Positions 1-64,000 of a DNA stretch of 64,000 bases are shown piece by piece. The stretch is taken from assembly GCA_029067355.1 (NCBI GenBank), contig JAIEEQ010000012.1:1-64000 (forward strand). The letters run 5' to 3'. The translations under genes were made by a program, and so were the position numbers. Each line of letters begins with the position of its first letter. Within the stretch, counting starts at the first letter, position 1. Under the pieces are notes generated by a model. That model saw nothing but the letters and a program-made list of their open reading frames with translations, searched no databases and was not told the origin of the DNA. This DNA comes from Anaeroplasmataceae bacterium (lineage in GTDB: Bacteria; Bacillota_I; Bacilli_A; Acholeplasmatales; Anaeroplasmataceae).

Positions 1-599
1 TGTACAGGCCATGTAATCAGTAATACAATTGCTGCTAAAATGCTGTTAAACGGAATTACAGCATAAAAAATATAATAAAACATAAAGTTTCCTTCTGTTA
101 TCGTTTCTATTCTTCCTCCACTAATTAACTGAAACGCATCATTTGAAGCCCCAATAATTGTATTCATCCCTCCTGGAATAGTTGCCTTATAAAAAGGAAT
201 GTTTATTACAGCATTAGTAAATATTCCCATCAATACCCAAAGAAGAAAGGCGCTTAGAAAAGCCCAAACCTCTTTTAATTTAAAATGAGTATGATGATAA
301 AAGATTCCTGCACTGACTGCAACAGGAAGACCAATTAATAAATCTGCCACCTCTCCTACACAAGCTGTATTAGTTAGAGGTAATTTAACTAAAAATCTAA
401 GAAAAACACAAACAGCACCATCAATAGGTCCAAGCATAAATGAGCATATTACAATTGGAATCATAGAAAAATTAAGCTCTAAAAAGCTTGGAAATATTGG
501 TAACTTTATCTTTGGTATAACTGTGTAAAATAAAATGGATAAAGCAGCAAATATAGCAACAAAACACATTCTTTTAATTGTAAAAAAATTTTTTTTCAT
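1..599 (-). CDS. ribU: ECF transporter S component, RibU-like riboflavin transporter (3' end truncated by window edge)
   Basis: Not in the ORF track. Manual reverse-strand translation from ATG at 599: MKKNFFTIKRMCFVAIFAALSILFYTVIPKIKLPIFPSFLELNFSMIPIVICSFMLGPIDGAVCVFLRFLVKLP..., open to position 1. Hydrophobic ECF S-component pattern, preceded by an FMN riboswitch. Confidence 0.8.
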   Translation of the reverse strand, partial: MKKNFFTIKRMCFVAIFAALSILFYTVIPKIKLPIFPSFLELNFSMIPIVICSFMLGPIDGAVCVFLRFLVKLPLTNTACVGEVADLLIGLPVAVSAGIFYHHTHFKLKEVWAFLSAFLLWVLMGIFTNAVINIPFYKATIPGGMNTIIGASNDAFQLISGGRIETITEGNFMFYYIFYAVIPFNSILAAIVLLITWPV

Positions 600-630
600 A
601 TAAAATCCCTCTTCTTAAGATAAAATTAAA

Positions 631-652
631 ATCCCTAAAATACTTTAGGGAT
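631..652 (-). terminator. Intrinsic terminator / expression platform of the FMN riboswitch
   Basis: Stem ATCCCTAAA-gta-TTTTAGGGAT on the minus strand followed by T-rich TTTAATTTTA, between riboswitch aptamer and ribU start. Confidence 0.75.
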
Positions 653-679
653 ACGAAAAAACAAAAAAACATTTTACTT

Positions 680-784
680 CTCTCATCCAGACTCTACTGT
701 CGGTATAGGAATTTCACCTATTCGTGCAACTTATGCTCGCGGACTTTACCGCCGGTATGGAATTTCACCAAACCCTGAAGTATT
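680..784 (-). ncRNA. FMN riboswitch (RFN element)
   Basis: Minus strand reads ...TTCAGGGTTTGGTGAAATTCCATACCGGCGGTAAAGTCCGCGAGCATAAGTTGC...GGTGAAATTCCTATACCGACAGTAGAGTCTGGATGAGAG, the conserved RFN core segments in order. Confidence 0.95.
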
Positions 785-803
785 ATTAGATTTATATACT
801 ATT

Positions 804-832
804 ATTTTACAAATCCAATTCAAATTTGTCAA
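804..832 (-). promoter_or_regulatory. Sigma-A-type promoter for the FMN riboswitch/ribU
   Basis: TTGACA - 17 nt - TAAAAT on the minus strand (-35 at 827-832, -10 at 804-809), directly upstream of the riboswitch. Confidence 0.85.
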
Positions 833-861
833 GTTTTTTTAGTAGTGTTTGATAAAATTCC

Positions 862-1161
862 TTAAGAAGGCAATACCTCATTGACCAAGTCTGGAAACAT
901 TTCAATGAATTCCTTGGAAGTCAATTCCTGATGATCATAAACAACCGATCTTGTAGCAATAAAGCCTGATTTGGTTGTTATGATAATTTGATAATCATAA
1001 ACGGATTGAATTCCACCATATGGAAGATACTGCATCGTAATAGGACCATAGTAACGATATACATCCTTTAATATAAGCTCCTTACCTAAATAGGTTGTGT
1101 ATAAATCCGTTCCAATAGCAATTTCTTCTCCAAAGTTAACCGCTGGACTTAAATGTATCAT
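862..1161 (-). CDS. Hypothetical protein, likely starting at internal ATG (MIHLSPAV...)
   Basis: The track's 862..1200 start overlaps the upstream gene by 43 nt. The ATG at 1161 forms an ATGA overlap with the TGA stop of 1158..2021. Confidence 0.65.
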   Translation of the reverse strand: MIHLSPAVNFGEEIAIGTDLYTTYLGKELILKDVYRYYGPITMQYLPYGGIQSVYDYQIIITTKSGFIATRSVVYDHQELTSKEFIEMFPDLVNEVLPS

Positions 1162-2021
1162 TGCTTCACTTCCTTTTCTTCTGAAAATAATTCCTCCCAT
1201 TCACTTTTATCATAGGCTGGAAAGAATACAGCATATTCTTGTTCCTGCTTCCGTATTATCATGCGATAATAATATGCTCCTTGATAGCAGCGTACAGGTC
1301 TTGATACTGGATGAATACCAAGATCAGCATAAAGAGAAGGACGCTCCTTTCTATGCCAAAACTTAAAATTGTAGGGCTCATCTACCTTCTCCATTTTATC
1401 AATCAATGAAAGCGGAATAGCTACCACTAAATATAAATCAGCAAAACAAAGCATGTCCTTTTCTATAAAAACACTTAATATCACATTAGAAAAAAGTTTT
1501 CCTTTTTTTTCTAAAACATTTTCATTTTTTACAACGCGTTGTTCCATAAAGATTTCTAGATTTCTTGCTGTCTTTGGAACACCTAAAAAATCTCTAGATG
1601 TATTTAATATACCCTTAAAAATATCTTCTGCTGATTGCTTTGCTAAAGCTATCTTCTTTCTTTTACGAAAAAAATGGCAAGTTACCTTAAGAATAATATA
1701 TCCCAAAGCAGAAATTAAAAAAAGAATAATAATCCAAAGATTAGCAATAAAAAACTCTTCCATTCCCTTTCTTGCATCCATAATTAAACTTACAATCAGG
1801 AAAATAAAACTGGTTAACAAGGCAGTAAAAAATATTCGATTCATCAAATATAACCATTGTGGAAGATCACTTTTCTTCCTTTGCATGTTATACTTTTGAC
1901 TCATAGCATTTATTTTATCCATTTGTTTCTTAGTGAGTCTACGAAGAACAAAGGAGTTATATTCTTCTGTTGTTGTCTTTGTACTACGATTTGTTTGAAT
2001 CATAAAAATATTTTTCATCAT
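1158..2021 (-). CDS. Hypothetical protein with two predicted TM segments
   Basis: 287-aa ORF with two adjacent hydrophobic segments (FFTALLTSFIFLIVSLIM; LWIIILFLISALGYIIL) and a strong promoter upstream. Confidence 0.75.
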   Translation of the reverse strand: MMKNIFMIQTNRSTKTTTEEYNSFVLRRLTKKQMDKINAMSQKYNMQRKKSDLPQWLYLMNRIFFTALLTSFIFLIVSLIMDARKGMEEFFIANLWIIILFLISALGYIILKVTCHFFRKRKKIALAKQSAEDIFKGILNTSRDFLGVPKTARNLEIFMEQRVVKNENVLEKKGKLFSNVILSVFIEKDMLCFADLYLVVAIPLSLIDKMEKVDEPYNFKFWHRKERPSLYADLGIHPVSRPVRCYQGAYYYRMIIRKQEQEYAVFFPAYDKSEWEELFSEEKEVKQ

Positions 2022-2097
2022 ATTCCAGCCCTTCTTAAGGCATTTATAGTTTGCCCAAAATCATATAAAATAAAAGTCACTTTTTTATATATTTATA

Positions 2098-2126
2098 ATT
2101 ATAAAGGCTTATAAAACTCTTGTCAA
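2098..2126 (-). promoter_or_regulatory. Sigma-A-type promoter for 1158..2021
   Basis: TTGACA - 17 nt - TATAAT on the minus strand (-35 at 2121-2126, -10 at 2098-2103). Confidence 0.85.
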
Positions 2127-2140
2127 CAAAAGGATTTTCA

Positions 2141-2170
2141 GAAAAGAAAAAGTATAGAAAATTCTATACT
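2141..2170 (-). terminator. Intrinsic terminator of 2181..3326
   Basis: Perfect hairpin AGTATAGAATTTTCTATACT (2151-2170) followed by TTTTCTTTTC on the minus strand, just past the stop. Confidence 0.85.
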
Positions 2171-2180
2171 CTTTCCTTTA

Positions 2181-3326
2181 TTAATTCACTTTACGAACCT
2201 CTCCACCCGTTAAAACAATCATTTTAACAGCATCAATGGAAAAATCTTGTAGTTCAACCACTAAGGATTTATCTAATACGCCTCGTGCTAATACTTTAAT
2301 ATAATCTACCTTTTTAGAAATCAAGTTTTTCTCCTTTAAGGATTGGATATCTACTAAATCTCCCTCAGAAAAATTCTTAGATAGAACATCAATGTTAATA
2401 ATATCCTTTTTCGTGTAGGTTTTCTTTTCCTTTGAATTTTCAACCTGAATATATTCAAAAGCAGAATCATCAGTAATCAGTCCCTTGGCCTCTGTCATAG
2501 TTACATTCTTACGAATCAAATCACTAACGCTAGCCTGCTCAATAATAGCACCCTCAGTAACCTCTTCAGAGCTATACACCTTAATTAGATGTTCATCAAT
2601 CAGCTCTTCTTTGGTCATTTTTGGAATGTCAATAAATTCTGGCGTAGTTTCCTCATAGGTAAAGCCATTTGCTGTTAAAACAACATCTAATAGATCAAGA
2701 GCGTATTTTCTCTTTCTTTCAGAGGAAATCTTTAATAGGGTTGGAGTTTTTACAAAACGCTTAACCTCACTTAAATCAAGAACATGATATTTTGTTTCCT
2801 CATATTCTTTAGGATCTAAAGCATAAGCAACACATAATTTTTTACCTTTAAATAAAAGCATTGCATAGGTGTTTCTACCTAAATAAATTCTTTCCTGTTT
2901 CCAGCTTAATGATGTTTTAACTGCATAACACCGGATATGATTGATAAGATCTCGATATTGATTTTGTACTTCCTCTGAGGAAAGAATAAGTTTAGCCTTA
3001 AAGCTATAATTATACTGTACAAAGATTTTTCGACCATTTACGACCTGAACAACCTTTTCTGGTTCCTCCTCTGCTTGAAAATCCTCTTCGCTCTCCTCTT
3101 CCTCTTCATCTTCTACAAAAGAATCAGATTCCGTTTTTATCTCAACTGGTTCTGCCTTTTCTTCTTTGATAGCCTCTGGTACAGACTTAGTTTCTATCTT
3201 TATTGGAGCTACTTCCTGTTTAGGGGTCTTTTTATTCTTCTTGAAATGAAAGATTAAACAGATTACTCCTACTATACATACTGCCGCTACAATAGCAACT
3301 AAAATGATTAATTGTTCTGTTGTCAT
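2181..3326 (-). CDS. Membrane-anchored protein: N-terminal TM, acidic linker, uncharacterised domain shared with the 14032..17001 protein
   Basis: 381 aa; N-terminal TM (LIILVAIVAAVCIVGVICLIF), Glu-rich linker, domain SFKAKLILSSEEV...YLGRNTYAML...AYALDP... RBS AGGAGG upstream of ATG. Confidence 0.75.
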   Translation of the reverse strand: MTTEQLIILVAIVAAVCIVGVICLIFHFKKNKKTPKQEVAPIKIETKSVPEAIKEEKAEPVEIKTESDSFVEDEEEEESEEDFQAEEEPEKVVQVVNGRKIFVQYNYSFKAKLILSSEEVQNQYRDLINHIRCYAVKTSLSWKQERIYLGRNTYAMLLFKGKKLCVAYALDPKEYEETKYHVLDLSEVKRFVKTPTLLKISSERKRKYALDLLDVVLTANGFTYEETTPEFIDIPKMTKEELIDEHLIKVYSSEEVTEGAIIEQASVSDLIRKNVTMTEAKGLITDDSAFEYIQVENSKEKKTYTKKDIINIDVLSKNFSEGDLVDIQSLKEKNLISKKVDYIKVLARGVLDKSLVVELQDFSIDAVKMIVLTGGEVRKVN

Positions 3327-3363
3327 TTTATGTTCCTCCTACTTCCTTATTTTCATTATATCT

Positions 3364-3372
3364 ATTATACCA
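3364..3372 (-). promoter_or_regulatory. Extended -10 promoter for 2181..3326
   Basis: TGGTATAAT on the minus strand about 40 nt upstream of the ATG; no good -35. Confidence 0.55.
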
Positions 3373-3529
3373 CAAGCCGAAATGAAAAATCTATACCCAT
3401 TCAAGAAAAATCCTCTTTCATAAGAAGAATTTTTTTCTTGAATTTTCATTGAGAAATAGGCTTAGATTTTTCAAAAAAACTTGAATAAAAGATATCCAGT
3501 TCATTTCAACTATCAAGTAGCTTTTACTA

Positions 3530-4111
3530 CTAAATATGCTCCTCTATTTTAGTAAGAACATCTGTTAAGCCAAGCTTTGTTTCAGAGGAGGTTAAAATAA
3601 AACTATCCTCTTCACTAAGTTCAAGAGTTTCTAATATCAACTTCTTATTTTTCGCATACTCACTACGCTTAACCTTATCTGCCTTTGTAGCAATCACGCA
3701 AACCTTCTTTTGATAATACTTTAAAAACTGATACATCACAATATCATCCTTAGTTGGCTTATGTCTAAAGTCCACCAAAAGAAAGACAAGCTTCAGCTGC
3801 TGTCTTTTTGTAATATATTCTTCTATCATTTTCCCAAAGGTAGCCTTTACTGCCTTACTAACATTTGCAAAGCCATAACCAGGCACATCAATAAAGAAAA
3901 AGGAATCATTAATAAAATAAACATTTAAGGTTTGTGTTTTTCCAGGATTGGAGGAGGTTTTTGCAAGCTTTTTCCGATTCGTTAAAGCATTAATAAAGGA
4001 AGATTTTCCTACATTAGATCGTCCACAAAACATAAACTCTATGGAGGTATGAAGTGGAAGCCCACTATTTTTTACTGCTGAGGTAATAAATTCTGCTTTC
4101 GTAATTACCAT
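3530..4111 (-). CDS. engB: Ribosome biogenesis GTPase YsxC/EngB
   Basis: G1 motif GRSNVGKSSFIN, GKTQTLN, DVPGYGFA, TKADK; 193 aa. Confidence 0.95.
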   Translation of the reverse strand: MVITKAEFITSAVKNSGLPLHTSIEFMFCGRSNVGKSSFINALTNRKKLAKTSSNPGKTQTLNVYFINDSFFFIDVPGYGFANVSKAVKATFGKMIEEYITKRQQLKLVFLLVDFRHKPTKDDIVMYQFLKYYQKKVCVIATKADKVKRSEYAKNKKLILETLELSEEDSFILTSSETKLGLTDVLTKIEEHI

Positions 4112-4920
4112 TCTAATCCCAGCCTTTCTCGAATCGGATTAAATTCTTGTTCTGTTAGAGTAGAGGTTCCAAGCATTGCATGCTTTGTTCCATGATCCCC
4201 ATGAAAATCAGATCCAGCAGAACAAAGGAGATGATGTTTTTCAGCTAAAGATCTAAAATACATTTCATCAGTTTCTTTATTTTTTGGATATCGGACTTCT
4301 ATTCCATCAAATCCTAAGTTTATAATTTCTTCAACAATTTCTCTAGGTAAAAGACACGGATGTGCCAAAATTGTTAAACAGCCTGCCTGTTTAACAAAGT
4401 GAATTCCCTCCTCAACTGAAAGCTTTGTAGAAGGAATATAGGCCTTTGAATTATTTGCAACATATATTTCTGCTTCCTTTTCAGAAATAGAATTGCTTTT
4501 GGCAATATTATAGCACATATTTGCCCTAGTTATAATTTCATTTTCAGAAAGTAAAGCCTCTAAATCAATTTCAACATGATATATCTCATGGATTTTTTTC
4601 ATCATTTGAATGGCTCTAGTCTTACGCTCCTCCTTTTTGCTCTTAGAAAATTCCAAAAGAGCTTTTGGAACAATATTTTTATAGAACAAGCAGACAATAT
4701 GAACAGAATATCCCTTATAATCCGTAGAAAGCTCCATTCCAGAAAGAACATGAATGCCAGAATCCTTCGCATAGGTTTGGATTTCCTCACAACCAAAAAC
4801 ACTATCGTGATCAGTAAGAGCAAAGTATGCAACATCTTCTTTTTTTGCAAGCTCTACAAGCTCCTTTGGAGAAAGTAATCCATCTGAATAAATCGAATGG
4901 TTATGTAAATCAATCTTCAT
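4105..4920 (-). CDS. PHP domain metal-dependent phosphoesterase (TrpH/YciV-like)
   Basis: N-terminal DLHNHSIYSDG, LTDHDS, SGMELS, LAHPCLL, GSDFHG motifs. Confidence 0.9.
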   Translation of the reverse strand: MKIDLHNHSIYSDGLLSPKELVELAKKEDVAYFALTDHDSVFGCEEIQTYAKDSGIHVLSGMELSTDYKGYSVHIVCLFYKNIVPKALLEFSKSKKEERKTRAIQMMKKIHEIYHVEIDLEALLSENEIITRANMCYNIAKSNSISEKEAEIYVANNSKAYIPSTKLSVEEGIHFVKQAGCLTILAHPCLLPREIVEEIINLGFDGIEVRYPKNKETDEMYFRSLAEKHHLLCSAGSDFHGDHGTKHAMLGTSTLTEQEFNPIRERLGLEW

Positions 4921-5459
4921 AGGCTTTCCTCCATATCCTCATATTTCTTAATTCTTTTTATTCTTTTAAAGGCCTTTTTCTCTCCAAGCTCACTAATCCA
5001 ACAAAGCCATTTTCGCAATACCTTTGCTGAGGATTCATGCATCTGGATAGCATCATTTCTTCTATCAAAATACTCTAAGGCAGAACTCTGATTGTAGTTT
5101 TTTTTCATATAGATTTTGCTTGCAGCAACTCGATCACAAAGACTTTCCTTTAAATATCGAATAGGTATCTGAACAGGAATATATTCGTCTCCAATATAAT
5201 CCGTCCAGTATTCATAATGATGCTTATTTCTTCCTTTATGGTGCATCCAAGCTAAGGAATATCCCTTATCCTTTCTTTCTAAAGCGTTAGGGGAACATAT
5301 TCCAGTAAAATATTTTGCTCCTGGAATAAATTCTGTCAAAGAATACTTAGATAAATCATGAAAGAATCCCTGAAACCCAATTCCAACCTTAAAGCAATAT
5401 CTTATAACCTTATGTCGATGTCTTGTTATTGTGATAAAATGCTGAATTGGATGTATCAT
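4917..5459 (-). CDS. DUF5662-like protein
   Basis: HDLSKYSLTEFIPGAKYF...AWMHHKGRNKHHYEYWTD motif pattern; ATGA overlaps with both neighbours. Confidence 0.7.
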   Translation of the reverse strand: MIHPIQHFITITRHRHKVIRYCFKVGIGFQGFFHDLSKYSLTEFIPGAKYFTGICSPNALERKDKGYSLAWMHHKGRNKHHYEYWTDYIGDEYIPVQIPIRYLKESLCDRVAASKIYMKKNYNQSSALEYFDRRNDAIQMHESSAKVLRKWLCWISELGEKKAFKRIKRIKKYEDMEESL

Positions 5460-5785
5460 ACTTCACCTGTAAAGGCCTTTAATTTAGAAATTACAGCCTC
5501 TACTTTCTCTAACTTGTTCTTTTCTATGGATAAATAGTAGTAATTTTTTGTTCCCTTTTTTACATATTGAATGAGCTTAGCCTTATATAAAAGCTTCATA
5601 TGATGTGACATTGTAGGTCGAGTAATACAATGCTTCATTTTGATATCTCCAATCCGAATTCCATTTGGATAGATGGTAGCCAGCTCTAGAATAATACTTT
5701 GACGTACCTCTGAGGAAAGGGCATCTAGAATAGGCCTTGCCTCAATAATTTCCTTTTTTAGCTCTTTTAACTCTTCTTCTTTCAT
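5456..5785 (-). CDS. ArsR-family winged-helix transcriptional regulator
   Basis: 109 aa, ILDALSSEVRQSIILEL...TRPTMSHHMKLLYKAKLIQYVKKGTKNYYYL. Confidence 0.85.
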   Translation of the reverse strand: MKEEELKELKKEIIEARPILDALSSEVRQSIILELATIYPNGIRIGDIKMKHCITRPTMSHHMKLLYKAKLIQYVKKGTKNYYYLSIEKNKLEKVEAVISKLKAFTGEV

Positions 5786-5790
5786 TTGTT

Positions 5791-8478
5791 CTACTCCGTT
5801 CTTAAGGCTACCACTGGATCCTTCTTAGCAGCAGATCTAGCTGGGATAACACCAGAAATTACAGTAAGTAGAATACTTACCAAAATCATAACGCCTGCCT
5901 GCCAAATTGGTAAAGAGGCAATTGGAGTAACTCCAGTTAAGTTTTCCACAATTATATTTAGAATCAAGGAAATGAAATAGGTGACAAGAATACCAAATGT
6001 ACCTGAAATTAATCCAATAATAAAGGTTTCAGCATTAAATAGGTGAGTGACATCCTTCTTTCTTCCACCTAAGGAACGAATCACACCAATTTCCTTTACA
6101 CGCTCTACAACAGAAACATAGGTGATAATTGCAATCATAAAGCAGGAAACTACCAAGGATAATGCTGTAAAGGCAATTAAAGCTGTGGTAACCAAGCTAA
6201 TTAAGCTATTAATCATATCTATCATTACTGCAATATTATCTGTATAGGTTATCTTTTCACGCTCTAGTGAAGTAAGTGTTACGCTTTCTCCCTTACTATT
6301 ATGAAATGTAAGAGTTTCATCTGAATTCCAAGCATCAAGGTGCTTAGTTACTCCATCCTTCAAATCAAAATTAATTGGATAAATAGAAATATCATTTGCA
6401 ACATCCATTCCGCCAAGCTGTCTTAAAGATAATGTTGTGTACATCGCTGTATTCTGAGTTGCCCCTGATCCTTCCCCCATCATTGTTCCTAAAAGCTCTG
6501 ACATAGCATTGGTCGTTCCAACGTAGCCTGTGGCTGGCTTTATAGAACCATCTGGTGCTTGAAATTCATAGGAATAGGTGATGAACTGTAAGTTTGTTTG
6601 ATCATATGCTCCAAAATAAGGAAGCTTATGTTCAAGTAAATATTTTACAACCTCAGAGGTTAATCCCTCTTTTATAAAGTTCTTTGTAAAGACTTCAGTA
6701 TAAAAAAAGCCACTTGTCATGCAGCCATAGGATATTGTATCCTTTGGTCTTAAAATTGCTTTTACTGTAAGCTCCTTTGCCCCACTTGTTTCCATAATAT
6801 GTTCATAGGTAAATGGAGAATACATAGAGGTGAAAGGGTTTGTATTTTTTTGATATATTTGATCATTTGGATAATAATAAAATTTCTTTCCAACTAGCTC
6901 ACTATAATCAAAACGATTCTTATCAATCTCTGGATTATAGTTTGGGTCATTTAAGTGACGATACATCGTATTAATAAATTGCTCTTGAGAAAAATACCCA
7001 AGCTGAGCTAATAATAAATCTGTTAATTCCTGATCCTTATTAACAACAATCATAATCTCATTATCCTTAGTAGCAATATCTTCTCCATAAAGCATATCGT
7101 ACTGACTTAAAATATAGTCTTTATCATTTGGAGCCTGCTGAAAAACATTTGTTAATCCTGTAACATAGCTTGCGTACTGAGAATAATCCGTTTCCTTTAG
7201 CACAGAGGTATAGGTGGATTTAATAGCTGATAAGGACATATTTTTCGTTTCCTGATCCTTTTCATTGACCTTAAAGGAGGTATAAATATTATTTGTAACA
7301 TCAATTCCATAGTCTAAGGTAATTGCAGCAGCATATCCATCCTCAATACTAAACACATAATCAATATAATCTTGTGTAATATTATTGCTGATTTGCATTT
7401 TATCCATTTGTTGTCCTTGAGCAATTAATCGCTTTAAAACAGAATTGACATTAATCTTCCCATCAATAATTTCTAAAGAATCAAGCTTTTGTCCCATTCC
7501 CATACCACTCATCATAGCTGACAAATCATAAGCTGTTTCAGAAATTTGAACTGGATTTCCTGAAAGCATATCATCCTGCATAGAGGTAATATATCCTTGT
7601 ACACCACTAGAAACCGCCAACACACTAGATACTCCAATAATACCAATAGACCCTGCAACACAGATTAATGCAGTTCTTGCTTTCTTTGTGAAAAGATTTC
7701 TCAAGGATAACTTAAAAGCCGTCCAAAAGGACATTTTTGCTTTTTCCTTCTTTGTAGAATCCGTTTCTGTAATCTTGTATTCAGCTTGCTCTTCTAAAAG
7801 TGTATAAGGATTAGAATCAGATATCAGCTCACCATCTAATAATCGAACAATACGTGAAGAATACTGCTTTGCCAAATCTGGATTATGTGTAACCATAATA
7901 ACCAATTTTTCCTTAGATATCTCTTTTATTAATTCCATAATCTGAATAGAGGTCTGTGTATCTAAAGCTCCGGTTGGCTCATCAGCAAGCAAAATTTCTG
8001 GTTCATTCACTAAAGCTCTTGCAATAGCAACTCTTTGACATTGTCCCCCTGAAAGTTGATTTGGATGCTTATCATATTGCCCCTCTAAGCCAACCCGATC
8101 AATTGCCTTCTTAGCACGAAGGATACGCTCCTCCTTTGATAAGCCTGCAATTGTCAAAGCAAGTTCAACATTTCCTAATATTGTCTGATGAGGAATAAGA
8201 TTATAGCTTTGAAAAATAAAGCCTATTCTATGGTTTCTATAAACATCCCAATCCTTATCCTTAAAATCTTTTGTACTTCTTCCATTAATAAAAAGATCAC
8301 CAGAACTATATTTATCTAATCCGCCGATTATATTTAGCATCGTGGTTTTTCCACAACCAGATGGGCCTAAAATAGAAACAAATTCATTTGCTCTAAAAGC
8401 CAGATTTATACCCTTTAAGGCATGCACATAAGTATCTGCAACCTTATAATCCTTTACTATGTTTTCTAAACGCAACAT
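5791..8478 (-). CDS. ABC transporter, fused ATP-binding and FtsX-type permease (MacB-like)
   Basis: Walker A GPSGCGKTT, signature LSGGQCQRVAIARAL, Walker B ILLADEPTGALD, then a large extracytoplasmic region and C-terminal FtsX TMs. Confidence 0.93.
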   Translation of the reverse strand: MLRLENIVKDYKVADTYVHALKGINLAFRANEFVSILGPSGCGKTTMLNIIGGLDKYSSGDLFINGRSTKDFKDKDWDVYRNHRIGFIFQSYNLIPHQTILGNVELALTIAGLSKEERILRAKKAIDRVGLEGQYDKHPNQLSGGQCQRVAIARALVNEPEILLADEPTGALDTQTSIQIMELIKEISKEKLVIMVTHNPDLAKQYSSRIVRLLDGELISDSNPYTLLEEQAEYKITETDSTKKEKAKMSFWTAFKLSLRNLFTKKARTALICVAGSIGIIGVSSVLAVSSGVQGYITSMQDDMLSGNPVQISETAYDLSAMMSGMGMGQKLDSLEIIDGKINVNSVLKRLIAQGQQMDKMQISNNITQDYIDYVFSIEDGYAAAITLDYGIDVTNNIYTSFKVNEKDQETKNMSLSAIKSTYTSVLKETDYSQYASYVTGLTNVFQQAPNDKDYILSQYDMLYGEDIATKDNEIMIVVNKDQELTDLLLAQLGYFSQEQFINTMYRHLNDPNYNPEIDKNRFDYSELVGKKFYYYPNDQIYQKNTNPFTSMYSPFTYEHIMETSGAKELTVKAILRPKDTISYGCMTSGFFYTEVFTKNFIKEGLTSEVVKYLLEHKLPYFGAYDQTNLQFITYSYEFQAPDGSIKPATGYVGTTNAMSELLGTMMGEGSGATQNTAMYTTLSLRQLGGMDVANDISIYPINFDLKDGVTKHLDAWNSDETLTFHNSKGESVTLTSLEREKITYTDNIAVMIDMINSLISLVTTALIAFTALSLVVSCFMIAIITYVSVVERVKEIGVIRSLGGRKKDVTHLFNAETFIIGLISGTFGILVTYFISLILNIIVENLTGVTPIASLPIWQAGVMILVSILLTVISGVIPARSAAKKDPVVALRTE

Positions 8479-8552
8479 ACGACCACTCCTTCTTTGGTTG
8501 ATTTTTTTCTACCATCCATATTATACACTACAATATATATTCAATAAAGAAA

Positions 8553-8581
8553 AAAAAGAGGTATGAAAAACGTTTTCACAC
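8553..8581 (-). terminator. Intrinsic terminator of 8585..9208
   Basis: GTGTGAAAACGTTTTTCATAC hairpin followed by CTCTTTTTTTTC on the minus strand. Confidence 0.75.
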
Positions 8582-8584
8582 ACT

Positions 8585-9208
8585 CTAAATAAAATGACCA
8601 AAAAATTTAGCTAATAGTGGAACAAGAAGTCCGCCAAAAACAAAATATAATGCTGTATATAAAACATCGTTAGGATTAGGAATTGTATTTTGGCAAATCA
8701 GTAAAATGAAAATACCTAGCCCACCAACCAAGGAGGTAACCCCAATGCATCGCCATGTAAAAAAGTTAATATTGTAATCCCAAATAAAGCTATCTGTGTA
8801 TTTATCTCTAGTCAAGGTTAAATAGTACTCTATTAAGAGATTGTATAAATCTCTTTTTTTTGCCTTTTCAGGATTTTTTCTCATATATGCGGGAGAAAAA
8901 TAGATTCCCATAAGAGCCTTACTCACAATATCTACATCTTGTTCTCTACCCTCTATATAATCTAATAACACAAAAAGATTTTCTAATTTCTCATTACTTC
9001 TATCTAAGCTTGATATTTTCTTTGAAAAGATTTCTCTTCTCTTTCGATTAATCAAATATAAAGAAATATACAACCATACAATCAAGGTGACTAACCAGAA
9101 AATAAAGGTTATGGCAGAAAAAAGAAAGGAGGGCATTATAATATCTACAATCAATAGCACAAAAGCTGTAATTGAGCATATTATAGCAATAATGATTGCA
9201 ATCATCAT
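8585..9208 (-). CDS. Hypothetical multi-TM membrane protein
   Basis: 207 aa; hydrophobic pairs at both ends, charged central region; RBS GGAGTG upstream. Confidence 0.7.
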   Translation of the reverse strand: MMIAIIIAIICSITAFVLLIVDIIMPSFLFSAITFIFWLVTLIVWLYISLYLINRKRREIFSKKISSLDRSNEKLENLFVLLDYIEGREQDVDIVSKALMGIYFSPAYMRKNPEKAKKRDLYNLLIEYYLTLTRDKYTDSFIWDYNINFFTWRCIGVTSLVGGLGIFILLICQNTIPNPNDVLYTALYFVFGGLLVPLLAKFFGHFI

Positions 9209-9639
9209 AAGACATCACTCCTTTCAAAACTTATATATATTGTATTCTATTTCTACTCTTCTTTCAAGGATTAAATGAATAAAACTTTTAAAAATCATAT
9301 CATTTATCATAAACTGAATTTTCGTGTTACTATTGAGCTTTATAAGAGAAATGAAATTGCTGTTTTGAAAAGATTTAATCATAAAGACACTAAAAACAAA
9401 TGCAAAATCCTTAGCACATAAAGATATTTTATATTGAATGAAATATTATCATTTCATTTTACTAAATAGCTTCCTGACTTTATCTCATTAAAAAGACGTT
9501 ACTCTTTATTTTAAAACATTCTCTTATCATCTACATTTAATTTATGAACCTTATCAACTACCACTGTAAGCTGTTTAAATTCCTAAGCTCATTAGCCATT
9601 ATTGTATAGCCTTTCTATAAAAATGTTTTAACTATTTCT

Positions 9640-9672
9640 AATAAAAAAAAACAATGTCAAATGACATTGTTA
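9640..9672 (-). terminator. Intrinsic terminator downstream of tRNA-Arg
   Basis: AACAATGTCATTTGACATTGTT followed by TTTTTTT on the minus strand. Confidence 0.9.
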
Positions 9673-9681
9673 GATTTTCAC

Positions 9682-9758
9682 TGGCGTCCCTAAATGGATT
9701 CGAACCATCGGCTGATCACTTCGGAGGCGATTCCTCTATCCAACTGAGGTATAGGGAC
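9682..9758 (-). tRNA. tRNA-Arg (anticodon CCG), CCA encoded
   Basis: Minus strand GTCCCTA TA CCTC AGTTGGATA GAGG A ATCGC CTCCGAA GTGAT ... GGTTCGAATCC ... TAGGGAC G CCA; cloverleaf pairs, loop CT-CCG-AA. Confidence 0.93.
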
Positions 9759-9759
9759 A

Positions 9760-10032
9760 TTATTTTAAAATATCCTCATATTCCTTGTGCTTAGCAAACC
9801 ACTCAACTGCATAGGAGCATCTTGGGATAACCTTGAGCTTACTCCTTCGGATAAACTCACAAGTTTCCTTCAGTAAGCTTCCTGCAAGATTTCTTCCTCG
9901 GTAAGCTTCATTAACATAGGTATGATTAATACAGACAGTTGCTTTATCTATGAATGGGAAAGTAATATAAGCTATCTCCTTATCTTCATCAATATATGAA
10001 AATCTGCTATTTTCCTGTTTGAGTTCCATCAA
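9760..10032 (-). CDS. Small GNAT-family N-acetyltransferase (YjdJ-like)
   Basis: 90 aa, ...INHTYVNEAYRGRNLAGSLLKETCEFIRRSKLKVIPRCSYAVEWFAKH..., typical of short GNATs. Confidence 0.88.
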   Translation of the reverse strand: MMELKQENSRFSYIDEDKEIAYITFPFIDKATVCINHTYVNEAYRGRNLAGSLLKETCEFIRRSKLKVIPRCSYAVEWFAKHKEYEDILK

Positions 10033-10129
10033 TTTCTCCTCCTAAGGAAGAGTATATGCAGTTGCTTTAGGAAATATGAAAATTTTTCATTTATTATTAT
10101 ACAATTTTTTTTAAACAAAATAAAGAAGA

Positions 10130-10162
10130 AAATGAAAAGTGCTACAAATCTTTTGTAGCACT
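10130..10162 (-). terminator. Intrinsic terminator of the surface-protein/lipoprotein gene run
   Basis: AGTGCTACAAAAGATTTGTAGCACT followed by TTTCATTTTC on the minus strand, just past the 10173 stop. Confidence 0.8.
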
Positions 10163-10172
10163 AATGTATTTC

Positions 10173-11282
10173 TTAATCATAGCAATACTCCATAGAATAA
10201 AGGAGTAAAGTTCCATAGTTTGCTGCCACCTCATAGCTACCCGCTTCAAGCTGAATATATAAAAGTGAAGCTAATTCATTTACATTTCCAATCGCATATT
10301 GGTGCTTTGTCTTATCTAAAACATTTGTAAAAACAATACCTCGACCATTAATTCCACCAACAACCATTAATAAATCAGTCTTTTGAGTCAGAGTAAGACG
10401 AATATCCTGCTGATCAGAAACTTCTAAAGCTGTGGTATAGGTAGTTCCTTTATAGGTTTGGGCAATGCTATCTCCATTTATATCCTTTGTACGGAAAATT
10501 GTTTTTTGTAGTTCTAAACTGCTTAATGAATCTGCAAATACACTATGACTCTCTGTATAGGCAAAGGTTCCAGCTGATGTAAAGGTTAGATTCTCTGTTA
10601 ATGCGTATTGAGTAACATTTAAGACATTTGAATTAGAATAATGATCTGAATAAACTGCTATTTGATAGGATTTTTCTATGCTTTCTACCTTAACAAGAAC
10701 ATCATAAATATCTGATACACTAAATGGTGTATTTTTAGATATTTTTTGATGATTCTTATTTCCTATCTCAATGTCGTATTCCTCTACTATCTTATGACTT
10801 CCACTTTTATAAACCCCAGATACAATAAGACCTTCTGTGGAGAGTGTTTCTCCTACCTGATATACAAGACGAACAGCTCCTAAAGATAAGACAATATCTG
10901 TAAGAACATTATCTATCACACTCACAATATAGCTTTCTTTAAATGTCTGGTAAGTAACCTCAACAGTTACATCTCCTTTTTTGGTTAAATCAACCTCTGA
11001 AAATTGAGCATGAACAGTTACATCCCTTGTCGTATCATTTGAATATGAGGCAACAACATATACTCCAGTATGATTGTAAACCGCATTTTCAGAAAACTCC
11101 TGTAATGCTGTAACCTTTTCAACCTTGTTCCCCTCTTCATCAAGAAGTGATATTCCTGTAACAACGATCTCTGGCTTAGGCTGAGGTGTTGGCTTTACTG
11201 GATCATCTTCCTTCTCAAAAAAGGAACATGAAGCCAATAATAAAGTTATAAAGAAGCAAAATCCTAAAGCAATTTTCTTCAT
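10173..11282 (-). CDS. Lipoprotein with bacterial Ig-like domains and C-terminal beta-sandwich domain
   Basis: Lipobox MKKIALGFCFFITLLLASC; Ig-like repeats (DIVLSLGAVRLVYQVGETLSTEGLIVSGVYKSG); C-terminus QTYKGTTYTTALEVSDQQDIRLTLTQKTDLLMVVGG. Confidence 0.85.
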   Translation of the reverse strand: MKKIALGFCFFITLLLASCSFFEKEDDPVKPTPQPKPEIVVTGISLLDEEGNKVEKVTALQEFSENAVYNHTGVYVVASYSNDTTRDVTVHAQFSEVDLTKKGDVTVEVTYQTFKESYIVSVIDNVLTDIVLSLGAVRLVYQVGETLSTEGLIVSGVYKSGSHKIVEEYDIEIGNKNHQKISKNTPFSVSDIYDVLVKVESIEKSYQIAVYSDHYSNSNVLNVTQYALTENLTFTSAGTFAYTESHSVFADSLSSLELQKTIFRTKDINGDSIAQTYKGTTYTTALEVSDQQDIRLTLTQKTDLLMVVGGINGRGIVFTNVLDKTKHQYAIGNVNELASLLYIQLEAGSYEVAANYGTLLLYSMEYCYD

Positions 11283-11299
11283 AATATCACTCTCCTTTT

Positions 11300-12682
11300 C
11301 TATCCATTCTTTGATGTATTTTGAACAATTATGCCATAAGAAGCATGATGGTTTCTATAAGTAATAGTAACTAAGTATTCTCCCGTTTTTGTAAATGGAT
11401 CATTTGCTTCCTTTACAATACCATCCTGACTGACTTCATAAGTCCAATCCGTAGGACGTAAAGACTCTGTTCCACCTGTTGTAAGATTTGCAATTACAAT
11501 TAAATTACTGTAATTAAAATACTCTCCCAGCTCATAAATTAATTTTGCATAGGTTGTATCTACTCTTATTCCTGTTATATTTGAGGAGGGTTCTCCTTCT
11601 ACATAATTAAATTCAATTTGATAAATCAAAACTGAATCAGAAATGGATTGAAGAGTGTAGCTTCCTGCATCCAACCGAATCCAAAGAACAGACATTGTTT
11701 CCTCTAAATTACCTATCGCATATTGGCTCCATGTTTCTCCTTCTGTTGTACTAAAAAGCAATTGCTCTTCCATACTCTTGCCAGCAAGAAGTACAAGGTC
11801 TGTTGTCTGATTTAAAACAAAGGTAAAATCCTGTTCTGTTGTAATTTCTAATGCCTTTGTATATAAACTACCATTATAGCTCAAGGATAACGGATTACCA
11901 TGCTCATTTTTAGAATGAATTTTCGCCTGATTCACTAAGATTTTTGATTGTGAGTCCTCAAACAAGGCCCCTTCTGGACTATATAGGCATTCTCCATTTT
12001 CATCATAAGATAGACTTTGTCCAAAGCCAGTTAAATTAAAGGTTGATTTTGAAGAGTATGATTTCGCTACAACTGCAATTTGATAGTTTGCAGAGGCTGT
12101 TCCTGCCTTTATACTTACATCATAAAGACCTGTTTTAGAAAACGGAAGGGCCTTTGAATAGCTAATATTGTTCATATCTGTAATCTTTACAGTATATTGA
12201 TTTAAGATTTCTTCTTTTCCACTTTTGTAGGTACCCTTGACAACCAAGCCATTTGTTTGATACAACTCTCCTATTTCAAATATTTTTTTTGCAGAGGAGG
12301 TAGAAAGTGTAATCCGTACAACTGGATTTTCTGTAACAACTAAAATATAGGTATCCTCATGATTCAAGTAGGAAACGGTTATTTCCTGTTCTCCAAGCAT
12401 CGTCAAATCCACCTCAGAGAATGTAGCAAAGGAGGTTACATCCTTTGTTGTCTTATCCTCATAATAGGCATACACATATACATCATTATGTAAATAGGAA
12501 GCCGGATTGGTTTCCTGATAGGCATATACCTTATCAATTTCCTGCTGGTACTGATCAGTAACAACAATTTTAGATATCTTTGTATCAGCTGGGGTTTCAG
12601 TTTCCTTAGGCTTACAGGAAAACATCAGTAAGCATAAACCAACGCAGCATAAGCATACTAGTTTTTTCATTTGTTTCATCAT
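11300..12682 (-). CDS. Lipoprotein with bacterial Ig-like domains, paralogue of 10173..11282
   Basis: Lipobox CLLMFSC; same domain order as the neighbour plus an extra C-terminal Ig-like domain. Confidence 0.85.
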   Translation of the reverse strand: MMKQMKKLVCLCCVGLCLLMFSCKPKETETPADTKISKIVVTDQYQQEIDKVYAYQETNPASYLHNDVYVYAYYEDKTTKDVTSFATFSEVDLTMLGEQEITVSYLNHEDTYILVVTENPVVRITLSTSSAKKIFEIGELYQTNGLVVKGTYKSGKEEILNQYTVKITDMNNISYSKALPFSKTGLYDVSIKAGTASANYQIAVVAKSYSSKSTFNLTGFGQSLSYDENGECLYSPEGALFEDSQSKILVNQAKIHSKNEHGNPLSLSYNGSLYTKALEITTEQDFTFVLNQTTDLVLLAGKSMEEQLLFSTTEGETWSQYAIGNLEETMSVLWIRLDAGSYTLQSISDSVLIYQIEFNYVEGEPSSNITGIRVDTTYAKLIYELGEYFNYSNLIVIANLTTGGTESLRPTDWTYEVSQDGIVKEANDPFTKTGEYLVTITYRNHHASYGIIVQNTSKNG

Positions 12683-13917
12683 ACTTCCTCAGGTCCTTCT
12701 GGTGCTTCAGGAGATGTTGCTTCCTCAACAATTCCAAAATAGCAATCCTCTAATCCATCAATCAAAAGCCTACGATCCTCTTCAGACTCCCAAAAATTAA
12801 TGAAGGTATAATCATCTGCGTTTGTAAAATCATTTTCTTTATTATACACCCAATACCCCTTTGTTAGAAAAGATATGGTTAATCGATCACATTCTTGGAA
12901 AGCAAAGCGCCCAATTCTTGTCACAAATTTTCCTATGGAAAAACTCTCTAGGCTCTCACAGCCTGCAAACATATAGTCTGAAATCACTGTAATACTTGAA
13001 GGCAATGTAACCATCTTTAAGGAAGAGCATTCTTCAAATACTCCTTGTTCTAAAACAATGGAATCTAAAGGACGTTCCTCTGTTAAATCATTTTCATCAA
13101 ATAAAATTTCTTCTAATCCCAAACAACGATAGAATGCCTCTTGTTCAATCTTTTTACAGGAAAGAGGAATTCGTATAGAGGTTAAAGCATCACAACCAAA
13201 AAAGGCACGATTTCCAATAGTCTCTACCTTTGTTAAATCAATCATAGGCAAGCTTTCACAATTATAAAAGGCATAAGAATCTATCTTTACAGGAGATACA
13301 GTAAAGGTAATATCACTTAAGCTTTTACAATCCTTAAATAAGGATTCCTCAATGGTTGTAATTGCAGCTGGTATTGTAATATGGTTTAAAGCTGTACAGC
13401 CTAGGAAAGCACTCTCATCAATCATTGTTACAGAAGCTGGAATGCTAAAGGTCTTAAGCTTTTCACAATAAGTAAATGCCCCATAGCCAATCGTTACAAG
13501 CTCACTATCTTCAGGTACAATCACTTGTTCTAGACCAATACAATTATAAAATGCATCTAACCCAATTTCTGTAACACTTGCAGGAAGAGTAACTGAGGTT
13601 AAAGCTTGACAGGAAAGAAAAGCATTCTTTCCAATTTTCAATATTCCCTCATCAAGAACTAAAGAACCGCTTAACTCTCTACTGCAATCTACAATCGTAG
13701 TTCCATTGATTTCTATTAGATTTTGATCCACCAAATCTGTCCATGCTGTTGTAAGCTGATTTTCCTGATCATATAGTCCTGCTGAAAGAATGGTCTGGTT
13801 TGGCAGTTCAACAGGTTTATTCTTATGTAGACCATGCAAAGTAACTGGTATAATGATGCTTGCACAAATAAGAATAGATACTACTCCAAGTAAAATATAC
13901 AGTTTTTTTCTTCTCAT
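12679..13917 (-). CDS. BspA-like leucine-rich repeat (LRR_5) surface protein
   Basis: N-terminal hydrophobic signal/anchor; repeats such as GKNAFLSCQALTSVTLPASVTEIGLDAFYNCIGLEQVIVP. Confidence 0.92.
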   Translation of the reverse strand: MRRKKLYILLGVVSILICASIIIPVTLHGLHKNKPVELPNQTILSAGLYDQENQLTTAWTDLVDQNLIEINGTTIVDCSRELSGSLVLDEGILKIGKNAFLSCQALTSVTLPASVTEIGLDAFYNCIGLEQVIVPEDSELVTIGYGAFTYCEKLKTFSIPASVTMIDESAFLGCTALNHITIPAAITTIEESLFKDCKSLSDITFTVSPVKIDSYAFYNCESLPMIDLTKVETIGNRAFFGCDALTSIRIPLSCKKIEQEAFYRCLGLEEILFDENDLTEERPLDSIVLEQGVFEECSSLKMVTLPSSITVISDYMFAGCESLESFSIGKFVTRIGRFAFQECDRLTISFLTKGYWVYNKENDFTNADDYTFINFWESEEDRRLLIDGLEDCYFGIVEEATSPEAPEGPEEV

Positions 13918-13939
13918 GGTATCACCCCTTTTTAATCTT

Positions 13940-14013
13940 TAGGTTGTAAATAAAAGAACGTTTTTTCATTCTTTTACTTACAACCTAAGGACTATTCTTA
14001 GGCAGAATAGTCC
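13940..14013 (-). promoter_or_regulatory. Two consecutive RNA hairpins between the GGDEF/EAL-like gene and the LRR gene
   Basis: Hairpin 1: GGACTATTC-TGCCTAA-GAATAGTCC (13989-14013). Hairpin 2: 19-bp stem with one G-U wobble on the minus-strand RNA (13940-13987). No U-tract after hairpin 2. Confidence 0.7.
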
Positions 14014-14031
14014 AAAAAGTTTATTTTAGTA

Positions 14032-17001
14032 TTACTCGTTTTTCATATATTTAAACTTCGTAGCATAATCTACTGGTTTATAATCTGAATTAATAGAAAG
14101 ACGATTTGTAGTCATCACATCTGCAATGACTTTATTAATTCTCTTTACAGAAAGCTGAGATCTAACCATCGTATAATATGGTGTCCTTGCGTGAGCCTTC
14201 TTTGCAGAAACATCCTTATGAGGGAATTGCTTTTCTGGATAAGAAGTAGGATCAGCCGCCAAGAAAACCTTCATTTTCTTCTTTGTCATAGAAAGCTTAG
14301 CAATTTGCTTTCTACCAATATAGAAGCAATCATAGGAATTTGTCAAACGATTTGAAACACCTTTGTATTTCATAAATTCATTTTTCAAAATATTAAACAG
14401 CTGCTTGATTTCAGGAGAAGCGTTCTTCATTTTTTCTGCAAAGGTACGCTTTGTATTTTGCTTATAATACTTTAGACCATTAATGACCTCATAGTAGCCA
14501 ACCTGCAATTCCTCCTTAGCATGCTGATTCCAATCATCATCATACTTATCACGATAAGAATCTATAATTGCTTCTAACTCCTCTAAGGATAGCTTAGGCT
14601 TTTCTAGCTCTATATCATCGTCTTCATCATCATCGTCTTCATCGTCATCATCTGAATCACTGCGAGAAAGACTAGATAAATCAAGATTCAAATTACGATC
14701 AGCCTCTTCTTGTTCTCTTAGCTGTTCCGCCTCATCAATTTCAGTTTCATCTGGCTCTTCTGTCTTATTCTTTAAATCTAGCAATAAGGCTTCTAATTCT
14801 TCTCTTTCCTTACGCTCTTGTGCAAGCATATCTCGAATGTCCTTAAATTGCTCAGCTGTACGCTCAGCTGTTATACGAGCCTGTTCATTCTGAGTTTTAG
14901 AAAGCTTTTCAATTAATTCATCAATATTAATGGTTGAATGATGAATTGGCTGTTGATTTTTATTTCTAAGTTCATCAATTTGACGTTGCAAAATTTCATG
15001 CTCACGATCACGGTCAGACACAGCAACCAAACGATCCTGTACATAGTATCTGTCTCTTGCTTCATAATATCTATCCCGATCTCGATCACGTCGATCATTT
15101 CTTAGGCTGTCAATTTCACGATGTAGTCGATAGATTTCATCATCACGATAATTATTTTGTGGCTGTTGTGGAGCAGGCTGTTGTTGCTGATTTTGAGATA
15201 ATCTTAATTTTTCTATCTCTAATCTCAAAGCATCAAGCTCCGCAGAATTATTATTCTTTGGTTCATCCTTTGGCTGATTCTTTAAGCGCTCCATTTCAGC
15301 CTGCATACGCTTGAGCTCTTCTTCATGAGCAAGTCTCTTCTGTTCTTCCATAGACATTTCAAAGCGATGACGCATTTCATCCATTTGACGACGCATCTCT
15401 TCAAGCTCTTTGTCGTTGTTTGCAGGAGCAGGAGCTGAACCATTGCCTAGCCCAGAAATATTGATTGAGGTTGAGCCTCCACCACCATTAGAACCACCCT
15501 GAACCGTTGCTTCAATACCATCCTTACCTTGAATACGAATCTTACTATTTTCTTCATCAATTTCAATATCTGGATAGTCAAATTCATAAATTTTATCTAG
15601 GAAAGGCAAGAATTCACTATAAGGAACTGGCATAGTAAAATAGTTTCCTTGCAATATAATTCTTCTACTTACTGTTGCTAAAAAATCAATAATCTGCTTT
15701 GTTTCAATACCTTCTACAACAACTGTATTACTTACCTTTGTCAATAAGGAAACAACCTTTTTAACCACATGCTTTTCCTTATCCGTAGCAAGATTATGGG
15801 CAAAGAATTGACGATCCACCTTCATTGTATCAAAACGATTGTTTGTCAATAAGGATAACGCTGAGCTCTCTGCTCCAAAGTTATCCAAAGCAACCTTAAA
15901 GCCTGCCTGCTTTAATTTTTGAATTGCATGATCAAAATAATCAACACTCCCTACAAATTGTGCTTCTAATACATCAATTTCAATGTTATTTGGATAAACA
16001 CCATAGCTTTTGGCAATTTCAATCATCCGATCAATATAGTTAAGATTATTCAATGTCAATCTTGAAAAGTTAGATGCAATTGTAACGTTCTTATGACCAG
16101 AATTCTCGCAGGCCTGAGATAATTCACAAGCCTTTTCAAACATGAGCATATCTACATTCTTAATAAATCCTGTGTGCTCAAGTACAGGAATAAAATCATC
16201 TGGATAATATAGGATTTGCTGTTCTGAATTCACCCAACGAACTAATAATTCTCCACCAACAACATGACCTGTTGTAAAATCAACCTTTGGTATAACATAA
16301 GGAACAAATTGATTGCCCTCTAATGCAGCTTCTTTATTTGCATTAATTTCCTCTAAAAGTTCTACTTTTGCTCTTACTTCATCACTAAAATAGAAGATAT
16401 TATCATCCTTAATTGTAGCGTAAGGAAGGGTAGCCATAGCAAGCTCTACATCACGCCTTGGATAGTCAAGTGGAGCATCCTGGTATACAGCAGCAGTTAA
16501 AAAGAAAGAATATAATCCATAATCTTCAATTTGTAAAGAGTTCAATTTTTCATTTAAAGTAAGGACAAAATTTTTAATTTCTGTACGATCACGATTGACC
16601 ATAACAATTAAAAATTTATTAAAATCTAACCTCGTAACAAATTCCTTTTTTTGTAGCTCATATCTGATTTCCTGAACAATAGCACGCATCAAAATAGAAC
16701 GATCCTGATACTCTTCATAAAGTGTTCTTAGGTTATCAATTTGAATGACCACAAGAGATTGAGGATTATCACGAGAAGCTTTTTTAATTTTCTTACGTCT
16801 TTTCTTTAAAATAATATTGGTACCCTGAGAGTTATGAATACCACTCTCAGGATCAACCAATTGGCTTAAATTCAATTGTAAAATATAATTTTTTCTAAAG
16901 GCGACAACCGCAATAATCAGTACAATAATTAATCCTACACAAAGTAGAATAATTCCTGTAACATCAAAGCGCCCGATAGAAAATAGTTTCTTATCTAGCA
17001 T
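14032..17001 (-). CDS. Membrane-anchored degenerate GGDEF-EAL protein with coiled coil, acidic tract and uncharacterised C-terminal domain
   Basis: N-terminal TM; GGDEF position reads RLDFNKF; EAL region GGELLVRW, ASNFSRL, IEIDVLE, LDNFGAESSAL, DTMKVDRQF, VVVEGIET, LQGNYFTMPVP; SDDDDEDDDDEDDD tract. Confidence 0.88.
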   Translation of the reverse strand: MLDKKLFSIGRFDVTGIILLCVGLIIVLIIAVVAFRKNYILQLNLSQLVDPESGIHNSQGTNIILKKRRKKIKKASRDNPQSLVVIQIDNLRTLYEEYQDRSILMRAIVQEIRYELQKKEFVTRLDFNKFLIVMVNRDRTEIKNFVLTLNEKLNSLQIEDYGLYSFFLTAAVYQDAPLDYPRRDVELAMATLPYATIKDDNIFYFSDEVRAKVELLEEINANKEAALEGNQFVPYVIPKVDFTTGHVVGGELLVRWVNSEQQILYYPDDFIPVLEHTGFIKNVDMLMFEKACELSQACENSGHKNVTIASNFSRLTLNNLNYIDRMIEIAKSYGVYPNNIEIDVLEAQFVGSVDYFDHAIQKLKQAGFKVALDNFGAESSALSLLTNNRFDTMKVDRQFFAHNLATDKEKHVVKKVVSLLTKVSNTVVVEGIETKQIIDFLATVSRRIILQGNYFTMPVPYSEFLPFLDKIYEFDYPDIEIDEENSKIRIQGKDGIEATVQGGSNGGGGSTSINISGLGNGSAPAPANNDKELEEMRRQMDEMRHRFEMSMEEQKRLAHEEELKRMQAEMERLKNQPKDEPKNNNSAELDALRLEIEKLRLSQNQQQQPAPQQPQNNYRDDEIYRLHREIDSLRNDRRDRDRDRYYEARDRYYVQDRLVAVSDRDREHEILQRQIDELRNKNQQPIHHSTINIDELIEKLSKTQNEQARITAERTAEQFKDIRDMLAQERKEREELEALLLDLKNKTEEPDETEIDEAEQLREQEEADRNLNLDLSSLSRSDSDDDDEDDDDEDDDIELEKPKLSLEELEAIIDSYRDKYDDDWNQHAKEELQVGYYEVINGLKYYKQNTKRTFAEKMKNASPEIKQLFNILKNEFMKYKGVSNRLTNSYDCFYIGRKQIAKLSMTKKKMKVFLAADPTSYPEKQFPHKDVSAKKAHARTPYYTMVRSQLSVKRINKVIADVMTTNRLSINSDYKPVDYATKFKYMKNE

Positions 17002-17015
17002 CTTCTATCCCCGCC

Positions 17016-20000
17016 TTACTTTGAATTTTTCTTTTCTTCTTTTTTGTTTTTCTTCTCGTTTTTATTATTTGCCTTCTTAGCAACTCTTCCAAATTTATCC
17101 TTATTTACACAAATTAAGATTAAAATTAAGATAATCAATAAGATGATAATTAACAATAATAATGGCCATAAATCCTTCCACTGGATTCCATCCTTAGGAT
17201 TACCCGTAGATTCAACAATGAATTTAACAATTTCTGTTTCCTCACCATCAAAAATCGTAACGATAACCTCATCAGGATTTTCAAGAACATCAGAAATTAC
17301 ATTAACCTCTAAATTTTCTGTTTCAGGGAAAATAAATTTCGCAAAATCAACATCAACAGATTTCGCACTGCCAATATTTACATTGTAAACATTCTCTTCT
17401 CCTTCTTTTAAAGCTAAGCTATAATCTGGATAAATGTCATTTTTAACTTCGTATGCCATCTTATCACGATTGACCTTAACCACATAAGTCTTTGTTGTAA
17501 TTCCATCTGGAGCCGTAATAATGACAACTAAAGCATTTTCCCCAGAATGTAGCTTTGTACCATAATACTCAACACTTGACTTACCAGAGCTTCTAGCAGG
17601 GGTAAAGATTGGCGTTAATTCTGTAATATCATTTGTTACATGATACTCATATAATGTATTTAATGGATCAAAATCTAATTCAAATTGTGGAATCTCTAAA
17701 ATTTTTGCGGTTGCAGCATCTGCATTTGCATCATCAGATGAATATCTTCTGATGATAACCTTATATTCAGCCATGGAACTTCCTGTTGGATTAGATACTC
17801 TAACAATGAATTCATTTTCTCCAACAAGTAAATTCTTAACTCCAATACCTGTGACAATATCATTCTCATTTTCAGGAGTTGCAAAAATTTCTGCCTGCTC
17901 CTTAATAAATGGAACATTTACACGATATTCTTTCTTTTCTGGATCAAATTCTACTTCGATTTCTTTGGTTGGATCGTTTTCTAATAATGGATATCCTAAT
18001 ACACCTAAAGTAGATAATCTAGGATCCTTATATGCACGATTCACAGTAATCTGATATGCATAAGTTGATCCATCCTGAGCAGTTACTAATACTGTAATAG
18101 TATTTGGACCCTCATTTAAAACATAATTACTTAAATCAAGCTCATGAACAAGCGTCGTTGGAGCTGATCCATCCTGATGATTCACTGTAATTTTTGCAGA
18201 CGCATCAGTAGTTTGAACAAACAGTGGAATATTTGTTGTTTCATAAGGAACAGATAATGTATAGTTTGGTCCTTGTGTAACGTCAAGATTTTCACTATTC
18301 ACAATTAATTTATCTAGGGTAACTATGTTAGAAGGCTTTTCAAAGGATACATTTACAATATATGGATTTCCTGTTGTATTGTTTGCTGCTACACCCATAA
18401 TTGTATATACCTTAGAAGGTTGTGAAGCATTCCAATAGGTATCATCAATTGGACCTTCAAAATGATTGAATTCTGTTACACCATTGATGCTTACCTTAGC
18501 CTTAGAGCCAGGTAAAGTTTCTGTGAATAAGGTATAATTGGTTACACCAGCAGGAATTGTTACATTATAGGTATCCGTCGTTGGATCAAAGGTCATATAA
18601 TTTTTCTGACCCTTATCATCCTGAATATAAATATTTGTAATCGTTGTGTCCTTATTTGGATCAATATCGCCACGAGCTAATTCTACTGTATAAGTTTCAT
18701 GAGTTGTACCATCTTCTGCTGTTGTTGTAATGGTAATAACAAAGGAATATGCACCAGCACCCTGTGTAATTAATCCAACAACCTGATTCTGATTTGTTGA
18801 ATCAGAAGGGGTAACATCACTACTACCACCTGCTCTACCAACGGTTGTTGTAGATTTTGTAGGAACAGCTACAATAGAAATTGAAGAAGCATCTCCAATA
18901 TTTCCAATGGTGTAGGTAGCAGAATGAGATCCTGGAACAAAGCCCACAATCTTATTTACATTTCCAATACGAACTTCAAACTGCTTTAATGTTGCATCAT
19001 TGTCCTTTGCCTTGCGTTCAACAATAATGGTATATTCTTGAGAAGCATTTGCAGTAACCATTTGTTTCAAGTTTTCAGGAATAACAGAATGATCTAATAC
19101 ATATTGTAACTCACTAATTGCTTTAATTACATAGGTATTATCTCCTTCTGCTAAAGAAAGAACTTGATGAGTTTCATTTCTTTGGGCATTGCTATACTCA
19201 GTAGATCCCACCATTGCTGTTGCATAAGTACCTTCCTTTTGCATACGAATTTGTAAAGAAGATACATCACCATTTACAGTAAATTTAGGTGGATTTGTTG
19301 TTGCCTGGTTGAAGGTAAAGGTATTTCCATCAACATCTTGAAGAGCAACTCCTGTTGCAGCCAATAAATTAATATTGGTAAGATCTCCTAAATTTTCAGC
19401 ACAAACAATCCAGAAAACATAAGTATTCGTTAATCCTGCCGCACCTTCTGATTTAACAGAAATTGTATGACGGTTAACACCTGCATGTAATCCGAAATTA
19501 ATGATAGAAGGCTGATCTCCACCAGAGGCAATACCTGAGGTAGTTACAGTAGCATCATCAGAATAGGTTAGATTAGAAAATTGTAATGCCTGTTGTGTAC
19601 GAGGTAAAACAATAATATATTCATTAATAATCTTGTTAAATGAAATAGGATTATTTGGTATATCAACAGATTCAATATAATTATCCGTATTTGCACTTGC
19701 CTTCTTAATCTTTACAGTATATTCCGTAGAGGAATGCTGTGGACCAAGTGGGCTAGCACTTTGCAAAACTTTAACTGTAATTGTTGTTTCACTTCCTGGA
19801 GTAGATACATTCTGTGTATAAGAATTTCCAGAAATTGGATTTGCAGTACTTCCATTAATTTGAACATTTACATTAGATGGATTCGTTGCAGCAAGTGTAT
19901 AGGTCAAATCCACACTCGTTGTACTATATGGAACAGTAACCTCATAGGATGGTGTCGTTGGATTAAAGGAAGGCGTCATCGTTTGAGGAGTTCCTGAAAT

Positions 20001-23000
20001 TTCAACCTTTAAGTCAGATAATAACGTAGAATCATTCACCCAAATACCTACGGTATAAATTGCCACTTGTGCATTTGAATCCTCAGGAGTAACTGTAATA
20101 GCAACATTATTTAAACCTGCACTTACGGGTACATTCCATGTTCCGTCTGGATTCTTAGTCGCACCAACAACATTTACCGTAGCCTTATTAGACTTTGGTA
20201 TAACGTTCATAGTAACAGATGAAGGAATTGGTGTTCCACCAACTGTTGTAGAGGTACTAGCTCCTGGTGCAGGAACCGTTACTGGATTTGAATTTACCGT
20301 AATTGAGGTTATTCCGTTTTCTGTATCCTTTGCAACCTTACTTATATTAATTACATAAGATTTTGCATTTGCTTGATTCTGATCTTCTGCTAAAACAGTA
20401 ATATTTACTGTTGTACTACCAGAAGGAAGGTTATTAATATTTAAAAGCTTTTGTCCAATAACACTATTTAAAACAGAGCCATCAGGTAAAGTAGCCTGAA
20501 TGGTTACAATTGCCTTTGAATCATGTGGAACAACAGTAATTGTTGTACCTGTTGTTGTACCATCATAACTAATTGCATATACAGGTGGATTTTGATTTAC
20601 ATTTAAGTTTGCTTCTGTTCCACCACCCGCAGGAGTAACCGTTATAGAATCTACACTTGAATCAGAAGATTTTGGATCTTCAGGTTTTGCTGAAATTGTT
20701 AGAATATAATCTGTATATTTTGTAGTATCACCAGCAGCATAGGCTTGAGATTCTACTCGAACCGTATAGGTTAAGCTAGTTGTTGTTGATAAGCCTGAAA
20801 GATTAAGTGAACCACTTGTACTTTGACCAGTTCCACCAAATAATAGATTTCCTCCTGAATCTAAAACCTTAACAATGGAAGTATTCTTTGCTGCTGTTGC
20901 AGAAATTGTTAATGTTGTAGTGGTTGTAGGAAGATTTGAAACAGAAATAGGCAAATTTGAAGGGTGGAAAACAAGACTACCACCAGTTGGCATAGCTGGA
21001 ACATTAAATGTGCTTAATTTACTATCATCATCTGGACCCTCACGTTGAATATTTACAGTATAGGTTTGAGTGGTTTGATCTTCTGCTGTAACAACAATAG
21101 AGATTGTAAACTGCTTTGCAGTGTGATCATTTGGAGATTCCAAAATTACGGACTGCTGAGCACCACTCGCAAGATTATTGTTTGAGCTTTCACCACCAGC
21201 TCCTCCTGCAACAGTGTATGACCAACGAGAAGTTGATTTTGCCAAATTAACAGTTAAATTAACCGTACTAATATCATAAGGAAGCTTTGTTGTACAATTC
21301 ATCGTTGTACCACTGAGAGCACCTGTTATATTAATATTTCCATTCTTTGTATAAGTAACAACTATACCATTATTTGTAGCAACATTTTTATTGGAATCTG
21401 CTGCCTGTCTTGTAACTGAAATTGTTTTTGTTGTTACCTTTCCTGTTGTTGAATCTGTTATAGTCACAGTAGCCGTTTCTGTTTGAGTCGTAGTCGTATT
21501 TGAAAACGTCAAGGTTTGAGGGCTAACTGAAGCTGTACTACCCGTTTTAGGTGTTATATTAATTAACACTGTATTATTTGGTGTACCATTTGTACTATAA
21601 GGAATTGTAAATGTCCATGTATTTCCAGTACCAAGCTGACTTTCTGTTCTAGTTAGAAGTGTTGTACCATTGCTTGATAAAGCTACACTAGTAACCGTTT
21701 CAATATCTGTAACTTGTTCACAAGTATATGTATATGTTTTCGTTGCAGCTGTTGGATCCTCAGGCTTAACAACTATAACAATTTGAGCATTGTTAGAAAC
21801 ATTTACTCGTGTAGAAGCACCAGAGGTAATTGCAGTACCATTTACAGTAACTGTCATACCCTTTGATGTATCTACGGTAGGAGTAACATTGATTTGAGTT
21901 GTTGTTGAAGTAATCTTAATCTTATCTGACGTACTGTTAACATTCGCATTTGCAGAGTTAGCAGCTATAAAGATAGGACTAAAAGAAACTCCACTTGTTG
22001 CCTGAGAAATAGACAAGCTAGTTAAAGCAGCATCCGTGTATGGCTTTATCTTAACACTAATCGTATAATTTTTTGTTGTAGTTCCATCCTGAGCAGTTGC
22101 AACAAATGAACCTGTTAAGGTTGTATTTCTGCTACTAAAATTTACTGTAAAGGATGATCCACTTACACCCATACCACTGCTACTAGCAGACAAACTAGAT
22201 GCGCTACCCTTTCCACCATCAACACTTAAGCTTAAAGTATAAGATGTGTTAACAGAAAAAGCTGTTGGCTCTAATTCAATACTAATTGTTCCTGTTGAAC
22301 CTGATTCAGTACCTGCCTTAGATACAGAACCAATGGTAGCCGTAGTTAACGTACTACCAGATGGTGCCCCAGCACCAAAGGACATATTCCACCCAGAAAC
22401 ACTATTTAAGGCTAATTGACGTCCACCAGTATCAGTTCCTTGAATATTTAGAGTAACATTTGACATCGAAAAAGAAGATGTGCTTGAGTTAGTTGTAACC
22501 TTCAGTTTTCCAAGTAACCACTTTCCTGCCGGAATTTCTGGGTTTGTACCTGTTGCCATATTAAGAGAAAGCAGATTAGAGGATGTATAAGAAAATGAAT
22601 TATTACCCTCATTGTAAGTTACATATTGTGCACCATTATCTACTTTACCATTTCGAGTGAAATCACGATAGCTGATTGGTAAATCATCCTCATGATCATA
22701 GATGTACGCATCCATTTCATCTCCATCTGCTGAAACAAATTCAATAGATTGAACATTGACACTACTATCTAATCTCCACGAAAATGTAAATGCCTTAACT
22801 CCAGAAGATACATTCATATATACAGATACATAAAAATATCCATTTGTTGCATCTGTTATACTATCTAATCTTGAATCATTAGACCATATTTCATCAGAAT
22901 ATACTACTTCTACTGAAGTAGAGAAATCTGAGTGAGTAAAGTTTTCAGCACCATTGGTGACGGCAATCGTTGTGCCTTGATTTCCTTCACTTTCGTTATG

Positions 23001-23099
23001 CTTAGGAACAGTATTATCTGCAAGGAAGAAAATCCCAACAGATAATACTAATAATAATCCCGTGAAGATAAATCCCAGTTTTGTTATTATTTTTTTCAT
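17016..23099 (-). CDS. 2027-aa membrane-anchored surface protein: signal peptide, cohesin-like N-terminal domain, cadherin-like beta-sandwich repeats, C-terminal TM and Lys-rich tail
   Basis: Signal MKKIITKLGFIFTGLLLVLSVGIFFLA; many repeats of type LSDLKVEISG..MTPSFNPTTPSYEVTVPYSTTSVDLTY; TM WPLLLLIIILLIILILILICV; tail KKANNKNEKKNKKEEKKNSK. Confidence 0.88.
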   Translation of the reverse strand: MKKIITKLGFIFTGLLLVLSVGIFFLADNTVPKHNESEGNQGTTIAVTNGAENFTHSDFSTSVEVVYSDEIWSNDSRLDSITDATNGYFYVSVYMNVSSGVKAFTFSWRLDSSVNVQSIEFVSADGDEMDAYIYDHEDDLPISYRDFTRNGKVDNGAQYVTYNEGNNSFSYTSSNLLSLNMATGTNPEIPAGKWLLGKLKVTTNSSTSSFSMSNVTLNIQGTDTGGRQLALNSVSGWNMSFGAGAPSGSTLTTATIGSVSKAGTESGSTGTISIELEPTAFSVNTSYTLSLSVDGGKGSASSLSASSSGMGVSGSSFTVNFSSRNTTLTGSFVATAQDGTTTKNYTISVKIKPYTDAALTSLSISQATSGVSFSPIFIAANSANANVNSTSDKIKITSTTTQINVTPTVDTSKGMTVTVNGTAITSGASTRVNVSNNAQIVIVVKPEDPTAATKTYTYTCEQVTDIETVTSVALSSNGTTLLTRTESQLGTGNTWTFTIPYSTNGTPNNTVLINITPKTGSTASVSPQTLTFSNTTTTQTETATVTITDSTTGKVTTKTISVTRQAADSNKNVATNNGIVVTYTKNGNINITGALSGTTMNCTTKLPYDISTVNLTVNLAKSTSRWSYTVAGGAGGESSNNNLASGAQQSVILESPNDHTAKQFTISIVVTAEDQTTQTYTVNIQREGPDDDSKLSTFNVPAMPTGGSLVFHPSNLPISVSNLPTTTTTLTISATAAKNTSIVKVLDSGGNLLFGGTGQSTSGSLNLSGLSTTTSLTYTVRVESQAYAAGDTTKYTDYILTISAKPEDPKSSDSSVDSITVTPAGGGTEANLNVNQNPPVYAISYDGTTTGTTITVVPHDSKAIVTIQATLPDGSVLNSVIGQKLLNINNLPSGSTTVNITVLAEDQNQANAKSYVINISKVAKDTENGITSITVNSNPVTVPAPGASTSTTVGGTPIPSSVTMNVIPKSNKATVNVVGATKNPDGTWNVPVSAGLNNVAITVTPEDSNAQVAIYTVGIWVNDSTLLSDLKVEISGTPQTMTPSFNPTTPSYEVTVPYSTTSVDLTYTLAATNPSNVNVQINGSTANPISGNSYTQNVSTPGSETTITVKVLQSASPLGPQHSSTEYTVKIKKASANTDNYIESVDIPNNPISFNKIINEYIIVLPRTQQALQFSNLTYSDDATVTTSGIASGGDQPSIINFGLHAGVNRHTISVKSEGAAGLTNTYVFWIVCAENLGDLTNINLLAATGVALQDVDGNTFTFNQATTNPPKFTVNGDVSSLQIRMQKEGTYATAMVGSTEYSNAQRNETHQVLSLAEGDNTYVIKAISELQYVLDHSVIPENLKQMVTANASQEYTIIVERKAKDNDATLKQFEVRIGNVNKIVGFVPGSHSATYTIGNIGDASSISIVAVPTKSTTTVGRAGGSSDVTPSDSTNQNQVVGLITQGAGAYSFVITITTTAEDGTTHETYTVELARGDIDPNKDTTITNIYIQDDKGQKNYMTFDPTTDTYNVTIPAGVTNYTLFTETLPGSKAKVSINGVTEFNHFEGPIDDTYWNASQPSKVYTIMGVAANNTTGNPYIVNVSFEKPSNIVTLDKLIVNSENLDVTQGPNYTLSVPYETTNIPLFVQTTDASAKITVNHQDGSAPTTLVHELDLSNYVLNEGPNTITVLVTAQDGSTYAYQITVNRAYKDPRLSTLGVLGYPLLENDPTKEIEVEFDPEKKEYRVNVPFIKEQAEIFATPENENDIVTGIGVKNLLVGENEFIVRVSNPTGSSMAEYKVIIRRYSSDDANADAATAKILEIPQFELDFDPLNTLYEYHVTNDITELTPIFTPARSSGKSSVEYYGTKLHSGENALVVIITAPDGITTKTYVVKVNRDKMAYEVKNDIYPDYSLALKEGEENVYNVNIGSAKSVDVDFAKFIFPETENLEVNVISDVLENPDEVIVTIFDGEETEIVKFIVESTGNPKDGIQWKDLWPLLLLIIILLIILILILICVNKDKFGRVAKKANNKNEKKNKKEEKKNSK
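22370..22950 (-). other. Cohesin-like domain in the 2027-aa protein
   Basis: GYFYVSVYMNVSSGVKAFTFSWRLDSSVNVQSIEFVSADG ... GKWLLGKLKVTTNSSTSSFSMSNVTLNIQGTDTGGRQLAL resembles the strand pattern of cohesin modules; no HMM run. Confidence 0.5.
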
Positions 23100-23132
23100 A
23101 ATTTAATTCTCCTTTTCTTTATGATCACGGGC

Positions 23133-26100
23133 TTAATTCCCGGTTTGCTGCGTTGTTTGTTTAAATGCAGCATTGATATCGTAAAGCTGAACATCAGCAG
23201 CAGACATAATTAGTACGTCTACATCAAAAATAGTCTGTACAGGTTGTGCACTTCCTGTTTTTTCTGCCAATAAGCCTGCTTGATATTGTACTGTAAAAAT
23301 AATAGGATCGTCATTATCAATATACTCAGGTACATTTGGTAAATCAATTAACATTTCATTAACATCAAAAATATCTATTGCACCATCGCAATTGATATCA
23401 CCATGTAATACAACATCAATAGCGTCTAATTCATTATCATTTGTATGAGATTGGCCAGATTTAAATAATGCAATATGCATACCTGTTGCGATTGGCGTGT
23501 TATATAATTCAACACCTGTTTCTAGGTCAAAGACCACCTGTAACGTCTTTGTATTTGTACCTGTACCATCATCTAAATAAGCCCATATCTTAAGCTCATC
23601 CTTCTTATGATCAAGCTGTTCTAAAACAAATCCTAATTGGCCTTCTCTATACCCATCAACACCTATACCTGGCGTATTTTCATCTTCAGGTCTTATATAT
23701 TGATGTGTATGACCAAGTCGAATCTTGTTTGTGACAATGTTAAGTTCTGTTTGATCCACACACGCATCTAATACTTCATCTCTGGTTTTAGGCTGTCCAA
23801 AGGAGGTATTCTCAACACCATCAAGAATATCCATCGTCAATGTTTGAATCTCAGTACCAAGATTTGGATCAATAGCATGAAGATCCTGTTGGTAATAAAC
23901 AAATTTATATTTACTACCCGCTCTAATTTTAAGACGCTGAGATTGTGAATTAATGATAGAGAACGTTCCTGCATGCTTTGTATTATCCATTGTCGTATCA
24001 TCGCCAAATCGGAAAGAATACTTTCTACCATCAATGCTCTTAATGGTAAATGATGCTAGTTGAGAAGGATCATCCTCAGGTGTTACGCCTGTATTTCTAT
24101 ACCATTCAATCTTATAATCGACATCTTCAATCAGTATTTCATCATCACTTTGATCTACTGTACCTTGAGTAACTCTTACTGTTAATGGGAATGTAACTGG
24201 TACTCCATTCCAGTATTGTGTGTGATCATAAGGATCAATTATAATATCCTGCACATCCGTACCATTTGGCTCAGGATATGGATCGTGTGTTGTATGATCT
24301 GGATCTAATTCTGTTGCTTCAATTTTGATATCAATTGGCTTATCAGCAACATCATCGTTTGTATCCCAACGAGTATTAATCTTATCAAGCAATTGTGCAT
24401 GAATTGTAAAGGTAGGTGTGTGATTAATATTCGTAGTAATCAATGTTTTGCCTTGATCATCCTTTGGAAGAACGAACTTAAAGTTTGGCGTTGTTGTTGA
24501 TGACAATACTATACCATCAACTTCTAATATTTCTCCCGATTCCAAATCAACAGTATATACTACTGTTTTATCTGGTTTTGTAAAGAAATGCTTAATTGCG
24601 GTTATGTAGAGCTTTCCATCCTTAACTAATGCTTTTGCATCATAGTCAGCCTGATTGTTCCGAGGATCTCCTTGTGGAGATGGGAACGTAATACCTGCAT
24701 AATCTGGATCTGCCTCATCTCCTCCAGTTGGATCACTTCCATCTGGAGTACCTGCAATTTGTCCAACAATCTTAAATGGTTGGAATTCATCTGTGAAATT
24801 ATAGTTACGAATATACTCCTGATATTTAGGATGTGTTGGATCTAGCTCCGCTTTCACATAATAATATCCGCATGTGAAATTAGAAGGGGTTATTGGATTT
24901 CCTTGTGCATCTGTATAGATAACATTTGCAGGAATTTGATGGTCAAATACGTCAATGAAATATGCAGAAGGTTTAACTGGTGTATTTTCTCCTTTGTAGA
25001 TCATTGTCATTGTAGGAACACCATTTTCCAAGGTTACCAAGGAGTCATATTCCCAACGATAAGGCTCAGTATGCTTTGTAATACGGAAATGATATTCTCC
25101 ACTTCTTGCAGCATCTGATGTTGGACCAGCTCCTACATTAGCAATAAAGTAGTAATGTCCTACCTCTACTGGTGGATCTACAAGCTCACGATCTGGTTGT
25201 CCGTCAATAACCTCATAGAATGTATAGGTAACAAGACGATCTGGATCAACAGAAAGCTCATAGAAAATCTTATCTATTGGGTATGGCTGTCCGTCATATT
25301 CCTTATAGCCTGTACCATTTCCAGGGAAATCTGTAATTTGAATTACAGTTTCTCTTGGAGTAAGCTCTACTGTTGCATGACCATTATGAGTATCATAGTT
25401 TGGTCCTTCAATTCGGAAATAAATTGTGGTCAAACCAGCATTTATAACATCAATACGAGTTTGATCAAATGGACCATTCTCAGATAAAGAGTATTTAATT
25501 AAAGACTCTAGGTTGTTTTGATCAATATCTTGAATCTTTGGAACTTCCCTCCAAACAATAGAGATATGGTGTGGATTTCCATCCCAAGGCACTTTTACGC
25601 TTATTGCATCAACCTTAAATGTCAGTTTAGAAATCCTTGCATCAACGCTAATATGTAATTCATAGTTTTCTCTTACATCTAAGTCTCCATCAAAAATACT
25701 ATATTCATCTAGCCATTCAAATTGAGAGGATATATTATATAATCCAGCCATAGAGGCAATGGTTTGAATAGTACCATTAAATACATGTCCATCAACTAAT
25801 CCAGAATTTGGATCATTTGTAATTGGAAGTACTTCTCCATCCATAGAACGAATGGTTTCCTGCCAACGTAATCCATCATAATCCTTTTGTCCATTCTTAT
25901 AAACAATCGCAATAGGACGCTTCTTAATTTCAAAGAAGATTTCAAGAGGTCCATTTTCTGTATTAAAGCCAGCTGTTGCGTCAGTACCCTCGTAATTGGT
26001 AGTATCTGCCATACTGATAATTAAACGATACTTACCTGCATTGACAATGTTGGCATCGCCAATTGGCTCATAGGTTCCTCCGCCTGCTCCGTCCTCGACA

Positions 26101-29100
26101 TATAGGAAATAATTGTATTGTAAAGCTGCATCACGATTTTCATCTGGATTTTGCTTGTTGTAATTAACAATCGGATTCTTAATCGCTATACCATCATATA
26201 CCTTACCTAAGGATACATTATCCCCATTCAAGATTGTCTTCTTCTTGTAGATAATGACTGCAAAGCGTTCATCCTTTTCAGCCACAGCATTTGCACCAAG
26301 AATAACCTCTCCATGAATTTGAGAACGTACCTTAATTTGTACATAGTGTGGAATACTTGAAGCATCACTCCATTGTGGCAAATCACTTTGCCATGTACTT
26401 CCACCATCCATACTATATAAGACGCTTGTTACATCTCCTTCTGGAGCAATTGGCTCAAATTTAACATGATGGTCTTTTCCATCATATTCACCCTTAAAGC
26501 CTTCAATATTATAGGTGAACTGACCTGTACTAACACTTTGGTTAATCTCTACATAAATATCATAATTACTTAATTGATCTGCAGTGGTTGTTCCCTTGAA
26601 CATAAACTTAGGATCTGCGGATGGACCACTAAATTTGTACATCGTTGTAAACGCACTATCTGTATATTTTCCATTAATCTTATCTGTTCCAGCAGTAACA
26701 GATTGACGAATTAAAATTCCATCAAATTCTACTGGATCTGGAAGATTATCCACAGTTGCAGTAGTAAACTGAATTACAGATGCACCAGCAGGTGCTTCCA
26801 TATTACCACCAAGCTTAACTGTAACCTTACGCTTATTGATTGTAAAGTTTGTTGCTACTGAGCTTACAGAAGAATCCTTTGAGAAGGTATAGTAATCTAA
26901 GCCTTCATTTTGGAATGCAAATTGAACACGATACTCTCCAACATTCGTTGGCTTGCCTGGTAGCTGTGCTCCAGTAGACACATCGTAGTAGGTTACCTCA
27001 AACTGATTTGCAGCAGATGCATGTGCCAACAAGCCCATAACATTAACCTCTGGATAATCATCAGCTCTTAATTCATAGTCTGGTGCTTGTGGAATTGCTG
27101 CATATTCAAACTCCTTCTTAGACCATGTCAAGGACACAACCAATGGAGTTATATCAAATTCAAGCCAATTACCTATACCATTATAATTAGCTGTTGGATT
27201 AATAGCAATAGATACCTTATAATGGCCTACCTCAATTGGCTTAGAAGATAGAGTTACCCATCCACCACTCACTTCCTTCTCCCATACGATTGTATTAATC
27301 AATGGGTCGCTCATAGTAGCACGCATACTAGAAATATTTGCCGTTGAAATTAATGGATCCTCAATTGGATTACCATTATACTGTCTTGTTAAATCCGCAA
27401 TTTCCAAGGTATTCGTTTTCTTAACAATTTCAAATTGCTTGCATTGTGGTTCTAAATCATTATAGTTTGGAACATTTAATGCTCGATAGTAAATATAGTA
27501 TGTACCAACATCCTGATATCTTGGAAGCTCCTTAGACCATGTTCCATCTAATCCAGTCTTTGAATATTCAACATAGGCATTACCATTTGCAGGTAACGTA
27601 ACATCAATATATGGAGAATAATAATCATTTTCTCCTGAACCAATATATTCATATTGATCTTCTATATATTCGGTATACTGAATAGTACCCTTTTTAATTC
27701 TTAAATCAAACTCAATAGAATAAATGTAGTTACTACGAACATTATTTCCATTTGCATCTAAAATACGATAATTTGTTCCATCTCCAGAATTAATTGTCAA
27801 TTGGCTACCTGAAATTGTATAATCTCCAACATTTGAGCCACTGGTTTCAATAACACCAACAGAAATGTAGTGTCCAGTCAATAAACCACTTGTTCCACTT
27901 TGGGTTTCAATAATGTAGTTATCAGGATTCTTGGCAATATCATAGGACCAGATATTGCTGTTGTAGCCAACCTCAATCCATGGGTCATAGTTATGAGCAT
28001 AAATCTTATACTCTCTTGGTGAAATTCTAAATGGTCGTTCAATTTCTGTTGGACCATAAATTGTTCCAGCTGGAATAGTTAACCGATACCAGTATCTACC
28101 CGCATCAACAACAGATTCTAGGGCATCTCCCACACGGTCACCCGTTGTTTCATGAGCTAAGAAATATTCAATTTTCCAAGAGGAAACTGCTGGAAGAATT
28201 TCTCCACCTACAATATCAGTTTGATTCCATTGGAAATGACATAGCAAATCTGAAGAAGGACTTAATACACTAGAATCATAAGGAATTCCATCATAGGTCT
28301 TTCCTAAATCGTATTGTGGATCAATCGTTATTGTATCCTTATCTCTTTGGCGATAATTGATTGTAATTGAGGTTCTACCTTCCCAATCCTCGTATTCTGG
28401 AGCAGTTATCTTAATATAATAGTTGTAAACACCTGGTTCTGTTACTAGATATTGTGTAACATCCGTGTTATAAGTACCAGGACCTTCTCCGTCTCTACGA
28501 TAATAGGTCGTAGAATCAGCTTCACTTGGATCATGATAAGTGATATTTGCATATGGACTTCTTTGAATAGTCGTATCATAATCATAAGTCATATTTGAAA
28601 CCAAGTCATGATTCATATACTTATAATGAACAACCAAGGTAAAATCAAGAATAATATTATAGTTTTCCGTTTTCAATTCATCATCTGATGGATCTCCATT
28701 TTGATCATCATACTTAAATAACCATTTGCAATCAAAATCATAGCTTCCTTCAGAAACACCATTTAATGTTCTTTCTGCTGTAAAAGTGAAATCTGAATTA
28801 TAAGCAGAGGAGCCTCTAAATTTATAGGTACCACGCTCTAAGTGTTGCAATGAATTCATTCGGAACACAAAGTAATCAGAAACAACTAAACCAGGAATTG
28901 GAATATAGTAATCACTATTGGTCTGGTTAAAGGAATTCATAATCGTGAAATCGTATCCTTCAGATCCAGCTTGAACACCTCCATTTACATTCTTATAGGA
29001 GGTTGAATTTACAGCCTTACTTACCCAAATTAGATTTTGATCATTTAAATCCGCATCAGTTACTTCCCAGTTCGCATTAATCATAAGGGTAACCTTTCTT

Positions 29101-32100
29101 GGATAAATTTCAAAATCATAAGATGCATTTAGACGTCCATAATTCTTGACAACTGTTGGATCATCATCCACAGCAGAGGTTACTCTAACGGTGTATAAGC
29201 CAACGGTTATAGGAGCTGGAATTTCTGTTGTTGAATTTCTTTGATAATATTTAATAACCAAGTCATTTGATGTACCATTATATCTTCCAGATGCTAAATT
29301 GCTCTTTACCTCTGCTTCTGATGGGGCAAGACCATTATATTCACGATCTAATCCAGTATCTGCAAAGTATAGCTGAGGATCAGCAAGCTTAATTGTTACA
29401 TCTACCATTCCTGTCTTTTGAGAAACTGTTTCAACACTATCTGGGTCACCTAAGGTAACCTGATAGAATACACGATATCGACCCACACTATTAAATACCT
29501 TATAGATTTGGCCATCGTTCTCATAGTCAGGAATCATATAGTTATCTCCTGGATAGCTATATTTATAATCAATTGTATAATTAACTCCTGGAACCTTACT
29601 TGTAAAGTAATCTCCATTCTCATCTACCATAACCACGTCATAACGAATATAATATCCGTTCATATGTGAGGTTACATTAATAATTGGTCCATGAACTGTA
29701 CGATCATATTCATAGGTTGCATCCGTAGCCTCAATAATCAACTCATTGCTGGTTAGATATAAAGAGTAATTTAGATTAAAGTGAATAGAATCAGAATAGT
29801 CATCTCCTACCGCATCTGTAATCTTTTGTGTTAGAACAAAGTCATTAGCTCTATAAAAGAAACCTGCCTGATTAACTCTTGTTCTTACTTCTAGCTCTAA
29901 ATCTACCGCACTATGAATCCATTCATCACCAAAGTCCTCTTTTGTATAGTCCTTATGCCAATAGGTCAACAAATATGGCTCTGTTAAACGCTCATAAATT
30001 GTATACTCCTTTGGAAGGATTTTAAATACGTCATTTGGATAATTCAAAATATAGTTTAATGGATTTATAATGGTTCCATCTAAGGTAGCAGAAACATAAT
30101 AGCTACCTGCAGCTGCTGCATAAGCAACAGTGGCTCCTGTTTGTGCAGAAATCATAGAAGCATTAATTGGCTGTTCATTTCCATAAACATCAATGATGTA
30201 TGGATGAATATCCTCACGCATTGTGTAACGGATTGCCTTTCCATCCTCATCAACATCAAATTCTTCTTCTAAAGACTTCCACAATACCTGTGCTTGCTTT
30301 GGTACAACCTTGACATACGCATGCTTATACTTTCTGTTTTCATAGTCTCCACCTAAAATAGTAGAGCCATTTAGGGTATCTGTCGTATAATCTGTACCTG
30401 AAGCACCACCATTCCATGCATAGAAATTTCTACCATCAGAAATCGTGATAAAGACTAGATAATAGCCATCCTCTAGCACACCATTAACAGAGAATTGAGA
30501 AACATCCTTTTGATGCTCAAACACTTGATTGCCATAGAAATAGTTAGAGGTATCTGTAATATCAGAGATACTATCCTTAACTTTATAGTAATAGTAAATC
30601 AGCTTACCATCAGAAGGGGTAAGGATTTCAGGTATAGCATCCTCACCATTATATTCCATTTCTGTATCTAACACCTCAAAGGAGGTCAATTGAATACGCC
30701 GTATAATGATTTGAACCTGATAAATTAAATTGCCCCTTTCATCCTCTATTGGATTTACAGCTGGATAATAATTGTATGCAACATTTCCATCTGCTCCTGC
30801 AATATATGCACTTGCGAATTCAAAATCCCCGTCAAATTGATATGGATCCTCATAGCCTGGATTATTTGCCTCTCCACGACAATCAGGAGAATTAGGAGAT
30901 AGTAGGAAGGTTGGAATATCAGTTCTAACCATACTATGTCCTGGAAGAAGACCAGCATTTGGTCCGTTATTTAAAGAATTAAAGCTTTCGTCATATACAA
31001 ATCCACCCATAGAAATCTTTGGTTTTTGTCCTGTATAGTCAAACTCTATGATCAATGGTGCTGGAACTCCTGTATAATCAAAGTATAAAGGACGTTTCTT
31101 TAGCGTTACCTCTGCACTTCTAAAGGATGTGTACCAGTTATTGGATTCAGGGAAATATGCATAAGCAATAAAGGTACCTGCATTTACTCTTGGCTTTGAT
31201 GTTTTTGGATCATTATATAAGGAATAAATTCTTGAGGTTGTAGGCATACCCTCTCTAAAGAAACGATCTAACTGCTCATGCGTTACACGTAAAGCCTTCA
31301 ATTCCTCTACATCAAAATAGAAGAATCGAGGAGTAATCGTCGTAGGCATATGGAAATTAGGGTCTGTAAAGGTATAGCCTATATTGTGCTCTTTTCCATC
31401 ATAAACTACATCAAATGGATCAATAGAGAAATCTAAATTAACCTTATTGATTGTTAGAGTTGCTTCTCCTTCTGCTGGCTTGAATAAGCCATCATCCGTA
31501 GAAATCTTATAGTGTACCTTATACACACCTACGTTAATCTCTAGGAATTGATTAAAGGTATTCTTATTTTCATCATCCACATAGTAGAATTCTGTCAAAA
31601 TCGTTTGAACTCCTGAGGATATTATATCAATATCAACAGTTTTTGGATTTCCGTCATATGCATATTCTGCATCATGAACCTCTACCTCAAGTGGTGGATA
31701 CTCAATAGAAACCTTAACCTCAAAGATAATTTCATAGTAATCTGCAAAGCTCAGATTTCCTTGCTCATCTTGATGAGTAATATAAATATTTCTTGCTAAA
31801 ACGTTAGCATAATAAATTCCTGCTGGTGGAACTAAAGTATCATATAGCTCATAATTTCCACTTGCTGAATCTACACGATATACATCATAATTATAGTAGG
31901 TATCTACATATCCAGCCTCAGTTTCTAATTCTAGCTGAATAGAATCAGTTGCCAGTAATCCTGTAATATAGGAATTATCCCAGTCAGAATTCTTAATCCA
32001 GTTCGTCATTGGAACTGTTGCCTGATATACCTCATCAATTTTAATGATGAGTTTACGAGGAACAATCTTAAAGTCTAAGATTTTATCCTTCTCTCTTAGT

Positions 32101-35100
32101 CTATAATTTGGATCTTCAATACGGAAGAATACATCCATCTCATAATCCCCAATTTCAATTGGTTGTACTCCACCTCTTACATTCTTTCCTAGAAGGACTG
32201 TGTCAGTAGTATGCGTATCAACAACCAAATCTGGAGTTTGAATTTGTCCATTGTACTGAAGCTCTTTATCATAAGTAATATCAATAAATCTAGGAACAAT
32301 TGTAAAGTAGGTATATGCTGATTTTGCAGCACAGTTCGTTGTTGCAGGATATTCTACTCTTACATAGTAGGATCCTAAAGCCGTAGGAGCAGCAATCGGA
32401 TTGCTTAGATTGTTTCTATTATACCATTTAATGGTAGGAACACCATCATGAACCGTAGTAAACTCCAAATCCTCTAAAGTAACTGGACGTGCTAAATACT
32501 CAATTTCCATATCTGAGGTTGGGAATTCCATCAGTGGATCATCGTTAAATAGAATTTCCACAGTACCATCTAGTTGTCTAGGATTACAGTTATCTGCCAT
32601 TACATACAAGAAGACCTGTTTATAACAAACATTCTTATACTTAAGCATCTTAAGATTACTATTTATAACAACATTCGGATTTTCATGATATCGTACATCT
32701 AAAATCTCATATGGAATGTTTTCTAGTTCATTTTCTGGAGTGGAAGGATCATCCTTACCAAAATAATAACGATAGGTAATCGTTCCGTTTTCCTTTAATT
32801 CGTTGGTTACAACAAGAGTATGATTTGGATCAAGTGCCTTTAATAATACAGTATGATACTCATTATCAAAAACAGCTCTATAATTTTCAACAGTCAAACT
32901 CAAGGTACGATTCTTAATAAAAATTTCCACTTCCTGCTCATAGTAAGCAAAATTTCTTAACAAAATACGCACTGTAACCTTTGTAGCACTTGGCATTGCA
33001 TTTCTATAAATAGAAAGATATCTTGTGCCATCCTCAGCAATTGTTAAGGATGCTGTGGTCCATGTAGGGTTTGCAACATTCATACCACCCTCATGGTAGG
33101 TAATCAGTAGATTTTCTCCTTCAGCACCTGCTTCTTGAACAGCACCAGACAGATTTATAATTGGACCATGATACAAGCCATCATAGAATCCTTCATAGCC
33201 CGTAACATAGACATTATGTGGATCTCCTGTATTTTCAATTACCATGGTTACAATTATATAGGTAGGATTGTAGTTTGGATGTTCTAGACGCACTGCATAT
33301 TGATAGGTTCCTATGTTAATAACCTGAGGACAATTTGAAGAATAAGATAATTTACTATAATCCTCTGGAGTTAAGTTGTTTTCAGTACCATCTAATAGGC
33401 AATAGCCAACAGAAGCTGTAACTGGATCCGTAGGAGTAACCACAATACCATGAGAGAAACCATCATAAGCGTGTTGTTCTCCATCAACTCTATAATGAAT
33501 ATCTCGTCCTTCAATTATAATAACAGCTGAGTTCATTACCGTTTGATAATGAGGTGCTTCTATTTTGAAATAAATTGTATACGTGCCTGGAGCAGAATAT
33601 TGTGGCGGATACGCTTTCCAATCTCTTCCATCCACAGGGATTGAAGACTCACTATAATATACAGTGGCCCCAAAGACTGGTTCTGTTACAGTTACATCAA
33701 CCGTATGATATAGTCCGTCATAAATGAAGGTTTGAGTTTCATTAAAACCATATTTTATTACCAATGGTAAAATTTCATAGCTTCCACGGTATACAATACG
33801 ATAATTGCTTGTCTGATTTTGTTTAGGAAGACTTGTATTCGTTACCGTCCAAGGCTGTGCACTTGCAAGAATAAAGTCTCCATTTACATCTCCATTATAA
33901 ACGCCAATTTCGGCAGAACGAGACATAAAGAAGCCGTTAAACACATCGCCATCTAATAGATTTAATGCGGTATGCGTTTGATTTGTTGCATTCTCATAGT
34001 TTGCCTTCCAAGGAAGACCATCATAATGTTTAGAATCAAATGGCTCAGTCTGGTCAATAACATCAATATAAATGCTACGCTTAGTAATAGAGAAATCACC
34101 TAAAGAAATATTCAATTCATCTCTTGGCCATTCTAGCAAATCATTAAAGAATTCACTATGATTAATTTCTGTTGTAGCTGTGAACTTATATTCACCAACC
34201 TCTATTGGAGCAGAAATTTCATTATTATATAGCCAATCATTTCTATTATAGAACTTAAAGGAAATCTTAGATGGATCAAAGTCCTTAGGAAGTCTTAAAA
34301 TCTTAGAAAGAGGCTCTGCTTCTTCTCTGTCATACTCCTTACTGATATCTCCAAAGAAATAATTTCCCTTAACTGGGGTTACAGTAACAGTCTTTGTTAC
34401 TGTATAATATCGCGCTTTAGAAATAGTCAAGGTATAAACATATTGCATCTTTTCAAAGTCAGTTACTGTGAAATAAGAAATTGCTCCATTTCCAGTACCA
34501 TCATCAAATTGGCCTAAAGTTGTTGGTGTAGTATCTGTCGCATTCTTGATTTTAACACTAAAATCATGCATATAACCATCAACACCAAAGGTCATTTCAA
34601 TGGCACTTTGAGAAGAATTATAATGATGAATACCAAAGGCTTCATTGACATAATTTTTAGATTCAGACGGAATGGCTAATGTATATACACCATTTAAGGT
34701 AGATAAGCCATCTGTATTAGCTAAATTTTCATAGGTAACCGTAAAGTCATACTCAAATTCATTGTAAATAATTCTTACAACTGCATCTAAGCATTCTGCT
34801 AAATCATAGTATTCCGTCATTTCTACTGGTTCACCTGAAGTGGTTTTAAGAGTACTTGAGAAGATTTTCAAATCGTGTACAATCTTTTTACCATCAGCAT
34901 ATTCTTTGCTACGATATGTACCTTCCTCCCAGTCCTCGCCATTTTCATTAACCGAATAGAACGTTCCTGAAATATAATCCGTTGGAGCAAGCTTCGTCAC
35001 TTGTAGTGTCGACTGACCAGTAACCTTGCCTTGTTCCACCTTTCCCGTAGTGAAATTATAGGTAAAGTTTTGTCCAAATTCATCAATTGTAAATTGTGTA

Positions 35101-38100
35101 CAATTATACACTATTTTCAGCTTCGCTTTGACGACAATAAACTGAATATAGTTATACCGGTTAACAGAAATTCCTAAATCTATATAGAAGTTTCTGGTGT
35201 CATAGCTTTTAATTGTAGAGGTATGAACCGCATTTGTTGGATAAATAACTCTCTCTGGAGCAACCTCAGTACGAATACTTGCATTAATTTTTTTATCTGT
35301 TTTACGATCAATGACCATAGGGGTAGGTGTAATATAGCCACCATTATATTCATACTCATATAACCCTGTTGTTTCATTATAATATCCACCCCAATCTAAA
35401 TCATCTGGCGTAGATACTACACGTTTTGCAATTAATAGTGCATAGTTAATTACAACCTCAAAGTTTCCAGTAACATTGGCACCCTTATAGGTAATTTTAG
35501 GTGCAGTTGTCCACTGGAAGCCATTGATGCTTCCCACTTGAGCAGAGGCAATACTTCCAGCTCCACTCAAAGATGGATAGGTATTAGAATAATAATTAGC
35601 TGCAAAAGTATCAGGATATGAAACCATCTCTGCATAATCTTCTGAAAGAAGCGTATCTCCATATGCATTGTTATATGCCATATAGTAGCCTGAATCTGCA
35701 GATACTGTGGAAAGTGTTCCTGTAAATACATAGTCATTTGGAATACCAAATACATTACCACCTGCAGACCAACGACTATTTTCCCAACGCTCTCCTGTAT
35801 ATTCCTGAGTAACAATTGTTAAATTATTTAATAATGCCGTATTTGGGTTATAGAATAGTGGCTTCTTTTGCCCCGTCATCACCAAGAATTTTACATGGTC
35901 TAGATATGAATATCCATCAGATTGGGTCGTACCACCATATAAATCAGAATGCTGACCTGATTGATAGAATAAATCAATACGACGCTTTGTAATACTGAAA
36001 TTGATTTCAGTTTCCCCAAGCAATCTAGAGTTATTTGAGCGAATCTTAATCTGTCCGTTTCCTACATTCACATTATTAAAATAAGTAAGATAGAAAGAAG
36101 CTAAATCTAAAGTTCCATCATAGTCATAGAACATAAAGTACAGCTGGTCATTTGCAGTATCCTCACCCTCTAAACGGAAATCCTCTTTATTTGTTGAATA
36201 CTTTACAAAACGATCATCTACATCAATCGCAATGATTTTAGGCTTTATTTCTTCTCCAAGCTGATATTGGAAGGAAGAGGAGTCTAAGGTAAAGGTTAAC
36301 GCATTAATCTTAAAGACAGGCGTCATAGTATTAACTGTACTTCCGTTTGCTGTAATTGTTTTAAACTGCCATACATCCTTATAGTACACTATACCATTAT
36401 TAATATAGGTTACCTCATCATCATAGCATAAGCCATTTAATTCATTAGTTCGATTTGCATGGATTGTACCTGTACAATCACATACTGTTCCCGTAGCAGC
36501 CATAGCTTCTGCGGCTGTCTTTTGAGAGAATACGGTTCTATATACCGTAGTATCATCCATAGTTTCTACTTCACTATAATTATTAAAGGTTAAGCATTCA
36601 TTTCCTAAGGACACAAAGTTAGCACCTAAAATTAAAGTATCTACTGCAAATAAAGGGTGTACCTTGTGTGTAGTTGCTGTTCCATCAATGAAAGCATCAA
36701 CGTAATACTTTTCAGCTGAGAAACAGCTATCAGTTAAACCATATACAATTAAACCATCATGTGTATTAGGGAACTTTAAAGTACCATTTAATAATAGGTT
36801 CCCATTTGGAGCAAAATCCACCTCTTCATTAAAGCCTGTAATCAAATACCCCTTTAATGTAGGACAATATTCATAGGTAAATAAATTCTCGCTTTGATCA
36901 CCAATAATATATACTGGGAAATAGCAGTTCCAGTTTGTCCCCCATGTTACTGGCCAATCATCTTCTGCATGATATACTTCTAAATAGAACTTATCTTCAT
37001 TACAGCCATAGAATACACCATTCACATAATCATCAAACACTGGAGTTTGATTAAAATCAGATCCGGCTGGAATAATTGAGCAATCACGTGGAATTCTTAA
37101 AGAATCCAAATTAGAACAATTTTGGAAAGCTCCACCCGCAATCGTCTTTAAATTTTCTGGCAAAGCTAAGGTTTTCATGGTTCTACACCCTCTGAAGGCA
37201 TTAGCACCAATACGTTCAATATGAGATGCATTTGCTGTTAAGCCTAATCCTGTTCCAGGAACAGAGTTATCTCCTAGCTTAGAACATCCATCAAATAAAC
37301 CATTTGGAATAACTGTACTTACCGCAGGATCTAAATCAATGGTTTCTAGGCTGGTACAATTTTGGAACATATATTCTGAAACATAATCTCTACCATTTGC
37401 ACCAGTAGTTGTATGTTTTAAAATAACATCTGTTAAATTAGTACATCCAGCAAACAAGTGTGTACCAACATAATCAAAATTAGTAGCTCCTGTTGTATTG
37501 GTTGTAGCATAGGTTGTTGCTTGACCATACATATCAACTTGGGTCAGCTGTAAACAATTTGCAAAAGCATAATCACCCAAATAACGATATCTAGAAAAAT
37601 CAATAACACTAATAGAGGTACCCTCTAAAGCATGATGTCCAATTCTCGTTACTGTCAATGGAGAAAACGCATCAATAACGGATAGAGAAACACAGTTTAA
37701 GAATGCACCATCTCCCATTGCTGTATAACTTGCCTTTTCAAAGGTAACTGTATCTAGGTTATAACAATTTGCGAAAGCATAGGCACCCATATAGGTAACA
37801 TTAGCTGCACGCTCTCCTGCATTAATTACCTGTTCTAAGGAGGTCATATTTCTAAATGCACCATCAGCAATACGAGTAAAGTAACGATCTAAGGTGATGG
37901 TTGTTAATCCCTTTGGAATATAGAATCCTGTCGTATTTCCTCCCGTAGATTGATATGCCAAATATGAATTACCATAAGAGGCAGTACCAAACAGCCAGCC
38001 AATTGTAAAGGATGCACTAGAGGATTGATTTCTGTTATAGGTAGCACCAATAAATGGTATGTCAATTTCTTCTATATTGCTACAACCATTCATAATACCA

Positions 38101-40625
38101 CTTTCAATATACATATCTGTGTATTGTTCAATGGCCTTAATTGTAACACGCTTTAGACTTCTAAAGCCTTGGAAAGCATTAGTTTGATAATAGTTTTCTT
38201 GAGTTACTGTTACGTTTTCAAACTTCTCTGGAACATAACAAATCCAATTATTTGTCCAAGAAGTAATATATGTATTTAAATATTCCTCATTTCCACTGGA
38301 TTGAGAGAAAAACCAAACCAAAGAGTTTCTGATTTCAATATCATGCCACCAGAAATACCATTTAACATCACGGTTAACATATCCACGCTGAACACCAACA
38401 AATGGCACTGTTAAATTAACGAGTTCCTGACAACCCATAAACATAGACCGCTGAATACCCTTGGTTTCATCTCCTATGATTACAGTATTTAAATGGGAAC
38501 ACTTCCAGAAAGCATAGGAAGGCACATAGGATTGATGATTCAACTCAATAGAGGTTAAGCTAGAAGGAATATAATAAATAGTTGGGCTAGAGGAGAATGG
38601 TTCTCCCTGTGGAATTGCCTCACAGCCTGTAATATTATATATACCAAAAATGTATCCTAATTGATATCCACTAGCACCACGACCATTAAACAAGGTATCT
38701 TGGCTCATATTGATATCATATCTTCCAACAAATGGAATGCTTAACGTAGTTAAACCTGTACATCCTGCTAATGCACCACGACCAATTTCCGTAGTGGAAA
38801 GCCCATTAGCGTCTTCTACAAAGCTATAAATTTGTAGATTTTCAATCATACTACAATTCATAAAAGCACCAATTGCAATTAAAGATTCATCAGTAATTGT
38901 AACGCTCTTTAATGAAACTGGAATATAGAATTCAGCAAATGGAACGTTTTGAACACCTGGAGATGTTCCAGGAGAGGTTGACCCTCCTCCACCAGTTCCT
39001 AAGCCTGCATAAATGTCTCTTTCAGCAGGATTTGCAGTTGTAGCCTGGAATACCTTCTTATACGCACCATCCTCTTGGCCATATTCTCCAAAGATATAAC
39101 CAAATAAAGCCTCTACTGTCCCATCCGTGTAGCATGCAGATGGATTGGTAGTACCATTTCCACGCTCTTTTCCTATAAATGGAATCGTCAAAGACTGCAA
39201 AGAACCACAGGCATTAAACACGCCACTCCCCATTGTTTTTAAATTTGTACCAATGGTCATATTTCTTAAAGCAAAACAGCTTCTAAATGCAAAATCTCCA
39301 ATAGATTCAACATTTGCTGGAATTTCATTTGTATGAGTATTTGAAGTGAAATCAAAACTTGCCAATTGTCTAGAATGCATAACTCTAAGAATTGAGGAGC
39401 AGTTCGCAAAAGCATATCTTCCAATAGATCTTACTTCAGTTGAAATTACAACGTTTGCAATATTTATACAGTTATAGAATGTATCATCTGGTATTGTTGC
39501 ATTTGTATTTCCATCCAATGGTAAAAATACTATACCATATTCAGCTATAACCTGATTATTAGAAGCATTTCCAACTAAAGTATTTGACTCATATGCAGCA
39601 ACTCTAGACTGAGGTAACACAGTCTTCAAAGCATAGCACTGACAGAAAGCACCAGCACGAAGTGTTCCAATAGAGTCTGGCAAATAAGCAGTTGTCATAT
39701 TTGCTGCTGTATCAAAAGCACGTTCTCCAATTGAATTAGCACCCTCTACTGTTGAAGGAATATTGTTGCTGAAGCTGATGGACAATTCCTGTAAAGGAAG
39801 CATCATAAAGAATGCATGGTTCGCAACAGAATATTCATCTGTAATTGTAATCTTACTCAACATTCCAGGAACAACAACATTCTTTGCTGTTGCAGGAGTT
39901 GAAGATCCAGAACCACCATCACCATGATCAATAGATGTACCTAAAGTATCATACCAAGGAATCATACCAGAACCACTAGGCAGACTATCAATATCTGTAA
40001 TAGCGCCATTTGTTGTTACATTATAATTTAATTGTCGCTGCGCTTGAAAGGAATTATCTCCAAAGATTCCATAAATAGAACTTCTATATCCTGCAGTTGC
40101 TGCTGTATTTCCTCTTTCTGTACCAATGAATGGTAAAACCATTTCTTCAACAGAATGAAATGTATTAAATGCACCTTCTGAAATTTTTTCCACAGTTTTT
40201 GGAACAACAACTGAAGCAATTTGAAGACAAGCACTTCTTTGTACACCAAAACTAGTTGCTCCTGCTATCCATAACGGATATCTTCCTGCACCTGCAGCAG
40301 TGGAACTTGAACTTAAAGGAATATTAATTTCCTTGACTGGTAATCCATTATATTCCTCTGGAATATTTAAGCAATACCGATCATTACCTGTTAAAGCTGT
40401 AAGTGGAGCAGAAAAACCCGTTACAATATAGTAACTGCTATTACTAGAAAGAGTGAAGTTTATATTTGTATCAGGCACATCCTGAAGATCATAAACCATA
40501 TCTTTCTTATCATCATTTTCTTTCTGTATTTTATTATATCTAATCACCAACAAAGAAGCAAATACTGCCACCACAGCAAATAAACAAGATGCTATAATTT
40601 GAATAATTCTTCTTTTCTGTTTCAT
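23133..40625 (-). CDS. Giant surface protein (about 5830 aa): TM/signal, BspA-like LRR region, long MBG/Ig-like repeat array, C-terminal dockerin-like motif
   Basis: True start probably ATG at 40625 (MKQKRRIIQIIASCLFAVVAVFASLLVI) after RBS AAAGGAGGG; the track's 40673 start adds 16 residues upstream of the RBS. Confidence 0.92.
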   Translation of the reverse strand: MKQKRRIIQIIASCLFAVVAVFASLLVIRYNKIQKENDDKKDMVYDLQDVPDTNINFTLSSNSSYYIVTGFSAPLTALTGNDRYCLNIPEEYNGLPVKEINIPLSSSSTAAGAGRYPLWIAGATSFGVQRSACLQIASVVVPKTVEKISEGAFNTFHSVEEMVLPFIGTERGNTAATAGYRSSIYGIFGDNSFQAQRQLNYNVTTNGAITDIDSLPSGSGMIPWYDTLGTSIDHGDGGSGSSTPATAKNVVVPGMLSKITITDEYSVANHAFFMMLPLQELSISFSNNIPSTVEGANSIGERAFDTAANMTTAYLPDSIGTLRAGAFCQCYALKTVLPQSRVAAYESNTLVGNASNNQVIAEYGIVFLPLDGNTNATIPDDTFYNCINIANVVISTEVRSIGRYAFANCSSILRVMHSRQLASFDFTSNTHTNEIPANVESIGDFAFRSCFALRNMTIGTNLKTMGSGVFNACGSLQSLTIPFIGKERGNGTTNPSACYTDGTVEALFGYIFGEYGQEDGAYKKVFQATTANPAERDIYAGLGTGGGGSTSPGTSPGVQNVPFAEFYIPVSLKSVTITDESLIAIGAFMNCSMIENLQIYSFVEDANGLSTTEIGRGALAGCTGLTTLSIPFVGRYDINMSQDTLFNGRGASGYQLGYIFGIYNITGCEAIPQGEPFSSSPTIYYIPSSLTSIELNHQSYVPSYAFWKCSHLNTVIIGDETKGIQRSMFMGCQELVNLTVPFVGVQRGYVNRDVKWYFWWHDIEIRNSLVWFFSQSSGNEEYLNTYITSWTNNWICYVPEKFENVTVTQENYYQTNAFQGFRSLKRVTIKAIEQYTDMYIESGIMNGCSNIEEIDIPFIGATYNRNQSSSASFTIGWLFGTASYGNSYLAYQSTGGNTTGFYIPKGLTTITLDRYFTRIADGAFRNMTSLEQVINAGERAANVTYMGAYAFANCYNLDTVTFEKASYTAMGDGAFLNCVSLSVIDAFSPLTVTRIGHHALEGTSISVIDFSRYRYLGDYAFANCLQLTQVDMYGQATTYATTNTTGATNFDYVGTHLFAGCTNLTDVILKHTTTGANGRDYVSEYMFQNCTSLETIDLDPAVSTVIPNGLFDGCSKLGDNSVPGTGLGLTANASHIERIGANAFRGCRTMKTLALPENLKTIAGGAFQNCSNLDSLRIPRDCSIIPAGSDFNQTPVFDDYVNGVFYGCNEDKFYLEVYHAEDDWPVTWGTNWNCYFPVYIIGDQSENLFTYEYCPTLKGYLITGFNEEVDFAPNGNLLLNGTLKFPNTHDGLIVYGLTDSCFSAEKYYVDAFIDGTATTHKVHPLFAVDTLILGANFVSLGNECLTFNNYSEVETMDDTTVYRTVFSQKTAAEAMAATGTVCDCTGTIHANRTNELNGLCYDDEVTYINNGIVYYKDVWQFKTITANGSTVNTMTPVFKINALTFTLDSSSFQYQLGEEIKPKIIAIDVDDRFVKYSTNKEDFRLEGEDTANDQLYFMFYDYDGTLDLASFYLTYFNNVNVGNGQIKIRSNNSRLLGETEINFSITKRRIDLFYQSGQHSDLYGGTTQSDGYSYLDHVKFLVMTGQKKPLFYNPNTALLNNLTIVTQEYTGERWENSRWSAGGNVFGIPNDYVFTGTLSTVSADSGYYMAYNNAYGDTLLSEDYAEMVSYPDTFAANYYSNTYPSLSGAGSIASAQVGSINGFQWTTAPKITYKGANVTGNFEVVINYALLIAKRVVSTPDDLDWGGYYNETTGLYEYEYNGGYITPTPMVIDRKTDKKINASIRTEVAPERVIYPTNAVHTSTIKSYDTRNFYIDLGISVNRYNYIQFIVVKAKLKIVYNCTQFTIDEFGQNFTYNFTTGKVEQGKVTGQSTLQVTKLAPTDYISGTFYSVNENGEDWEEGTYRSKEYADGKKIVHDLKIFSSTLKTTSGEPVEMTEYYDLAECLDAVVRIIYNEFEYDFTVTYENLANTDGLSTLNGVYTLAIPSESKNYVNEAFGIHHYNSSQSAIEMTFGVDGYMHDFSVKIKNATDTTPTTLGQFDDGTGNGAISYFTVTDFEKMQYVYTLTISKARYYTVTKTVTVTPVKGNYFFGDISKEYDREEAEPLSKILRLPKDFDPSKISFKFYNRNDWLYNNEISAPIEVGEYKFTATTEINHSEFFNDLLEWPRDELNISLGDFSITKRSIYIDVIDQTEPFDSKHYDGLPWKANYENATNQTHTALNLLDGDVFNGFFMSRSAEIGVYNGDVNGDFILASAQPWTVTNTSLPKQNQTSNYRIVYRGSYEILPLVIKYGFNETQTFIYDGLYHTVDVTVTEPVFGATVYYSESSIPVDGRDWKAYPPQYSAPGTYTIYFKIEAPHYQTVMNSAVIIIEGRDIHYRVDGEQHAYDGFSHGIVVTPTDPVTASVGYCLLDGTENNLTPEDYSKLSYSSNCPQVINIGTYQYAVRLEHPNYNPTYIIVTMVIENTGDPHNVYVTGYEGFYDGLYHGPIINLSGAVQEAGAEGENLLITYHEGGMNVANPTWTTASLTIAEDGTRYLSIYRNAMPSATKVTVRILLRNFAYYEQEVEIFIKNRTLSLTVENYRAVFDNEYHTVLLKALDPNHTLVVTNELKENGTITYRYYFGKDDPSTPENELENIPYEILDVRYHENPNVVINSNLKMLKYKNVCYKQVFLYVMADNCNPRQLDGTVEILFNDDPLMEFPTSDMEIEYLARPVTLEDLEFTTVHDGVPTIKWYNRNNLSNPIAAPTALGSYYVRVEYPATTNCAAKSAYTYFTIVPRFIDITYDKELQYNGQIQTPDLVVDTHTTDTVLLGKNVRGGVQPIEIGDYEMDVFFRIEDPNYRLREKDKILDFKIVPRKLIIKIDEVYQATVPMTNWIKNSDWDNSYITGLLATDSIQLELETEAGYVDTYYNYDVYRVDSASGNYELYDTLVPPAGIYYANVLARNIYITHQDEQGNLSFADYYEIIFEVKVSIEYPPLEVEVHDAEYAYDGNPKTVDIDIISSGVQTILTEFYYVDDENKNTFNQFLEINVGVYKVHYKISTDDGLFKPAEGEATLTINKVNLDFSIDPFDVVYDGKEHNIGYTFTDPNFHMPTTITPRFFYFDVEELKALRVTHEQLDRFFREGMPTTSRIYSLYNDPKTSKPRVNAGTFIAYAYFPESNNWYTSFRSAEVTLKKRPLYFDYTGVPAPLIIEFDYTGQKPKISMGGFVYDESFNSLNNGPNAGLLPGHSMVRTDIPTFLLSPNSPDCRGEANNPGYEDPYQFDGDFEFASAYIAGADGNVAYNYYPAVNPIEDERGNLIYQVQIIIRRIQLTSFEVLDTEMEYNGEDAIPEILTPSDGKLIYYYYKVKDSISDITDTSNYFYGNQVFEHQKDVSQFSVNGVLEDGYYLVFITISDGRNFYAWNGGASGTDYTTDTLNGSTILGGDYENRKYKHAYVKVVPKQAQVLWKSLEEEFDVDEDGKAIRYTMREDIHPYIIDVYGNEQPINASMISAQTGATVAYAAAAGSYYVSATLDGTIINPLNYILNYPNDVFKILPKEYTIYERLTEPYLLTYWHKDYTKEDFGDEWIHSAVDLELEVRTRVNQAGFFYRANDFVLTQKITDAVGDDYSDSIHFNLNYSLYLTSNELIIEATDATYEYDRTVHGPIINVTSHMNGYYIRYDVVMVDENGDYFTSKVPGVNYTIDYKYSYPGDNYMIPDYENDGQIYKVFNSVGRYRVFYQVTLGDPDSVETVSQKTGMVDVTIKLADPQLYFADTGLDREYNGLAPSEAEVKSNLASGRYNGTSNDLVIKYYQRNSTTEIPAPITVGLYTVRVTSAVDDDPTVVKNYGRLNASYDFEIYPRKVTLMINANWEVTDADLNDQNLIWVSKAVNSTSYKNVNGGVQAGSEGYDFTIMNSFNQTNSDYYIPIPGLVVSDYFVFRMNSLQHLERGTYKFRGSSAYNSDFTFTAERTLNGVSEGSYDFDCKWLFKYDDQNGDPSDDELKTENYNIILDFTLVVHYKYMNHDLVSNMTYDYDTTIQRSPYANITYHDPSEADSTTYYRRDGEGPGTYNTDVTQYLVTEPGVYNYYIKITAPEYEDWEGRTSITINYRQRDKDTITIDPQYDLGKTYDGIPYDSSVLSPSSDLLCHFQWNQTDIVGGEILPAVSSWKIEYFLAHETTGDRVGDALESVVDAGRYWYRLTIPAGTIYGPTEIERPFRISPREYKIYAHNYDPWIEVGYNSNIWSYDIAKNPDNYIIETQSGTSGLLTGHYISVGVIETSGSNVGDYTISGSQLTINSGDGTNYRILDANGNNVRSNYIYSIEFDLRIKKGTIQYTEYIEDQYEYIGSGENDYYSPYIDVTLPANGNAYVEYSKTGLDGTWSKELPRYQDVGTYYIYYRALNVPNYNDLEPQCKQFEIVKKTNTLEIADLTRQYNGNPIEDPLISTANISSMRATMSDPLINTIVWEKEVSGGWVTLSSKPIEVGHYKVSIAINPTANYNGIGNWLEFDITPLVVSLTWSKKEFEYAAIPQAPDYELRADDYPEVNVMGLLAHASAANQFEVTYYDVSTGAQLPGKPTNVGEYRVQFAFQNEGLDYYTFSKDSSVSSVATNFTINKRKVTVKLGGNMEAPAGASVIQFTTATVDNLPDPVEFDGILIRQSVTAGTDKINGKYTDSAFTTMYKFSGPSADPKFMFKGTTTADQLSNYDIYVEINQSVSTGQFTYNIEGFKGEYDGKDHHVKFEPIAPEGDVTSVLYSMDGGSTWQSDLPQWSDASSIPHYVQIKVRSQIHGEVILGANAVAEKDERFAVIIYKKKTILNGDNVSLGKVYDGIAIKNPIVNYNKQNPDENRDAALQYNYFLYVEDGAGGGTYEPIGDANIVNAGKYRLIISMADTTNYEGTDATAGFNTENGPLEIFFEIKKRPIAIVYKNGQKDYDGLRWQETIRSMDGEVLPITNDPNSGLVDGHVFNGTIQTIASMAGLYNISSQFEWLDEYSIFDGDLDVRENYELHISVDARISKLTFKVDAISVKVPWDGNPHHISIVWREVPKIQDIDQNNLESLIKYSLSENGPFDQTRIDVINAGLTTIYFRIEGPNYDTHNGHATVELTPRETVIQITDFPGNGTGYKEYDGQPYPIDKIFYELSVDPDRLVTYTFYEVIDGQPDRELVDPPVEVGHYYFIANVGAGPTSDAARSGEYHFRITKHTEPYRWEYDSLVTLENGVPTMTMIYKGENTPVKPSAYFIDVFDHQIPANVIYTDAQGNPITPSNFTCGYYYVKAELDPTHPKYQEYIRNYNFTDEFQPFKIVGQIAGTPDGSDPTGGDEADPDYAGITFPSPQGDPRNNQADYDAKALVKDGKLYITAIKHFFTKPDKTVVYTVDLESGEILEVDGIVLSSTTTPNFKFVLPKDDQGKTLITTNINHTPTFTIHAQLLDKINTRWDTNDDVADKPIDIKIEATELDPDHTTHDPYPEPNGTDVQDIIIDPYDHTQYWNGVPVTFPLTVRVTQGTVDQSDDEILIEDVDYKIEWYRNTGVTPEDDPSQLASFTIKSIDGRKYSFRFGDDTTMDNTKHAGTFSIINSQSQRLKIRAGSKYKFVYYQQDLHAIDPNLGTEIQTLTMDILDGVENTSFGQPKTRDEVLDACVDQTELNIVTNKIRLGHTHQYIRPEDENTPGIGVDGYREGQLGFVLEQLDHKKDELKIWAYLDDGTGTNTKTLQVVFDLETGVELYNTPIATGMHIALFKSGQSHTNDNELDAIDVVLHGDINCDGAIDIFDVNEMLIDLPNVPEYIDNDDPIIFTVQYQAGLLAEKTGSAQPVQTIFDVDVLIMSAADVQLYDINAAFKQTTQQTGN
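23150..23470 (-). other. Partial dockerin-like C-terminal module
   Basis: ATGMHIALFKSGQSHTNDNELDAIDVVLHGDINCDGAIDIFDVNEMLIDL: one good DxNxDG Ca-loop repeat; the second repeat (QTIFDVDVLIMSAADVQLYDI) lacks the loop. Confidence 0.65.
23480..36250 (-). repeat. MBG/Ig-like repeat array in the 5830-aa protein
   Basis: Dozens of repeats with Y-[DNT]-G signature (e.g. FVYDGLYHTVDVTV, AYDGFSHGIVVTP, EYDGQPYPIDKIF, VYDGKEHNIGY). Confidence 0.8.
36900..40480 (-). repeat. LRR_5 (BspA-like) repeat region of the 5830-aa protein
   Basis: Repeats of type IGDFAFRSCFALRNMTIGTNLKTMGSGVFNACGSLQSLTIPFIG. Confidence 0.9.
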
Positions 40626-40703
40626 AGACAACCCTCCTTTACTTTTATAAAGTAAATTTGATATTTTTTGCATTATTAAAAAAGTATATAATAATACGTT
40701 TAC

Positions 40704-40732
40704 ATTATAATACTAATTTCGTAGCAATGCAA
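40704..40732 (-). promoter_or_regulatory. Sigma-A-type promoter for the 5830-aa surface-protein gene run
   Basis: TTGCAT - 17 nt - TATAAT on the minus strand (-35 at 40727-40732, -10 at 40704-40709), about 75 nt upstream of the ATG. Confidence 0.75.
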
Positions 40733-40907
40733 CATTATTTCGGCTAAAAAAGGCTTTTTTACAGCAATTTTAGCGCTTTTTATGCACTTTTTAACATTTT
40801 TATAGTCTATTTTTAGGAAAATTTTTCCAAATCATTTAACCGATTACATAATGTTTTTTGATGACCTAAAAACCTGTTTTTATAAATCTTAAAATTTCAC
40901 CATCTAA

Positions 40908-40945
40908 GAAAATGAAAAAGAAGCTTTTTAATGATAAAAAGCTTC
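40908..40945 (-). terminator. Intrinsic terminator downstream of the protease gene
   Basis: GAAGCTTTTTATCATTAAAAAGCTTC followed by TTTTTCATTTTC on the minus strand. Confidence 0.85.
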
Positions 40946-41094
40946 ATATCTTCTTCCTCTATTTTGACCTTATCAAATAGTTTCCTACCAGTAAATCTTT
41001 TTAATGGCTTCAAAGTCTACTCCCTTTACATAGTCCTCATAAAATAAATCCATATACTTAAAAAACAATTCAATTTGTTTCTTAGGATCAGGTT

Positions 41095-41736
41095 CTATAA
41101 GAGGAATAATCTGTGCATACGAACGACTATTATTCCATTGTAAATCCCTATAAACTCTTTTATAATTTTAGTAGGTATGACAAAACTCATTCCAGATATA
41201 TAGGTTCCATTATCTCTTATCCGAAAAGTCATAATACCTAATAATTCTCCTCTTGTGCTATATAACGGGCCTCCTGAGGAACCATCATATATTTCAATAT
41301 TTGTTGGAATTGAAAATATACTTTCTTCTTTATAGATTACATTTTTATAATCGCTTGATATTATCCCCTTAGATAAGGCTAGTCCATAGCCTTTAGGATT
41401 TCCTAACGTATAAACCTCTTTTCCAATTGTAAATTCTTCACTAAGCTTACTAAAACAATCTGTCTGCTTATCAATTTTAAGCAAACACAAATCATACATC
41501 TTTGATATAGAGATGATTTCAGCATTATATACCTCTTCATTTATAAAACTCACCTTGATAGATGAGTTTTCAGTAAAATCATTTACCACATGTTTATTTG
41601 TTAAAATTAAGCCATTCAAGGATATCAGTGTCCCTGTTGCTGAACTTGTCAATCCTTCATTTTCACATCTAATTTCTACTGTTTTATTGATTGCATCATT
41701 GTAAATGTCAAAGCTTGAACAGGAACATAAAATCAA
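41095..41736 (-). CDS. Trypsin/HtrA-like serine protease; C-terminus probably frameshifted (see findings)
   Basis: Triad context TNKHVV, YDLCLLKI, YDGSSGGPL; GTLISLNGLILTNKHVV. Track start is a non-ATG codon; N-terminus uncertain (LILCSCSS resembles a lipobox). Confidence 0.82.
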   Translation of the reverse strand: MILCSCSSFDIYNDAINKTVEIRCENEGLTSSATGTLISLNGLILTNKHVVNDFTENSSIKVSFINEEVYNAEIISISKMYDLCLLKIDKQTDCFSKLSEEFTIGKEVYTLGNPKGYGLALSKGIISSDYKNVIYKEESIFSIPTNIEIYDGSSGGPLYSTRGELLGIMTFRIRDNGTYISGMSFVIPTKIIKEFIGIYNGIIVVRMHRLFLL

Positions 41737-41778
41737 ACCAATATTTTTATTTTTTCTGTTTTTTAAAATAATTTATAC

Positions 41779-41815
41779 AAAAAAATAGGAATCTTCGATT
41801 CCTCGAAAATTCCTA
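41779..41815 (-). terminator. Intrinsic terminator of the >=7389-aa giant gene
   Basis: TAGGAAT-TTTCGAGGAATCGAAG-ATTCCTA followed by TTTTTTT on the minus strand. Confidence 0.85.
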
Positions 41816-41830
41816 TAATTTTTTAGTGAT

Positions 41831-44800
41831 TTAATTGATTGGTTCAATACCAGACACATGATTATTTAATGGAGTGTAATCAAAGATATCTACCTTTCCA
41901 TCTCTATTGATGTCAGCTGCATAATTATACTCATATTTCAAGCTATTGCTGTTAGAAATCTGAGTTAATAGCTTACTAACATCTGTAATTGTAATCTGTC
42001 CATCGCCATCTAAATCACCACGAACACTGATATAGGCCGTATCAATTGTTGTACCAAATTCATTAACAAATACAACTCTCATACCTGTTCCAACAAATGT
42101 TGAACTATATTTAGTAGCAGAGATTTGCTTAGTACCCTTATAGATTCTAATAAATCCTCTTTGTGCCTCTAAGAAGTTATTGATAAATTCTTCTACTGTG
42201 GTTCCTGCTTCTACATTACCAATTAATACTCTTTCCTTTGAACTATACTTCAAGTGCTCAGTAGCCTCAAATGTATTTGTTGAGGTTGCAAGTATAAATT
42301 GATATGAAGAGTTATCTAGACGTAGAACGTTACTTTCAATGAAGAATTCATATACATATTGTCCAGTATAGTTTCCTTGACCAGTAACAGTGATAGTTGC
42401 GGTAGAGAATACCTTAATATTATTTGCGTATTCTACTAAAATATCTTGACCTTGAACTAGGTTTATGCCCTTATAGTTCATTGTAAAGCCTGGCTTTATT
42501 GGTGAACCAGTATAGCTTTGTGAGCCCACTCTAGATTTAGATACATCAGCATCAGAAATATTCTTTGCCAGAATATGAACTGTAATCGTTCTAGAAAGAA
42601 GTTCAGCTCCATCAGACCATTGATAATTATCTAAATCTGCAATATGAATTGTTATAGAGTATGAACCTGCATCAGCAGATAAGCTTTCTAAGCCTGAATA
42701 AGTATATCCATTGCCATCAACAAAGCTTGGAACTTCACCTGAGTAGATTAAATTAACGACTTCCTCATAATCAACAACTGTTCTTGTGATTTCATATTCA
42801 CAGGTAGCAGTTTCTGAAGAAATTGTATAATTTGGATTAGAAATAGTTGCAACAGCTACCTGCTTACCAATTGACGTACCATCATATCCGTCAGCTGGAC
42901 GTATAGTTAATCCAGTATTAGATAATAAGGTAATAGCGGTAGGCAATTCAAGGTTACCTGTATATTCAATTTCTAAATTATTCCAAATAAGATCAATTGT
43001 CATCTTGTGAATTGTCAATTCAGCCTCAAGCTCTGCTGCAAGATAATCCTCTGTTTCTGCAACAGAAACCATAATTGTATAGGTATCAGCAAAGATGATT
43101 TCTGCCACAGGAGCTCCATTAGAAGACTGAATTGAATAAGTCATTGGAGCTGGACTATCACAAGTCATATATCCTGCAAGTAAATCTAAAGCATAGCCTG
43201 TATAATAAATCTTTTTGTCTGTTATCTTGATTGTAGGCATTGCTTTATCAATTGTAAAGTCAAGCTCACCAGATATAGGCTGATATTCATCAAATAAAAT
43301 ACGATAATATAAATGATATGTATCCGCATGAATCATTTCTGGGTTTGTAGTGAAGTTGCTAAAATCAGAATCGCTTGAAGGCTTAACAAAGCTATAATAA
43401 ATATTATATGACCCCCCCGCTACATTACTGAAATCAAATTCAGGATATTTTGCGGTTCCATCATATGTTTTATGTAGAGAAGCTTCAACAACATCAACAG
43501 TAATTGTTGCTTTCACAATTTCAACTGTAATATTGATTCTAATTTCATAATTTGCTGTATCAACTTCTTCTCCATCAATAAAGATTCTTAAATCCTCTGA
43601 TAGTTCAAATGCATCTTGACCACTATAAACTCCATAGCTACTGCCAATTGTCTTAATTGTACCTACCAATTGTGCATTTGAGAAGGTTGTTGTACCAATA
43701 CCTGAAACATAATGGTTTTCCTCATCAAGAACTGTTGAGTAATAGCCTAGGCTGAAACCATCTCGTTCAAAATCTAACTCCCATGAAGCATTATTAAAGC
43801 CATGAGTATAATTACCTGTAAGAACTAAAATACGCTTTTCAATGTGGAAGTCATATTCTAATACACCAGCATTATAATTATCTGACTCAGCCATTGTGAA
43901 GATTGCTGTATAATCACCAACCTCTGTTGGCTTTGTCGTTGTAATGGCATTTGTAGCATGATTACGATAGGTAATTGTTAAGCTACCTGCACCAATAATC
44001 TTGAACTCTAAATAATCAAGCTTTTGACCATATTGTGCATTTAATCCAAGCACATTTGGCTCATTGGTTTGAATGGTTTCACCATTTTCAGTAATGGTTG
44101 CCTTATCAAATTTAGGATCAACTTTTGTAATTTCATATTCTGCACTAACTTCCGTAGCCTTGTAATTCTGAGTTTCCTCTGTTGTAACAATCACACGATA
44201 TCTACCACAATTTACTGGAGCCTCAGCTAATATTTCATTTGTTGCTAGATCCATATAAGAAATAGAGTATGTAATTTGCTCCGTTTCACTTGGCTGAACA
44301 AGATGAACTGTAATATTTTCTGGCTCTACTGATTCAAAGTTAACGATTTGATATCCAGTCTTATAACTATTAGGAGCACCAGAATAGAAAATCCAATCAG
44401 TTCCAAGATATTGAGAAGCTTCAGCTTCTACTTCAATATCTGCGTTAATCTTTAAGATGATAAAATTCATTGTTCCTTCAGCTGTTTCGTAGTCTTCCAT
44501 TTCAATTCGATATTGAATTACATACTCACCAGCATTAATAAAGGTTGGCATTTCATTTGTTTCATCACCAGAAGGAAGAATGTAGGTTACAACAGCCTCC
44601 CCCTCAGAATAAATTTCTAAGGTTGGATGCTGTGGCATACCTGTATAATCCACCTCAATATCAAGGAAGTCAAATTGAATTGGCTTTTCCTTAATATTAA
44701 TATATAGATTAAATGAGAATTCATAATCAGAAAGAACATCTTCATTTGCTGCATTTACAATGGTTGCTTCCCAAGTAAAGGCATCAATTCCAATATACTC

Positions 44801-47800
44801 TCCTAATTCAGTTGAATTTGCTGTTAAAGTAGCTGTTAAAACATCGCCAGCAGCAATACCCTCAAAGGAATTGCTATCATACATCTTACTCCAAGGATTT
44901 CCATCAAGAATAACAACATGATCATCGTATTCTGTAACAAGAATTGTCTTAGGTAAAATTGTATAGGTTACTGTATTATTATTTAAGACATAGTTTGGAT
45001 CTGCAGAAGCAACTGTTAGGGTATAAGTATCTGCATGAATATTTCCAGAATCCCCATAAATTACTTCAATTGGATCATGTCTTAATCCTAAAGCTGTTGT
45101 AACAGGACGATGTAGCATACCATCATAGGTAAACTCTGTCGTATCCCAAGTATTGCCAACAGTTCTAGGGGAAATAACAAATTCTAAGCTAGCTGAAGAC
45201 TCACCATATTCTTCATTTCCTGGAAGGGTAATCGTAACACGATAAGTACCTGCATTCACTGGATTTGCATCTAGTGGCTGCCATGCACCATCTACCCATG
45301 CTTCATATGTGAAGACTGGTGTTGGATTTTCCATAAAGGAAGAGAAATCTGGATTCTTAACAGGACTACCATTATAAACATGCTTTGAATAAGAATCATC
45401 AATGATGATTGCTGAATCTCCTCGAACAATCTTATAATATACTTCTTCTTTAAATCCAATATAATTTTCTGTATCCTTTACCTCAATATAAGCAACATAA
45501 TTATTAACATATACTGGAGCAAATGGGAAGAAAATATCTTGAGGATCATCTACACCACGATTATCTAGGTTATAGGTGATTGGCTCTACAATAGCTCCTA
45601 TGGCAGGAGTTATTTCATAGTCAATCTCAATATGACTACCAGTAAATGCATATTCCTTCTCTTGTTCAGCAATTAAGGATAACTGAACACGACGAATCAC
45701 AAGTCTAAACATTCCAACATATTCTTCCATTCTTAAGCCTGTAATTCTCAAATAGATATCATAGCTTCCCGCGTTGGTATAGCTGATATTTGAACTATAA
45801 GATAAACCATTTGGACTAAATAGAATTGTAGTCTGTAATGCATTTTCATTTGTAATTTCTATTTCAGGAGTATATGCAAGACCTGTATAATCTCTTGTTA
45901 TGACAACAATGCCATCCTCTAAAGTGATTTCATCTCCCTCTTGAAGAACATGCTCAAAGCTAAATTCTTCATAACGGATTTTAACATTACATCTGTAAGT
46001 AACATGATAGTTATTATCAACAATATCACCATCTGCATTTACAAAATGTAAAGTTGAAATAAAGTCATACTGTGTAGAATAGATGCCCATCGCACCACTT
46101 CTTGTTGTTAATTCACCGATTACAGTGTCGAAGGATACTCCATTTTCAACCATTTCATCAGTTAATGAAACTGTATATGGCTTATCAATATCTTCATACA
46201 CCTTTTCTGCATTGTGAACTATTGTAACATTTCTAGAGTAAATACGATATGCATATTCACTTGTTTTAAAGCAATAATTATTAGAATATGGCTCTGCAAC
46301 AGATATAGTAAATACAATGTCCTCGTTAGTAACATTGATTCTATCCACACCCTCTGGGAAGGTATACTGAACCTCCACATCATGATTTGGACTAATCACA
46401 ATTTCAACAATTGGATGAATCACAGTTCCTGTATACTCATAACGATCAGTTACAAGAACAGTATCAAGCTCATATGGCTTAATAATAATTTCTGTTGTAA
46501 ACTCTGTTGCGTTAGTATTTAGAGTTTCTTCTGCGAAAATTACCATTGTATAGGTACCTGCATCAAATGGAAGATATCCATCAACAGCAGATACAGAATT
46601 TCCATCCTGATCTAGGAAGGATACTTGATAGGAATCCACATTAGATGTAATTCCTGGAAGTACATTTCCATGCTCACTAAAAGTAAATTCTTCTCCATCA
46701 ACCTTGAAGGTTGCATCACCCTTTACAATTTGTACTTCAAATTCACCTAATTCAATATCAAATGAATTTGTCACAACTGAGCCACGCTCATTATAAATCG
46801 TAACAACAATCTTTAAGGTGTTATCACTTGTTGAATATTTATTTGCTACTTCACTTTCGGTTGATAACATCAATCGAATTCTATGATCAGGAATCATAGT
46901 TAGGATATCATAGTACTGATTAAATACCTTGCCATCATAATTCTTGCTAAATGTTGCAGACGAAGATAAATCGCTCTTCTGAATGGTTAGTGTCTTTGGA
47001 GTAATATCAAATTCATATTCAAAGGTTGTATCTAAATAATTCCTTGTATTATCCGCAGAAACAATAATTCTTGCAACATAATGACCAGCAGTAATTGCTG
47101 AATCTCGACGGCTACCATCTACGAAATACTGGACTGTAACATCACCCTTGCTACCAGAAATAGTATAGTCTAATGGGAATCTTTGTCCATTGTATTCCAT
47201 AGTATTTGATTCATTATTCACAATAACCGTAGAATGAATACGATTCACGATAACGTTAATGCTACCATAAGTCGTATCAAAATGATCAGAAGTAATTCTA
47301 AAGTAGAAGGTATATACTCCAGCATCCTTATAGCTTAAGGATTCATAATCATAGGTACGACCATTTAATCCAAAGCGAATTTCATAGGAATCCTGTGAAC
47401 TTACCTGTACAGAAACTAAATCTTCAACAAGATGACTGTTTCCATCATAATCAACAGTTACATCTTCTGCCTTATATGGAACATCTCCATAAACAACTGT
47501 AATGAATCCATTTAAGGTAACTGTAAAGATGTCCTGAGCAGGATTGCCGTCCTTCATAATCTTTAAATCTCTAATCTCAATTTGATTTGCCGTGATACGA
47601 CCTGCCTCTGTTGGCGTAAATGCTAACTTATAGGAAATGGTATATCCTGGCAATAAATTACGAACTGTAAAATCACTGACATCCTCAATTACAATTTCAG
47701 AGCCTGTATATATAGCTTGATAATTGAAAGGAATGTCAATTTCAACAGGACATTTAATAATGTCTGTTGTTAACGCAACAATCTCAGAATGGAAATATGG

Positions 47801-50800
47801 ATCTCTTGGATCATCCCATTCATAATCCTGTGAATTTGTTAACACACTGAAGAGGGTGTAAGTTCCAATATCCTCAAATCTGAATTCTTGATTTGGCTGA
47901 TAAGTAAGAGTTAATTCCATATGGCCATTATCAGTAGGAATCGTATAGACGATTGTCTGACAACCCTCACTAAATAACTCAATATCTGTTCCAGCAGAGT
48001 ATTCTTTTTCCTCAATGAAATTATGTTCAGAATCATATACCTTCATAATTCCCTTTAAGCGGTTTTCAACATTCTCAAAGAAGATTTCATAAATCATTTG
48101 GTTCTTATAAATTGTATAAGTAACAGATACATCAGCATATTTAACTAAATATACGTCATTTGAAACCATATTTCTTTGAACAAGAAGAGTACCTGAATGA
48201 TCATATTCTGTATATTCTCCTGAATATAGCTTATATAATCCCTGAGCACTTTCCTGAGTATAAATTAACTGAGATTCACCTGTATAGCCATAATTTGTAC
48301 CAACAACTGGAATAGCTACACTGATTTTCTTAATAACAAAGCTATTTACACTAGGAATCAAAACATAGTTCATAGGGATATTTCCATGGGTATCCGCTAA
48401 GAATTTTGAAGTATCAATTAATGCCTGAGCCTTATGGATACCCATTCCTAAAACGGCATCCTCCTCTTCACCTAAAGCAATTACCTTTAAAGGAAGCTTT
48501 GCAGGATCATACATTGTTGTTACCGTAGGTAGCAGTAAATGATTCTTATCATATTCCTGAGTTAAATCATTCCAATAGGTTGTTACAGGCTGTGGACTAA
48601 TTGTTACAACAATATCCTTTAAGGTTACATAATAATCCATTGTAATGTTTTGGTCATCGCTTGTAAGTACAAACCAGTTTTCACTCCACATTAAATTGTA
48701 GAATTCATCACTTGACATATAAGTTCTAGCATCTGCACCATCAACATATACAATATCCTTTGGACCATAGGTTGAATTATTTGGCTTATAGTGACTAACT
48801 GTATTGTTGCCAGTTGTTACTAACGTACCATATAATTGACCACCAAGACTACCAACATAGCCCTGAACCTCAGTATCCCAAGCGTCTCTTTCCCATCTGT
48901 ACTCATCATAAATCTTGTTATCCTCAAAGGTTATAACAAGCTCTGCCTTGGTAATGTCAAAGTTGACTGTCTGATTTCCAGCAGTTGATTGATGATTAGA
49001 TAGTAATGTCACTCTAGGCTGATAGGTTGTAACTACACCAGTTTCAGAGAACCCTGTCACATGAAGGTTATCCTCGTATACAAGACGATATAAACCGCCT
49101 TCAAGTGTTAAATCTGGTAAAATTGGCTGACGAATATCCTCTAAACCAGTCCAATAATTTACAGAAGCATCCTTAACATCTCCAACAATTGTCGTATTCA
49201 TACCATTTAAGGAGACAATAGGAGTTGGAGTTTGTAGATCTCCTGTGAAGACTAATTCAGAATTTTCCCATGAAATATCTAATCCATTCACAAGAATCTG
49301 ATAAGTATCTCCAGATGTCTTTGTCCAAGAATACTTTTCCATATATTCTGTGTTATTTGTTAAATCCACACCATCTACGGAAGTCGTATCAACGTAACCA
49401 TAATATACTAAAGCATTTCCATCTGTTGTTTTTGTTTCAGGATCGTATTTACCAATCCATTTTTTTGCATCTCCACCACAATAATCTGCAATCTCATCCA
49501 TTGTTCTATGAACATAGACAATCATTGCTTGACCGCCTGGTAAAGCATTCTCTTCAACCTTTACGACATTATGAGCAATTTCAAAGGTATCAATATCACG
49601 ATAGATATCATTTGGATCCGCATTTGCCTTTTGATTATAGCTTGCGATGGCACCTGCCTTGATAGCAACAACTGGTCTACTTGCATAAGTTTCAGGAACC
49701 ACAATATGACCACCTGTAAACTTAGAGGTATAACCAATAATTTCAAATCCACCAGTAAATGTACCATCTGGGTGCTCTATTGCAGATGGATTGTATTGAT
49801 AAATGAAGATTTCTCTTTCCTCAGAGCATACAATATACTTCGTATGCCAACGGGTTGCCTCATTTGCTTCCCATACAAACTGAGAATTGAAAATCAAATC
49901 ATTTTGATCTAATAAAGAATCATCTGCTGTTAAATGCCACTGTGATGGTCTTTCACTAGCATATATAATTGCCTGATCATTAAATGCTGGAGCATAGCTT
50001 GGTACATAATGGGCAATGATGAAGAATTGTTCATAAACAACTCCATTTAATATTGCACCAGCACCCTTCTTTTCTGCCTCTAGTTCCTCTGGAGATTCCA
50101 TATTAATGAATACCTGCTCATGAAGTTCTAACGTTTCAAGAGGAATTTCAACATATTTTAAATCCCAGCATCCATCAAAGGCACGAGTACGTATTACCTT
50201 AGTTGTTAAAGGAATATTGATAACATCAGCCATATGGACATTTTGGAAAGCATAGGCTGCAATGTCTGTAATTTGTCTAGATAAATCAATACGATATAGC
50301 TTATAAGGTATATAGAATGTCCATCCAGAGTTTTTAACATCCTCTTTATAGCCCTGTGTAATCTTAACACCATGAGATGCTTGATGGGAAACTTCATATC
50401 CATCAGGATAATCAGTGTATGCATCACTACCAAAAATCCATCCAAAGACAGCTTCTTCTGTTCCAGAAACTGCACCTAGACTTGAACCAATAAATGGTAA
50501 TGTAATATCCTCAAGCTCACACATACCATTAAATGCACCCTTGTGAATGTATTTTAATGTATCTGGTAACACAAGTGTAAGAATAGAGGTTAGATATGCA
50601 AATCCATAGGATTCAATTTCTTCTAGACTTGCAGGAAGATTTAGCTGTTCAAGCTCTCTTAATCCATAGAATGCATACTCTTCAATTAATTTAATTGTTG
50701 GATTTAAGATAAATTCTGTTTCTGAATTCAAATGAATTAGCTTATGACATTCCTTAAATGCTCCAACAGAAATGCTTGAAATAGTTGATGAGGTTAGAAC

Positions 50801-53800
50801 AACATGCTCTAATACCTTATCATTTTCAAACATATAAGTACCTAATGCATCACATTCAACCAAGGCATCCTCTAATACTTTACAATTTGCAAATACCTTC
50901 GTTCCTAGGGAGGTCATTGTATTTGGTACATGAATCTCCTTAAAGCCTGTGTTTTCAAAGGCACTATCACCTAAAGAGGTAATCTTCTCATGGAAGAATT
51001 CACTTGTCGTCTTTGTAGCAAAAGTTGTTAAACTTTCACAATTCATAAATGTTTTGGCTTTAATTTCAATTAGTAGGTTATTATCACTATAAATGAAGGA
51101 TTCCATATTAGAAGAGTCCATAAAGCCCTCTTCACCAATAGATTCAACTGTTTGAGGAAGCTCAAATGCAACTAAGCCTGTATTTTTAAATGCTCTTGCA
51201 CCAATCGTTTGAACACCTTCATTTAAGGTAACGTGCTCTATTTCTGTGCAATTTAAGAATGCTTCATCAGCAATTGCCGTATCATCTGTAATATTTACAG
51301 TATGTAAGCTTTCAACAACAGCATAATCATTAATATTTGGTGTGATTGCTTTTGCTATTTTAAATACGCTTGGTGTTGCTTCTTTTGCTACCTTGCCAAA
51401 TAGCCAGCCAAATACATTATTATTTAGTTCTGCATCTGTACTTGTTACAACACCACGTTCCTGACCTACAAATGGTAAAGTCAAAATTTCTAGCTTATTA
51501 CAATTCTTAAACACTTCCTTACCCATATAGGTAACGTTTTTAGAAACTGTAAATTCATTAAAGCCATCAGCATAACAATTTTCAAATGCATACGCATCAA
51601 TTTGAGTAATAGAATCTGGAAGATAATGCATTACTAAACTTGTACAATTTTTGAAGGTACCCTCGCTTACTAAGGTAATTGGTGTATTCTCAGGATAATT
51701 GAAGGTTACCATCTTATTACAATTTAGATAAGCATATTTTCCAATAGAGGTTACATATTCAGATATGCTAAATTCATTAAAGCCATCAGCATAACAATTT
51801 TCAAATGCATTATCACAAATCGTTGTTACACTATCTGGTAAATCATGCATAACTAAGCTGATACAATCCTTAAATAAGGCTTTGCTAATTACCTTAACCT
51901 GACAAACCTCTTCAAAGGTTACAGTTACTAATGCATCCGCATGATAGAAACCATATTCTCCTATTGTAAGAAGTGTATTTGGCAAGCTTACCTCTACTAA
52001 GTTATCTGCATTACTAAATGCATACGCCTGAATATCAGTATCGCTTGTAAGAATTACCTTTGTTAGCTTTTCTTCAATAGAATAATTAGCATTATCAGTA
52101 ATCTCACCCTCCTTATAGCCATAAATCCAGCCAAAGATTTCGTTTGTTTGTGGCTCGCTTGAGGAGATACCCTTATGCTCACCAACAAATGGTAGGGTTA
52201 GAGTGGCAAGATTGGTTGTCCCTCTAAATACAGCCTCACCAATCGTATGAACATGATTAGAAATGACAAAGTCAATAAATGCAGTATCATTACAGTTTTC
52301 AAATGCATATTGCTCAACAATTTCAATAGAATCTAAAAGCTTACGCTCAATGGTTCCCCCATCATAGATGAAGCCCTCAAGAGCAATACAATCCTTAAAT
52401 AATCCTTCAGATATTGTTGTAAGCTTCCAATCTGCCTCAGTGAACTTCTTAAACTCAACTGTTTCTAAAGAATCTGAAGTATAAAAGCCATAAGCACCAA
52501 TGCTTTCAAGAGTATTTGGCAGAGTAATATGCTCTATAAAATCTGCATTACTGAAAGCATATGCTGCAATTGCTGTATCACTTGTAATAATAACTGTTGT
52601 CAGCTTTTCTTCAATAGAATAATTAGCATTATCAGTAATCTTACCCTCTTCATAGCCATATACCCATCCAAACATTTCATTCGTTTGAGTATCACTACCT
52701 AGAGTTCCTCTATGCTCACCAACAAATGGTAAAGTTAGAGTAGCAAGGTTTGTCGTCCCTCTGAATACAGCCTCACCAATTGATTCTACATAATCAGAAA
52801 CAACAAAATCAATGAAGTCTGTATGATTACAATTTTCAAAGGCCACTGCTCCAATTTCTGTAATAGAATCAAGAAGTCTGCGTTCAATATCTACACCATT
52901 ATAGATAAATCCTTTTAATGAAGTAGAATTTCTAAATAATCCCTCTGGTATTGCCTTTAATTCCCAAGTATGATCTGGCAATTCAATAAACTCAACCGTT
53001 TCTAAAGAAGTAGATACCTTTCCATCATTAGCAAAAGCATATTCTCCAAGGTAGCTAATCGTACTCTTTATTATGAACTTAGGAAGACTAGAACAGTTAT
53101 AGAAAGCATATGCTCCAATCTTAGTAATTTCATCTGGTAAAGTTTCAAGCACGGCTGTATCATTTGGAAGCATAAATCCAAGTAGGGAATAGCAATCTGC
53201 AAATGTTTCATCCTTGATTTCTCTTATATTGCATGCATTTACAAAGCGTACATACTCTAAAGAGGTTGCAAAGCTAAATGCACCAACACCTAAGTAACCA
53301 TGACCTTCTTCTACTAGGCAGGCCTCTAGGCTTCCTGCACCTAAGGAAGCTGGTAAATCAATAGAAAGCAAGCCAGTATTTCTAAATGCATAGTCACCAA
53401 TGGTAATTAAGGTTTCTGGTAAACTAATCTCTATTATATCCTCACAATTTTCAAAGGCATGATCAGATATAACCATTTCTCTTGTGATAATGACCTTCTT
53501 AAGTGTTGAAGGAATATTGTATTCTTTTACCGTTTCAGGAGCATTATAGCTTAAATTCTGAGGATTAAATCTTCTTAACGCATTAGAAGTAACCTTACGT
53601 CCAAAGATCCAACCAAAGTATGCTCTTTCTCCATATTTCTCATTAGATTCTGCACGATACACTCCAGTGTCTGCAATGTTTAATAGTTTACCAACAAATG
53701 GAATTTGTAAAGTAACCAAATTATTGCATCCCTCAAAGGCAGCATAACCAATTTCCTCTAAGCTGTCAGGAACAACAAATTCTGTTAATCCTAAACAATT

Positions 53801-56800
53801 ATAGAAAGCATAATTATCAATCATCTTTAGCTTTTGGCTAAAGGTAATTGAGGTTAAATTCTCTGCATTACTAAATGCACCATAGCCAACTACTGTTTCA
53901 TCTGTAAAGACAACCGTAGAGAGCTTTTCTGGAATCTTAAATTCAAGATCCTCATAATCTGCTAGCTCCTCATCTGTTAGACGTGGATCACGTGAATAAT
54001 TTGTAAATACATCATTATAATACAAATCCTCACTCTTATAGAAGCTTTGAGTGGTTGTATCATAGGTTTCATCTTCTCTTGCTTTACCAAAGATGTATCC
54101 AAATAATGCTTCTTCCTTATTATTATTTGCACGTTCCTTACCAACAAATGGTAAAGTTAATTTTGTTAAATTTTCACACTCTTCAAATGCACCAATCCGG
54201 ATTTCTAAAATGTTATCTGGAACAACTAATTCTGTCAATCCAGTACACTTATAGAACATATATTCTCCAAGGAAGGTATTTTCAAAGGTAATATCTGTTA
54301 TACCACTACACTTTGCAAAGGCATAATCATCAATTGTTGTAATACTTGAAGGAAGAACAACTTTCGTAATGTTAATATCACTATCAAACATATGAGAGCC
54401 AATATAGTCATTTTCAAAGGTAACAGCAAGAACACCCTCTGCTAAATTCTTACCAAGGTTTGTACAATTTGCAAAAGCATAAGCATCAACCTTTGTAATG
54501 TTTTGTGGAATGACAACACTTGTTAGACCTAGACAGGAATCAAACATACGTTCCCCAATTCGTGCATTTTCTAAGGCAAAGTCAGTTATGCCATCAGAGT
54601 ATGCAAAGACAGAAGCTCCTAGAGTTGTAACACTAGCTGGAACTGTAATAAAGGTTAATCCATCATTATTGTAGAAAGCCTCAGAAGCAATCTCAACAAC
54701 ATTTCTTAAATGAATACCATTTACTAATACTCCATCAGAATTTACCTCTCCCTTACCAGCAAGCTTGCCATCCTTAAATGCTGCTTTACCAATTTCTTCT
54801 ACCTGATTAAAGTCAAACTTTGTAATGGAATCACATCCAACAAAGGACTCATCTCCAATTTCTCTAACTGCATCAGGTACAGTTGATAACAATAGCTTCT
54901 CATCGTTCATAAAGGCTTGATTTTCAATACGAACAAGGTTTTGGCTGATACCAATTATTTCTAGCTTCTTATTATTTGCAAAAGAACGTTCCCCAATTTT
55001 TTCAATTGTGTCTGGCATAATAATCTTCTTAAACAATTCAGAGCCCTCAAATGCATGGTATCCAATCTCTGTAACCGTTGGATCAGAGTTTTCATTAATA
55101 TGGTTAACATCATACAAATTCAAATTAATGAACTCTGGAACTGGATGGGTAATGAGTGGATCAGAAACAGAAGGATATAAATTGATTGGATCTGGTGTTT
55201 CTGTTTCACTAGCAATATTCATCATAGATCCAGTAGCAAAAATCTTTTGATTTGTAATCGTTAGGTTGATTAAGGATTTAGGAACATATCCTACACAGCG
55301 CTCATCTGTATTATAGTTTGAAGATAGATGATCCACAAAGATTTGCTCAACATAATTCATTCTAGCAAGCTCTTGTTGTAACGTTGTTACAGGAATTGTA
55401 TAGCCAATGCCATCGTGCTCATGAATAAATTCACGTTGATTTTGAATGACATCTGTTGCAAAGATATATACAAAGCTTGACTCATAGTTTACAGCCTGCT
55501 CATGATTTGTGTAATTTCTTCTTCCAACAAATGGAATCGTTAAATTTTCAAGTAATGTACAGCCTGTAAATGCTCCAAAGCCAATTTCTTCAACAGTGTC
55601 ATGAACAATTACGGTATGAAGCTTCTTACAGTTTGCGAACTCATGGTCACCAATAACTGGATTCCAAATTTCAATATATTCTAGACCGGAATTTTGGAAT
55701 GCTCCATCTCCAATAATATCTACACCTCTTGGAATATCAATTCCCTTTAAGCTCCAGCAACCATAGAACGCATACTTACCAATGAATTTTAATTCCTTTG
55801 GTAAAATGATTTGTTCAACGTCTGCACAATTCATAAAGGCACCATAACCAATACCAATACTGCTTGTTAAATCGATAACCTTTAGAGAAGATGGAATTTG
55901 ATATCTTTGTCCAATGCGATCAACATAGGAGTTATTCTCCTTCCAAGCAGCAAAGTCTTCATCATTCCATACCTGTGGTGCATCAGAGGTTAATGCATCT
56001 CCATCTGTACCAAAGATATATCCAAGAGTAGTTTCCTTAGAGTCATGAGCATATCTGCTTTCTAATTCAACCAATTCCTCAAAGGTATCTGTATAGGAAT
56101 GTCCACCAACAAATGGGATAGCAAGCTCCTCTAATGAGGTACACAAGCCAAATGCGGCATAGCCAATAGATTTCACATTCTCTGATACCTTAAACTTTGT
56201 AATACTTCTATCATTATAGAATGCATAGGATCCAATCGCTGTTATAGTATCTGGCAAGCTTGTCATAACTAGCTGAGGACAATTCATAAATGTTTCATCT
56301 GCAATAGTTTTGATTTCAAAGCCTGTTTCAAAACGGACTGAGCGTAATCTCTTATCATCCTTAAAGGCACCCTTATTTAATGCAAGAACAGAGGAAGGAA
56401 TGCGAATGCTTCTTATACCTGTATTTCTAAAGGCATAATTATCAATAATTCTCAATTGATCTGTGCCTAAGGTTATCGTTGTAAGATTTGTAGCTTGATC
56501 TAATGCACCGTAGCTTAAGTAATCTGCAACCGTAATGGTAAGCTCAGTTAAGGCTAGTGGAATGTATGCCCACGTTTTAGAATCCTCATCATATTCCTGA
56601 GTAATCTTTGACATATACTCCTTGTAATCCTCACGAATTTCTTCTTCCTCACTGAAGAACCAAGCCAATACAGAATCCTTATCTCTAAATGAATAATCAA
56701 TAGTTCCATCTGCATTCAAATAGGTCTTCATCGTTCTACCAATAAATGGTACCGTTAATTTTTTCAAATGAGCAACCTCAAATAGGAAGCTATTTGAAAT

Positions 56801-59800
56801 ATACTCAACACAATCATCGACAACAAGTTCAGTTAAGCCTGTATCATTTGCAAACATATATTCTCCAATAAAGTTATTTTCAAACTTAACATCACATAAT
56901 TTCACTTCATTTGCGAAGGCATGGGTTTCAATTGGTACCACTGCATCAGCTGAAGTCAAATCATAAGCTAGTTTTTCCATAATTCTTAGAGTTTCAATAT
57001 TATATGCACCATCAAAAGCGTGAGATTTAAGTAAGGTTAAATTTTCTGGTAAATTAATCTTATAGTGGTCTTGATCTATGGAATATAGTGCATAATCATT
57101 CATAAACATAACGCCAGATTGATAGAAAGCATAATCTCCAATCGTTAAAACATTTTCATCAGATAGGTTGATGCTTTCAATATCCATACGGCTAAATGCT
57201 CCAAAGCCAATATAAGCTTCATCTGTAATGGATACTAAAACTAAAACACTAGGCAAATAAGCATTTCTCTTCTTAAATGATGATCCATCATAATCATAAA
57301 CCTGTTCAACAACAAGCATAGTATTTCCAACCTCTTCCTCATCTACTACTAAAATAGATGCAGGAGCTAGAGGCTCATTTGTAAATCCAAAAATCCAACC
57401 AAATAGATTTTCTTCTGTTCGATCATTATTTGCTTCCTTACCAACAAATGGTAATTCAATAGCAACTAGGTTTGGACAACGCTCAAATGCAGCATAGCCA
57501 ATGGTTTGAACACAATTTGCTACTTCTACTACCTGTAAAGATGGACAATTAGAGAACATATAACGGCCTATAATATTATTTTCAAAGGTTAGGAACTCTA
57601 ATAAATCACAGTTTGCGAAGGCATAGTCCTCAACCACTACAATAGGCTCATGAACTGTCAAGGAAACTAGTCCATCACAATCATCAAACATGTGTTCACC
57701 AATATAAGCATTCTCAAATACAATCTCCACCAAAGAATCACAATTTGTAAATACATATGTTTCACAGGAATCCTCAGTTAGCTGTGGAGTTAACCTTAAC
57801 GTTGTGATTTTTTGACAGGAATCAAAGGCACGATCACGAATCAATATCACACTTTCAGGAATATTGATATTATACTTGACACCTGCAATTGTATCATCAT
57901 AATTTAATAAGGTTATATCACTATATGCAAAGGCATATTTTCCAAATTCTGTTGTTGCTATATGACCATTTTCATTGTCTGTTGCAAAAACAAAATTAAC
58001 AACCTTTGTTGAGCTAAATGCTCCAAAGCTTATTACCTCATCAGCTATAATAGATACATTCTTAATAGAATTTTGTATCTTATAGGTATGGAAATTAGAT
58101 TCATCTTCTCCATTTGGAAGAGTGTAGATTTGACGGATCAAAGAATATTTTTCCTCATCAAGCTCTTCATCTTCTCTAAGTTTACCAAAAATCCAACCAA
58201 ATACTGAATTTGGAACACCAAGCTCTATATAATCCTCTAATAAGGATGGATCTGAGATTGCCTCTAGTTGCTTGGTTACTCCATTATAATATTTACCCTC
58301 AAATAAGCTTTCATCAGCAGTAGCATACTGACCAACAAATGGCAATTCAAGGCTTTCTAAATTATCGCAATTTTCAAATGCTGCAAAACGTATTTCATAA
58401 ATATTTACTGGAACACGAACATCAACTAAGGAACAATCATTAAAGAACATATAACGGCCTATAATACCATTCTCAAAGATAACATCTGAAAGACTGAAGT
58501 TATTTGCGAAAACATAAGAACCAACCGTTGTAACGCATTCATGGATGGCTACATCAGGCAAGCTTAAGCAATAATCAAACATATGGTCGCCCATCTTGTC
58601 ATCATTATAATCTAAGCTGATTAAGGATAAGCCATACGCAAAGACATAATCCTCAACATCTCCAATCACATCAATATCTGTTGGTGTAGTTAGAGTTTCT
58701 AATGCATCACAATAGTAGAACATATGAGATTTTAGGACAAATCCCTTATATCCTTCTTCTGTTCTAAATTGAATATTCGTTAAAGCATGCTCATACGCAA
58801 AGACATAAGAACCAAATTCTATATCTGCCTTAAAGGTATAAATATTTTGAATAGAATCACATTCTGCAAAAGCGTAATTTCCAACTCGCTTAATTGTATC
58901 TAAAATTTCAATATCAGAACAATCAGCCACAGCCAATGCTTCATTTTTATTCACATTGTTTAAGGAATTCATATTGAAGAATGCAAAATCATCAATCTCA
59001 GTCAATATCACACTTGCATCAACAATAGCACCTGTTTCCGGATCTTTCTTTGTACGATTTAAGCTTTCATTGCTTAGAGTTACCTTTTCAATCATATCAC
59101 AATTCATAAAGGCACCATAGGCAATAATGGTTTCTGAGGTTACAGAAACAGTAGTCAAGGATTTTGGAATAAATCCTGTAACATACGTCTTTTCTTCTGC
59201 ATTCTCGTCAACTAAAAGCTCTACGTCAATACAAGGGTTATGATCATATGTATAGTTCTTAAAGTACTGAATGGTTTCCACAAAGTTAGTATAATCATAG
59301 GTATCCGTAGTACTAATACCCCCTGGACGATTTGGATCGTTAATTGGGTTCATAACTTCATCTGCTAACAAAGACTTATCATAGTAATTTGGTCTAATGC
59401 TATCAAAGAAATATGCAAATGTAGAATCATCTGTCCTATTATTAGATACTTCACGATTCTTTCCAATGAAAGGTACAGAAAGTGTAGATAAGCTTTGACA
59501 GCCTGTAAAAATATTCTTTCCAATTTCTTCTAAGCTATCTGGAAGCTTTTGTTCCTCTAATGAAATACAATAAGCAAATGCGTCATCTCCAATAAAAGTA
59601 AATGTGTCTGTATCAGGAAGCTTGATTTCAGAAATCGTCAAACAACGCTCAAAGGCCTTTGACTTAATATATTCAAGCTCTGTTAATGGCGTTAAATCCA
59701 TATCCTCTAAACGGTAACATCCCGCAAATACATAGTCCTCAATCTTCTTGATAGACTCACATAAATAGATATGTTCTAGGTATTCACAACCACTAAATGC

Positions 59801-62800
59801 ACCATAACGAAGCTGATCTTGAATATCTCCATATACAGTAACTTCCTTAAGAGATACTGGAAGATATACCCAGTAGGAGCTTGCCTCACCATACATCTGA
59901 CAAACCTTATACATAAGCTTTTCATCATCTGGGTTAGCTCCCTCCTCATCTGTTGCATATCCAAAAATATAACCAAATAAAGAGTTATATTGTGTACTTT
60001 CTAGTTCTGGATTTCCCTGATCACCAACAAATGGAATACTTAATTCATGAAGACTAACAAGTCTTGAGAACGCACCCTCACCAATATGAGTAACCGTTGT
60101 TGGAACAATTAAGGATTCAACCCTACGTAAATTGCTGAAAGCCTTTGATCCAATATCATCTAGCTTACCATCAGCTGGTAAATTTACCTCTGCAACATTT
60201 GTACAGTTTTCAAATGCTTGATCATTTATACGAACAATATTCTTAGGGATATTGATAACCTCTACTGAGGAGCAGCCCTTGAAGGCAGCATTAGAAATGG
60301 TATCAAATTGTTCTCCTGTTGGAAGTACAATTTCAACTAAGGAAGCACAATTCTCAAACGCATGCTGACCAATGGATATGGTTGTATCTCTAAAGCCAAT
60401 GGTATCTTTACTATGATCATGTGAAGTATAAGTAAAGCTTCCATCTGCATTAACTTCTACCACAATATTTCCTACGGCATCAAATCCTAAAATATTTTCA
60501 GCAGTAAAGCCTAAATAGTCTGCATCTGAAGAATGGAAAACATGAAGCAACGCCTTATTATTATAATACATATATTGTCCTACAATATTGTTTTCCTGAT
60601 GGACATATAATAGACCCTGACATTCTGCAAAAGCATAATCACCAATAGTAGTTACATGATTTGGAATAACAATATCCTCTAAGGAATCACAATGATAGAA
60701 CATCTTACCAGATATACGAGATTCCATATATACAATATATTTTAAAGAATCACAATCCTCAAATGTTCTTGTTCCAACAGAGAAAGCCAGTTGTGGAACA
60801 AAGATATATTCTAAGGAATCACAATCCATAAACTGTCCTTCAGAAACCTGCTCATTTAGAATCTTAATATCTGTTAAGCCACTCTTTGCATAAGCATACT
60901 TACCAATTGCATTCTGCTGAATACGCGCTGGAATGACAGCATACTCTAAATGGTTTGTCCCATAGAAAGCAAAGTCTCCAATTTCCTCAACTGTATTTGG
61001 CATCATAAAGTGTTCTAAATTAAAGTTTCTAAAGAAAGCATAGTGTCCAACAAATACAAGTACCTCTGGATTTATAATACGATCCGTAGAAGGTGCTAAT
61101 GCTGGTGTATTTGGATAATCAACATCTGTTGACATAGTAAAGCTTCTTAATTGAGAACGATATAGAACAGTTCCATCCTCATCCATCGTTTCTAAAGAGT
61201 TACCAAAGGCAAAGTTACCAATATAGCATAGCTTTGTACATGCGGTAGCATCAATGGTTTCAATGAAAGGACAATCCTTGAAGGATTCATCTAATATCAT
61301 ATCTGTCTTCGTTAATACAATATTTCGTACAGCCTTAGATACATAGAAGCCTACTCTATCTTCATTCTTGTTTGTAAGATCCTCTGCCAAAAGCTCTTCT
61401 ATCTTTGAAGCATTATCTGTAAGCTCTAAGCCAGAAGCTGTTTCATAGCGTTCATCTGCAACAGATGGATTTGTATAGGTACCTGTTGTCTTTTGGTAGG
61501 AAATCAAGAAGAACTGCTCATTAAATATCTCAAGAGCCTTCTGGAAGATTTCCTCAGAGCTTTCAGCTGTTAGAATTGCAGCCTCTCCATCTATAAGAAG
61601 TTCCTTATCCTTGAAATAATCAATTAAATAAATTCGTGTATATGGATCTACAATTGTTGAGGTTACTCCTTGAACAGTTTCAGTTCTCCAGCCTGGAGCC
61701 TCAGATCCAAATAACCAACCAAAGCCACTATGAAGCTCTTCTCCATCTGCATCACCCGTCGTTGTAAAGAAACGATCTGTAATTTTTCTTCCCTTTTGAC
61801 CAGCAAATGGCAATGTGATATCCTTTAATGAAATACATCCAGAGAAAATACTATAACCCAATTCTTCTACTGAAGTAGGTAATACCAGCTTAGGTAAAGA
61901 GTAGCAATTTGCAAAGGTATAATCTCCAATATAGCTTACTCCCATCTTTAATGGGTCTGTTGGATCCGTATCAGGTATACTGATATTTGTAATATTATGA
62001 CAATTGTCAAAAACATAGGTTTCAAGTCTGCTTACCTTTGGTGGAATAATCATTTCCTCTAGTCCCATACAAGCATAGAATGCATAATCCTGAATTGTTA
62101 CAACAGTATCAGAAAGATGAATATGCTTTAAGGTTGCACAGTTATAGAAGGCACCATAAGCAATTGTAGTCTCCACATGAATGGATACCTCAGTTAAATT
62201 TGGAGGTAAATAGTAAACTCTATAATTATCAATGGTTACATTATTCTGCTTCATATAATACTGAGTTGTAGGAATTGCCTCAAGAATAGTTCCATCCTCT
62301 TTAGTAACTACGAATTCACGCATACCAAAGATATATCCAAAGACAGAGTCAGCAGATTCATGAACGTTTGCACGTCCACCAACGAATGGTAGATCCATTC
62401 TTTCAAGTCCTAAACAGCCCTCAAAGGCTCCAGCTAAAATGAATCCAACTGTGTTTGGAACCTCCATATAGGTTAAACCATAACAATTATAGAAGGCATA
62501 GTTGTTGATGCTTAATAAAGACTTATGATCTTTTCCTGTTTCCTCTATAACTGCCTTTGTGTTAGGAAGATTGATTTCTTCAACAAAATATAAATTATAG
62601 AAAGCACCATATCCTAATACAGTTTCTCTTGTAACATTGATTGTACGTATCTTATTAGAAACATAGAACTCATAAGTTAAAATGTCAGAACATTTTTGGG
62701 TAACAAGCTCCATAACAGCACTATCCATTATGGTTTCATAATCAATTTCAATATAGATTCTATCATCTGGTGTGCCATCTTCTGCTGTCTGATAGATATC

Positions 62801-64000
62801 CTCAGCACGATCTGCTACACCAACATTTGATACATCATTGATATTATCTAATAAAGACTCAAAATAGAAACCACGGAAAGATTCATCAAATGCATAGCTA
62901 CCAAATAACCAGCCAAATAAGGAATCCTTAGATTCTGTATTACCAAGCTTGTTTCCAACAAATGGAATGGTAACTGTGGTCATATTATGACAGCCTGCCA
63001 AAACACCCTCTCCAATATACTCAGAGCTATCTGGAATTACTAGCTCAACAATAGAAGAATATGCAAACGCATAAGCTCCTAAATAGTCTAAGCCCTCTGC
63101 AATTAAAATGGATTCAATTGCAGTATCTAGCGCAAACGCAAAATCTCCAACATAGCGCATATCTGAGCCAATATAGATGAAGGAATTAAATACACCAGAC
63201 TGTGTACTATTTGTTATTACCCCATTAGATGAACTATTAAATACAAAAGTAGTTGCACCTGATGGATCTACAATATTCATATCTCCTGTTTCATTTAAAT
63301 GAACACAGTTGTAGAACATGTATTCTCCAATGAAATCAGAATAATAATCAATTTGACATAGACCTGCACAATATGCAAAAGCGTGAGTTCCAACTTCTTT
63401 TATGCTTGCAGGAACTGTTAAACTAGCCAAATTTAGATTGTTTGCAAACATATAGTCTCCAATTTTTGTTGCTCCATTAAAGCTTACTAAAGAAATATTC
63501 GTATGCTCAAAGCAGTGAGCTCCAATATTGACAAGACTTTCTGGCAAAGTAACAGAGTTTACGCTATCAGAATATGCAAATGCATAATCCCCTAGTGTTT
63601 CAATATCTGTAAAGAACCGTTCCTCAGTTTGACCATCTAAGCCCTCATCAATCAAGACTAATGAATCACAATTATAGAAGGCATACGCTCCAATTTCTTT
63701 TACAAAGCTTCCATTCAAGCGAATTCTTTGAATTTCAGAATTAAAGAACACTCCAGCACTTATAATAACACCCTCTGTACCACCATTTGTAAAGCTTACC
63801 TGTTCAATGTGGTCATTAGCAAAGGTGTATGTACCTGTAACCTTATTATTAAATACAGCAGAAAGGATATATGGACAGCCTGTAAATGCATGATCCTTTA
63901 TTTCTGTAATGGATTCAGCAAAGACAACCTCTGATAATTGCTGAGCATTTTCTATATTATATCTTTCAAAGGCATTGTCTGCAAAGGCATAATTGCCAAT
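41831..64000 (-). CDS. Giant surface protein (>=7389 aa, 5'-truncated by window): BspA-like LRR region, MBG/Ig-like repeats, C-terminal dockerin
   Basis: The track starts at an internal GTG (63751). Manual translation shows the frame open to 64000 and LRR-like (IGNYAFADNAFERYNIENAQQLSEVVFAESITEIKDHAFTGCPYILSAVFNNKVTGTYTFANDHIEQVSF...). Confidence 0.93.
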   Translation of the reverse strand: MGNYAFADNAFERYNIENAQQLSEVVFAESITEIKDHAFTGCPYILSAVFNNKVTGTYTFANDHIEQVSFTNGGTEGVIISAGVFFNSEIQRIRLNGSFVKEIGAYAFYNCDSLVLIDEGLDGQTEERFFTDIETLGDYAFAYSDSVNSVTLPESLVNIGAHCFEHTNISLVSFNGATKIGDYMFANNLNLASLTVPASIKEVGTHAFAYCAGLCQIDYYSDFIGEYMFYNCVHLNETGDMNIVDPSGATTFVFNSSSNGVITNSTQSGVFNSFIYIGSDMRYVGDFAFALDTAIESILIAEGLDYLGAYAFAYSSIVELVIPDSSEYIGEGVLAGCHNMTTVTIPFVGNKLGNTESKDSLFGWLFGSYAFDESFRGFYFESLLDNINDVSNVGVADRAEDIYQTAEDGTPDDRIYIEIDYETIMDSAVMELVTQKCSDILTYEFYVSNKIRTINVTRETVLGYGAFYNLYFVEEINLPNTKAVIEETGKDHKSLLSINNYAFYNCYGLTYMEVPNTVGFILAGAFEGCLGLERMDLPFVGGRANVHESADSVFGYIFGMREFVVTKEDGTILEAIPTTQYYMKQNNVTIDNYRVYYLPPNLTEVSIHVETTIAYGAFYNCATLKHIHLSDTVVTIQDYAFYACMGLEEMIIPPKVSRLETYVFDNCHNITNISIPDTDPTDPLKMGVSYIGDYTFANCYSLPKLVLPTSVEELGYSIFSGCISLKDITLPFAGQKGRKITDRFFTTTGDADGEELHSGFGWLFGSEAPGWRTETVQGVTSTIVDPYTRIYLIDYFKDKELLIDGEAAILTAESSEEIFQKALEIFNEQFFLISYQKTTGTYTNPSVADERYETASGLELTDNASKIEELLAEDLTNKNEDRVGFYVSKAVRNIVLTKTDMILDESFKDCPFIETIDATACTKLCYIGNFAFGNSLETMDEDGTVLYRSQLRSFTMSTDVDYPNTPALAPSTDRIINPEVLVFVGHYAFFRNFNLEHFMMPNTVEEIGDFAFYGTNHLEYAVIPARIQQNAIGKYAYAKSGLTDIKILNEQVSEGQFMDCDSLEYIFVPQLAFSVGTRTFEDCDSLKYIVYMESRISGKMFYHCDSLEDIVIPNHVTTIGDYAFAECQGLLYVHQENNIVGQYMYYNNKALLHVFHSSDADYLGFTAENILGFDAVGNIVVEVNADGSFTYTSHDHSKDTIGFRDTTISIGQHAFENCASLVEIVLPTGEQFDTISNAAFKGCSSVEVINIPKNIVRINDQAFENCTNVAEVNLPADGKLDDIGSKAFSNLRRVESLIVPTTVTHIGEGAFSRLVSLHELSIPFVGDQGNPELESTQYNSLFGYIFGYATDEEGANPDDEKLMYKVCQMYGEASSYWVYLPVSLKEVTVYGDIQDQLRYGAFSGCEYLEHIYLCESIKKIEDYVFAGCYRLEDMDLTPLTELEYIKSKAFERCLTISEIKLPDTDTFTFIGDDAFAYCISLEEQKLPDSLEEIGKNIFTGCQSLSTLSVPFIGKNREVSNNRTDDSTFAYFFDSIRPNYYDKSLLADEVMNPINDPNRPGGISTTDTYDYTNFVETIQYFKNYTYDHNPCIDVELLVDENAEEKTYVTGFIPKSLTTVSVTSETIIAYGAFMNCDMIEKVTLSNESLNRTKKDPETGAIVDASVILTEIDDFAFFNMNSLNNVNKNEALAVADCSDIEILDTIKRVGNYAFAECDSIQNIYTFKADIEFGSYVFAYEHALTNIQFRTEEGYKGFVLKSHMFYYCDALETLTTPTDIDVIGDVEDYVFAYGLSLISLDYNDDKMGDHMFDYCLSLPDVAIHECVTTVGSYVFANNFSLSDVIFENGIIGRYMFFNDCSLVDVRVPVNIYEIRFAAFENCDNLESLELPFVGQYATADESLFEGKYYNGVTKQLEAISDPSLLEDYIELGVPNSVFGWIFGKLREDEELDEEKYSLIRQIYTLPNGEDESNFHTYKIQNSIKNVSIIADEVISFGAFSSTKVVNFVFATDNENGHIATTEFGKYAFAYSDITLLNYDDTIAGVKYNINIPESVILIRDRAFDSCQKITTLRLTPQLTEDSCETYVFTNCDSLVEIVFENAYIGEHMFDDCDGLVSLTVHEPIVVVEDYAFANCDLLEFLTFENNIIGRYMFSNCPSLQVVEVANCVQTIGYAAFERCPNLVAIELPFVGKEANNDRTEENLFGWIFGFTNEPLAPASILVVDEEEVGNTMLVVEQVYDYDGSSFKKRNAYLPSVLVLVSITDEAYIGFGAFSRMDIESINLSDENVLTIGDYAFYQSGVMFMNDYALYSIDQDHYKINLPENLTLLKSHAFDGAYNIETLRIMEKLAYDLTSADAVVPIETHAFANEVKLCDVKFENNFIGEYMFANDTGLTELVVDDCVEYISNSFLFEVAHLKKLTVPFIGRTMKTYLNADGTIDYSFRDKDSVLAWFFSEEEEIREDYKEYMSKITQEYDEDSKTWAYIPLALTELTITVADYLSYGALDQATNLTTITLGTDQLRIIDNYAFRNTGIRSIRIPSSVLALNKGAFKDDKRLRSVRFETGFEIKTIADETFMNCPQLVMTSLPDTITAIGSYAFYNDRSITKFKVSENVKSIGYAAFGLCTSLEELAIPFVGGHSYTDTFEELVELESRYAHDSKETTLGYIFGTDGDALTSDAPQVWNDEDFAAWKENNSYVDRIGQRYQIPSSLKVIDLTSSIGIGYGAFMNCADVEQIILPKELKFIGKYAFYGCWSLKGIDIPRGVDIIGDGAFQNSGLEYIEIWNPVIGDHEFANCKKLHTVIVHDTVEEIGFGAFTGCTLLENLTIPFVGRRNYTNHEQAVNYESSFVYIFATDVIQNQREFIHEHDGIGYTIPVTTLQQELARMNYVEQIFVDHLSSNYNTDERCVGYVPKSLINLTITNQKIFATGSMMNIASETETPDPINLYPSVSDPLITHPVPEFINLNLYDVNHINENSDPTVTEIGYHAFEGSELFKKIIMPDTIEKIGERSFANNKKLEIIGISQNLVRIENQAFMNDEKLLLSTVPDAVREIGDESFVGCDSITKFDFNQVEEIGKAAFKDGKLAGKGEVNSDGVLVNGIHLRNVVEIASEAFYNNDGLTFITVPASVTTLGASVFAYSDGITDFALENARIGERMFDSCLGLTSVVIPQNITKVDAYAFANCTNLGKNLAEGVLAVTFENDYIGSHMFDSDINITKVVLPSSITTIDDYAFAKCSGITDITFENTFLGEYMFYKCTGLTELVVPDNILEIRIGAFEECENLTKLTLPFVGKERANNNKEEALFGYIFGKAREDETYDTTTQSFYKSEDLYYNDVFTNYSRDPRLTDEELADYEDLEFKIPEKLSTVVFTDETVVGYGAFSNAENLTSITFSQKLKMIDNYAFYNCLGLTEFVVPDSLEEIGYAAFEGCNNLVTLQIPFVGKLLNIADTGVYRAESNEKYGERAYFGWIFGRKVTSNALRRFNPQNLSYNAPETVKEYNIPSTLKKVIITREMVISDHAFENCEDIIEISLPETLITIGDYAFRNTGLLSIDLPASLGAGSLEACLVEEGHGYLGVGAFSFATSLEYVRFVNACNIREIKDETFADCYSLLGFMLPNDTAVLETLPDEITKIGAYAFYNCSSLPKFIIKSTISYLGEYAFANDGKVSTSLETVEFIELPDHTWELKAIPEGLFRNSTSLKGFIYNGVDIERRLLDSITEIGAVAFENCNHTDFIDFVVSDYVESIGEAVFRGTTNLATLTLPFVGEHRGTLGSDTQTNEMFGWVYGYEEGKITDNANYSIEEKLTTVIITSDTAIAAYAFSNADFIEHITLPNTLESIGAYGFYTSDSLETVEFKKFTEADWKLTTISEGLFKDCIALEGFIYDGGTIERKLLDSIEIVEQYAFENCNDTAFIDFVISNHVHTIGEAVFRGTTNLATLTLPFVGEHKGISSSEPQTNEIFGWIYGYKEGEITDNANYSIEEKLTKVILTSDTDIQAYAFSNADNLVEVSLPNTLLTIGEYGFYHADALVTVTFEEVCQVKVISKALFKDCISLVMHDLPDSVTTICDNAFENCYADGFNEFSISEYVTSIGKYAYLNCNKMVTFNYPENTPITLVSEGTFKNCTSLVMHYLPDSITQIDAYAFENCYADGFNEFTVSKNVTYMGKEVFKNCNKLEILTLPFVGQERGVVTSTDAELNNNVFGWLFGKVAKEATPSVFKIAKAITPNINDYAVVESLHTVNITDDTAIADEAFLNCTEIEHVTLNEGVQTIGARAFKNTGLVAFELPQTVESIGEEGFMDSSNMESFIYSDNNLLIEIKAKTFMNCESLTTFATKTTSEFFHEKITSLGDSAFENTGFKEIHVPNTMTSLGTKVFANCKVLEDALVECDALGTYMFENDKVLEHVVLTSSTISSISVGAFKECHKLIHLNSETEFILNPTIKLIEEYAFYGLRELEQLNLPASLEEIESYGFAYLTSILTLVLPDTLKYIHKGAFNGMCELEDITLPFIGSSLGAVSGTEEAVFGWIFGSDAYTDYPDGYEVSHQASHGVKITQGYKEDVKNSGWTFYIPYKLYRIDLSRQITDIAAYAFQNVHMADVINIPLTTKVIRTRAFDGCWDLKYVEIPLETLELHEQVFINMESPEELEAEKKGAGAILNGVVYEQFFIIAHYVPSYAPAFNDQAIIYASERPSQWHLTADDSLLDQNDLIFNSQFVWEANEATRWHTKYIVCSEEREIFIYQYNPSAIEHPDGTFTGGFEIIGYTSKFTGGHIVVPETYASRPVVAIKAGAIASYNQKANADPNDIYRDIDTFEIAHNVVKVEENALPGGQAMIVYVHRTMDEIADYCGGDAKKWIGKYDPETKTTDGNALVYYGYVDTTSVDGVDLTNNTEYMEKYSWTKTSGDTYQILVNGLDISWENSELVFTGDLQTPTPIVSLNGMNTTIVGDVKDASVNYWTGLEDIRQPILPDLTLEGGLYRLVYEDNLHVTGFSETGVVTTYQPRVTLLSNHQSTAGNQTVNFDITKAELVITFEDNKIYDEYRWERDAWDTEVQGYVGSLGGQLYGTLVTTGNNTVSHYKPNNSTYGPKDIVYVDGADARTYMSSDEFYNLMWSENWFVLTSDDQNITMDYYVTLKDIVVTISPQPVTTYWNDLTQEYDKNHLLLPTVTTMYDPAKLPLKVIALGEEEDAVLGMGIHKAQALIDTSKFLADTHGNIPMNYVLIPSVNSFVIKKISVAIPVVGTNYGYTGESQLIYTQESAQGLYKLYSGEYTEYDHSGTLLVQRNMVSNDVYLVKYADVSVTYTIYKNQMIYEIFFENVENRLKGIMKVYDSEHNFIEEKEYSAGTDIELFSEGCQTIVYTIPTDNGHMELTLTYQPNQEFRFEDIGTYTLFSVLTNSQDYEWDDPRDPYFHSEIVALTTDIIKCPVEIDIPFNYQAIYTGSEIVIEDVSDFTVRNLLPGYTISYKLAFTPTEAGRITANQIEIRDLKIMKDGNPAQDIFTVTLNGFITVVYGDVPYKAEDVTVDYDGNSHLVEDLVSVQVSSQDSYEIRFGLNGRTYDYESLSYKDAGVYTFYFRITSDHFDTTYGSINVIVNRIHSTVIVNNESNTMEYNGQRFPLDYTISGSKGDVTVQYFVDGSRRDSAITAGHYVARIIVSADNTRNYLDTTFEYEFDITPKTLTIQKSDLSSSATFSKNYDGKVFNQYYDILTMIPDHRIRLMLSTESEVANKYSTSDNTLKIVVTIYNERGSVVTNSFDIELGEFEVQIVKGDATFKVDGEEFTFSEHGNVLPGITSNVDSYQVSFLDQDGNSVSAVDGYLPFDAGTYTMVIFAEETLNTNATEFTTEIIIKPYELDTVLVTDRYEYTGTVIHPIVEIVISPNHDVEVQYTFPEGVDRINVTNEDIVFTISVAEPYSNNYCFKTSEYAYRIYSRNVTIVHNAEKVYEDIDKPYTVSLTDEMVENGVSFDTVIGELTTRSGAMGIYSTQYDFISTLHFVNADGDIVDNNYHVTYRCNVKIRYEEFSFEHVLQEGDEITLEDGIVVITRDYTGLAYTPEIEITNENALQTTILFSPNGLSYSSNISYTNAGSYDIYLRITGLRMEEYVGMFRLVIRRVQLSLIAEQEKEYAFTGSHIEIDYEITPAIGAIVEPITYNLDNRGVDDPQDIFFPFAPVYVNNYVAYIEVKDTENYIGFKEEVYYKIVRGDSAIIIDDSYSKHVYNGSPVKNPDFSSFMENPTPVFTYEAWVDGAWQPLDANPVNAGTYRVTITLPGNEEYGESSASLEFVISPRTVGNTWDTTEFTYDGMLHRPVTTALGLRHDPIEVIYGDSGNIHADTYTLTVASADPNYVLNNNTVTYTILPKTILVTEYDDHVVILDGNPWSKMYDSNSFEGIAAGDVLTATLTANSTELGEYIGIDAFTWEATIVNAANEDVLSDYEFSFNLYINIKEKPIQFDFLDIEVDYTGMPQHPTLEIYSEGEAVVTYILPSGDETNEMPTFINAGEYVIQYRIEMEDYETAEGTMNFIILKINADIEVEAEASQYLGTDWIFYSGAPNSYKTGYQIVNFESVEPENITVHLVQPSETEQITYSISYMDLATNEILAEAPVNCGRYRVIVTTEETQNYKATEVSAEYEITKVDPKFDKATITENGETIQTNEPNVLGLNAQYGQKLDYLEFKIIGAGSLTITYRNHATNAITTTKPTEVGDYTAIFTMAESDNYNAGVLEYDFHIEKRILVLTGNYTHGFNNASWELDFERDGFSLGYYSTVLDEENHYVSGIGTTTFSNAQLVGTIKTIGSSYGVYSGQDAFELSEDLRIFIDGEEVDTANYEIRINITVEIVKATITVDVVEASLHKTYDGTAKYPEFDFSNVAGGSYNIYYSFVKPSSDSDFSNFTTNPEMIHADTYHLYYRILFDEYQPISGELDFTIDKAMPTIKITDKKIYYTGYALDLLAGYMTCDSPAPMTYSIQSSNGAPVAEIIFADTYTIMVSVAETEDYLAAELEAELTIHKMTIDLIWNNLEIEYTGNLELPTAITLLSNTGLTIRPADGYDGTSIGKQVAVATISNPNYTISSETATCEYEITRTVVDYEEVVNLIYSGEVPSFVDGNGYTYSGLESLSADAGSYSITIHIADLDNYQWSDGAELLSRTITVHILAKNISDADVSKSRVGSQSYTGSPIKPGFTMNYKGINLVQGQDILVEYANNIKVFSTATITVTGQGNYTGQYVYEFFIESNVLRLDNSSYQFILATSTNTFEATEHLKYSSKERVLIGNVEAGTTVEEFINNFLEAQRGFIRIYKGTKQISATKYSSTFVGTGMRVVFVNEFGTTIDTAYISVRGDLDGDGQITITDVSKLLTQISNSNSLKYEYNYAADINRDGKVDIFDYTPLNNHVSGIEPIN
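41834..42100 (-). other. Dockerin domain (two Ca-binding repeats) at the C-terminus of the giant protein
   Basis: VGTGMRVVFVNEFGTTIDTAYISVRGDLDGDGQITITDVSKLLTQISNSNSLKYEYNYAADINRDGKVDIFDYTPLNNHV: duplicated DxDxDGxIxxxD loops. Confidence 0.85.
42560..48970 (-). repeat. MBG/Ig-like repeat array of the giant protein
   Basis: Repeats such as MEYNGQRFPLDYTISG, YTGMPQHPTLEIYSEG, TYDGTAKYPEFDFSNV, EYTGNLELPTAITL. Confidence 0.8.
49500..64000 (-). repeat. LRR_5 (BspA-like) repeat region of the giant protein (continues past window)
   Basis: Dense repeats such as IGDYAFANCYSLPKLVLPTSVEELGYSIFSGCISLKDITLPFAG, interspersed with PF[VI]G...FG[WY]IFG modules. Confidence 0.92.

Follow-up and report, generated by a model that had tools for sequence, protein, structure and literature searches.

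The window analyzed here is a 64,000 nucleotide stretch (positions 1 to 64,000) of contig JAIEEQ010000012.1 from an Anaeroplasmataceae bacterium, and all window features given below lie on the minus strand. At 14032..17001 it carries a gene for a 989 aa protein, here called the EAL protein, with an ATG start and no stops within the frame. A transmembrane (TM) helix was located by hydropathy at residues 17–35 (16897..16953). It is followed by a GGDEF-like domain (residues about 50–205; 16387..16854) and an EAL domain (residues 225–458; 15628..16329). The EAL domain was assigned by Pfam (PF00563) with 143.1 bits against a curated cut-off of 31.3 (146.5 bits in a second search). The GGDEF part scores 15.5 bits, under the cut-off of 23.8, and is a remote match alone. 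Nevertheless, alignments with GGDEF-EAL models and with solved GGDEF-EAL proteins span both domains, the best PDB match being 2r6o (E 9e-26). No HAMP domain was found in the protein by Pfam. The EAL domain is followed by a coiled-coil-like charged region recognized from sequence and alignment (residues about 535–740; 14782..15399), an acidic stretch in which half of the residues are Asp or Glu (residues 740–800), and a C-terminal domain, CTD (residues 797–989; 14035..14613). The CTD is the best-conserved part of the protein and has no significant match in PDB or Pfam; its single-sequence AlphaFold model is of low confidence (mean pLDDT 36).

Next to this gene, at 17016..23099, lies the gene for a 2027 aa scaffold protein with an N-terminal hydrophobic signal, cadherin-like repeats and a C-terminal TM helix. 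The helix and a conserved cytoplasmic tail (...ICVNKDKFG..KK), identified in an alignment of 13 scaffolds, are encoded at 17019..17162. Two genes for giant surface proteins lie upstream. The first encodes 5846 aa (23133..40673) and has homologues at the same operon position in relatives; no dockerin was found in it by Pfam. The second encodes 7306 aa (41831..63751) and has a type I dockerin at its C-terminus, where the Dockerin_1 module (41855..42019) scores 35.9 bits against a cut-off of 22.9. A gene for an HtrA/DegP-like serine protease lies between the two giants (41095-41736); an ORF matching it is absent at that place in genome G005. In three relatives checked, the giants upstream of the scaffold are homologous and in the same order. 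Homologous giants in relatives carry C-terminal modules that resemble dockerin as judged by eye. The N-terminal domain of the scaffold is all-beta in a low-confidence single-sequence AlphaFold model (mean pLDDT 45). A cohesin was suggested there by eye, though neither Pfam nor PDB gave a match. No carbohydrate-active enzymes were identified here.

Full-length members of the EAL protein family were found by profile search in 13/55 genomes of the window's taxonomic family. Seven are in the window's genus, including the window copy, and six are spread across three other genera. None was found in the rest of the 160 genomes of the order, and the sole hit of a related-locus search of genome contigs was an EAL protein from a Nevskiaceae bacterium, unrelated to this family. 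A single TM helix is present in 13/13 members. As a separate observation on the same taxa, FtsW/RodA occurs in 10/11 genomes of the window's genus, and most other genera of the order that were searched lack it, a pattern that would fit patchy cell-wall loss.

In 13/13 genomes a scaffold homologue is immediately followed by the EAL gene, with intergenic gaps of 7–21 nt and one 4-nt overlap. The first-pass annotation had correctly described the two genes as co-oriented neighbors; the gap in the window is 14 nt (17001 to 17016), not 15 nt. A scaffold profile and the full-length EAL protein profile mark the identical 13/55 genomes and no others, where the scaffold profile covers the last 250 residues and was built from these same scaffolds, so that very divergent scaffolds could escape it, and where the 13 paired genomes are not independent, seven coming from one genus. 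The EAL protein and the scaffold are strictly inherited together. The proposed coupling to the surface assembly, for which absence of co-occurrence in relatives had been named as a refuting outcome, is strongly supported by this pairing, since co-occurrence was examined and held in 13/13. Scaffold ectodomains are about 30% identical among members. The scaffold helix and its short cytoplasmic tail are near-invariant, with the pattern I-x-V-N-[KR]-[DE]-K-[YF]-G followed by Lys/Arg.

Three further proteins of the window's genome (G000) also contain the CTD. One, encoded within the window at 2181-3326, is a 381 aa protein with an N-terminal TM helix, an acidic stretch, the CTD and a C-terminal ribosomal L15-like domain (49 bits). 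Another, C46 (L159 3328-4191), is soluble, with the CTD preceding a weak CBM20 (starch-binding) match just under the curated cut-off. The third is one of a pair of proteins at C89 (L158 2971-3969 and 5-2974), and has 332 aa with a TM helix, an acidic stretch and the CTD but no GGDEF-EAL. Its gene overlaps the end of a gene for another TM-anchored surface protein, which has weak MBG-like repeats. Because this pairing of a surface protein with a TM-CTD protein exists without GGDEF-EAL, it suggests that the TM-CTD part may be the core of the partnership, to which GGDEF-EAL was added as a regulatory module.

Motif positions in the GGDEF and EAL domains were read from alignment to solved EAL domains and to relatives. 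The motif letters reported by the first-pass annotation (DFNKF, ELL, DNFG and EIDV, with N, K, VEGIE and QG kept) agree with this alignment. The degenerate GGDEF site of the window copy is DFNKF (residues 126–130; 16612..16626) instead of GG(D/E)EF, and relatives have EFDKF, EFNKF, EFREF, SYNKF or TNSQF. The motif is thus missing in 13/13 members, and by motif the GGDEF-like domain cannot be a cyclase. At the EAL motif position the window copy has ELL (residues 251–253; 16243..16251). Counting ELL as degenerate was mistaken because it contains the metal ligand E251, and EIL is what members of the family normally have at this place.

The window copy retains E251, N311, D373, K394, D396, E430 and Q451 of the EAL domain. 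In the ExxE motif (EIDVLE) the second Glu, E346, is retained and the first, a metal ligand, is D343 (15973..15975). The DD pair is D373-N374, within DNFG (residues 373–376; 15874..15885). The complete EAL set of E, N, E, D, D, K, E and Q is therefore broken at two positions, E343D and D374N, and both changes are private to the window copy. The other 12 members have Glu and DDFG at these sites, and all of their EAL metal and catalytic residues are intact (GEIL or GEAL, N, E, DD, K, E, Q). ExLxR (R255), PxxFIPxxE, D373, K394, E430 and Q451 are invariant in 13/13 members, window copy included. The window copy also retains the residues that form the c-di-GMP pocket of characterized EAL domains. 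The intact set in 12/13 members rules out a catalytically dead family, and the family ancestor was probably a phosphodiesterase. The proposal of a non-catalytic sensor or structural protein is consequently borne out by motif for the window copy and does not extend to the family.

In PA3825 both Asp residues of the catalytic DDFGTG motif are ligands of the two metals, Asp161 being the M2 ligand (PMC5301497). Position 374 of the window copy aligns with Asp161, and position 343 aligns with an M1 ligand position. Since the DDFGTG pair ligates two metals, E343D and D374N hit different metal sites. The text of PMC5301497 gives an M1 ligand as Asp130, which was considered as a natural precedent for E343D and rejected, as the PDB sequence counts Glu there. 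Glu to Asp and Asp to Asn are conservative changes, and the window copy might retain some phosphodiesterase activity. The seven retained residues, the complete site in the rest of the family and an EAL score still at 143–146 bits would all suit a protein that remains a c-di-GMP phosphodiesterase at the scaffold, fully or weakly active, and tolerates both substitutions. We consider this improbable, as one ligand is changed at the M1 position and one at M2, and these changes coincide with acceleration of the whole EAL domain. Since two metal ligands are changed and the pocket residues are kept, the most likely present role of the window copy would be that of a non-catalytic receptor or structural partner.

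Divergence of the window copy was expressed as its distance to two congeneric clades divided by the distance between those clades. The relative distance is 2.9 for EAL, 2.7 for GGDEF and 1.1 for the CTD, giving an EAL-to-CTD ratio of 2.6 (99% bootstrap interval 1.6–4.2). Identity to the closest congeners is 76% in the CTD versus 37% in EAL. The window copy has altered 14/59 EAL columns that are invariant in the other 12 members versus 0/19 such CTD columns. In a member-by-member control, other lineages show 2 to 11 such EAL changes. One possible meaning of the raised GGDEF-EAL divergence is that no ligand function is left in this half of the protein.

The excess falls at residues about 480–560 and returns in the coiled-coil middle (2.1–2.6). 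The membrane-proximal region of the scaffold in the window also shows raised divergence, with a ratio of about 2–3. The window EAL domain branches outside all other members, whereas the window CTD groups with congeners. An unrelated EAL domain swapped into the protein is unsupported, as the window EAL domain groups with the family at a support of 0.999. This pattern could have arisen through relaxation in place or through recombination that involved one contiguous block. In the second case the window copy would be a recombinant, in which a divergent block of scaffold terminus and GGDEF-EAL was joined to a resident coil and CTD, rather than a product of in-place acceleration. The divergent scaffold region, the drop at about 480–560 and the conflicting positions of EAL and CTD are what such an origin would leave. 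Because the coiled-coil middle is again divergent, no clean recombination breakpoint was seen along the EAL protein, and the EAL domain stays within the family with no donor found; recombination therefore seems to us an unlikely origin.

The c-di-GMP proteins of the genus differ between the window's genome and its operon-bearing congeners. In each of the six congeners, no EAL domain but that of the scaffold-linked protein has its full catalytic set. Their other EAL protein, an orthologue of C27 of the window's genome, is without D2 and Q in all six. All six also encode a receiver-HD-GYP-GGDEF protein whose HDxGK, HHExxDGxGYP and GGDEF motifs are intact, and no counterpart turned up in the window's genome, which is 97% complete. 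In that genome the only intact GGDEF is in C62, whose own EAL domain is without the first Asp, and 3/3 EAL domains of the genome are degenerate, leaving no complete EAL. C69 (L178), 606 aa, has an HD-GYP-like C-terminus (HDVGK ... HHLWHDGTGGYP; 36.6 bits). Given the intact GGDEF of C62 and the degeneracy of all three EAL domains, c-di-GMP can probably be made in the window organism, and its breakdown by EAL enzymes looks lost by motif. C69 might still degrade it. PilZ proteins were considered as effectors, and none was found in the genus. Within the window, the sole region scanned, there is no c-di-GMP riboswitch. Both negatives count against a c-di-GMP-responsive role of the EAL protein. The one riboswitch in the window is of the FMN type (671-786, 106.9 bits).

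The failure to find the congeners' receiver-HD-GYP-GGDEF protein in this genome, the preferential conservation of the CTD, and the gene pair at C89, where a CTD protein without GGDEF-EAL neighbors a different TM-anchored surface protein, would all fit a GGDEF-EAL part that is purely a structural remnant. The TM helix, coiled coil and CTD would then form a scaffold-associated platform without nucleotide binding. We regard this as unlikely, though somewhat less so than continued catalysis, because the c-di-GMP pocket residues remain, the reading frame is intact, and a GGDEF protein with an intact motif, C62, persists in the genome.

The reading that we favor, with about even confidence and from sequence comparison, is that of a scaffold-linked, c-di-GMP-responsive EAL protein that was ancestrally a phosphodiesterase and in the window lineage has probably become a non-catalytic receptor or structural partner. 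The EAL protein would be the cytoplasmic partner of the membrane-anchored surface scaffold; gene linkage and tail conservation suggest that the two meet at the inner membrane face. The EAL domain would bind c-di-GMP and ancestrally would also have hydrolyzed it. Its bound or empty state may be relayed through the membrane-proximal helices and the coiled coil to the scaffold, and an internal signal could in this way affect the state of the dockerin-bearing giants at the surface or how they are anchored. In the window lineage, with two metal ligands changed and the pocket residues kept, the protein would act as a non-catalytic receptor or a structural partner. We thus see the EAL protein not just as an inactivated enzyme but as a candidate link between a signal inside the cell and a complex on its surface. 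With the catalytic set in 12/13 members and not in the remaining one, the family also offers a natural comparison for whether hydrolysis or binding is the task of a scaffold-linked EAL domain.

Several known systems share parts of this arrangement. EAL phosphodiesterases such as PA3825, MucR, RocR and the 2r6o/TBD1265 type have the same fold by sequence, with the ligands intact in 12/13 members of our family. Unlike them, the window copy is without the second Asp of DDFG and the M1-site Glu, and all members have a degenerate GGDEF and the unnamed CTD. EAL proteins of the FimX and YkuI type bind c-di-GMP, FimX being an inactive phosphodiesterase. The window copy alone resembles them in that the EAL domain is kept and its catalytic motif altered, and by analogy ligand binding without turnover is likely. 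The architecture and partners differ, and the functional comparison is one of general knowledge. As in type I cohesin-dockerin assemblies, the 7306 aa giant of the operon ends in a Dockerin_1 module, but the scaffold N-terminal domain has no cohesin match in Pfam or PDB. A literature search found no paper tying dockerin assemblies to c-di-GMP in such a way.

The closest parallel is LapD of Pseudomonas, a degenerate GGDEF-EAL membrane protein that acts as a c-di-GMP receptor for a surface adhesin (PMC3032553). LapD is an inside-out receptor that controls LapA. Like LapD, the EAL protein is a membrane protein with a cytoplasmic non-cyclase GGDEF and an EAL domain, and it is genetically tied to a giant surface protein. 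Both GGDEF and EAL are degenerate by motif in the window copy, as in LapD; family-wide this is true only of GGDEF, and the EAL site is intact in 12/13 members. LapD has HAMP and a periplasmic output domain between two TM helices; the EAL protein has one TM helix, at residues 17–35, with a short segment before it. It also carries a long coiled coil and the CTD after EAL, and a scaffold and dockerin proteins seem to stand in place of LapA and LapG; giant surface proteins and the HtrA-like protease gene do lie nearby. Because there is no HAMP or periplasmic output domain and the EAL site is mostly intact in the family, we do not class the EAL protein as LapD, although the logic of the two is alike. 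It is conceivable, though we hold it only tentatively, that this is a LapD-like system built independently in a lineage with small genomes, in which a scaffold-bound EAL domain couples intracellular c-di-GMP to dockerin giants through the scaffold tail, and in which the window lineage has switched from phosphodiesterase to pure receptor with the rest conserved. Control of giant surface proteins by c-di-GMP is known mainly from LapD-type systems, and a TM scaffold joined with an EAL protein that bears an unnamed CTD would achieve such control through a different architecture.
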